A stretch of DNA of 32,953 nt, from NCBI GenBank assembly GCA_027624735.1, contig JAQBTY010000005.1:1-32953 (forward strand). The letters run 5' to 3'. Origin of the DNA: Pseudomonadota bacterium. Its GTDB lineage: Bacteria > Pseudomonadota > Alphaproteobacteria > MPNO01 > UBA2964. Below are positions 1 to 32,953 of this stretch, in pieces (positions within the stretch are counted from its first letter, which is position 1; the number at the start of each line of letters is the position of its first letter). A program made the translations under genes and the position numbers. The notes beneath the pieces are model-generated. The model saw nothing but the letters and a program-made list of their open reading frames with translations, was not told where the DNA came from and did not search any database.

Positions 1-26
1 GCCCATACCCACAGATTCGCATCAAA

Positions 27-59
27 TCCGCCTTATGGGAATCATTCGTTTCGGGCGGA
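27..59 (-). terminator. possible terminator after thiE
   Basis: Just beyond the thiE stop, positions 27-32 and 54-59 form a 6-bp GC-rich stem (TCCGCC/GGCGGA) around a 21-nt loop. On the minus strand the 3' arm is followed by ATTTGAT. The loop is long and the T-tract poor, so this is only a weak candidate for the end of the thiamine operon. Confidence 0.25.
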
Positions 60-62
60 ACA

Positions 63-689
63 CTAGTGCCCGATGCATCGCAAATATTCGCGCACCATCG
101 CCCCCGGCGTTGCCGACCGCATGATCGTTCCCATCACGGCAACCGCCGCGGCGCCAGCGCCAAGACACGAGGCGGCGGAGGCAGGGGTGATACCGGCAAG
201 CGCGACCACGGGTAGGGAGATGTGTTGACAGAGGGTCGCAAGGCCGCCTATCCCGAGCGCCGGGCCGTAGCCGGGCTTGCTATGGGTCAGGAATACCGGG
301 CTTATGGTAATGTAATCCGCTCCCGCCCCTGCTGCTTCGTGCGCTTCTTTCGGCGAATGGGTGGAGACGCCGATCAGCGCGTTATCGCCTAACCGCTCGC
401 GAGCGGAAGCCACCTGTGCCGCCAATTGAAGATGTACGCCCGCGGCGCCGGAAGATTCCGCGGCATCGATATCGCCGTTGACCATCACACAGCCGCCAAA
501 CGGCCGCGCCTGATCGACCACTTCCTTTACCAGTTCGCCCAGGGCGGCGGTGCCCAGATCCTTTTCCCGCACCATCAGCCACCGACAACCGGCCTTCAGC
601 ACATCGGGAATAACGTAAGAGAGGTTCTTGGTCGCCGATAGCCGGTCGGTGATGACAAGAAAGGGCGGCGCGGGCAGCGCGGGCCTCAC
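63..689 (-). CDS. thiE: thiamine phosphate synthase ThiE
   Basis: Likely joins hydroxymethylpyrimidine diphosphate with thiazole phosphate carboxylate to make thiamine monophosphate in the cytosol. The 208-residue length fits the TIM-barrel TMP synthase/TenI family. Visible family motifs are VREKDL in the N-terminal third, GVHL, GVSTHS, then [11 protein letters not shown] with the SKPG phosphate loop and a late ALAGI segment. A TenI-type protein without synthase activity cannot be excluded by eye, but SKPG with the GVSTHS strand is typical of the ThiE/TenI fold, and placement directly behind thiG favours the biosynthetic enzyme. The ATG overlaps the thiG stop by 4 bases, so translation is probably coupled. 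It is the last gene of the riboswitch-controlled operon. Confidence 0.9.
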
Positions 690-1471
690 AGCTCGATTGC
701 GCCTTCCGTGGGTGTCGAGGCCGTCGCATAGAGCTTTCGGGGGATTCGGCCCGCTTCATAGGCAAGCCGTCCGGCTTCGATACCGAGCCGCATGGCGCGC
801 GCCATCTTCACCGGGTCACGCGCCCCCGCGACGGCGGTGTTGAGCAGTATCCCGTCGCAACCAAGCTCCAGCGCCACGGCGGCGTCGGACGCGGTGCCCA
901 CACCGGCATCGACGATAATAGGAAGTGAGATTTGCTCCCGGATGATGCGCAAATTGTAGGGATTACGGATGCCCATGCCAGATCCTATAGGCGCGGCGAG
1001 CGGCATCACCGCGGCACAGCCCATATCTTCAAGCTTCTTGCAGGTAACGGGATCGTCGTTGCAGTAGGGCAGCACGATGAAGCCTTTCTTCACCAGCCCG
1101 GCCGCGGCCGGCAGAAGCTGCTCCACATCGGGAAACAGAGTCTCTTCATCGCCGATAACTTCCAGCTTCACCCAGTTGGTTTCGAGCGCCTCACGGGCCA
1201 GTTCAGCCGTGACGACCGCATCTCGCGCGGTGAAACAGCCGGCGGTGTTCGGCAGTAAATGGAAGCGGTCCCCCAACAGGTCGAACAAGCCCTCGCCACC
1301 CCCATCGAGGCTCACACGGCGTACCGCGACGGTGACAATTTCCGCGCCGCTGGCGTCAATCGCATCGAGCATGACCTGCTGGTTCGGATAACGCGATGTC
1401 CCAATCAAGAAACGGGACGAAAAGGTTTTCCCCGCGATCGTGAGCTGTTTGGTCGCGACTTTAGCGTCCAT
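686..1471 (-). CDS. thiG: thiazole synthase ThiG
   Basis: Forms the thiazole phosphate ring from deoxyxylulose phosphate, dehydroglycine (made by ThiO) and ThiS thiocarboxylate. The 261 residues cover a full-length ThiG barrel. Family motifs seen are FLIGTSRYP near residue 22, the EIVTVAVRR strand, LLPNTAGC, and [10 protein letters not shown], whose lysine (about residue 102) is the position expected to form the Schiff base with the sugar. Later come [10 protein letters not shown] and [11 protein letters not shown], a phosphate-binding segment. The start lies 3 bases after the thiS stop and the stop overlaps thiE by 4 bases, so it is an internal operon gene. No frameshift or missing motif was seen. 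Confidence 0.95.
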
Positions 1472-1474
1472 CGT

Positions 1475-1693
1475 TCATCCCCCGCGCACAATATGCACGA
1501 TTTCAATCTTGTCATTCGGCTGTAGCGGAGTCTGGCTCCATTCCGCGCGCGGCACAACCTCGCCATTAACAGCCACGGCAACGCCGCCACGATCGGAACC
1601 GATATTTTTTTCCGCCAGCAGGCCGGAAATATCCCGGCTTGTCATTGGGACGCATTCACCGTTCAAGGTGATAGTATCGTCAGAGATAGTCAT
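1475..1693 (-). CDS. thiS: sulfur carrier protein ThiS
   Basis: Small ubiquitin-like sulfur carrier of 72 residues. It ends in the diagnostic Gly-Gly tail (HIVRGG), whose terminal glycine is adenylated and thiocarboxylated before sulfur is given to ThiG. The beta-grasp pattern is visible: an N-terminal TITLNGE strand, GVAVAVNGEVVPR in the middle and the DKIEIVHIV strand before the tail. Its ATG overlaps the thiO stop by 4 bases, and thiG follows after 3 bases. The adenylating partner ThiF and the HMP branch genes (thiC, thiD) are not in this window, so they must lie elsewhere if the pathway is complete. Confidence 0.93.
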   Translation of the reverse strand: MTISDDTITLNGECVPMTSRDISGLLAEKNIGSDRGGVAVAVNGEVVPRAEWSQTPLQPNDKIEIVHIVRGG

Positions 1694-2889
1694 ACTTTTT
1701 CCGTCGCTATTTCCGTGGCGGGTTTCTGCTCTCTCAACGCGAACTGGGCAACAGCCGAGAGAGATTTATCGAAACGGTCGAGCAGGAACGGTCGCATAAT
1801 ATCCGCAACCGTCCCGGTCAATATATAATCACTAACCGTATCGGCGGTTATCGGCGCCAGCAAGATCCCGTTGCGATGGTGTCCGGTCGCCATGACAAGC
1901 CCGTCCACGCCGGTTGGGCCAAGAATAGGCGCATCGTCGCGACTGGCCGGCCTAAGCCCCGCCCAGCTCTCGACCAGCGGCAGATCGTAAATTCCCGGCA
2001 AAATCTCCCACGCGCTACGCAATAATTCCAACATGCCCCCGGCCGTGAGGCTGGTATCGAATCCCATTTCCTCGACCGTCGCGCCAATGATCAGGCGGCC
2101 ATCGCTTTTGGGCGCCAGATAAATCGACGGCACGATCGAATTGCCCGGCCCCCACAGCACATGGTCAAGGATTGGAGCCCGTTTGGACATCTGAACCGCG
2201 ACCATCTGGCCTTTGAGCGGTCGGACCGGCGGGCTTGCCTCAGGCGGAAGGCCCGCGATATTACGCGACCAGGCGCCGGCCGCGATGACCACCGCCTCGG
2301 CCTCGATCTCCTGATCGCCGACGCGAACACCGGTGACGCGACCGGAGCGGGTCAGGATTTCATCAACGCTGGTGTGTTCCCGCAACTGTCCACCGGCCTT
2401 GATATAGCTGGCCTTCAGGGCGCTGCCGACCAGCCTGTTGTCCACCTGATGATCCTCGGGACTGAACAGGGCGCCGCTGACCCCGCGGCTGAGATAGGGT
2501 TCTTTTTGGCGCGCTTCGTATCCGCTCAACCATTGCAGATTTAGTCCAAGATCGCGCAGATAGGTAAAACGGTGTTCCAGCAGCTCGAATTCGTCGCGGT
2601 CCGTCGCGACAACGAGCGTCCCTTCGGTCCGGTAATCCACATCGATCCCCGAGCAGCGCTGGAGTTCATGGGCAAAGGATTGCCACAGGCGGCAGCTTTC
2701 CATGGCGAGCGGCAACAGCGCTTCTTCGGCGTGTTCGGCCTCGGCCTGGGGCGCCAGCATGCCGGCGGCCGCCCAGGTGGCGGCCATGGCCGCTTCTCCC
2801 CGGTCGATCACGGTAACCTCCCGCCCCGCCTGCGCCAGACGCCAGCCGATTCCGAGGCCGCATATGCCACCACCAACGATGACAATCAT
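1690..2889 (-). CDS. thiO: glycine oxidase ThiO (FAD-dependent)
   Basis: FAD-dependent amino acid oxidase, 399 residues, expected to oxidise glycine to the imine (dehydroglycine) that ThiG needs in aerobic thiazole synthesis. The N-terminus carries the dinucleotide-binding motif GGGICGLG (residues 6-13) followed by an acidic residue at the end of the second strand (TVIDRGE). The AATWAAAGMLAP segment and the C-terminal GLRPASRDDAPILGP plus ATGHHRNGILLAPITA blocks are typical of ThiO/DAAO enzymes. The start is fixed by the Rossmann motif and gives a 94-nt leader between it and the TPP riboswitch. It is the first gene of the operon. Using ThiO rather than the radical-SAM ThiH implies an aerobic route. 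Confidence 0.92.
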   Translation of the reverse strand: MIVIVGGGICGLGIGWRLAQAGREVTVIDRGEAAMAATWAAAGMLAPQAEAEHAEEALLPLAMESCRLWQSFAHELQRCSGIDVDYRTEGTLVVATDRDEFELLEHRFTYLRDLGLNLQWLSGYEARQKEPYLSRGVSGALFSPEDHQVDNRLVGSALKASYIKAGGQLREHTSVDEILTRSGRVTGVRVGDQEIEAEAVVIAAGAWSRNIAGLPPEASPPVRPLKGQMVAVQMSKRAPILDHVLWGPGNSIVPSIYLAPKSDGRLIIGATVEEMGFDTSLTAGGMLELLRSAWEILPGIYDLPLVESWAGLRPASRDDAPILGPTGVDGLVMATGHHRNGILLAPITADTVSDYILTGTVADIMRPFLLDRFDKSLSAVAQFALREQKPATEIATEKV

Positions 2890-2982
2890 TATCTAATCCG
2901 GACAGTCAAAATGCCGACCGCTCCTCAAGTTAAAGAAGCCGTATCGCGTAACGCATGGGAGGGGATGGCCCTGCGTGACGGC

Positions 2983-3047
2983 TCCCTACGCTGGTTTGAA
3001 CCAGGTCAGGTTCTATGGGTGTTTTCTCAGCCCTGTTGGACACCCCA
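2983..3047 (-). promoter_or_regulatory. TPP riboswitch (THI element)
   Basis: On the minus strand this contains the conserved THI-box parts in the right order: a GGGGTG start, the CTGAGA pyrimidine-sensor loop, the AACCTGA(T/C)CTGG core and the AGCGTAGGGA closing strand. The outer CCCC/GGGG pairing closes the three-way junction. It sits in the leader of thiO-thiS-thiG-thiE, so thiamine diphosphate should switch the operon off. Downstream, a C-rich CCCCTCCC stretch near 2960 and a purine-rich GAGGAG further on could form the sequestering stem. No intrinsic terminator is obvious, so control of translation initiation is more likely than attenuation. Confidence 0.95.
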
Positions 3048-3059
3048 GGTCACGAAAAC

Positions 3060-3088
3060 AGCCTGATCTTGTGGACGCCACCTGTCAA
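3060..3088 (-). promoter_or_regulatory. probable promoter of the thiOSGE operon
   Basis: A perfect TTGACA -35 hexamer lies on the minus strand at 3088-3083. At the usual 17-nt spacing the -10 position (3065-3060) reads CAGGCT, which is poor. Geometry supports it: a start around 3052 would put the RNA 5' end just before the riboswitch. The weak -10 keeps confidence modest. Confidence 0.4.
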
Positions 3089-3182
3089 GAGCGCTGAAAT
3101 ATATCACCCTGTGAAAAGGGCTGTTTCCAGGTATAAACTAGCCCAAACAAAACACATCACAGGGCATCACGGGAGACGAAGC

Positions 3183-3956
3183 ATGACCGGTTCAACCATC
3201 GACGCATTGCTGTCGCCGGAAGATTTCGACGAATTGATCCACCAGGAAGTCGGCAAGCTTTGGTGGGAGGATCATGCGTCGATCATTACCTATATCCAGG
3301 GCAATCCGACGGCCGACGGCATGCGGGCGTTTTCGCTCGAACATTGCTATTTCGCGGAACGGTTTCCCCGCTGGTTCGGCAATATCGTCGGCAACTGCCC
3401 CATTCTCGAAGCACGGCAATACATGATCGAGAACATGTTCGTCGAAGAAGTCAAAGACCCTGCCATCGACGCCGGGCATTACGAAAGCATGGTGGATTTC
3501 GCCGTCGCGACCGGCGCCGAACGCCAGGCTGTCTACGATTACAAACCGTCGATCACACAGATAATGGCCACCCACTACTGGGACGACATCAGCCGCACCA
3601 AGCCCTGGCTCGAGGCCTTTGCGGGGGTCGGTGGGCTGGAATTCACCAATAGCGCCAAGTTGGCGGACCGCTACAACCAGACCCCGCTCAATTCGCGCGA
3701 GAATTTTCTCAAATTCGCCGACAAATCAAAACTGAAAGCCGTCGACATGGCCCATTGGGAAGCGGCCACCGAAGCCGACACCGGCGAGGACGGCCACGGT
3801 CAGCAGACCATCAATATCCTGACCCGATACGCCGACACGGTGGACAAACAGCAGGGCGTCCTGGACTCAATGCTGGAGAGCATCGCGGTCTTTAAATTCC
3901 AGTACGATCAGATCGGCAAGATGGCGTTCGACGCCGATAGAAAAATTGCAGCGTGA
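3183..3956 (+). CDS. TenA/PqqC-like (heme-oxygenase-fold) metal-dependent oxygenase
   Basis: A 257-residue, probably all-helical protein of the TenA/PqqC/iron-containing redox enzyme group. Candidate metal ligands appear in the spacing seen in this fold: an EH pair in the SLEHCYFAERFPRW helix, the EEVKDPAIDAGHYES helix (Glu, Asp, His), and a late DMAHWEAATEADTGEDGHG region rich in His, Asp and Glu. The start at 3183 was chosen because GGGAGACGAAGC precedes the ATG; an upstream in-frame ATG at 3015 would run through the riboswitch locus and is unlikely. It is divergent from the thiamine operon. It might act in thiamine salvage, or be an unrelated di-iron or cofactorless oxygenase as in PqqC or CADD. 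Substrate unknown. Confidence 0.7.
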   Translation: MTGSTIDALLSPEDFDELIHQEVGKLWWEDHASIITYIQGNPTADGMRAFSLEHCYFAERFPRWFGNIVGNCPILEARQYMIENMFVEEVKDPAIDAGHYESMVDFAVATGAERQAVYDYKPSITQIMATHYWDDISRTKPWLEAFAGVGGLEFTNSAKLADRYNQTPLNSRENFLKFADKSKLKAVDMAHWEAATEADTGEDGHGQQTINILTRYADTVDKQQGVLDSMLESIAVFKFQYDQIGKMAFDADRKIAA

Positions 3957-4182
3957 TCGTGCCAGTTAGGAGAAACTGCCTAAGCCTATCAAGATGAGAG
4001 CGGAGATGGGCCATTTCCGGCCTGTAGTAGGAATTCGTCCTGCGTGTTAAGAGTTGTCGGCATTCATACATTACCAGCCTACATTTTGTAGTCTGGCGAA
4101 CATTTTTCGCTAATGTGCCAGTGAGTTGGACATGATCCACGCGCTCGCGAGAATAATTCTTGTACTGACCCTAATAGCTGCG
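3957..4182. other. non-coding stretch with two adjacent hairpins
   Basis: No convincing gene is seen. A stem-loop at 4074-4096 (CCAG-C-CTACA, TTT loop, TGTAG-T-CTGG) is followed directly by a second one (GCGAA-CATTT-TTCGC, about 4096-4110). Together they could end transcription of the upstream oxygenase gene, but neither has a strong T-tract. The stretch ends at the left edge of the insertion sequence. Confidence 0.35.
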
Positions 4183-5191
4183 AAGGCTTATCCCTCTTGC
4201 TCCGCAGGCCCAAGATGTTGTAGAACATATCATGAACATGATCCCGTGGAGGTGTTGCAATGTCCGACTTTCCCCGCTCGCTGCTGGAGTTCCAGCGCCG
4301 CTTTCCCGATAACACCGCCTGCGCCGCCTATCTGGCGGCGGCGCGCTGGCCGGCGGGCTTTGTCTGCCCCGACTGCGGCGGCCGACGAGCCTGCCTGCTG
4401 GTGACGAAGGCGCATACCTACCAGTGCTCGGCCTGCCACAAGCAGACCTCGGTCACCGCCGGCACGGTGATGCACGGCTCCAAGTTGTCGCTGACGGTGT
4501 GGTTCTGGGCGGCCTATCTGATGGCGACGCACTCCAACGGCATGTCGGCCCGCCAGTTGTGGCGGCAACTGGGTCTGGGCTCCTACAAGAGCGCCTGGCT
4601 GCTCGCCGCCAAGTTGCGCCGGGCCATGGTCGATCCCGAGCGCAATCCTTTGGGCGGCTTGGTCGAAGTGGACGAGACGCAGATATCCTACCGGACCAAG
4701 GACGACCCGCCGGCTGGCGGCGGCGGACGCAGCGGCGAGGGCAAGCTGCAAGTGGCCGCCGCGGTCGAAGTTCAGGGCAAGGGGCCCGGCCGCGTTCGTC
4801 TGGCAGTGATCACCGACGCCTCGGCCGCCAGCCTGCGCACCTTCCTCAAGGCCAGCGTGGCCCCCGGCGCCACCATCAAGACCGATGGTTGGTCCGGCTA
4901 CCCTGGTGCCCCGGGCGTCATTCACGAGCCGCATGTGGTCGGCACCATGGCCGCTCATATCGTCCTGCCCTGGGTCCATCGCATTTTCTCCAACCTCAAG
5001 GCCTGGGCCTTGGGGGTCTATCACGGACTGCGAAAATCCCATCTCCAGGCTTACCTCGACGAGTTCGTCTTCCGCTTCAATCGCCGGCGGACGCCACATG
5101 CCGCTTTCCGCACCCTGCTCGGCATCGGCACCTCCATCATGCCGGCGACCTACAAGATGCTGATCGCAGCGGAGGTAAAGGGATAAGCCTT
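4183..5191 (+). mobile_element. IS1595-family insertion sequence
   Basis: About 1.0 kb with a single transposase gene, bounded by imperfect inverted repeats. The left end AAGGCTTATCCCT continues C-T-T-G-CTCCGC; the right end, read on the minus strand, is AAGGCTTATCCCT continuing T-T-A-C-CTCCGC. Thirteen bases match exactly, followed by a shared CTCCGC block. The transposase stop codon lies inside the right repeat. IS1595 elements normally make 8-bp target duplications, but the flanks (TAGCTGCG left, CTGGGGCG right, or shifted by two bases) do not match. That suggests rearrangement or decay of one flank. The exact outer base could be 4185/5189. Confidence 0.85.
4260..5186 (+). CDS. IS1595-family (ISXO2-like) transposase
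   Basis: A 308-residue transposase. The N-terminal zinc ribbon has two cysteine pairs (C36/C39 in CPDCGG and C56/C59 in CSACHK). The DDE-type nuclease domain shows D138 in VDETQ, D209 in IKTDGWSGY and H240 in LPWVHRIFSNLK, with the GVYHGL and YLDEFVFRFNRR blocks that mark the family. A His in the third position is normal for one IS1595 subgroup. A good GGAGGT ribosome site precedes the ATG. The frame is complete, so the enzyme may be active. High local GC and very regular codon use also produce a long false reading frame on the other strand. Confidence 0.92.
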   Translation: MSDFPRSLLEFQRRFPDNTACAAYLAAARWPAGFVCPDCGGRRACLLVTKAHTYQCSACHKQTSVTAGTVMHGSKLSLTVWFWAAYLMATHSNGMSARQLWRQLGLGSYKSAWLLAAKLRRAMVDPERNPLGGLVEVDETQISYRTKDDPPAGGGGRSGEGKLQVAAAVEVQGKGPGRVRLAVITDASAASLRTFLKASVAPGATIKTDGWSGYPGAPGVIHEPHVVGTMAAHIVLPWVHRIFSNLKAWALGVYHGLRKSHLQAYLDEFVFRFNRRRTPHAAFRTLLGIGTSIMPATYKMLIAAEVKG

Positions 5192-5318
5192 CTGGGGCGA
5201 TGACGTCACCGACATGATGATCGATTATCTCAATGATCCGGATTTGTTTTCAAAGGGCGAGCTGGGCCGACTCGGCAACCTTCCGGTCGGCATGCAGCGC
5301 AAGGAAAGCCGACTATAG
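5190..5318 (+). pseudogene. truncated 3' end of an unidentified gene, cut at the IS right edge
   Basis: Immediately after the right inverted repeat an open frame of about 43 codons runs to a TAG at 5316-5318. It has protein-like composition (FWGDDVTDMMIDYLNDP, then a GELGRLGNLPVGMQRKE tail). It has no start of its own and no matching upstream part is visible left of the IS. It looks like the C-terminus of a gene whose body was lost when the element inserted or when adjacent DNA was deleted. The family was not recognised. Confidence 0.45.
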
Positions 5319-5356
5319 AAACCAGTCCTGGTGGATTCGAAGCAGACCCGCAGGGA

Positions 5357-6383
5357 TTATATCCCGGCTTTATGGAACAACGGCTCGAGCGCCGGGTCTA
5401 TGCTGGGTGAATTGTTCTTGATGAACCGGAGAAGCTGAACCGCACCCTTGGTGAGACCGCCGGCGCCGCCGATCTTACCGATCAGCCAGCAGGCTTCTTC
5501 CCGATCTATCGCCTCGCGCGCCATCGCGTCGTTGAAGATCGCATCATCTTCCTCGCGCGCCGCACGGGCCCGGTTGGCGCCCGTGACATCGACATCCCTT
5601 GCTGCCTCTCGTAAAGGAACATCGCCCCTAAAGAGCGCCTGGCCGACGCCCAGCAGCAATTCGCCAATGCCCTTGCGCTCCTCCAGCCAGCGTTCGCGGC
5701 GGAGCGCTTCTGTTGCATCGGGAACAATGGGGGCGCCGCGCGGGAACATAAGGGCATTGGCCACCGCCTTGGCGAACAAATCCGGCCAGGTCGCCGCGTT
5801 ATCTTCCGCATCGGTCGCCCGGTCGAGGGTGGTCAGCAACTCCGCCTCGCCACGGGTCACCGTAAAGCCGCCCGGGCTTCCCGGGGCATAGATGACTTTG
5901 CGGATCAGTTCTACATCGGATGGCGTGATGATTGCGGGGGGGGCGGTTCGAGCCATAGCAGGCCGTTCCGGGGCTGAGAATACTCTCCTTGATTGCCTCG
6001 AGCGCCAGCAGCGCGAGAGACTCCGGACAGTGCGTGCACCAATGGACGATGTTGATCAGAAGTTCGAGCTCGCTGGTCGCCTCGACGCAGCCGTCGCGCT
6101 TGATCTCTTCGATCAACTGGGCGGCCTGCTCTTCGCTGACATAGCCCCGCGGGTTGCTCTGCCAGACGAAGTAATCGGTCAGAACGTCCACATAGAAACG
6201 AGTCCAGTCAGGGCCCTTGATCTTGCAGTATTGATCCAGGTGAAATACCGCATTTGCCTCGGCGGTGCTGACGATGCCATCCGGGAACACCTGGCCGCGC
6301 AATTGCAGCACATCCTGGGCCGTTATCTCGCCCTTCGCGCAAAGGGTCCCAACAAGGATTTTGAGAACTGAATCGTCTGTCAT
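5357..6383 (-). pseudogene. conserved hypothetical protein split by a frameshift at a G8/C8 run
   Basis: Two overlapping minus-strand frames together make one protein. The N-terminal part starts at the ATG at 6383 (MTDDSVLKIL) and runs through LALLALEAIKESIL. The C-terminal part (5357-5956) continues as AIITPSDVELIRKV and ends FHKAGI. They meet at a run of eight G on the plus strand (5936-5943). Removing one base joins them as NRPPAIITPS, about 341 residues. The two halves resemble each other: GIVSTAEANAVFHLDQ then WTRFYVDVLTDYFV in the first, FTVTRGEAELLTTLDR then WPDLFAKAVANALM in the second, so the protein likely carries duplicated helical repeats. Function unknown. A sequencing error is as likely as a true mutation. 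A start at 6446 is possible but less natural. Confidence 0.65.
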
Positions 6384-6534
6384 GGCTATCGCTTTCGGCC
6401 GCGTCTGAAGGGCCGGCGTGGCCGACCAGAGGGCACAGCATCCCAACGCAGTTTTAAGATTTCTCTAACGATTGACAGCGACAGGGCGCAAATGCGGAAA
6501 AGACCCCCACTACCGGCCGGATAATATCTTTCAG

Positions 6535-7374
6535 CTATTGCGGCGCCACCTGCTCGGCGAAGACGGGTTCTTCTCGGGCGCCGTTGGCGGCGTCGGTGGG
6601 GGCGCGCTCCGGATTCCACAGCTTGCCGACAAAACGGCAGCCGTTGGTTCCATCCGACTGATCGGAGGCCAGCCAGACGGCGAGCGGGTCCATGATATCG
6701 ACCGGCAGCAAGACCTGACCTTCCGTTTTTGGGCGCAGGGGATCGGTATCCGACGCGCCGCCCGGCAACAGCGAATTGACGGTCACGCCCGTCCCGTCGA
6801 GATCGCGCGCCCAGATCAATGTCTGGGATTCGACCGCGGCCTTGGTCACCCCATAGGGCGAATTGCGCGGGCCGGAGAAATTGCGGCGCGACGTTGAAAT
6901 GTTGATGATCTTGCCGGTCCGTGAATCACGAAAATATTCGACCGCCGCGCGCGCCATATAGAACGTCCCCGTCACATTCACAGCGATCGTTTGACCATAA
7001 ATTTCCGGATCGGTTTCCCAGAAAGGCAGCGAGTTGCCGGACGGCGGCAGTCCGGGTCCGCGCATCAACCGGCGTGCGTTATTAAACAGCACGTCCATCC
7101 GGTCGAAGGTCTCCAGCGTCCGGCCCACCAACCGCCGGCATTGGCCGAGGTCGGTTATATCGGTCGCGACGGCGAGCCCCCGGCAGGGGCCGTCTATTTC
7201 ATCGATTTCGGCGGCGACCCGCTCGCAGCCTTCCCTATCGACCGAGGCGATCACCAGGGACGCCCCGCAGCGCGCCATCGCCAGCGCCATGGAGCGGCCG
7301 AGGCCGCGGTCTCCGCCGGTTACAATGACAACGCGCCCCTCGAGCGGGATATCGGGTAAAGGATAGGTAGACAT
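6535..7374 (-). CDS. SDR family NAD(P)-dependent oxidoreductase
   Basis: Classical short-chain dehydrogenase of 279 residues. The cofactor motif TGGDRGLG is at residues 19-26, with NNAR replacing the common NNAG near residue 98. The active site shows Ser in NISTS (about 160-162) and Tyr174/Lys178 in SPYGVTKAA. A proline- and glutamate-rich tail of about 25 residues follows the last strand. The start at 7374 (MSTYPLPDIPLEG) has GGGAGCTT upstream; an earlier ATG at 7479 would overlap the operator region and is rejected. It is divergent from the MarR gene with a 16-bp palindrome between, so it is probably part of the same regulon. Substrate unknown. Confidence 0.85.
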   Translation of the reverse strand: MSTYPLPDIPLEGRVVIVTGGDRGLGRSMALAMARCGASLVIASVDREGCERVAAEIDEIDGPCRGLAVATDITDLGQCRRLVGRTLETFDRMDVLFNNARRLMRGPGLPPSGNSLPFWETDPEIYGQTIAVNVTGTFYMARAAVEYFRDSRTGKIINISTSRRNFSGPRNSPYGVTKAAVESQTLIWARDLDGTGVTVNSLLPGGASDTDPLRPKTEGQVLLPVDIMDPLAVWLASDQSDGTNGCRFVGKLWNPERAPTDAANGAREEPVFAEQVAPQ

Positions 7375-7483
7375 GTGCGAAGCTCCCTGTCTGGTTTGGC
7401 CCACAGAATTGCCCGAAACGGGGCGTTTGGGAAGAGCGTCACATTGTGGTGATGCGATCGATTTCCCTATACAGCGCAATTTT

Positions 7484-7507
7484 AGTAAGCTAGCTTACTG
7501 TAAGCTA
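7484..7507. promoter_or_regulatory. probable MarR operator (16-bp perfect palindrome plus half site)
   Basis: AGTAAGCTAGCTTACT at 7484-7499 is a perfect 16-bp palindrome. A further copy of the half site, GTAAGCTAG, follows at 7499-7507, 14 bases after the first. It lies in the 179-bp gap between the divergent SDR and MarR genes. A TATAAG sequence at 7514-7519 could be the -10 box of the MarR/efflux promoter, which would place the palindrome over the -35 region. Size and symmetry suit a MarR dimer. Confidence 0.7.
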
Positions 7508-7553
7508 GGCAATTATAAGCCGGCTAATAATATGTCACGTCAGGGAACGACGA

Positions 7554-8018
7554 ATGAGCTATCGGGAACCGGCCGAAAATGTCGGTTTTATCATCGGCGA
7601 TGTTTCCCGCATGCTGCGGACGGTCTATGACCGGCGGGTGGAGCCGCTCGGCCTGACCCGCGCCCAATGGCGGGTTCTGGCGCGCATCAGCCGCAAGGAA
7701 GGCTGCACCCAGACCGAACTGGCGGCGGAACTGGAAATCGAAAAACCAACGCTGGGGCGATTGGTCGATCGCCTGCAGGCGAATGACTGGGTGGAGCGCC
7801 GGGCTGACGAGACCGATGCCCGCACCAAGCGTATTTTTCTGACGTCCCGCGCCCAGCCGGTGCTGAAGAAAATGTACTCGCTGGCTGACGATGTGCTTGA
7901 CGGCGCCATTGCAGGTTTGACCCGGGAGCAGGCGGACCAGCTTCTGCAATCGCTTCTGCACGTAAAGTCAAACCTGTCCGAGCTTCTGACCAACGGCAAT
8001 ACGGCGGCGGGGCGGTAG
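7554..8018 (+). CDS. MarR family transcriptional regulator
   Basis: A 154-residue winged-helix regulator. The DNA-binding core is about residues 54-105: TQTELAAELEIEKPTLGRLV (recognition helix) followed by the wing ADETDARTKRIFLT with the DxR signature. Flanking N- and C-terminal helices should form the dimer interface. AGGGAA lies upstream of the ATG. The stop is 3 bases before the EmrA-like gene, so regulator and pump are one operon, and the palindrome at 7484 is its likely autoregulatory site. By analogy with EmrR, it would be released by a lipophilic or phenolic ligand; the ligand itself is not readable from sequence. Confidence 0.9.
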   Translation: MSYREPAENVGFIIGDVSRMLRTVYDRRVEPLGLTRAQWRVLARISRKEGCTQTELAAELEIEKPTLGRLVDRLQANDWVERRADETDARTKRIFLTSRAQPVLKKMYSLADDVLDGAIAGLTREQADQLLQSLLHVKSNLSELLTNGNTAAGR

Positions 8019-8021
8019 ACA

Positions 8022-9086
8022 ATGCGTGGAACGCGAAAACTTCTTCGTCTTTTGCTCCTGGTCGTCATCCCGGTGACGGTGGTGCTGACAGGCGGCCATT
8101 TCTGGGTAAAAAGTACGCGTTATGTGTCGACTGAAAACGCCTACGTCAAAGCCCACCATCTTGCGATTAGTGCCGATATTGACGGCCGTACCGTGCGCGT
8201 TCTGGCGAAAGAGAACGATGTGGTCAAGCGCGGCGATCTGTTGTTTGAACTCGATTCCGAACCGCACCGGATCAGTCAGGCGGCGGCGGAGGCGGAAATC
8301 GCGGGAATCCGGAACACCATCGCGGCCTTGCGCGCCGAATATCGCGAGGCCAAGGCGGAGCTTACCGACGCGGAACAGGAAATCGGGTATTACAGCCGCA
8401 TCTACGCCCGCCAGCGCAAACTGTCGACGCGCGGTATAGCCTCGCAAGCGAAATTCGACGAGGCGGAGCGCAATCTGACCAAGGCGCGCCAATTGTCCCG
8501 GACGATCAACCAGAAAATGCAGCGTGTCCTGGCCCGGCTTGGCGGCGCCTACGATCTGCCGATCGAGCAGCACCCGATGTATCGCGAAGCCCTAACCCGG
8601 CGCGACCGCGCCGCGCTCAATTTGCGCCGGACCCGCGTCACGGCGCCAGCCACCGGAACGGTCGGCAAGGTGACGCTGCAGCCGGGGGAATATGTCGAGG
8701 AAGGCAAGGCGGTGATCCCCATCGTGCTGGATCGGGAAATCTGGGTGGAAGCCAATTTGAAGGAGACTCAGTTGACCCATGTGCGGCCCGGTCAGACGGT
8801 GCGCATTGTTGTCGATACCTATCCCGATCATGAATGGAAGGCGGTTGTCAGTTCAATCAGCCCGTCGACCGGCGCGGAGCTCTCGGTGCTGCCGCCGCAG
8901 AACGCCAGCGGCAACTGGGTCAAGGTGGTCCAGCGCGTGCCAGTCCGCCTAAAGTTCGATGGTAACGGTCCCGGGCCGACCTTGCGCACCGGCATGACGG
9001 TAAAGGTAAGCATCGATACAAAACGGGACAGGTCTCTGTTCAAGATGATCGGAACAGCGCTTGCCCGCATCGGAGGGGCTGAGTGA
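8022..9086 (+). CDS. EmrA-like HlyD-family membrane fusion protein
   Basis: Periplasmic adaptor of 354 residues. A single N-terminal membrane anchor (about residues 7-27, LLRLLLLVVIPVTVVLTGG) is followed by a biotinyl-lipoyl-like half motif (TENAYVKAHHLAISADIDG ending in VKRGDLLFELD), a long coiled-coil hairpin (about 85-190), the second lipoyl half (RVTAPATGTVGKVTLQPGEYV) and a beta-barrel with the VEANLKETQL motif typical of EmrA. It should link the MFS pump to an outer-membrane channel; no TolC-like gene is in this window. It lies 3 bases after the MarR gene and overlaps the exporter gene by 4 bases. Confidence 0.9.
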   Translation: MRGTRKLLRLLLLVVIPVTVVLTGGHFWVKSTRYVSTENAYVKAHHLAISADIDGRTVRVLAKENDVVKRGDLLFELDSEPHRISQAAAEAEIAGIRNTIAALRAEYREAKAELTDAEQEIGYYSRIYARQRKLSTRGIASQAKFDEAERNLTKARQLSRTINQKMQRVLARLGGAYDLPIEQHPMYREALTRRDRAALNLRRTRVTAPATGTVGKVTLQPGEYVEEGKAVIPIVLDREIWVEANLKETQLTHVRPGQTVRIVVDTYPDHEWKAVVSSISPSTGAELSVLPPQNASGNWVKVVQRVPVRLKFDGNGPGPTLRTGMTVKVSIDTKRDRSLFKMIGTALARIGGAE

Positions 9087-10633
9087 GCGATCCCGGCGCT
9101 GCCGCGGGGGGCGCCGCCGTGCCGGCAATGCCCGAAGGCCTTAACCGCGCGATGATCACCGTGTCGGTCATGATGGCGACCACCGTCATCATCATGGACA
9201 TGAGCATTGCCTCCATCGCCCTGCCGCATATGCAGGGCGGACTGTCGGCCAATCAGGATCAGATTTCCTGGGTAATGACCATCTATTTCATGATGCAGGG
9301 CATCACCATGTCGGCAACCGGCTGGCTGGCCGGCCGGATCGGCCGTAAACGGCTCTATATAGGGACGTTGATCGGGTTCACGGTCTGCTCGATGCTGTCG
9401 GGCAGCGCTGAGTCGATTCCCGAAATCATGTTCTATCGTGGCCTCCAGGGCATGTTTTCCGCGCCGGTGGTTCCCATATCGCAGGCGCTGATGCTGGATT
9501 CCTACCCGCGCGAACGCCACGCCTCCGCCCTCGCCATCTGGGGAATGGGGGTCATGTTCGCGCCGGTCATGGGCCCCGTCATCGGCGGATGGCTGACGGA
9601 CGAATATAGCTGGCGCTGGGTGTTTTATGTTTCAATGCCCTTTGCCGCCTTGGGCGTGATCGGCGCCATCGCCTTTATTCGCGAGACGCCGAAGGACCGT
9701 GAACGGCGCTTCGATTGGCTTGGCTTTATCTGTCTCGGGCTGACGCTCGCCGGTATCCAGTTCCTACTCGACCGGGGCGAAGTCGAAGGCTGGTTTGATT
9801 CCAATTTTATCATCGGGATAGTGGCCGTGATCGGCCTCTCTTTTTACCTGTTCCTCGCCCACAGCCTGACGACCGACAACCCCTTCATCACGCGCAGCAT
9901 ATTCGCCGACCGCAATTTCGTCCTGGGCCTGATCTTCATGTTTCTGCTGGGTGTGCTGGTGCTGTCGATGAACGTCATCATGCCCATGTTCCTGCAGAAC
10001 TCGCGCGGACTTCCCATCCTGACCGCCGCCCTGATCATGATGCCACGGGGCCTCGGCACCCTGTTCGGTCTGGTTTTTGCCGGGCGGGCCGCCAATATCA
10101 TCGATCCGCGCGCGGTCATCATCTTCGGCTTTGCCTGCGTCGCCTGCTCGGCCTGGATGTTGGCCGGCTTTACCAACGAGGTCGGCATTGTGGATTTTGC
10201 CATTGCCGCCTTCGTCAACGGCATCGGGATCGGCGCCATCTGGGTCCCGTTGACGACGGTTTCGTTCTGGACCTTACCCACCCATCTGCGAACCGAAGCG
10301 TCGACCTTGACCAGCCTGCTTCGCAACTATGGCAGCGGCATCGGCATTTCCGTCGTGGTCAGCGTCCTGTCACGCAGCCGGGCGACGACCCACGCCTATC
10401 TGGCCGAACGGGCGTCGCCCTATGCGGACGCGATGCAAGAACCCTGGCTGCCGAGCCAGTGGGATATATACACCAACGAGGGGCTGATGGCGCTGCAGGC
10501 AGAGGTCTCGCGCCAGGCGCTGGCGGTCGGCTTCCTGAATGATTTCAACCTGATCTTCTATGGCGCGCTGTTTTCCATCCCACTGGTGATGCTGATGGTC
10601 CGCAGCAGTACGGCGCGGGCGGCTGCGGGATGA
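9083..10633 (+). CDS. EmrB-like MFS drug exporter (DHA2, 14 TM)
   Basis: A 516-residue proton-driven exporter of the DHA2 (14-TM) branch. Helix 1 reads MMATTVIIMDMSIASIALPHM, which contains the D-x-S-I/V-x-x-x-A-L-P pattern. The A-loop between helices 2 and 3 is GWLAGRIGRKRLY, and motif C is recognisable as GMGVMFAPVMGPVIGGWL. A large loop near residues 205-215 (ETPKDRERRFDW) joins the halves. It starts with GTG at 9083, overlapping the upstream stop (GTGA), with GGAGGGG just before. The N-terminus is rich in Gly and Ala. Partner of the fusion protein directly upstream. Likely substrates are hydrophobic drugs or uncouplers, by family analogy only. Confidence 0.92.
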   Translation: MSDPGAAAGGAAVPAMPEGLNRAMITVSVMMATTVIIMDMSIASIALPHMQGGLSANQDQISWVMTIYFMMQGITMSATGWLAGRIGRKRLYIGTLIGFTVCSMLSGSAESIPEIMFYRGLQGMFSAPVVPISQALMLDSYPRERHASALAIWGMGVMFAPVMGPVIGGWLTDEYSWRWVFYVSMPFAALGVIGAIAFIRETPKDRERRFDWLGFICLGLTLAGIQFLLDRGEVEGWFDSNFIIGIVAVIGLSFYLFLAHSLTTDNPFITRSIFADRNFVLGLIFMFLLGVLVLSMNVIMPMFLQNSRGLPILTAALIMMPRGLGTLFGLVFAGRAANIIDPRAVIIFGFACVACSAWMLAGFTNEVGIVDFAIAAFVNGIGIGAIWVPLTTVSFWTLPTHLRTEASTLTSLLRNYGSGIGISVVVSVLSRSRATTHAYLAERASPYADAMQEPWLPSQWDIYTNEGLMALQAEVSRQALAVGFLNDFNLIFYGALFSIPLVMLMVRSSTARAAAG

Positions 10634-11097
10634 ACCCGAAGCGCCTTCTCGTGGTGGCACATGCACCGTCAGCGAACACCGGCAGATTGCGGGATGCGGT
10701 CATGGCCGGCGCGCGGGCGTCGGATATCGGCGCGGTTGACGTCCAGTGTATCGCGCCGCTGGCGGCACAGCCCGAAGACGTGCTGGCGGCCCAGGCGGTT
10801 ATTCTCGGGACAACGGAAAATCTCGGCTATATGAGCGGTGCGCTGAAGGATTTTTTCGACCGTATTTATTACCCCTGCCTGGAAAAGACCCAGGGGATGC
10901 CCTACGCCCTTTATATCCGGGCCGGGCTGGACGGCACGGGGACGCGGCGCGGAGTAGAGACCATCGTCACGGGCTTGCGCTGGCGCGCCGTCCAGGACCC
11001 GCTGATCTGTCGCGGAGAATTCGACGGGGCGTTTGTGCGTTCGTGCCGGGACCTCGGCACGGCCATGGCGGCGGGGCTGGATGCGGGGATATTCTGA
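10630..11097 (+). CDS. flavodoxin/NADPH-dependent FMN reductase-like protein
   Basis: A 155-residue flavodoxin-fold protein. The first strand and phosphate loop are RLLVVAHAPSANTGRL; the second FMN-contact region is VILGTTENLGYMSGALKDFFDR, very like the TPVYWGSMSGALK type of NAD(P)H-dependent FMN reductases. It overlaps the exporter stop by 4 bases (ATGA), so it is the fourth gene of the MarR-led operon. A quinone or nitro reductase role alongside efflux would fit, together with the divergent SDR, but no substrate can be read from the sequence. No terminator is clear in the 24-bp gap to the convergent gene. Confidence 0.75.
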   Translation: MNPKRLLVVAHAPSANTGRLRDAVMAGARASDIGAVDVQCIAPLAAQPEDVLAAQAVILGTTENLGYMSGALKDFFDRIYYPCLEKTQGMPYALYIRAGLDGTGTRRGVETIVTGLRWRAVQDPLICRGEFDGAFVRSCRDLGTAMAAGLDAGIF

Positions 11098-11121
11098 CGC
11101 AATACGCCCAGGCTCAGGGGA

Positions 11122-12045
11122 TCAGCGGATTTTGAACACAATTTTGCCGCGGACATGGCCGTCGGCGCTCAGCTTTTGCGCCGCCGCCGCATCCGCCAAT
11201 GCCATTTCCTTGACATCCATGGGTTTAATCGCACCGGCTGCATAGAGTTCGGAAATCCGGTCCAGATGGCGTGGGTCCCGAGTCACGTTAGGGCGCTTTA
11301 CGGTGACATTATCGGGCGGAATGAAACCAGCCGGCGGCGCCGCGACATAAACAAGACGGCCGCCGGGTTTCAGAACCGCGAAGCTCTGTTCATGTACTTT
11401 TCCACCCATGGTGTCGAAGATCACGTCGCAGGGCGGAACCGCCTGCGTGAAATCCTGGCTTGTGTAATCGATGACTTCATCGGCGCCGAGGTCACGGACA
11501 TAGTCATGGTTGCGGGCGCTGGCGGTGGCATAGACGGTCGCGCCAAGATGTTTTGCGTACTGCACCGCAAATCCGCCAACACCCCCGGCGCCGGCATGAA
11601 TCAGGATTGTTTCACCCGCGGAAAGCGCAACACTATCCAGCGAAACAATCGCCGTCGCCCCGACAAGCGCCAGAGCGGCGGCGTTAACATGGGACAGGCC
11701 GGCGGGCTTGCGCGCGACAAGCGACGCGTCGACGGCGATCGCGTCGGCATACGTCCCCTGCTGGGTCTGGGGCGTTACGCCATATACCTCGTCACTGGCG
11801 CCGAACGTCGTGACACCGGCACCGACCGCCCGCACCACGCCCGAAAAATCGATGCCCGGCGTGTACGGAAAATTCAGGAAAAGATTGTCCTTGCGCGCGC
11901 CATTGCGAATTTTCCAGTCCACCGGATTGACGCTCGCGGCGTAAATGTCGACCACGAGCTCTCCCGGGCCAGCAACCGGATCGATGACATTGCGCAGCTC
12001 GAGTACATCCGGACCGCCATAGGCATCTAGTTGAATTGCTTTCAT
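11122..12045 (-). CDS. zinc-free MDR family quinone oxidoreductase-like enzyme
   Basis: A 307-residue medium-chain dehydrogenase/reductase. It begins MKAIQLDAYGGPDVLEL, typical of NADP-dependent quinone oxidoreductases. The NADPH motif is AGAGGVGGFAVQYAK (about residue 150). The catalytic zinc ligands of alcohol dehydrogenases are absent, as in the QOR group. The C-terminal KLSADGHVRGKIVF is standard for the family. It is the last gene of the minus-strand cluster that starts at 16783, and a short SDR relic separates it from the MetE-like gene. GAAGGGTG precedes the start. Confidence 0.85.
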   Translation of the reverse strand: MKAIQLDAYGGPDVLELRNVIDPVAGPGELVVDIYAASVNPVDWKIRNGARKDNLFLNFPYTPGIDFSGVVRAVGAGVTTFGASDEVYGVTPQTQQGTYADAIAVDASLVARKPAGLSHVNAAALALVGATAIVSLDSVALSAGETILIHAGAGGVGGFAVQYAKHLGATVYATASARNHDYVRDLGADEVIDYTSQDFTQAVPPCDVIFDTMGGKVHEQSFAVLKPGGRLVYVAAPPAGFIPPDNVTVKRPNVTRDPRHLDRISELYAAGAIKPMDVKEMALADAAAAQKLSADGHVRGKIVFKIR

Positions 12046-12063
12046 ATGTTAGTCCGACACCCT

Positions 12064-12141
12064 TCAATGCGCGACAGCGCCACCATCAAATACCATGGTT
12101 TGTCCCTTCACGAAATCCGCATCGCGAAATTCCTGGCAACT
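12064..12141 (-). pseudogene. C-terminal relic of a short-chain dehydrogenase
   Basis: In the 95-bp gap between two genes the minus strand encodes CQEFRDADFVKGQTMVFDGG then AVAH and a TGA stop (12064-12066). The FVxGQTxxxDGG pattern is the hallmark of the SDR C-terminus. There is no start and no Rossmann part; upstream, this frame runs into the MetE-like gene, which is read in another frame. It therefore looks like the tail of a deleted SDR gene. About 25 codons remain. Confidence 0.6.
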
Positions 12142-13307
12142 TAACCCCAAAGCTCCTTGCTGGCGATTGCAGCCCCCTCAACCAGGGCGTTGAACTTGGC
12201 CCACATGATCGAGGGGTGGACGCGGCGATATAACGGACCCTGCGCAAATCCGCAATCGGTACCGGCGATAACGCGTTCGCGCCCCAGAAGCCTGGCCACC
12301 CGCACGATCCGCTCGGCGACCAGTTCGGGATGTTCAACCACATTCGTCGAATGGCTGATGACGCCATGGATCAGGATCTTGTCCTCGGGCAAATCCGCCT
12401 CACCCCAGACTTTCCATTCATGTTCGTGACGCGGGTTGGCCCCTTCGATGACATAGGCGCCGGCATTCACCTGCAGGATAAGATCGACGATATCCTTCAG
12501 CGCAACATCGGTGGTATGCGGTCCGGGCCAGCTTCCCCAACAAACATGGTAGCGGATTTTCTCCGGCGGAATGCCCTCGAGAGCGAGATTGAGAACCGCC
12601 ACATGTTTCGCGACCCAGTCACGGTATTCCTTGAAGGTGCCCGGCGGCACCATTCGGTCGTAGGTGACGGTCGCCCGCGCATCGTCGAGCTGCAGCAACA
12701 AACCGGCATCGATTATGGCGTTGTATTCCACCTGCATGGCCTTGCCGATGGCCTCCAGGCAATCATCCTCGCTCGCATAAAACTCGTTGCGGCGGTCCGG
12801 AATGACGCTGGACGGGGCGGCGACCGGCAGGAACCCTTCGGCAACGTCAACCTGCGCCAGCGCCGCCTTGAAATTGGCGATATCCCGCTCGACATCGGCC
12901 AGCCCGGTATAGTCGATGGGCGCCACGCAGACCGCCTCGTTCACCGTGGCGTATTTTTGCTTGCCGTCGAGTTCTTCGTAAAATTCAGCGAACCGTTCCC
13001 TGTCCGCGCCCTGGGCAAAGACGTTTCCTTCGGTGGAAATCGGCCGCCTTTCGAACCCGCTCAACCGTTCCAGTGCATATTGGGACCAGCTGATGGATTT
13101 GCCGAACTCGCCATCGCTTACCACGTCGATACCGGCCGCCGCCTGCTGGCGGACGATGTCGGCGACACTGGATTTCAGACAGGCCGCATGGGCAGCCCTG
13201 TCATAGGGTTCGCCGGCCTGTAAGGGACGGATGTACGTCAGCAGATCGTCCGGCCTGATGAGACTGCCGACATGGGTGGTCAAAACACGGTCAGTACTAC
13301 GCTGCAT
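12141..13307 (-). CDS. MetE C-terminal-like (cobalamin-independent methionine synthase II family) protein
   Basis: A 388-residue zinc barrel similar to the catalytic C-terminal half of MetE, without the N-terminal folate-binding half. It begins RVLTTHVGSLIRP, the common opening of this group. Expected zinc ligands are visible as His254 and Cys256 (YHVCWGSW), an acidic residue around Glu289 (VIEGANPRHE) and Cys352 (AGTDCGF). These proteins transfer methyl or related groups to thiols; many are not true methionine synthases. It lies downstream of a second MetE-like gene and a MetF-like gene on the same strand, so a methyl-transfer role is likely. Methyl donor and acceptor are unknown. Confidence 0.85.
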   Translation of the reverse strand: MQRSTDRVLTTHVGSLIRPDDLLTYIRPLQAGEPYDRAAHAACLKSSVADIVRQQAAAGIDVVSDGEFGKSISWSQYALERLSGFERRPISTEGNVFAQGADRERFAEFYEELDGKQKYATVNEAVCVAPIDYTGLADVERDIANFKAALAQVDVAEGFLPVAAPSSVIPDRRNEFYASEDDCLEAIGKAMQVEYNAIIDAGLLLQLDDARATVTYDRMVPPGTFKEYRDWVAKHVAVLNLALEGIPPEKIRYHVCWGSWPGPHTTDVALKDIVDLILQVNAGAYVIEGANPRHEHEWKVWGEADLPEDKILIHGVISHSTNVVEHPELVAERIVRVARLLGRERVIAGTDCGFAQGPLYRRVHPSIMWAKFNALVEGAAIASKELWG

Positions 13308-13390
13308 ATCGCCCCTGGAAATTCATTTATAATTTTTTTAGCACAGCTCCGAACGCCCGGCTGCGAGTATAGGCATATGCCGATGGCGCG

Positions 13391-14416
13391 TCACCCCGGA
13401 CTGGCAATCAATCGATGTTTTGTCAGTATCGCAGCCACATCGTGGGGCGACAAATCGCCCAGTCCGCATTCACTGGCGACGCCAAAGGCGGCGACCCGTT
13501 GCGCCGCAAGGGCGATCTGGTGATGGGTTATGGCAATATCGTCGTTGGTATGGATAACGCCGAGAAACAGCTGCGTTTCGTCACGCAGGGTCAACCGATC
13601 CAGAGGCGCGAAATAGCGTCCGTCGCGTGTGTATTTCGGCACCGGAAAATGCATCCAGTCGATGGGCCGGCCAACGAGGCCGGATAGGCCGTTGGCGAGG
13701 TCGACGATCCGGTCGAGGTCCGCCGGCAATGGAAAATCATTGAACTCAAAATCGCGAAAGCAGAAATGCAGCCCAAGTTCCACGCCATCGGGGACAGCTT
13801 CGGCGGAGCGAACGATACGATCCAGAATGCCGTCCCAGACCCGCCTGAAATGAACCGGCCGCCGCCCCTCGATAACGCTGAGCTCGGTCGCGAGATTCCA
13901 TTGGATCGCGAGTTCATGGTGCGGAATGGCCGAAGCAATTTCAGCGATCTCTTCCAGCAAGCGGTTCTCATAGGCCGGCTCGACCGCGATTTGAAAGGCA
14001 TCATCGACATGTTGCGCGACCACGCTAAGCGCGGTCGCGACACCGACCTGGAGCCGGCAATCGGCGGCAATCGTTCCTTTTGCCTTTGCCGCGGTAAATG
14101 CCTGATAGGATACTTTCGCGGCGGCGGCATACCCCAACGGGCCGAACTGAACCGCTGCCGTCGGAAAGCCGGAACGCACCCTGTATTGAGGTCCTTTTTG
14201 CCGCTGCCCGGATGGACCGGAGGAATCATCTATCCGCTCGACAAAGGGTATCCGGCCGAACACGGACGATTGCCACTGCACCCAATCTGTCCGGTCCCCG
14301 GATTCCCCGTCGGGTATCCGGTGAATGAGGCCGTCCAGTTCACACCCGACGGCGGAAAAGACGTCATCCGCCGATTTGAGCGGAATGCTGCCAATCAGAA
14401 GGATTTCTCTCGCCAT
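13391..14416 (-). CDS. divergent MetE/UROD-like barrel protein
   Basis: A 341-residue protein distantly related to MetE-like barrels. It begins LLIGSIPLKSADDVFSAV with the IPDGESGDRTDWV segment characteristic of an uncharacterised branch of this superfamily. Possible zinc ligands are His217 and Cys219 (GLHFCFRD) and Cys317 (ASECGLG). The acidic ligand between them is not obvious in the same place, so zinc chemistry may differ. The ATG shares one base with the stop of the MetF-like gene (TGATG), a strong sign of coupled translation and of joint function. It differs clearly from the other MetE-like protein downstream, so it is not a recent duplicate. Confidence 0.75.
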   Translation of the reverse strand: MAREILLIGSIPLKSADDVFSAVGCELDGLIHRIPDGESGDRTDWVQWQSSVFGRIPFVERIDDSSGPSGQRQKGPQYRVRSGFPTAAVQFGPLGYAAAAKVSYQAFTAAKAKGTIAADCRLQVGVATALSVVAQHVDDAFQIAVEPAYENRLLEEIAEIASAIPHHELAIQWNLATELSVIEGRRPVHFRRVWDGILDRIVRSAEAVPDGVELGLHFCFRDFEFNDFPLPADLDRIVDLANGLSGLVGRPIDWMHFPVPKYTRDGRYFAPLDRLTLRDETQLFLGVIHTNDDIAITHHQIALAAQRVAAFGVASECGLGDLSPHDVAAILTKHRLIASPG

Positions 14417-15336
14417 CAGGAACTGCCCTCCGATCGCACCCGTGCCAGGACATCGAGGATACTCAGGGCCTTGACCGGCGCCATCAGATGCACGCCGGCG
14501 ATTCCGGGAATGGTCCGCATTGCCTCGATCAATTCACTGCAGACCGCGATCCCTTCCGCCGACGGGTCGGCGGCTTGCTCCAACCGCTCGATTACGCTGT
14601 CGGGGACCAGCACACCCCACAGATTGTCACGCATCCAGCGCGCCGACCGCGCCGACGCCAGCGGCCCCGTCCCGATCAAAATCTTAAGCCGTTCGGTCAG
14701 TCCCAGATCTACCAACCTGCCGATATACCGAACGATGATTTCGATATCGAAGCATAGCTGTGTCTGGACAAACCCGGCGCCGGCATCCGCCTTCGCAATC
14801 AGCCCCTCGGGCCGCCATCCGGGCGGGGGATCGATGGGCGTGTCGGCGGCGCCCATGAAAAAATGTGGGCGGGTGACGATCGGCCGGTCGCCGGCGCAGA
14901 TACCGTCTTGCGCCATCCTGGTGGCTGTCGCGATCAGTTCACGAGCATCCATATCGAAAACCGGTTTCGCCGCGGGATGCTGATCGGCGGGCAGATCGTC
15001 ACCGCGAAGCGACAGGATATTGTGGATGCCGAGCGCCGAGGCGCCGAGCAGATCGGCCTGCATGGCTATTCTGTTACGGTCCCGGCAGGTCATTTGCAAA
15101 ATCGGCTCTATGCCATTCGCCGACAGGATTGCGGCCGCGGCCAGGCTCGACATATGAACGAGGGCGCGCGGACCGTCGGTGACATTCAGCGCGTCCACCC
15201 TGCCGCGGAACGGTTCGGCCAGGGCAAGAAGATCGTCCGCGGAACCGGAGACCGGCGGCGTCAGTTCCGCGGTAATGGCAAACCCCTCGTTGCCCAACAA
15301 TGCCGCCAATCCGCTATCGCCACTGAGGTCCGCCAT
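14416..15336 (-). CDS. methylenetetrahydrofolate reductase (MetF-like)
   Basis: A 306-residue FAD-dependent TIM barrel of the MTHFR family, close to E. coli MetF in length. Motifs: AELTPP near residue 23 with the catalytic-type Glu, ALNVTDGPRA, QMTCRDRNRIAMQADLLG, the NILSLRGDD strand-loop and FVQTQLCFD. It interconverts methylene- and methyl-tetrahydrofolate. The start at 15336 was chosen for the AAGGGG upstream and the 16-nt gap from the preceding stop; an earlier ATG (15378) would overlap that gene. The stop is fused to the start of a MetE-like gene. In such a setting it may supply methyl-THF for transfer, or recycle methyl groups taken from a substrate. Confidence 0.88.
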   Translation of the reverse strand: MADLSGDSGLAALLGNEGFAITAELTPPVSGSADDLLALAEPFRGRVDALNVTDGPRALVHMSSLAAAAILSANGIEPILQMTCRDRNRIAMQADLLGASALGIHNILSLRGDDLPADQHPAAKPVFDMDARELIATATRMAQDGICAGDRPIVTRPHFFMGAADTPIDPPPGWRPEGLIAKADAGAGFVQTQLCFDIEIIVRYIGRLVDLGLTERLKILIGTGPLASARSARWMRDNLWGVLVPDSVIERLEQAADPSAEGIAVCSELIEAMRTIPGIAGVHLMAPVKALSILDVLARVRSEGSS

Positions 15337-15352
15337 TGGTTTGCCCCTTGGG

Positions 15353-16783
15353 TTAAGCCCGCCGCCTGGAGACGACAAAGGATTCGTCGAAAAACCACAG
15401 CCCGCCGCGTTCTTTCAAAACGTCGCGTGTCGCATCCAGATAGAAGCCGTCCTGTATGACCGCCTCGAGGCGGTCGTCCTCGATCTGGGCAACATAGACC
15501 GCCGCATTCCACGCCGCCAACAGGGTAGATGTGCCAATGCTGCTACCCACCTCGCTCGGGAGTGTGTGCATGTTGTAGCGAAAAATAGCGCGCTTGTCGG
15601 CATAGGTGTTGAAGTTAAGGTCCCTTTGGGTGCGGCCGATTTCCTGCTTCAGAACCTTGAGCAGATCGTGTCTGTTCGTTTTGAACGGATCTTCGCCGGG
15701 CCACATCCTGCGGACGATGTCGAGACCCGGATCGTTGCCGTGAGAGTGAATCCCCAGCAACCGCCCCCCCGGCCCCAGGCTGCTCGCGAGCGGCGCCAGG
15801 ACCTTTTTCACTTTGAAATCGTTGGACATTCTGGCGCGGTAGGGCTGCGAGGCGATAACCAGATCGTAATCGGCGCGCGTGCGACCGGGCTGCGGAATGA
15901 CCTGATCGAGCAAAAACTTATGATCTTCCCGATAAAGCACCAGCACGGACGGCCGCACATAAAGCGGATTGCCGGTTTTTTCGCTGGCCCGAACCTGCCA
16001 CCCCTCGGCGAGTTGCGGCTGCAAATTGGCGATCTGCTCATCGAACTCGTACGCGGTATTTCCCGACAGCGGAACGTCAATCCAGTTCAGGGCCGCCGCG
16101 GCCTGCATCGAGCGCGGAGAAAGCCATGGCGCTTCCGTGTAGTAAAGATTGGTGACGACCAGAACCGTCGCCGGATGCTCATGAAAACGGTCGGGCATCT
16201 TTTCCAGACTCAGGCGAACGTCCTCAAGACTGACTTCTTTCCCCACCAGGTAGAAAGGCAGCGTCGGAAACCGGTGATGCATATTGCGCATGACCCGGGT
16301 CAGGACCGTCCCGTCTCCCATACCGGCGTCGAACACCCGCAAGGCCGGGGGCTGCGGGTGAATATGCGCAAGCTCCATGCCGGCCCGATCCGCGACCACC
16401 CATTTTTCCCCGCAGGTGTTGACGAACATGAGATATTTCTGGCGATTGTCATAAAACCGGAATGTCGCCTGCGGATCGAAAGCCTGAGGCGCGGATCTTT
16501 TGCCGCCGGCTAATCGTGCCGATGGCGCATGAACAGGCCCACCGGTTTCCACTAGCCTGTTGTCCGGCGATCCGGCGCCTTCGCCGGCAGCCCCAAGATT
16601 TGCGTTTGTCATGAGGAACTGTCTGACGCGTCCCACAGTCGCCGTGGTCACGCGCTTGCCATCACGCAGACGGCTGACAAATTTACCGTCATTGACGGAT
16701 TTTTTTCCGAAGGTGGATTCAGCAATACCCGCCGCGCGGCAGTATTCCTCTATCCGTCGCAGAAGCTCAGATTGATCATCCAT
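15353..16783 (-). CDS. HTH-domain protein fused to SAM-methyltransferase-like domain
   Basis: A 476-residue protein in two parts. Residues 1-60 (LLRRIEEYCRAAGIAESTFG, then DGKFVSRLRDGKRVTTATV) look like a small helix-turn-helix domain. From about residue 100 on there is a Rossmann-like methyltransferase core: LRVFDAGMGDGTVLTRVM as motif I, FYLVGKEVSLEDVR after it, and later DYDLVIASQPYRAR and GPGGRLLGIHSHG strands. I know this only as a conserved uncharacterised alphaproteobacterial type. The start at 16783 has GGAGGG upstream; ATG at 16822 is a less likely alternative. First gene of the methyl-transfer cluster, so it may regulate it, modify a cluster product, or both. Substrate and DNA target unknown. 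Confidence 0.7.
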   Translation of the reverse strand: MDDQSELLRRIEEYCRAAGIAESTFGKKSVNDGKFVSRLRDGKRVTTATVGRVRQFLMTNANLGAAGEGAGSPDNRLVETGGPVHAPSARLAGGKRSAPQAFDPQATFRFYDNRQKYLMFVNTCGEKWVVADRAGMELAHIHPQPPALRVFDAGMGDGTVLTRVMRNMHHRFPTLPFYLVGKEVSLEDVRLSLEKMPDRFHEHPATVLVVTNLYYTEAPWLSPRSMQAAAALNWIDVPLSGNTAYEFDEQIANLQPQLAEGWQVRASEKTGNPLYVRPSVLVLYREDHKFLLDQVIPQPGRTRADYDLVIASQPYRARMSNDFKVKKVLAPLASSLGPGGRLLGIHSHGNDPGLDIVRRMWPGEDPFKTNRHDLLKVLKQEIGRTQRDLNFNTYADKRAIFRYNMHTLPSEVGSSIGTSTLLAAWNAAVYVAQIEDDRLEAVIQDGFYLDATRDVLKERGGLWFFDESFVVSRRRA

Positions 16784-17097
16784 ACGGAACCCATGCCCTC
16801 CAGCGAATAGCCCAGACTTCACCGTGATAATTTTCCTGTCAATAATTTTCCCAATAAATTTAAATTATCATTAATGGGAAGTATCCCACCGCTATTGCAG
16901 AAAACGGCAAAGTTCCGGGCATTTCTTGGGTGGGACCTGGTGGGATACCATCGGGATCCTACGGCCTGGTGGGTCTTCTTCCCAATGTTTTATCCTGACA
17001 CCATCAGAGTCGGACTCGGCCGCCTCTGTTTCCGCCTGTACCCAACCGCGTTCGCACGCGATACAATCCGTGAATATTAGAAATTGAAGGTTTCTAA
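16784..17097. other. 314-bp divergent intergenic region with nested inverted repeats and AT-rich direct repeats
   Basis: No convincing gene. Near the methyltransferase gene, ATAATTTTCC occurs twice (16827-16836 and 16842-16851, period 15) in an AT-rich stretch that could hold the promoter. Further right, GTATCCCACC (16881-16890) pairs perfectly with GGTGGGATAC (16939-16948), flanked by an outer TGGGAAG/CTTCCCA pair (16875-16881 and 16978-16984). This could be a structured RNA leader or an operator pair for the HTH protein. A 68-codon open frame at 16874 has no recognised content. Confidence 0.5.
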
Positions 17098-17706
17098 ATG
17101 GACCCTCGCAGTAGCGCCCCCATAAACAATGACGCCCTGAACAGGCTTTTCCGCGATGCCCGCACGTTCGATGCCTTTCAGGACAGGGCCGTTCCGGACG
17201 AGCTGCTGCAGGCCGCCTATGAGTTGGCGCGGATGGCGCCGACCAGCGCCAATTGCCAGCCCATGCGCATCCTGTTTTTGCGATCGGCGGAAAGCCGTGA
17301 ACAATTGGCGCCGGCGCTGTCTTCCACCAACCGGGACAAAACCCTGGCGGCGCCCATAACGGCAATCATCGCCCATGATCTGGATTTTCCGGCCACCTTG
17401 TCGCAACTCTACCGCGTCCCGGGCGCGGACAAGTGGTTTTCGGGCGAGGACCTGATCGCGGAAACCGCATTCCGCAACGGTTCGCTGCAGGGGGCCTATT
17501 TCATGCTGGCGGCGCGCGCCGTCGGGCTCGATGTCGGCCCCATGTCGGGTTTCGATAATGTAAAAGTCGACGCGACCTTCTTTCACAGCGGCGATCACGC
17601 CAACTGGCGATCCAACTTCATCTGTAATCTCGGCTTCGGCGACCCGACCGGCCTGCCGCCCCGCGATCCAAGGCCCGAATTCTCGGACGCCTGTTCGATT
17701 TTGTAA
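17098..17706 (+). CDS. rutE: malonic semialdehyde reductase RutE-like nitroreductase
   Basis: A 202-residue flavoprotein of the nitroreductase fold that matches the RutE pattern closely from memory: LFRDARTFDAF, MAPTSANCQPMRI (FMN phosphate contacts), ALSSTNRDKTLAAPITAI, AETAFRNGSLQGAY and VGLDVGPMSGFD. RutE reduces malonic semialdehyde to 3-hydroxypropionate at the end of the Rut pyrimidine ring-cleavage pathway, and can take other toxic aldehydes. Here rutB, rutC, rutD and rutF are absent, while two RutA-like oxygenases lie convergently next door. Only 37 bp separate their stops. A role in detoxifying an aldehyde from that chemistry is the natural inference. Confidence 0.82.
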   Translation: MDPRSSAPINNDALNRLFRDARTFDAFQDRAVPDELLQAAYELARMAPTSANCQPMRILFLRSAESREQLAPALSSTNRDKTLAAPITAIIAHDLDFPATLSQLYRVPGADKWFSGEDLIAETAFRNGSLQGAYFMLAARAVGLDVGPMSGFDNVKVDATFFHSGDHANWRSNFICNLGFGDPTGLPPRDPRPEFSDACSIL

Positions 17707-17743
17707 CCCGGATACGGATCGGCTATGAGCAACCTTGCCAGCT

Positions 17744-18835
17744 TTATGCCCGCAACCCAAGCCGCTGCAGGCGCGGCAGCACCTCGTCGCGGAGCGCGGG
17801 CATGTCGTCGATATAGTTGACCAGGCCGACGGCCATGCCGTCGAGGCCGTAATCGCTGAGCTGGCGGAACCGGTCGGCCACCGCGTCATAGCTGCCGACC
17901 ACCGGATAGGTGCCGGTGCCGCTGATGATGACTTCTTTCATTTGGGCGAGCTTTGCCCCGGAGGTGGAACCGCCGCGGGTCCTGATCTTTACCGTGTGTT
18001 CGGCCGCCTCCCAATCGCCGTGCTCGTAAACCAGATAGTGGTAATATTCCTCTGCCTCTTTCGCCGTCGGCTTGCAGATCAAATGGCCGCTGGCATAGAG
18101 GCCGGCGCTGCCGGCGGGACGGTTTTTCTGCAATTCGGCGACCTTGCCGGATAGTTCGTCAAGTTCGCGCACGGACGTGAACAGGCAATCGGCGTGCCGC
18201 CCGGCAAAGGCCAGCCCCGCGCCCGAGTTGCCGGCACTGATCAGAAGCGGCCGGTCATCGTCATAGGGTTTTGGTTTGAGAAGAACGCCTTTCAGGTCGA
18301 AATACTTGCCCTTGAAATCGAATGGCTCGTCCTCGGACCAGATTCGTTTGACGATGGTGACCCATTCCTCGGAATAATCGTAGCGTTCGTCATGCTCGCG
18401 GATCTGCACGCCATGCATCTCGTGCTCACCCACGTTCCAGCCGGACACGATATTGAGGCCAAACCTTCCTTCGCCGATATGGTGCGCGGTCACCATCTGC
18501 TTGGCGGCGAAGATGGGGCTCAAGAGCGACACGTGAACGGTGCCGAAAATACAGATGTCCCTGGTGCCGGCAAGAAGGCCCGACGCCCAGGTCAGGGTTT
18601 CAAAGGATTCACCCGCCGTGTCGGTCTCTCCGCCATAGCCGTGCCAGCGTCCGATGGGCAGCAGAAATTCGAGCCCGGCCTCATCGGCGAGACGCGCTGC
18701 CTGGAGATTGTTATCGAACGAGGCGTCCCAGTATTCCGGCGCCTTGGTCATGGTCAGCCCGCCGGAACAATTGAGGCCGAACAGCCCGAGCTTGAATTTG
18801 TTGGGGCCATACATGCGGGTTTGGTTACGCTTCAT
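17744..18835 (-). CDS. LLM class flavin-dependent monooxygenase, RutA/SfnG-like (copy 2)
   Basis: A 363-residue luciferase-like TIM barrel. FMN-binding and family blocks seen: the CSGGLTMTKAPE opening, LPIGRWHGYGGETDT, GRFGLNIVSGWN, DEPFDFKGKYFDLKGVLLKP and the closing TGTYPVVGSYDAVADRF. It needs a separate flavin reductase for FMNH2; none is adjacent. RutA (pyrimidine ring opening) and SfnG (dimethyl sulfone) are the nearest named types I can recall, and the choice cannot be made by eye. The start at 18835 (MKRNQTRMYG) overlaps the upstream paralog's stop by 11 bp, so the two are coupled. It shares long identical blocks with that paralog. Confidence 0.85.
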   Translation of the reverse strand: MKRNQTRMYGPNKFKLGLFGLNCSGGLTMTKAPEYWDASFDNNLQAARLADEAGLEFLLPIGRWHGYGGETDTAGESFETLTWASGLLAGTRDICIFGTVHVSLLSPIFAAKQMVTAHHIGEGRFGLNIVSGWNVGEHEMHGVQIREHDERYDYSEEWVTIVKRIWSEDEPFDFKGKYFDLKGVLLKPKPYDDDRPLLISAGNSGAGLAFAGRHADCLFTSVRELDELSGKVAELQKNRPAGSAGLYASGHLICKPTAKEAEEYYHYLVYEHGDWEAAEHTVKIRTRGGSTSGAKLAQMKEVIISGTGTYPVVGSYDAVADRFRQLSDYGLDGMAVGLVNYIDDMPALRDEVLPRLQRLGLRA

Positions 18836-19958
18836 CGACAGGGCTCTCTTGTTTCCAAGCGGTGACCGGCAGTCGCAGGCCGAGCCGTTCCATGCGCGGC
18901 AGGACTTCGTCGCGCAGGGCCGGGAAATCCGTAATGTAATTGACCAGCCCGATGGCGATGCCATCGACGCCGCACTCACTCATCATACGGTATTCCTCCA
19001 CCACGTCATCGTAACTGCCTACCACCGGATAGGTGCCGACGCCGCTGATCATGCGTTCCTTAAGCGTGGTCAGCGTTTTCAAGGGCGTATCGCGGCCCTT
19101 GGTGCGGATCGCCACGGCATGCTCGGCGGCCTGCCAATCGCCGGTGTCGTAGACGATGTAATTGTAATAATCCCGCGCCTCTTTCCGGGTTGGCTTCGCG
19201 ATCATGTGGCCGCTGGCGTAGATCCCGACATTCTTGTTTTCGGATGATTCTCGAAGCGCGGCGACGCTGGGGCCGAAGGCGTCAAATTCCATTATCGACG
19301 TAAACAGGCAATCGGCATGGCGCGCCGCAAAGGCCTTGCCGGCAGGCGAATTGCCGGCGCTCACCAGCATAGGTCTGTCCCCGCCATAGGGTCGGGGCTT
19401 TAACAGCACGCCCTTGAGATCGAAATATTTGCCCTTGAAGTCGAACGGTTCGTCTTCCGCCCACACGCGTTTGAGGATGGTCACCCATTCTTCGGTATAG
19501 GCGTAGCGTTCTTCATGTTCGCGCATCGTGACGCCGAACATGGTGTGTTCGCCTGCGTTCCAGCCCGACACCATGTTGAGCCCGAAGCGGCCCTTGCCGA
19601 TATGATCGGCGGTAACCATCTGCTTGGCCGCGAATATGGGGCCGATAAAGGGCACGTGGACGGTGCCGAACAGGCAGATGTCCCGGGTGGCCGCCAGGAG
19701 ACCGGACGCCCAGGTCAACGTCTCGAAGGCCGTTCCCTCGGTGTCGGTTTCGCCCTTGTAGCCATGCCACCGGCCGATCGGCAGGATGAATTCAAGCCCG
19801 GCTTCGTCGGCAAGCCGCGCCGCCGTGACGTTGTTCCGCCAACTCGGATCCCAGCGTTCCGGCGCCTTGGTCATGGTCAGCCCGCCGGAACAGTTCTGCC
19901 CGAACAGACCAAGCTTGAATTTATTGGGCCCGTACATGCGGGTGTGAAGGCGCCCCAT
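18825..19958 (-). CDS. LLM class flavin-dependent monooxygenase, RutA/SfnG-like (copy 1)
   Basis: A 377-residue paralog of the downstream gene, with the same blocks: CSGGLTMTKAPE, LPIGRWHGYKGETDT, GRFGLNMVSGWN, the 20-residue DEPFDFKGKYFDLKGVLLKP, and VGTYPVVGSYDDVVEEY. The C-terminus has an extra LPVTAWKQESPVDEA tail. The start at 19958 (MGRLHTRMYG) is preferred because homology to the paralog begins at RMYGPNKF; the longer frame to 20087 is unlike the family. It opens the two-gene unit and is divergent from the TRAP transporter. Sequence differences are spread along the length, so it is an older duplication that may have split substrate or step specificity. Confidence 0.85.
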   Translation of the reverse strand: MGRLHTRMYGPNKFKLGLFGQNCSGGLTMTKAPERWDPSWRNNVTAARLADEAGLEFILPIGRWHGYKGETDTEGTAFETLTWASGLLAATRDICLFGTVHVPFIGPIFAAKQMVTADHIGKGRFGLNMVSGWNAGEHTMFGVTMREHEERYAYTEEWVTILKRVWAEDEPFDFKGKYFDLKGVLLKPRPYGGDRPMLVSAGNSPAGKAFAARHADCLFTSIMEFDAFGPSVAALRESSENKNVGIYASGHMIAKPTRKEARDYYNYIVYDTGDWQAAEHAVAIRTKGRDTPLKTLTTLKERMISGVGTYPVVGSYDDVVEEYRMMSECGVDGIAIGLVNYITDFPALRDEVLPRMERLGLRLPVTAWKQESPVDEA

Positions 19959-20050
19959 CTGTGCACACGCTCCGGTAAGAAACCTGAATTGGCGCCACGC
20001 ATCCCGCAGCCCCGTCTCCCCATTAAACCACGGGCAATTGGAATTGGGGA

Positions 20051-20070
20051 AGATATAGAGGGAAATATCT
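20051..20070. promoter_or_regulatory. short inverted repeat in the monooxygenase/TRAP divergent gap
   Basis: AGATAT (20051-20056) and ATATCT (20065-20070) form a perfect 6-bp inverted repeat with an 8-bp spacer, midway in the 221-bp gap between the divergent units. It could be an operator coordinating both, but it is short and no local regulator gene is present. Confidence 0.25.
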
Positions 20071-20179
20071 CTGCCTGTTCTGTGCACTAGACAATCGAGC
20101 GGCTTCCCGCGATGATGACCGCCATAACAGACGGTCAGGTAGGATGACCGCGTTCATACGAGGCGACAGGGAGAAAACG

Positions 20180-22135
20180 ATGGCCGAAGCTACGGCGGCG
20201 AGCGAGCAAATCGTTTCGGTCGATGAAGGCGGCGGCGATCGAACGCGAAATCTAAGTGGTCCGCTGGCATCCATCGTGCACATTGTCGCCATCAGCCTCA
20301 GCATCTACATCCTTCTCTACGTCTCGACCATCTTCAACTATATCGGCATCCAGCTATTCGGCGCCCATCGCGCCCTGGTCTATGGCGCGGTGCTGTTTAT
20401 CCTGTTCATGAGCTATCCGGCGGGGGAAAACAGCCCGCGCGACCGGGTCCCATGGTATGATTACCTGCTGGCGGCAACCGGAACGGGTGCGGCGCTTTAT
20501 GCCTGCCTGTCTTGGGAAAAATGGCAGTACGAAGTAAACCTGCCAACGATTTTCGAGCAAATCCTCGGCATGGCGTTGGTCCTGATCACGTTGGAAGCCG
20601 CCCGACGGGTGCTCGGGCTCGCCTTTGCGCTGGTGATTTCGCTTTTTATCATTTACCCGCTGGTCGGCGAACATCTACCGGGCATTCTGGCTACCCAGCC
20701 CTACTCGATCTCTTCATTGGTACAGTTCTTTTATCTGGCAGGCGGCAGCAGCGGTATGTTCGGCACCCCGATGGAGATATTCTCCACCACGGTCGCGCTG
20801 TTCCTGCTGTTTGGCGGTTTCCTCAAGGTCACCGGCGCCGCCACCATCTTTCTCGACGTGGCCATGGGGCTGGCCGGTCAGTTCAGATCCGGCATGGCCA
20901 AAGTCGCGGTGGTGGCAAGCGCGCTGTTCGCGACCATCAGCGGCGTCGGCGTGGCCAATGTGCTGGTGACAGGATCCTTCACTATTCCTGCGATGAAGCG
21001 CATGGGCTACCGGCCGCACATTGCCGCCGCGATCGAGGCCGCCGCCTCGACCGGCGGAATATTGATGCCGCCGGTCATGGGCGCCGCGGCGTTCCTGATG
21101 GCCGACATCCTGGCGGTGCCCTACTGGGAGATCGTCGTCGCCGCTTTCCTGCCGGGTATTCTCTATTACGTCGCCATGTTCACCATGGTCGATTTTGAAG
21201 GCGCCCGCGAAGGCATCAAGGGCATACCGCGCGAACAGATTCCGGCGCTCGGCAAAACCATCAAAAGCGGCTGGTATCTGCTGATTTCGGTGGCCGTGCT
21301 GCTATTCCTGCTTGGCTATCTTGCCCTTCCCGTCGACCAGTCGGCGCTGGCTGCCCTGCTCACCCTGATCGTGCTGTCGGCGTGCCGCAAGGGCGGGCTG
21401 CGCGGCAAAGGCGTCGTCAACGCGCTCGAGGATGGCGGCCGGCTGCTTGCGGAAATCGGCTCCGCGGGCGCCGCCGTCGGCATCATCATGAGCGGTTTCG
21501 CGCTCACCGGGCTCGGCGCCTTGTTGCCGCAGGCGATGCAGGACATCGCCGGCGATAGCCTGTTCGTGCTGCTGTTGCTCGCCGCTTTCGCCTCGATCGT
21601 CCTGGGAATGGGAGCGCCGCCGCTGCTGGTTTATGTGCTGCTGGCCGCGACGGTGGCCCCGGCGATCATCAAGGCCGGCGTGCTGCCGATCGCGGCGCAC
21701 ATGTTCATCTTCTATTTCGGGCTGCTGTCGATGCTGACACCGCCGGTCGCGCTTTCCGCGCTGATCGCATCGCGCGTCGCGGAAGCCAATTTCTGGCGAA
21801 CGTCGATCGAATCCTGCCGGCTTGGCATCATCGCCTTCATCATTCCGTTTTTCTTCGTCTACCAGCCGGTTCTGTTGATGGAAGGCAATGCGATCGATCT
21901 GTTCCATGCCATAGCAACCGCGGTCGCCGGCGTGATCGGTCTTAGCGCGGCGCTGACCCGTTATTTCTTCACCCGTGCCCTGCCCCTATGGGAAATCGCC
22001 TTCTTGGCCTCGGGTGGATTGTTGCTGCTCTATCCGGGTGGTCTGTCGGACCTGGCAGGGGTTGGTTTGATGCTACCATCGATTTGCGTCTCAATTTTCA
22101 TTCATCGGCGGCGACAGATGGAACCGGCCAGTTAA
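20180..22135 (+). CDS. TRAP transporter fused permease (4TM/12TM, TAXI type)
   Basis: A 651-residue membrane protein that joins the small (4-TM) and large (12-TM) TRAP subunits in one chain. The N-terminal cytosolic region is followed by hydrophobic helices from about residue 35 (SIVHIVAISLSIYILLYVS). The DctM-like core shows GLAGQFRSGMAKVAVVASALFATISGVG and ATGILMPPVMG-like blocks (STGGILMPPVMGAAAFLMA), typical of the substrate/Na+ translocation half. This fusion goes with TAXI binding proteins, and the next gene encodes one. The start at 20180 has AGGGAG upstream; an ATG at 20144 lacks a site. It likely imports an organic anion using a sodium gradient. Confidence 0.9.
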   Translation: MAEATAASEQIVSVDEGGGDRTRNLSGPLASIVHIVAISLSIYILLYVSTIFNYIGIQLFGAHRALVYGAVLFILFMSYPAGENSPRDRVPWYDYLLAATGTGAALYACLSWEKWQYEVNLPTIFEQILGMALVLITLEAARRVLGLAFALVISLFIIYPLVGEHLPGILATQPYSISSLVQFFYLAGGSSGMFGTPMEIFSTTVALFLLFGGFLKVTGAATIFLDVAMGLAGQFRSGMAKVAVVASALFATISGVGVANVLVTGSFTIPAMKRMGYRPHIAAAIEAAASTGGILMPPVMGAAAFLMADILAVPYWEIVVAAFLPGILYYVAMFTMVDFEGAREGIKGIPREQIPALGKTIKSGWYLLISVAVLLFLLGYLALPVDQSALAALLTLIVLSACRKGGLRGKGVVNALEDGGRLLAEIGSAGAAVGIIMSGFALTGLGALLPQAMQDIAGDSLFVLLLLAAFASIVLGMGAPPLLVYVLLAATVAPAIIKAGVLPIAAHMFIFYFGLLSMLTPPVALSALIASRVAEANFWRTSIESCRLGIIAFIIPFFFVYQPVLLMEGNAIDLFHAIATAVAGVIGLSAALTRYFFTRALPLWEIAFLASGGLLLLYPGGLSDLAGVGLMLPSICVSIFIHRRRQMEPAS

Positions 22136-22196
22136 CGATGACGTCGCCGATCCGAACGACACTATGTCGAACAATATTCAGAAAGGGAGATACATT

Positions 22197-23216
22197 ATGA
22201 AACACTTGCGGAAAGCTTCGTTGCGTTTGTCCATGGCCGCGGCCGTAACAACCTGTGCGCTGAATATCGGGATCGCCGCGGCAAAGGTGCCGGCTGTCAT
22301 AACCTGGGGCGTTCCGCCGGAAGGCGCCAGCGGGTATCTCATGGTAACCGGCTTCAGCGGCACAGTCACAAAGCATACTCCGATCAGAAAAATCGTGCTG
22401 CAGAATTTCGCCGGCGCCGCCGGCTGGCCAGCCCGCATGCAACGCGGTGAACTGAACTTCGCCATTCATTGCGGATTCAAGACCATGTCCGATGCGTGGC
22501 AGGGCAAGGGTATCTTTGAAAAAATGGGGCGGCTGAAAAATATCCGCAATGTGGCAACCGGCTATGGACTGGCCTACGGCTACCATTTTTCCGATCCCAA
22601 GATCAAATCCGTCGCCGACATGAAGGGCAAAAGCTTTTTCCTCCAGGTCAGCCACCATGACCAGGTGACGGCGGCGACGGAGATGCTCGCGGATTTCGGG
22701 TTGGTATACGATAAGGATGTCAAAATTATTCCCATACGGTCACCCCGCGAAGCCATCCAGGGGATCCTGACCGGTCGCGCCGACGGCATGGCCTATGGCG
22801 CGGTTCCAGGCTTGGCGCAGATAAAACAGGCCAAATCAGGGTTCCATACTGTGTCGATTCCGATGAAAACCCTGAACAGAATCAGCGCGGCGGAACCGGT
22901 CTGGGGCGCGACAACCCTTAAAGCCGGCAGCAACCCGCTGAAGCCATCCGAAGACGTAACGACGCTTGAACTCGGCTGCGGTATTTCAGCCGGCACCAAC
23001 ACCAGTGCGGACACCGTCTATCAGGTGATCAAGGCGGTTTACGATCACCATGACGAATGGAAAAACGTGCATCCCATCGCAAAGCGGTGGTCGGTGAAAA
23101 AAGCCGTGCAGACCACGGTCCAGCCGTTCCATGACGGCGCCGTCCGGTACTACAAGGAAAAGGGCGTATGGACGGCGGCGCTTGAGGCCAAGCAGAAAGC
23201 GCTGCTCGCCCAGTAA
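22197..23216 (+). CDS. TAXI family TRAP transporter solute-binding protein
   Basis: A 339-residue periplasmic binding protein. The signal peptide is residues 1 to about 28: basic MKHLRKASLRL, a hydrophobic AAAVTTCALNIGIAAA core and cleavage near AAA-KV. The mature part shows ASGYLMVTGFSG, ELNFAIHCGF, KSFFLQVSHHDQVTAATEML and a repeated binding-lobe layout typical of TAXI proteins. GGGAGA lies upstream of the ATG. The gene follows the fused permease after 61 bp and precedes a hairpin terminator, so the two form the transporter operon. The ligand is unknown; context (RutA/SfnG-like enzymes) suggests the compound these oxygenases attack. Confidence 0.85.
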   Translation: MKHLRKASLRLSMAAAVTTCALNIGIAAAKVPAVITWGVPPEGASGYLMVTGFSGTVTKHTPIRKIVLQNFAGAAGWPARMQRGELNFAIHCGFKTMSDAWQGKGIFEKMGRLKNIRNVATGYGLAYGYHFSDPKIKSVADMKGKSFFLQVSHHDQVTAATEMLADFGLVYDKDVKIIPIRSPREAIQGILTGRADGMAYGAVPGLAQIKQAKSGFHTVSIPMKTLNRISAAEPVWGATTLKAGSNPLKPSEDVTTLELGCGISAGTNTSADTVYQVIKAVYDHHDEWKNVHPIAKRWSVKKAVQTTVQPFHDGAVRYYKEKGVWTAALEAKQKALLAQ

Positions 23217-23227
23217 TCAGGCCTCAT

Positions 23228-23275
23228 GGGCGCTTGTGCGGAAGCTATCCGCCCAAGCGCCCTGTGCCTTTTGAT
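23228..23275 (+). terminator. hairpin terminator of the TRAP operon
   Basis: GGGCGCTTG (23228-23236) pairs perfectly with CAAGCGCCC (23254-23262), a 9-bp GC-rich stem starting 12 bp after the stop; an inner GCGGA/TCCGC extends it. The tail TGTGCCTTTTG has a short T-run. Very likely a Rho-independent terminator. Confidence 0.75.
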
Positions 23276-23445
23276 GCAAAAGGCCAACCTGCTTCGGTCA
23301 ATCTTCGGTTAAGAATCGGGCTATTTTCCCTGACCGATCGATCAGAACGTTCGCCAATTTTTTAGTTTCTCTCCAAAGAAAACGCACCATTAACCGTTAA
23401 GTTGGACACTCCGCAGCTGGACCGAGGATCACCGGGGTTACTGTC

Positions 23446-24702
23446 TTGCGGCTGCTGTTCGTTCATAAGCAATTTCCGGGCCAATTCTTGAATTTGGCGC
23501 TCGCTTTCGTGGCGCAGCCGGGTAATGAGGTCGTTTTCATTTCGACCGAACCGGGCTTTGCCGTTCAGGGCATAAGAACGGTTCAGATCCAGCCTGCACG
23601 CACCAGCACCGCGCCGACACACCATTATGTGCAACCGCTCGAAAACGCCGTGCTTTTGGGCCAGGCAGCCTACCGGGCCGCGGCCAATCTTCGCCAGGAA
23701 GGGTTCGTTCCGGACCTGATCTACGCCCAGGCAGGGTCCGGACTCGGCCTCTTTATAAGGGACGTTTTTCCAGAAACACCCATCATCGGCCATTTTGAGT
23801 GGTACTATCATCCAGACAACAGCAATTCCGATTTTTTGTCCTCGGAAGAAATCACGGAAGATGAAGGCCTGCGGTTACGAACCAAGAATGCCGGTCAGTT
23901 GCTCGAACTGGCGCAATGCGATTACGGCATCTGCCCGACTGAATTCCAGATGGACCAGTTTCCGCCGGAATTCCACGGGAAGCTTCAGGTCATCCATGAG
24001 GGGATCGATACCAGCTTCTTTTCGCCGAGTATGCGGGGCCAACTGACCATCGGTGACCTGCATCTTGGCGACGACGTCGAGATCGTTACCTACGCGACCC
24101 ACGGGCTGGAACCCTATCGCGGCTTTCCGCAATTCATGCGGGCGCTTGGTACGCTGCAAAGTTTGCGCCCCCGCCTGCACGCCGTGATAACCGGTAACGA
24201 CGCTGTTTATTACGGCAATCCACGAGCTGACGGAAAGACGTGGAAGGAGGCCATGCTCGAAGAACTACCGGCGCTCGATCTTTCTCGACTCCATTTTACC
24301 GGTCCCCTCCCTATTCAGGATTACCGGAGAGTGCTGCGCGCATCGCACGCCCACGTCTATTTGACGGTACCGTTCGTTTTGTCCTGGTCCTTGCTGGAGG
24401 CCATGTCGACCGGCTGCACAATTGTCGGGTCGGCCACCGCGCCGGTCTGCGACGTGATCGAAGACGGTGAAACAGGGCTTCTGGCCGATTTCTTTGATCC
24501 GTTTCGCCTGGCGGCGCGGATTGGCGAAGCCCTCGACGATAGGGATCTGGCCGTGGCGCTGGGTCAGGCGGCGCGCACCTATACGGTCGACCATTACGAC
24601 CTCGGCGCGGTCTTGCCATCGCATTTCAGGCTCGCCTCCCATGTGCTGGGTCGCGATGTAACGAAGCAGCAACTGGCTGAAATCACGGCAAAAAGCGCCT
24701 GA
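23446..24702 (+). CDS. GT4-type glycosyltransferase
   Basis: A 418-residue retaining glycosyltransferase with two Rossmann-like halves. It begins RLLFVHKQFPGQFLNLA, the usual opening of this group, so the TTG at 23446 is the likely start (GGGG lies 5-8 bases upstream). The C-terminal nucleotide-sugar region has YLTVPFVLSWSLLEAMSTGC, with the E-x7-E-type glutamate, followed by DVIEDGETGLLADFFDP. The donor and acceptor sugars cannot be read. It stands alone, after a terminator and with a 158-bp gap to the next gene, so it is probably separately transcribed. A role in surface polysaccharide or glycolipid is plausible but not shown. Confidence 0.8.
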   Translation: MRLLFVHKQFPGQFLNLALAFVAQPGNEVVFISTEPGFAVQGIRTVQIQPARTSTAPTHHYVQPLENAVLLGQAAYRAAANLRQEGFVPDLIYAQAGSGLGLFIRDVFPETPIIGHFEWYYHPDNSNSDFLSSEEITEDEGLRLRTKNAGQLLELAQCDYGICPTEFQMDQFPPEFHGKLQVIHEGIDTSFFSPSMRGQLTIGDLHLGDDVEIVTYATHGLEPYRGFPQFMRALGTLQSLRPRLHAVITGNDAVYYGNPRADGKTWKEAMLEELPALDLSRLHFTGPLPIQDYRRVLRASHAHVYLTVPFVLSWSLLEAMSTGCTIVGSATAPVCDVIEDGETGLLADFFDPFRLAARIGEALDDRDLAVALGQAARTYTVDHYDLGAVLPSHFRLASHVLGRDVTKQQLAEITAKSA

Positions 24703-24860
24703 TCAGCGGCAGATACGCCGTCACGCCGTGGGCACGGGATCCAACCCACACGGCGGTTCATCGCGCCAATATCCGCCGGGGAATTGCTAATACTGTTTTC
24801 AGACACCGGTCTTCATGACAGGATCATTTCGCGACCAGCCTTTTTAGCGGCCAATGATCC

Positions 24861-25580
24861 ATGATTACAGTATCGGAAAGCAAGCGGCCTGACGCCTTAA
24901 GCGAAATAAGGGTGCTCAGCACTTTGGATGGCGCCGCGAAACGGTCCATTGCGCAGCTGTGCAGATGGCAGAAGATCGCTCAGAACACCCAAATTATCAG
25001 CCATCAGGATTGTACCGATGACGTCTATTTTCTGGTTCAGGGAACCGTGCGCGCGATCTCCTATTCCGTTGACGGCAAGGAAGTCTCATTCCGGGATATC
25101 GGTCCCGGAGAAATATTCGGCGAATACGCCGCAATCGACGGGGGCGAACGATCCGCCAATATCTTCGCGATAACCGATATATTCGTGGGGTCGCTTTCCG
25201 GTCGCGCCTTTCGCGACCTTCTCGCGCGGTATCCGGAATTATCACTGGCCGTCATGCGGCTGCTAACGCAGCAAACGCGCGACCTGACAAAGAGAATTTT
25301 CGAATTCAGCGCCTTTGCGGTAAAGAACCGGATTCATTCAGAATTGTTACGGCTGGCCCTGGCATCCCGGCCGACGGGGAACATCGCGGAAATCGAAAAA
25401 ATGCCAACCCATGCCGAAATGGCCAGCCGCATCAGTACGCATCGGGAAGCCGTTACACGTGAATTCAATGCCCTTGCCCGCTTGGGCCTTATGGAAAAAC
25501 GCGGTCGCAGCACCTTCATTAACGATCTGGCGGCGTTGCAGGATATGGTTAGCTCGTTCGACTACCCGGTGGACGCCTAA
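24861..25580 (+). CDS. Crp/Fnr family transcriptional regulator
   Basis: A 239-residue regulator. The cyclic-nucleotide-binding-like beta-roll (about residues 20-135) contains YFLVQGTVRAISYSVDGKEV and the phosphate cassette IFGEYAAIDGGERSANI, whose Glu and Arg-Ser fit ligand binding of cAMP type. A long dimer helix follows, then the winged helix with THAEMASRISTHREAVTREF as recognition segment. No Fnr-type cysteine cluster is seen, so it is not an oxygen sensor of that kind. Target genes are not known; it may act beyond this locus. Confidence 0.88.
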   Translation: MITVSESKRPDALSEIRVLSTLDGAAKRSIAQLCRWQKIAQNTQIISHQDCTDDVYFLVQGTVRAISYSVDGKEVSFRDIGPGEIFGEYAAIDGGERSANIFAITDIFVGSLSGRAFRDLLARYPELSLAVMRLLTQQTRDLTKRIFEFSAFAVKNRIHSELLRLALASRPTGNIAEIEKMPTHAEMASRISTHREAVTREFNALARLGLMEKRGRSTFINDLAALQDMVSSFDYPVDA

Positions 25581-25641
25581 AGCATTTTCCCTTCACGTGG
25601 AATCGCATCAGCCGGCTGGCTCCGTCTGCATGGAGGACGTT

Positions 25642-26607
25642 TTAGACGCTGGAGGTTCTTCCCGCCGCAATATTCTTTTTGGCCCCGCCGCGTCGGAAAC
25701 GGGAGAGATAAGTCGGCAATATGACCTCGGCCGCGGTCGGCGAAATACCGAGATCAGCAAATCCCGCAACTCCTTCGGTCACAACGTTATCGCGACGCAA
25801 CAGTCGCACCTGGTCGCGCGTCAGCGGCGGGACAGGCAAAAATTCAAGAAAAAAAGCCTTCACCATCGCTGCCCAAAAGGGAACCGGGACAAGCAGGCGT
25901 TTGCGATCGATGACCGTCAGGAGAAGCTCGAGCAATTGCCGAAAACTGTATATCTCAGGGCCACCGAGTTCATAGGTCCGACCGGCCGTACCCGGATTGG
26001 TCAGCGCCGCGACAGCCGCCTCCGCCACATCACAGACATAGGCTGGCTGAAACCGCGTAGCGCCGCCTCCGATCAACGGCAATACCGGCGAGAAACGCGC
26101 CAAAGAGGCAAATCGGTTGAAAAAATCGTCGTCGGGACCAAACAGGATGCTAGGTCGTAGTATAACGGCTTTTTCAAAGGCCGCTTTCACCGCCTCCTCG
26201 CCGTCGCCTTTGGAGCGCGCGTACTTTGACGTTGCCCGCGAATCCGCGCCTATGGCGGAGACCTGAACAAGCTGGGCGACACCGGCCGACGCCGACGCCC
26301 GCGCAATTCGGGCCGCGCCGTCGCGATGAACGGCATCGAATGTCTGCCGGCCGCTTTCATACAGGATGCCAACCAGATTAATGACCGCGTCCGCCCCCTC
26401 AACAGCGGCCGAAACCGATGCATCGTCCCGGATATTGGCGGCAACCGGCGCGACCTGTCCCACGTCCCCCATCGGTTTGCAGCGCAGCGCCTCATCAGGC
26501 CGGCGGCAGGCAACGCGAACATGGGCTCCCTCGCGTGCCAGCGCACTGACAACCGAGCGACCGAGAAATCCAGCACCCCCAAAAACCGTGACTACCCTGT
26601 AGGCCAT
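25642..26607 (-). CDS. complex I NDUFA9 subunit family protein (NAD(P)-binding)
   Basis: A 321-residue atypical SDR. The N-terminal cofactor motif is VFGGAGFLGRSVV (TGxxGxxG type). The VINLVGILYESG segment and ARSKGDGEEAV are hallmark blocks of NDUFA9-like proteins, followed by ILRPSILFGPDDDFFNRFA and TYELGGPEIYSFRQLLELL. In mitochondria the homologue is an accessory subunit of complex I; in bacteria its role is uncertain (quinone synthesis or complex assembly have been proposed). It is convergent with the Crp/Fnr gene. The start is fixed by the cofactor motif and an AGGAGG-like site just upstream. Confidence 0.85.
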   Translation of the reverse strand: MAYRVVTVFGGAGFLGRSVVSALAREGAHVRVACRRPDEALRCKPMGDVGQVAPVAANIRDDASVSAAVEGADAVINLVGILYESGRQTFDAVHRDGAARIARASASAGVAQLVQVSAIGADSRATSKYARSKGDGEEAVKAAFEKAVILRPSILFGPDDDFFNRFASLARFSPVLPLIGGGATRFQPAYVCDVAEAAVAALTNPGTAGRTYELGGPEIYSFRQLLELLLTVIDRKRLLVPVPFWAAMVKAFFLEFLPVPPLTRDQVRLLRRDNVVTEGVAGFADLGISPTAAEVILPTYLSRFRRGGAKKNIAAGRTSSV

Positions 26608-26698
26608 TGTTTCCTCCTGATCGCGCGGACTCGGCGCCTCGGGTGCTTTTCACCACTGCGCCTCTTATCGCGAGGAACCGCGCCAGTCAATTAAACCA

Positions 26699-26757
26699 TT
26701 GAAAACCGTTTAAAACTGTTGAAAACCGTTGACAGGGAAAGGCCCTATGTCATACCC
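26699..26757 (+). promoter_or_regulatory. promoter of tRNA-Leu with upstream direct repeats
   Basis: TTGACA at 26729-26734 is a consensus -35, and about 16 bp later CATACC (or the overlapping TATGTC) may act as -10, placing the start near the tRNA 5' end. Just upstream TTGAAAACCGTT occurs twice, 20 bp apart (26699 and 26719), with a related GTTTAAAACTGTT between. Two DNA turns of spacing suggest a protein-binding or UP-like element. Confidence 0.5.
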
Positions 26758-26770
26758 ACTCCTGTATCTT

Positions 26771-26856
<86 letters not shown>

Positions 26857-26857
<1 letters not shown>

Positions 26858-26881
26858 TCCGGCAACACCGGATTTATCGTT
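26857..26881 (+). terminator. terminator-like hairpin directly after tRNA-Leu
   Basis: ATCCGG (26857-26862) pairs with CCGGAT (26868-26873) around a CAACA loop, followed by TTTATCGTT. The stem is short and the T-run broken, so termination strength is uncertain. Its 3' arm is the seed sequence of the tandem repeat that follows. Confidence 0.5.
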
Positions 26882-26957
26882 GGATTTAATGCCGGATTTA
26901 ATGCCGGATTTAATGCCGGATTTAATGCCGGATTTAATGCCGGATTTAATGCCGGAT
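26870..26957. repeat. 12-bp tandem repeat, six exact copies plus edges
   Basis: GGATTTAATGCC is repeated six times without error from 26882 to 26953, with a degenerate first unit (GGATTTATCGTT, 26870-26881) and a partial GGAT at the end. The unit length is a multiple of three, so open frames read through it as NAGF or NPAL repeats, but these are not believed to be translated. It lies between tRNA-Leu and the RNase D gene. Confidence 0.9.
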
Positions 26958-27042
26958 CGATGGCATGAACCGTCCGGCTGCGCATGAGAATGCAGCCTCG
27001 CGTCCGGCGGCATCTCCGGTGACAGACGAGAATGGCCAGCAT

Positions 27043-27654
27043 ATGACAGTTACTCTGCACCGAAGCGACCTTCCCGACAAGTTATCGTTTGGCGACTGCG
27101 TGGCAATCGACACCGAAACGATGGGGTTAAGACCGGGCCGTGACAGGCTGTGTCTGGTACAGCTGTCAAGCGGCGACGGAACCGCCCACATTGTTCAATT
27201 GCCTCAGGGCGACTATTCGGCGCCTAACCTCAAAGCGCTATTGTCGGATCCCGCGGTATTGAAGCTGTTTCATTTTGGACGGTTTGATATCGCGGTCTTG
27301 CAGCAATATCTCGGCGTTCTGTGCAGACCTGTCTATTGCACGAAAATTGCCTCCAGATTGACCCGGACCTTTACTGACCGGCACGGGCTGAAGGATCTAT
27401 GTCGAGACCTGCTTGGCATTTCCGTTTCGAAAGAACAACAATCATCCGATTGGGGCGCCGAAGAACTAAGTGAAGCGCAACTGTCATACGCCGCATCCGA
27501 CGTATTGCACCTGCACGACCTGCGCGCAGCGCTCAACGGGATGCTCGAACGCGAAGGGCGGATGGCCCTGGCAGCCGCCTGCTTCGATTTTCTTCCGGCA
27601 CGGGCCGAACTGGATTTGGCAGGTTGGCCTGAAACCGATATTTTTGCACACTAA
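27043..27654 (+). CDS. rnd: ribonuclease D (short form)
   Basis: A 203-residue 3'-5' exonuclease of the DEDDy group. Catalytic residues seen: D23 and E25 (AIDTETMGL), D82 (FHFGRFD), Y149 and D153 (LSYAASDVLHL). It consists of the nuclease domain only; the HRDC domains of E. coli RNase D are absent, as is common in alphaproteobacterial short forms. It likely trims tRNA and other RNA 3' ends. The start at 27043 (MTVTLHRSDLP) matches where the family normally begins; a longer frame from 26965 would start 8 bp after the repeat array and adds low-complexity residues. Located directly after a tRNA gene and before the isomerase/Lpt block. Confidence 0.85.
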   Translation: MTVTLHRSDLPDKLSFGDCVAIDTETMGLRPGRDRLCLVQLSSGDGTAHIVQLPQGDYSAPNLKALLSDPAVLKLFHFGRFDIAVLQQYLGVLCRPVYCTKIASRLTRTFTDRHGLKDLCRDLLGISVSKEQQSSDWGAEELSEAQLSYAASDVLHLHDLRAALNGMLEREGRMALAAACFDFLPARAELDLAGWPETDIFAH

Positions 27655-27745
27655 ATAACGTGGACAAACCCTATTTCAAGGGCCATCTGTTAGACTAGCC
27701 AACAGCCATATTCTTTAAAGATTTCTTGTTTATTGGATTTCGAGA

Positions 27746-28741
27746 TTGGAATTAGCTCAATTGACTACGACGAAAAAATCCGGTAGCCGGCAGTCAGATC
27801 TTGATGTTGCACGGCGGGTCCTCGCCCATGAGGCGGCTGGCCTGGCCGCCCTCTCGGCCGTTCTGGATGATTCGTTCGTGAAGGCCGTCGACCTCATGGA
27901 AGCGGCAAAGGGCCGCGTCGTGGTGAGCGGTATGGGAAAAAGCGGCAATATCGCGCAAAAAATCGCCGCCACCCTGGCATCGACCGGAACGCCCGCTCAA
28001 TATGTCAACGCGGCGGAGGCGAGTCATGGCGACCTCGGCATGATCACCCTGCAGGACGTTGTTATGACGCTGTCTTATTCGGGGGAAACCGTGGAGCTTT
28101 CGGACCTGGTGGCGTTCACGAGATTGATGAAAATCCCGCTTATCGCCATGAGCGGCCGCGCCGGTAGCTCACTGGACAAAGCCGGCGACGTATCTTTGGT
28201 CCTGCCAAGAATGGACGAGGCCTGCCCCAATAATCTGGCTCCGACGACATCGACGACGGCGATGATGGCCCTGGGCGATGCGCTTGCGGTAGCCCTGCTG
28301 GAGCGCAAAGGTTTTTCCGCGGAGGATTTCAACGCGCTTCATCCGGGCGGGCAGCTTGGCCGGCGGTTCATCAAGTTGTCCGACATCATGCATCGCGGCG
28401 AGGCCATTCCGCTGGCGCGCCACGACAGCCAGATGTCCGAAACGTTGCTTACCATAACGGCCAAGAGCCTAGGATGTGTGGGCGTTGTCGGCGCCGACGG
28501 GACTTTAGTCGGGATTATTACCGATGGCGACCTGCGACGACATATGGACAACGGCTTGTTGGAACGGCGTGCCAGCGAAATCATGACGAAATCCCCGTTG
28601 ACCGTCTCGCCGGATATGCTGGCCGCCGCCGTGCTTGGACTTATGAACGACCGAAAAATTACTGCCATGTTTGCCGTCGAGGCAAGCAAACCCGTTGGCA
28701 TCGTCCATATTCACGATTTGCTGCGCGCCGGGTTGGTTTAA
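27746..28741 (+). CDS. kdsD: KpsF/GutQ family arabinose-5-phosphate isomerase
   Basis: Converts ribulose 5-phosphate to arabinose 5-phosphate, the first step of Kdo synthesis for the LPS inner core. The 331 residues comprise an SIS domain (about 35-190) with VVVSGMGKSGNIAQKIAATL and AEASHGDLGMI, then two CBS domains (about 212-331) including GIITDGDLRRHMDNG and VGIVHIHDLLRAGL. The start is a TTG at 27746 (no ATG is available nearby before the SIS domain); a second TTG at 27761 is possible. Its position ahead of lptC-lptA-lptB links Kdo supply to LPS export. lptC follows after 29 bp. Confidence 0.88.
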   Translation: MELAQLTTTKKSGSRQSDLDVARRVLAHEAAGLAALSAVLDDSFVKAVDLMEAAKGRVVVSGMGKSGNIAQKIAATLASTGTPAQYVNAAEASHGDLGMITLQDVVMTLSYSGETVELSDLVAFTRLMKIPLIAMSGRAGSSLDKAGDVSLVLPRMDEACPNNLAPTTSTTAMMALGDALAVALLERKGFSAEDFNALHPGGQLGRRFIKLSDIMHRGEAIPLARHDSQMSETLLTITAKSLGCVGVVGADGTLVGIITDGDLRRHMDNGLLERRASEIMTKSPLTVSPDMLAAAVLGLMNDRKITAMFAVEASKPVGIVHIHDLLRAGLV

Positions 28742-28770
28742 CCCTCGGGCTCACTGAGCAAAAGGTCTTT

Positions 28771-29463
28771 ATGTCTGTGTCAGCCATCCGTTCAACCGTT
28801 CAAACGATCACCGGCGGCGGTTCGGGATCACCCACAGGGCGCGTCCGCTCTATGACCAAGGGAGGCGGATCGTATACCAGGTTTGCCAATTCCATGCGGA
28901 TTACCCTGCCGCTTGTGGCGGTGGCCATTGTCATCCTGGTTGTCGCATGGCCGCAGCTGACGGAAAAACCGAAGAAGTTTTCGCTCAACGTGTCTAACAT
29001 CAACACGTCGGAGACCGGGACACAACAAATTATCAGCGCCCGTTTCACCGGAACAGATTCGGAAAATCGTCCTTATTCGGTCACGGCCGACACCGCGTCC
29101 CAGAACAACAAGGCCCCGAATATGGTCGACCTTGCCTTTCCCAAGGCGGATATCACAATGAAAGGCGGTGCCTGGCTTGCTTTGTCGGCCGAAACTGGAA
29201 CGTTCAATCGAAAATTACAGGTGCTTAACCTTAAAGGCGAGGTGAACCTGTTTCACGACATGGGCTATGAATTGCGTACTGCGGCCGCCGATATTTTCAT
29301 GAAGCAAGGTATCGCATCCGGCAACAAACCCGTATACGGACAAGGACCGATCGGCACTGTGCAATCCGCCGGGTTTCAAATTCTCGATGGCGGCAAACGC
29401 GTTCTTTTCACCGGCAAGAGCCGATTAATTCTCTATCGGACAGAAAAAGGCCCGAAAGGATGA
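28771..29463 (+). CDS. lptC: LPS export protein LptC
   Basis: A 230-residue bitopic inner-membrane protein. One membrane helix at about residues 43-62 (ITLPLVAVAIVILVVAWPQL) follows a basic, glycine-rich cytosolic tail. The periplasmic part has the repeating beta-strand pattern of the LptC jellyroll, e.g. GTDSENRPYSVTADTASQ and LNLKGEVNLFHDMGYELRT. It hands LPS from LptBFG to LptA. The start at 28771 (MSVSAIRS) has AAAGG upstream; the longer frame begins inside the isomerase gene. The stop overlaps the lptA start by 4 bases. Identity is supported mostly by position, topology and these blocks. Confidence 0.85.
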   Translation: MSVSAIRSTVQTITGGGSGSPTGRVRSMTKGGGSYTRFANSMRITLPLVAVAIVILVVAWPQLTEKPKKFSLNVSNINTSETGTQQIISARFTGTDSENRPYSVTADTASQNNKAPNMVDLAFPKADITMKGGAWLALSAETGTFNRKLQVLNLKGEVNLFHDMGYELRTAAADIFMKQGIASGNKPVYGQGPIGTVQSAGFQILDGGKRVLFTGKSRLILYRTEKGPKG

Positions 29464-30275
29464 CGCCGCGCCTGATAGCGCTGACGTTCTTAGCGCTTTT
29501 TTTGCCGTCCCCTGCCCAGGCACAGGCCCTTGGATTGCCCAACCAGACACGCGATCTCCCCATTGAAATTCACGCCGATAACGGTATCGAATGGCAACAG
29601 GAAGCCCAAGCCTATATCGCCCGCGGTAATGCCAGAGCGCTGCAAGGTAATGTCACAGTCCACGCCGATCAGCTAACGGCCTATTACGAAAAGGGCGCTA
29701 ATGGCAGCAGCCAGATTTGGCGTATTGATGCCGATGGCCACGTTCGCATAACCACACCACAGCAAACGGCTTACGGCAAAAAAGGGGTATACGAAGTCAC
29801 CAAGGGTGTCTTTGTCCTGACGGGATCGCCTCGGCTGGTAACGAAAACCGAAGAGATCACCGCGAAAAAAAGCATCGAATTTCTGGAAGCCAAGTCACTT
29901 GCCGTCGCCCGCGGAAACGCCATGGTAATCCGCGCGGACAAGCGTCTGCGCGCCGACATCCTGACGGCTTATTTTGTAAAGGGCGCAGATGGGAAAAACC
30001 AGGTCGACAGGGTCGACGCATACGATAACGTAACGATTACCACTCCGAATGAAATCGTGCGCGGCCGCCGTGGCGTTTATCACACCAAGACAGGTATGGT
30101 GGTGTTGCGCGGTTCTGTTAAGATAACGCGTGGCAACGACCAGCTAAATGGCGAATCAGCGGAAGTTAATCTCAACACGGGGGTTAGTCGTTTGTTGAGT
30201 GGTGGTGGGAGCCAGGTGCGGGGCATTTTTCAACCCCAAAGAAAAAATGTGGGCCGGCAATCTTCGCCGAAGTAG
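29460..30275 (+). CDS. lptA: LPS transport periplasmic protein LptA
   Basis: A 271-residue OstA-like protein that should bridge LPS across the periplasm. The signal peptide is at 1 to about 22 (LIALTFLALFLPSPAQAQA). The mature part shows two similar OstA-type units: IEWQQEAQAYIARGNARALQ with VHADQLTAYYEKG, then SLAVARGNAMVIRADKRLRA with ILTAYFVKG and NGESAEVNLNTG. It is longer than E. coli LptA (about 185 residues), as seen in many alphaproteobacteria. ATGA overlap with lptC; 51 bp to lptB. Confidence 0.88.
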   Translation: MTPRLIALTFLALFLPSPAQAQALGLPNQTRDLPIEIHADNGIEWQQEAQAYIARGNARALQGNVTVHADQLTAYYEKGANGSSQIWRIDADGHVRITTPQQTAYGKKGVYEVTKGVFVLTGSPRLVTKTEEITAKKSIEFLEAKSLAVARGNAMVIRADKRLRADILTAYFVKGADGKNQVDRVDAYDNVTITTPNEIVRGRRGVYHTKTGMVVLRGSVKITRGNDQLNGESAEVNLNTGVSRLLSGGGSQVRGIFQPQRKNVGRQSSPK

Positions 30276-30326
30276 CGGGAGGGTACTTGGATCTAACAAT
30301 GGATCTCACCACGGGGATGAACGTTC

Positions 30327-31154
30327 ATGACATCTAAGCAAAAGACAACCAAGGAAAAGACAACGGGAACGGAAAGCGCCGTCCCCGAAAGCGATAAGAG
30401 CCTCTCTGAAGCACCTCGGCTGGTTGCGGATAATCCGGGTTTAACAGCGAGCAATCTCGGCAAGGCTTTCAAAAAACGGCCGGTCTTGCGCGACGTATCC
30501 CTGTCTGTACAACGGGGCGAGGTTGTCGGGCTGTTAGGTCCCAACGGGGCCGGCAAGACCACATGTTTTTACATCGTTACCGGACTCATATCACCGGATT
30601 ACGGGCTGATTTCACTGGATGGCGAGGACATCACCGGTCTGCCTATGTATCGGCGCGCCCGGCTGGGTATTGGTTATCTGCCGCAGGAGGCGTCGATCTT
30701 CCGCGGCCTGACAGTTGAAAACAATATCCGCGCCATGCTGGAAGTCTCGGAACCGCTGGCCGATCAGCGCGAAGCCAAGCTTGACGACCTGCTGGCTGAA
30801 TTTTCTTTGACCCATTTACGCCGGACGCCGTCTCTCGCCCTGTCGGGCGGCGAGCGCCGGCGGGTGGAAATCGCCCGGGCCCTTGCCTCCGATCCCAGCT
30901 TTATGCTGCTTGATGAACCCCTGGCCGGGATCGACCCCATCGCCGTAAGCGACATTAGAGAGCTCATCACCCATCTCAAGGACCGGGGGATTGGGGTCCT
31001 GATTACCGACCATAACGTCCGGGAAACCCTCGATATCGTTGACCGAGCCTATATCCTCCACGACGGAAAAGTCTTGATGGAAGGTAAACCTGACGAGATC
31101 GTGATGCACCAGGATGTGCGACGTGTTTACCTAGGTGAAAGGTTCAGCCTGTAA
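30327..31154 (+). CDS. lptB: LPS export ABC transporter ATPase LptB
   Basis: A 275-residue ATPase that powers LPS extraction with LptF/LptG (not in this window). Walker A GPNGAGKTT, Q-loop LPQEASIFRGLT, signature LSGGERRRVEIARALA, Walker B MLLDEPLAGIDP and H-loop ITDHNVRETL are all intact. An N-terminal extension of about 35 residues rich in Lys, Thr and Glu (MTSKQKTTKEKTTGTE) precedes the domain and is not part of the E. coli protein; whether it is translated depends on this ATG at 30327, and no internal ATG is a good alternative before the ABC domain. rpoN follows 44 bp later. Confidence 0.93.
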   Translation: MTSKQKTTKEKTTGTESAVPESDKSLSEAPRLVADNPGLTASNLGKAFKKRPVLRDVSLSVQRGEVVGLLGPNGAGKTTCFYIVTGLISPDYGLISLDGEDITGLPMYRRARLGIGYLPQEASIFRGLTVENNIRAMLEVSEPLADQREAKLDDLLAEFSLTHLRRTPSLALSGGERRRVEIARALASDPSFMLLDEPLAGIDPIAVSDIRELITHLKDRGIGVLITDHNVRETLDIVDRAYILHDGKVLMEGKPDEIVMHQDVRRVYLGERFSL

Positions 31155-31198
31155 AAGGTTAGCTAGGTAAATCAGTCAGTTCGCGTAAGGTAGCAGTC

Positions 31199-32773
31199 AT
31201 GGCTTTAGTCCCAAGATTGGACATGCGTCAGGTCCAGTCCCTGGTCATGACGCCCCAGCTGCAGCAAGCAATCAAATTGCTGCAGATGTCCAGTTTAGAA
31301 TTAAGTCAATATGTCGAGCAGGAGGTCGAGCAAAATCCCCTCCTGGATCGCGATACTCCCGACGGCCCCTCCGAACATGAAAACGGTTCCGATGATGGCG
31401 GAACGGGGGATACGTCCGCGGACGACAAGTTCGACACCACCGGCGATACGGCGGAAACTTTCGACGACGGGCCGGCCACCCCCGATTCCGTCGACCTTGT
31501 CGGAAGCGACAACCTGACCCTTGATCACGATGTCGGACTTGATGCCGATTACGAAAACGTCTGGTCGGGCGATTCGCCGTCAGACACACCCCAGACCGTG
31601 GAGGCGGATACGCTCCACTGGCAGGTTCAGGGCGCCGGCGGCTTCGATCTTGACGATCCGGATTTGGAAAATGCCCCGGCCGGCGAAATTGTGCTTCGGG
31701 ATCACCTGATCGGCCAGATCAATGTCGATGTGCACGACCCGGTAGACAAAATAATTGCGGTATATCTGGTCGACCTCTTGGATGACGCGGGATATCTACA
31801 CGCTGACCTGAATGACGTCGCGATGACGCTGGGCTGTGATCTGGAAACGGTCGAACGCCTTCTCGCCCGTCTTCAGCAGCTTGACCCGCCGGGAATATTC
31901 GCCCGCAGTCTATCGGAATGTCTGGCCCTGCAGCTCAAGGATCGCAATCGATACGATCCGGCAATGCAGGCGCTTGTGGAAAATCTTGATCTGCTGGCCA
32001 AACGTGAATTCAAGGCCCTTCGTCGATTATGCGGCGTCGATTCCGAAGACATTGCCGACATGATCGACGAAATTAAGGCCCTCAATCCAAAACCGGCGCT
32101 GGCGTTCGATCATGTGGTCTCCCAGGCGGTCACGCCGGATGTTACGGTCCGGCGCAAGGTGGGGGGCGGCTGGGTCGTCGAAGTGAATAACGATGCCCTG
32201 CCGCAGGTCCTGCTGAACAACCGATACTTTACGGAAATTAGCCGGCAGGCGACGCGGCAGCAAGACAAGGAATATATCGCTGAGTGTTATCAGACCGCCA
32301 ATTGGCTCGTCCGGGCGCTGCACCAGCGGGCCCAAACAATTCTTAAAGTAACGACTGAAATCGTACGTCATCAGGAAGCGTTCCTGAATAAAGGCGTCCA
32401 ATATCTTAAGCCGCTGGTTCTACGCGATATCGGGAAAATCCTTGATATCCACGAAAGCACGGTTAGCCGTGTCACGACTAATAAATACGTCAACACGCCG
32501 CGCGGCATATTCGAGCTCAAATATTTCTTCACTTTTGCCGTGGGCTCTTCCCATGACGGCACCGATGCCCCTTCAGCGGAAGCTATCCGTTACCGCGTTA
32601 AGGCGTTGATCGACGCTGAATCGCTGGAAAACGTCCTGTCAGACGACAAAATAGTCGCCATTCTTCGCGCCAGCGGCCTGGATGTGGCCCGTCGGACGAT
32701 TGCGAAGTATCGTGAATCCATGCATATCCCGTCTTCCGTCCAGCGGCGCCGCGAAAAGGCGATGCTGGGCTGA
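31199..32773 (+). CDS. rpoN: RNA polymerase sigma-54 factor RpoN
   Basis: Alternative sigma factor of 524 residues. Region I is the Gln/Leu-rich start (QSLVMTPQLQQAIKLLQMSS with LELSQYVEQEVEQNPLLD). Region II is an acidic linker of about 100 residues (Asp, Glu, Gly, Thr). The core-binding domain follows, then the HTH with LRDIGKILDIHESTVSRVTT and the RpoN box ARRTIAKYRE at residues 497-506, which reads the -24 element. It needs AAA+ activators. Placement after lptB is conserved in proteobacteria; the usual downstream hpf gene would lie beyond the window edge. Confidence 0.96.
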   Translation: MALVPRLDMRQVQSLVMTPQLQQAIKLLQMSSLELSQYVEQEVEQNPLLDRDTPDGPSEHENGSDDGGTGDTSADDKFDTTGDTAETFDDGPATPDSVDLVGSDNLTLDHDVGLDADYENVWSGDSPSDTPQTVEADTLHWQVQGAGGFDLDDPDLENAPAGEIVLRDHLIGQINVDVHDPVDKIIAVYLVDLLDDAGYLHADLNDVAMTLGCDLETVERLLARLQQLDPPGIFARSLSECLALQLKDRNRYDPAMQALVENLDLLAKREFKALRRLCGVDSEDIADMIDEIKALNPKPALAFDHVVSQAVTPDVTVRRKVGGGWVVEVNNDALPQVLLNNRYFTEISRQATRQQDKEYIAECYQTANWLVRALHQRAQTILKVTTEIVRHQEAFLNKGVQYLKPLVLRDIGKILDIHESTVSRVTTNKYVNTPRGIFELKYFFTFAVGSSHDGTDAPSAEAIRYRVKALIDAESLENVLSDDKIVAILRASGLDVARRTIAKYRESMHIPSSVQRRREKAMLG

Positions 32774-32953
32774 CGCCAAAACATAGCGGATGCGATACCT
32801 GCGCGCCGCCACAAGCATCGTTTTACCGATTTCCCCTGCATCGATCTCTGCTATCGGGGAACATTAGCGAAGTATTAGTACTCTTAGCCCGGATTATTCA
32901 CGGTGGTCGGATGGTTTGAGCAAGGCGCGTGGTATCGTCCGGGTTGACGGCGG
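32774..32953. other. non-coding tail after rpoN
   Basis: About 180 bases to the window edge. No gene start, tRNA or clear terminator was seen. In related genomes a ribosome hibernation factor gene often follows, but nothing of it is visible here. Confidence 0.4.

Follow-up and report, generated by a model that had tools for sequence, protein, structure and literature searches.

Genes of the cluster and their predicted products

The window, meaning the whole stretch of 32,953 nucleotides analysed here, carries five collinear open reading frames (ORFs) on the minus strand. The first of these encodes a protein with a helix-turn-helix (HTH) and a methyltransferase (MT) domain, here called HTHMT, and it is followed by a MetF-like gene, two MetE-like genes (MetE1 and MetE2) and an oxidoreductase gene, QOR (Table 1). 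The ORF coordinates confirm the collinearity of the five genes, as well as the single base, 14416, that is common to the MetF-like stop and the MetE1 start (TGATG), both of which had been reported in the initial annotation. For the MetF-like gene, the ATG at 15336 is the more likely start on sequence grounds, as it lies 16 nt past the HTHMT stop codon and is preceded by AAGGGG. Gaps of 84 nt between MetE1 and MetE2 and of 96 nt between MetE2 and QOR mean that a single transcript through MetE1-MetE2-QOR cannot be proven from the layout, and the counts of sigma-70 promoters and terminators in the cluster region were no higher than chance.

Table 1. Features of the cluster and of its surroundings, with positions in the window
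Feature	Position	Strand	Description
LLM genes	17744–20087		SfnG/DMSO2-monooxygenase-like
Candidate operator TGGGATACTTCCCA	16875–16888	−	92 nt 5' of the HTHMT ATG; 16874–16889 reads GTGGGATACTTCCCAT
HTHMT (gene 1)	15353–16783 from ATG 16783; ORF 15353–16822	−	ORF open to GTG 16822; 489 aa from the GTG
MetF-like	14416–15378	−	PF02219; probable start ATG 15336
MetE1	13391–14416	−	Core MetE-fold protein without a Pfam model; 341 aa
MetE2	12141–13307	−	Core MetE-like, PF01717, YxjG/1ypx type; 388 aa
Oxidoreductase (QOR)	11122–12045	−	Zinc-type MDR, PIG3-like quinone oxidoreductase

The MetF-like protein resembles methylene-THF reductase (MTHFR) over its full length (PF02219, 105 bits, residues 8-285 of 287), and it appears, as read by eye, to keep the catalytic Glu and Asp and the folate Gln of that enzyme (TAELTPP, RGDD and TQLCFD). 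Among NCBIfam models, it comes nearest to the MTHFR half of the YitJ-type bifunctional homocysteine S-methyltransferase/MTHFR (PRK08645), with a score of 178 bits that lies below the 453-bit cut-off. In the YitJ clade, one polypeptide combines MTHFR with a homocysteine methyltransferase, whereas in the window the functions are split and the partner is of the MetE type. The predicted role of the MetF-like protein is to produce or to consume 5-methyl-THF.

The two MetE-like proteins lack the N-terminal half and are unlike each other, as had been claimed at the outset and as their lengths and comparison bear out. MetE2 has a complete core-MetE site, with zinc ligands H254-x-C256, E288 and C352 and with conserved S15, E67 and D208, which correspond to the Ser/Glu/Asp residues that Price et al. 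name for the homocysteine site (PMC7857596). It is thus predicted to be a zinc-dependent core methyltransferase with a full homocysteine site. MetE1 has no match in Pfam; its family aligns with the MetE2/YxjG-type family at an hhalign probability of 97.9%, and its AF2 model (pLDDT 90.3) has 1ypx and MetE as the best PDB folds. H217-x-C219 and C317 are invariant in MetE1, and His256 stands near the position of MetE Glu665 in 26 of 26 homologues, in an alignment that may be off by about two residues at this point. With His in place of the Glu ligand, MetE1 departs from the HCEC/HCDC zinc-ligand pattern and is proposed to be a related zinc thiol-methyltransferase in which the metal site differs.

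Both proteins share the single catalytic MetE barrel of MesA-D and of the core-MetE proteins (PMC7857596, PMC7005905). MetE2 also shares the HCEC zinc site and the homocysteine residues, while differing in its YxjG/1ypx type, and MetE1 differs in the His for Glu665. Unlike in those systems, MetE1 and MetE2 of the window are both associated with a MetF-like gene, and MesX (DUF1852), the partner of MesD, was absent from the neighbouring genes scanned with Pfam. Together, the MetF-like protein and MetE2 would fit an accessory branch of homocysteine remethylation. The host metagenome-assembled genome (MAG) has a separate sahR-metF-metH operon on another contig (C177), which makes the window operon an accessory one; with about nine PF01717 genes in the genome, those of the window included and none longer than 424 aa, housekeeping methionine synthesis appears independent of the cluster.

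HTHMT and the palindrome in its promoter

HTHMT has no Pfam match at E-values up to 10 and none among PDB sequences, even when searched as a profile. An AF2 model built with 55 homologues (pLDDT 88.7) predicts a four-helix, XRE-like HTH (residues 14-73 of the 489-aa ORF), a disordered linker and a Rossmann-type class I SAM-methyltransferase domain (about 120-489), for which histamine N-methyltransferase and other small-molecule class I methyltransferases are the best PDB folds. D165-A-G-x-G-D and the motif-IV-like S325-Q326-P327 are invariant in the family. The HTH is missing from 19 of 99 homologues, all of which keep the MT core; this suggests that the MT domain also acts, or at one time acted, as an enzyme, and a bifunctional HTHMT is therefore quite possible.

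A palindrome with the consensus RTGGG(A/C)WNNW(T/G)CCCAY recurs upstream of the HTHMT family. A dyad search of 71 non-redundant upstream regions found TGGG-N6-CCCA in 48 of them, whereas no dyad occurred in more than 8 after shuffling, and six control dyads were without comparable upstream enrichment. Its density is 198-fold higher upstream of HTHMT (69 sites in 31 kb) than elsewhere (17 in 1.51 Mb), and it mostly lies 85-145 nt 5' of HTH codon 18. The strict palindrome precedes 53 of 80 HTH-bearing homologues and none of the 19 HTH-less ones, although the sequence available upstream is short for two of these; among the 27 HTH-bearing loci that lack the strict form, about seven carry a copy that is weak or has one mismatch. 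Absence of the site from the HTH-less homologues ties the palindrome to the HTH, and this co-conservation points to HTHMT as a protein predicted to bind the palindrome in its own promoter via the XRE-like HTH. Exact-string searches of open-access papers found no mention of the palindrome. No SAM or SAH riboswitch was detected ahead of the operons in 23 sources scanned, and the sole SAM riboswitch found (locus L086, 340-444) is about 9.5 kb off.

An HTH joined to a methyltransferase, with an autogenous palindrome, would also suit an orphan DNA methyltransferase that represses itself through an N-terminal HTH, in the manner of the DNA methyltransferase M.SsoII. The SQPY sequence of HTHMT is similar to SPPY, the motif IV of amino-MTases. 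Such an identity is nevertheless barely plausible, given that the fold matches are to small-molecule methyltransferases, with no DNA methyltransferase in the 50 best listed, and that the neighbours of HTHMT are methionine-cycle genes. HTHMT looks like a DNA-binding switch of a kind not described before, with a methyltransferase as its basis.

Conservation of the gene neighbourhood

A search of genome contigs gave 395 confirmed matches to HTHMT, the best 80 of which belong to MAGs of alpha-, beta- and gammaproteobacteria and to a few labelled SAR324 or Lambdaproteobacteria. HTHMT was not found in the sampled genomes of the host's family, and no plasmid-borne relatives were found. Neighbourhoods were compared at 99 HTHMT loci, of which 96 were long enough for MetF adjacency to be judged. 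At 60 of these 96, a MetF-like gene belonging to one of two subfamilies lies immediately 3' of HTHMT on the same strand, and at 13 more it is nearby; the pairwise identities of the two proteins correlate (r=0.62, 36 loci). A core-MetE-like gene occurs within 4 kb at 21 of the 99 loci, and metK or ahcY is near HTHMT at 9. Inside the 4-kb range around HTHMT, the density of MetE genes is 4.1 times that of the farther flanks (31 versus 8, p=7e-5), and the MetE2 family is present in 19 of 25 HTHMT-bearing alphaproteobacteria versus 51 of 360 others (p=7e-11; 385 genomes, uncorrected for phylogeny and genome size). The conserved core is HTHMT together with the MetF-like gene, and MetE, MetK and AhcY are recurrent partners.

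Outside the window, the exact five-gene order was found at none of the 99 HTHMT loci; the arrangement MetE1-MetE2-QOR is likewise not conserved across them, and the oxidoreductase is probably a bystander outside the conserved module. The initial annotation had described the cluster as a possible methyl-transfer unit with the first gene as controller or extra methyltransferase. Methyl transfer and the controller find support, and the HTHMT-MetF pair and its partners do recur among genomes, whereas the unity of the five genes was overstated.

The cluster of the window is partly a mosaic, as follows from the lack of HTHMT in the sampled same-family genomes and from the nearest relative of MetE2, which is 84% identical and stands alone beside unrelated genes in another member of the host's family (G013). 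In the extreme, an HTHMT-MetF pair could have landed by chance, through transfer, beside MetE paralogues unrelated to it in a genome rich in MetE, and the abundance of PF01717 genes in the host and the unique gene order would be in line with this. A purely fortuitous assembly is still rather unlikely, since the MetE1 start overlaps the MetF stop, since MetE neighbours recur at HTHMT loci of other genomes, and since MetE2-MetE1-MetE2 adjoins HTHMT in locus L127 and MetE1-MetE2 does so in L209.

The identity of the partners also bears on the earlier proposal that the cluster takes methyl groups from an unusual donor. In such a harvesting unit, the MetE-like proteins would demethylate an O- or S-methyl compound, and the MetF-like protein would run in reverse, feeding methylene-THF. 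The core MetE proteins without the folate half agree with this, as do the LLM genes of the window and the transport or catabolic genes that often lie beside MetE1 homologues; moreover, a MetF paralogue was proposed to be oxidative during glycine betaine catabolism (PMC12478193). The partners of HTHMT-MetF are, however, MetE, MetK, AhcY and, at two loci read by eye, an apparent adenosine kinase, rather than donor-specific demethylases, and a plus-strand gene separates the LLM genes from the operon. A literature search for a link to stachydrine or betaine (SMc04325-30) gave none. An unusual donor is a possible source of methyl groups that no neighbour common to the loci supports, and the harvesting unit is improbable, also because the HTHMT operator precedes biosynthetic metF-metH and metK-ahcY genes.

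Predicted regulon and place among methionine-cycle regulators

Whole genomes were scanned with the strict motif in a set of 61 HTHMT-bearing genomes from which one duplicate had been removed. The motif occurs at 63 distinct places, compared with 12 for a reversed control pattern. By matching site sequences, 35 of the 63 were assigned to HTHMT loci. Six of the 28 others precede methionine-cycle genes, namely metF (G446), metF-metH (G384 and G450), sahR-metF-metH (G445 and G449) and a metE-like gene (G449). If methionine-cycle genes account for about 0.5% of promoters, which is an assumed figure, six of 28 by chance is very unlikely. A weaker one of the 28, in G421, stands 230 bp ahead of metK-ahcY-metF2 and may fall within the final part of an upstream gene. 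As a prediction, therefore, HTHMT would control SAM-cycle genes through sites before metF-metH, sahR-metF-metH, metE and metK-ahcY.

Most HTHMT genomes have no second site, and most of the remaining fetched sites are inside coding regions; two are shared between permease-like genes (L307 and L311). In the host genome, the site of the window is the only strict one outside coding regions. A further operator considered on contig C158 of G000 was rejected for lying inside a coding region, and so were conserved sites in G441 and G461, which a reading by eye placed inside a cytochrome-oxidase-like gene. Among metF promoters, 4 of 22 from HTHMT-bearing genomes have a site versus 0 of 20 from HTHMT-lacking ones (p=0.065), with positives partly chosen when their sites were already known; this comparison is suggestive and serves as supporting evidence only.

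The HTH-linked palindrome and the sites before methionine-cycle genes lead to a reading of HTHMT as an autoregulated, SAM-linked transcription factor, and they favour, at the level of sequence, the earlier idea of the first gene as controller. The cluster is probably an accessory operon of the methionine/SAM cycle, under a SAM-linked regulator of a new kind. HTHMT would sit on the palindrome of its own promoter, and its class I methyltransferase domain, judging from the fold, would bind SAM or SAH and report the methylation state; the same domain may also methylate a small molecule. HTHMT would thereby set the expression of the MetF-like protein and of MetE2, which would remethylate homocysteine alongside the housekeeping sahR-metF-metH system. 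In some lineages, HTHMT may also take in the main methionine/SAM-cycle operons. We infer SAM/SAH sensing, DNA binding, and repression or activation by HTHMT from these features.

A tentative alternative, which is somewhat doubtful, is that HTHMT acts mainly as an enzyme, namely as a small-molecule N- or S-methyltransferase that has a heavy SAM demand and its own SAM-regenerating genes, and in which the HTH serves only for autoregulation. The fold matches, the invariant motif-IV-like residues and the homologues without HTH speak for it, as does the precedent of ArsR^M of Brevundimonas, an arsenite-methylating protein that binds its own promoter (PMC10190100). Sites in trans before metF-metH and metE, however, point to regulation beyond autoregulation, and no product gene is common to the HTHMT loci. 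ArsR^M is like HTHMT in being a regulator-methyltransferase fusion that heads a met operon, and it differs in belonging to the ArsR family, in its palindrome CTTTATATAAAG and in arsenite methylation.

What is new here is the HTHMT regulator family and its operator. The more detailed proposal is about evenly balanced: HTHMT would represent an undescribed proteobacterial transcription factor family with an MT fold as SAM/SAH sensor, a methionine-cycle regulon and the operator RTGGGMWNNWKCCCAY, and the partner MetF-like protein would perhaps be a folate-sensing co-regulator, not an enzyme. Known control of methionine and SAM supply comes down to a short list, namely MetJ, MetR, SahR, SamR and riboswitches. 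A further factor across three proteobacterial classes would fill a gap in the regulation of many marine and soil lineages that are uncultured and, if true, would be an apparently independent second example of a methyltransferase that has become, or also serves as, a methionine-cycle switch. It would also give a handle on many core MetE and MetF-like paralogues, and its operator is a DNA site that can be checked by one gel shift.

The closest comparison is with SahR and SamR, the ArsR-type regulators of the SAM cycle, whose operator is a 20-bp palindrome, ATC-10nt-GAT in some groups (PMC4239095). Like HTHMT, they combine an HTH with a C-terminal SAM-methyltransferase domain, as in the host's SahR-like protein; they lie as the first gene before metF, and they are autoregulated and target metF, metH, metK, ahcY and metE, the last two being predicted traits for HTHMT, namely autoregulation and the set of targets. 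HTHMT differs in its four-helix XRE-like HTH, which does not conform to the ArsR type, in an MT domain without a Pfam match, and in its operator TGGGN6CCCA, which lacks the ATC-10nt-GAT pattern. By analogy, the logic of HTHMT would resemble that of SahR and ArsR^M while being built from a different HTH, MT domain and operator. SahR and HTHMT can coexist, and in two genomes the HTHMT operator precedes sahR itself.

Copies of the predicted operator away from HTHMT genes

The palindrome predicted as the operator of HTHMT, the HTH-methyltransferase gene, is also kept on contigs L307 and L311, between divergent transporter-like genes; one product was read by eye as resembling an L-lactate permease, the other as an SbmA-like ABC protein. 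These genes are possibly a further member of the regulon of this predicted operator. Another copy, on L314 (same genome as contig L128), lies 92 bp upstream of a Rieske-type oxygenase gene, likewise read by eye.

The Pfam-less MetE-fold family

A large MetE-fold family has no Pfam model, and its HxC-His-Cys set is invariant in alignment A2 (L014, L016, L029 and other loci). Within the window's order, this family gives at most six matches per genome.

Unusual records and further window features

Among HTHMT-bearing loci, the Rhodospirillaceae MAG contig L086 carries a SAM-I/IV riboswitch about 9.5 kb from HTHMT. Such riboswitches are unusual in Rhodospirillaceae, and the contig could be a contaminant. 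An HTHMT locus is also present in L123, a record labelled as a Klebsiella pneumoniae MAG, which is probably a mislabelled environmental bin.

Coordinates of predicted operator copies and side features
Feature	Location	Strand	Remark
Operator	L307:3758
Operator	L311:3738
Operator	L314:3994
SAM-I/IV riboswitch	L086:340-444	-
TPP riboswitch	window 2964-3057	-	precedes genes for DAO-family (ThiO-like) oxidoreductase, ThiG and thiamine-phosphate synthase
Transposase, IS1595-type (ISXO2-like)	window 4260-5186	+
Nitroreductase, RutE/malonic-semialdehyde-reductase-like	window 17098-17706	+
LLM monooxygenases, SfnG/RutA-like	window 17744-20087	-	tandem overlapping pair

Follow-up and report, generated by a model that had tools for sequence, protein, structure and literature searches.

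Luciferase acting with FRP or FRase I is a two-component flavin monooxygenase whose reductase belongs to the nitroreductase family, and nitroreductase-family proteins can act as FMN reductases for luciferases. RutE has a place assigned downstream in the Rut pathway. The demonstrated reductase of that pathway is RutF, as a portion of PMC7662398 has it, and the residues L65, T105, N134, V136 and F224 have been tied to the dioxygen pocket of RutA in passages of PMC7662398 and PMC8234197. Luciferase-like oxygenases can also use a reductase encoded elsewhere in the genome, according to part of PMC12239570, so that an adjacent reductase is not required. Paralogue expansions of FMN-dependent monooxygenases (FMNO) are described for SAR202 in a section of PMC6946804.

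The stretch of DNA analysed here (the window) is the whole of contig C240, 32,953 bases, from a marine-type alphaproteobacterium whose draft genome consists of 515 contigs and is 93.8% complete and 5.9% contaminated. Five genes from rutE to TAXI are present and intact: a rutE-like gene for a nitroreductase-family flavoprotein (17098-17706, + strand; NF003768), the luciferase-like monooxygenases LLM2 (17744-18835, - strand; PF00296) and LLM1 (18825-19958, - strand; PF00296), the latter the first gene of an LLM1-LLM2 operon, a fused TRAP permease (20144-22135, + strand; TIGR02123, 573 bits) and a TAXI solute-binding protein (22164-23216, + strand; TIGR02122, 133 bits, cut-off 84). The oxygenase starts were chosen by us, an ATG at 18835 for LLM2 (MKRNQTRMYG) and at 19958 for LLM1 (MGRLHTRMYG), and both listed reading frames extend further 5'; given this LLM2 start, LLM1, which stops at 18825, overlaps LLM2 by exactly 11 bp. 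With rutE convergent with LLM2 across 37 bases, and with LLM1 and the TRAP gene pointing away from each other, the five genes do not form a single operon. They make up three units: rutE (+), the LLM1-LLM2 operon (-) and the TRAP/TAXI pair (+). The gene content and positions of the original prediction, the 11-bp overlap and the lack of rutB, rutC, rutD and rutF are all borne out; neither these four genes nor rutG were seen in the window. A transposase-like ORF at 4260-5186, presumably of the IS1595 type, lies between thiamine genes and an uncharacterised pair.

The oxygenases LLM1 and LLM2

The oxygenase had been described as duplicated. Two related genes are indeed there, but they are ancient paralogues with 72% identity and not a fresh copy. 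A recent tandem duplication was rejected, as a tree pairing LLM1 with LLM2 alone fails (AU p 1.4e-5), and the two proteins head separate orthologous groups whose sister-genus members, with 82-83% and 72-76% identity, lie at other places. LLM1 and LLM2 score 135.8 and 129.6 bits against the RutA model TIGR03612 (cut-off 498.3), and 175.8 and 174.3 bits against the SfnG model TIGR04021 (cut-off 382.95). In trees of 86 and 36 rows, both quick trees that agree on the points used, LLM1 and LLM2 fall within a clade made up largely of alphaproteobacterial paralogues. RutA and SfnG lie outside it, on very long branches that leave their exact placement unsure. The phylogenetic comparison with RutA and SfnG that the original prediction had called for thus puts the oxygenases in a type of their own, and the prediction for LLM1 and LLM2 is a pair of sister group-C enzymes, two-component monooxygenases that depend on FMNH2, in a clade distinct from both RutA and SfnG. 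No description of this oxygenase family or of its pairing with rutE was found in the literature searched, in which subscription papers were thinly covered.

By the PF00296 match and the predicted structure of LLM2 (pLDDT 84.7) the fold is the luciferase-like TIM barrel expected of a group-C monooxygenase. The model superposes on SfnG with Z 36.0 (2.5 A over 325 residues, 29% identity) and on RutA with Z 35.2 (2.5 A over 320 residues), effectively a tie. FMN is by analogy likelier than F420 as the cofactor because of the relationship to RutA and SfnG. Both oxygenases keep the RutA-type dioxygen-pocket residues L65, T105, N134-x-V136 and F224, with x being M in LLM1 and I in LLM2; at position 105, a number that is our own mapping of a motif given in a passage of PMC8234197, with the motif's separate A left out of the mapping, SfnG has A where RutA, LLM1 and LLM2 have T. 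The own genome contains 29 PF00296 matches in all.

That the locus serves sulfur scavenging from dimethylsulfone or an alkanesulfonate, with enzymes of the SfnG/SsuD type, would fit the rank of SfnG, whose sequence is the best match among solved structures (E 1.5e-34) and whose fold is among the nearest. It is nevertheless improbable in view of the scores of about 175 bits against an SfnG cut-off of 383, the A in SfnG in place of T105 and the failure to find an SsuE-like reductase nearby. No SfnG over the TIGR04021 cut-off occurs in the 27 genomes sampled from the order.

The RutE-like protein and the missing Rut pathway

The RutE-like protein of the window scores 258.7 bits against the NCBIfam malonic semialdehyde reductase model NF003768 (cut-off 152) and is 49% identical to E. 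coli RutE. With this protein and a RutA-like fold both present, the locus could be seen as a Rut operon decayed by loss of rutB, rutC, rutD and rutF, which is very hard to credit with LLM2 only ~26% identical to RutA, oxygenase scores of 130-136 bits against a cut-off of 498, and RutA outside the oxygenase clade in the trees. No RutA over the TIGR03612 cut-off is found in the 93.8% complete genome and the best RutB candidate there reaches 97.6 bits against a cut-off of 377.95. The original claim that this is not a Rut pathway accordingly stands; the genome-wide search for other rut genes that went with it was carried out for RutA and RutB, neither of which is over its cut-off. A RutE gene alone says little about Rut, since RutE-like genes occur in 149 of 385 genomes of the class (E 1e-48 or better); by contrast, an LLM2 relative is present in only 7 of the 385 (E 1e-95 or better).

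Association of rutE with the oxygenases

In the sister genus g3, within an order sample of 27 genomes, seven genomes have a rutE orthologue (64-68% identity), and every one of the seven has LLM3, a third oxygenase paralogue, immediately downstream of it on the same strand, with a gap of a few dozen bases or less; two further g3 genomes, 71-72% complete, yielded no rutE orthologue. In G086, a member of another family of the class, a RutE gene (83645-84220) is 18 bp upstream of an oxygenase gene (84238-85317) whose product is a 59% relative of LLM2. Around 38 other RutE loci of the class, ~3 kb to each side, such an oxygenase was found in none (0/38). Counted from the oxygenases, rutE is present in 7 of 48 loci against 0 of 40 control stretches of 12 kb (p 0.012), the seven being one inherited arrangement. 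Of 60 loci fetched, 48 entered this count; the other 12, L075, L078 and L079 among them, covered less than 9 kb of the 12-kb frame and were dropped. The 40 "random" controls come from genomes of the order, 20 of them from the single genome G017, and their positions, at even or round coordinates, were chosen manually. No rutE adjoins the oxygenase of G349, the other class-wide LLM2 relative outside the window's own family (43%), nor the LLM3 relatives in g2 and f3 (L020, L118, L119, L121, L129).

In the RutE tree the window protein and the seven oxygenase-linked g3 proteins form one clade (support 99) with a long stem and the fixed changes W23F, G73T and F101Y (E. coli numbering). The G086 protein keeps the usual residues at these three positions and is placed nearer to E. 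coli RutE (62% identity) than to the window/g3 clade; it appears from this that the pairing of RutE with these oxygenases arose at least twice. Independent origins number approximately two, because the g3 genomes inherited a single arrangement and the window rutE is of that lineage as well. In the window rutE is convergent with the oxygenase genes and is not co-transcribed with LLM1 and LLM2. The original view that rutE goes with the oxygenases is upheld by the recurrence in g3 and G086 and by both sets of controls.

A grouping by chance of a RutE-like gene, an oxygenase pair and a TRAP importer without joint function might be expected in a genome with 29 PF00296 and 33 TAXI matches, in a class where RutE-like genes are so common, and given that TRAP/TAXI adjacency is at background. 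For rutE and the oxygenases, however, the arrangement is repeated in g3 and G086, and for a single rutE the probability of coming to lie no more than ~200 bp from an oxygenase of this kind is put, roughly, at 0.2% here and at 0.04% for G086; as an account of the whole locus, chance is unlikely.

The TAXI TRAP importer

The binding protein and the fused permease are both over their model cut-offs (TIGR02122, TIGR02123) and constitute a TAXI TRAP importer. Its inclusion in the original prediction as part of the system is not sustained: TAXI genes accompany the oxygenase in 3 of 48 loci and occur in 2 of 40 control stretches, and for TRAP permeases the corresponding figures are 4 of 48 and 4 of 40. 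With the own-genome locus on contig C35, dropped from the first count, and the window included, the TAXI figures become 5/50 against 2/40 (p 0.32). A close relative of the window TAXI protein was found neither in 26 other genomes of the order (E 1e-40) nor in 384 others of the class (E 1e-45). Membership of the importer in the system was rejected for want of enrichment over random stretches; it may adjoin the oxygenases by chance, and for the TRAP genes chance neighbourhood is the best reading.

Other SfnG/RutA-like oxygenases are found near a TRAP permease and TAXI or other binding proteins on contig C35 of the own genome (L079, 1476-5724) and in L106-L108, again not above background, and in L151 (G190) a RutE homologue without an oxygenase directly adjoins TAXI/TRAP genes. 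Glutamate, 2-oxoglutarate and phthalate are among the ligands known for TAXI proteins, and VcGluP requires a Q for glutamate, as set out in passages of PMC12344293. Aligned with 9oz4 and 9ibp the window protein has C in place of a Q that is probably the glutamate Q of VcGluP.

RutE as the likely flavin reductase

Farther out in the oxygenase family, among 20 non-own loci of the same phylum (38-45% identity, from 14 of 398 genomes, 1.5-kb flanks), a RutF-like flavin reductase is beside 11 and rutE is beside none. Conversely, no RutF or SsuE homologue is present in the nine rutE-linked loci. The difference for RutF-like genes, 11/20 against 0/9 (p 0.005, shared descent not corrected for), suggests that RutE and the RutF-like kinds fill the same place. 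The Rhizobium tropici and Peribacillus plasmids likewise have a "flavin reductase family protein" near a relative. Because distant members of the family carry a RutF-like reductase where RutE stands here, it is most likely, to judge from these gene neighbourhoods, that RutE supplies FMNH2 rather than removing an aldehyde. Counting against a reductase is that, by name and by sequence alike, the closest protein to the window RutE is still the RutE of the Rut pathway.

The original prediction had RutE remove an aldehyde product. In this alternative ring opening or bond cleavage by the oxygenases leads, further downstream, to a reactive, malonic-semialdehyde-like aldehyde that RutE then reduces; the malonic semialdehyde reductase equivalog score far over its cut-off speaks for it, and the conserved linkage would fit a downstream step too. 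However, no homologue of RutB, RutC or RutD (the hydrolase and deaminase steps) is beside the G086 pair, no intermediate hydrolase or deaminase is named in the window, and the RutF-like reductases that occupy the same place in 11 of 20 distant loci point to FMN reduction. The long stem and the changes W23F, G73T and F101Y of the linked clade also weigh against it, though the G086 protein keeps the usual residues. Overall we regard aldehyde removal as the less probable role, to which perhaps a minority chance may be given.

The best explanation of the whole, to which we assign a probability of roughly one half, is that LLM1 and LLM2 are two-component monooxygenases with RutE as their reductase, and that TRAP/TAXI is an apparently unconnected neighbour. 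The RutE-like protein would then be the NAD(P)H:FMN reductase of LLM1 and LLM2, replacing the RutF-like reductase. To judge from the dioxygen-pocket residues the oxygenases may use an N5-type flavin oxygen adduct, which would serve to oxidise a small and chemically stable molecule or to cleave it. The catabolic neighbours of the paralogues hint that this could be an aromatic or heteroaromatic acid, a substrate class that is weakly grounded because UbiD, molybdenum hydroxylase and SDR genes are not enriched near the oxygenases.

A possible island remnant and catabolic neighbours

LLM2 and LLM3 face each other in the g2 genus (L075), and TauD, SDR, UbiD, TetR and UbiD genes follow behind LLM3. 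In g3 (L082-L088) LLM2 is located elsewhere than the LLM3 island; rutE and, in most of the seven, nitrile hydratase are upstream of LLM3, with the same TauD/SDR/UbiD row, and the conserved island of ~20 kb has several genes each for UbiD-family decarboxylases and TauD dioxygenases as well as SDR, VOC and TetR. The LLM3 of the own genome is near the end of contig C318, its upstream side lying beyond the contig. The window locus may be the remnant of a larger island, as the g2 and g3 orders combined, minus LLM3, would give the window order of rutE facing LLM2-LLM1.

Genes for UbiD, a molybdenum hydroxylase of the xanthine dehydrogenase type and SDR were considered as substrate clues; they are beside several paralogues, yet no commoner than in random stretches. 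TauD is near the oxygenases in 14/48 loci against 5/40 (p 0.05) and nitrile hydratase in 4/48 against 0/40, both borderline and largely from one inherited cluster. A more far-reaching proposal, which we offer as speculative and rather doubtful, is that a RutE-type nitroreductase was recruited at least twice as the dedicated reductase, of FMN or of flavin-N5-oxide, for a new RutA-like ring-opening clade that acts, with UbiD and TauD, on dissolved organic matter of the carboxylated aromatic or heteroaromatic kind; if so, LLM1, LLM2 and LLM3 would act on successive or related substrates.

A number of other neighbourhoods may be recorded. In L138 (G086, 1708-14638) the RutE-oxygenase pair is amid molybdenum hydroxylase subunits, a fumarate-lyase-family gene, a solute-binding protein and formyltetrahydrofolate deformylase-like (PurU-like) and MetE-like genes, and the set resembles a catabolic operon for N-heteroaromatic or methylated compounds. 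The window itself encodes at 12141-16822 (- strand) a methyltransferase-like protein without a Pfam match, MTHFR-like (PF02219) and MetE-like (PF01717) proteins, and a further protein without a Pfam match that we take from a motif to be MetE-like. The MetE-like/MTHFR genes (12141-15378) are not claimed as methyl-handling partners, as they are beside no other oxygenase locus searched except for one hit in L017, 9 kb off and separated by housekeeping genes. L244 (Peribacillus plasmid NZ_CP084540.1, 6010-10875) has a near-tandem LLM oxygenase pair with a flavin reductase and a riboflavin kinase. In L243 (Variovorax plasmid NZ_LR594663.1, 7971-15995) an LLM1 relative is accompanied by an SDR, an isochorismatase-family hydrolase, presumably of the RutB superfamily, a PEP-mutase-family lyase, a leuCD-like dehydratase, a riboflavin-synthesis (RibBA-type) gene and a flavin reductase.

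Comparison with known systems

In annotation pipelines the RutE-like protein would be named "malonic semialdehyde reductase" and LLM1 and LLM2 would be labelled RutA- or SfnG-like, so that such genomes would be wrongly credited with pyrimidine or dimethylsulfone use. The original interpretation is borne out in part: it holds as to the absence of Rut, the separate oxygenase type and the rutE linkage, and is not supported as to aldehyde removal and the TAXI TRAP importer. What is new is RutE paired with an oxygenase clade that is neither RutA nor SfnG, a modest and testable novelty; the pairing has the look of an oxygenase with the enzyme that feeds it electrons rather than of a uracil pathway in decay. 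If RutE is the reductase, a common orphan gene of the alphaproteobacterial genomes sampled would gain a testable role and an uncharacterised oxygenase clade a ready two-component assay. The RutE of Rut operons might itself share the electron-supply role.

With the Rut pathway of E. coli the locus has in common the RutE family, a group-C TIM-barrel oxygenase and the L65/T105/N134-x-V136/F224 pocket. It differs in having two oxygenases, each far under the RutA cut-off, in a genome with neither RutA nor RutB over cut-off, and in that none of rutB, C, D, F and G was seen in the window. SfnG is the closest solved fold, tied with RutA, but LLM1 and LLM2 are under its cut-off, have T and not A at RutA position 105 and have other partners. 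Luciferase with FRP/FRase I would work alike if RutE supplies FMNH2, although RutE is of another subfamily and its reductase role is a predicted one. The many luciferase-like paralogues per genome recall the FMNO expansions of SAR202, as far as these are covered in the cited section of PMC6946804, but here they are found in an alphaproteobacterium, in lower numbers and in other clades.
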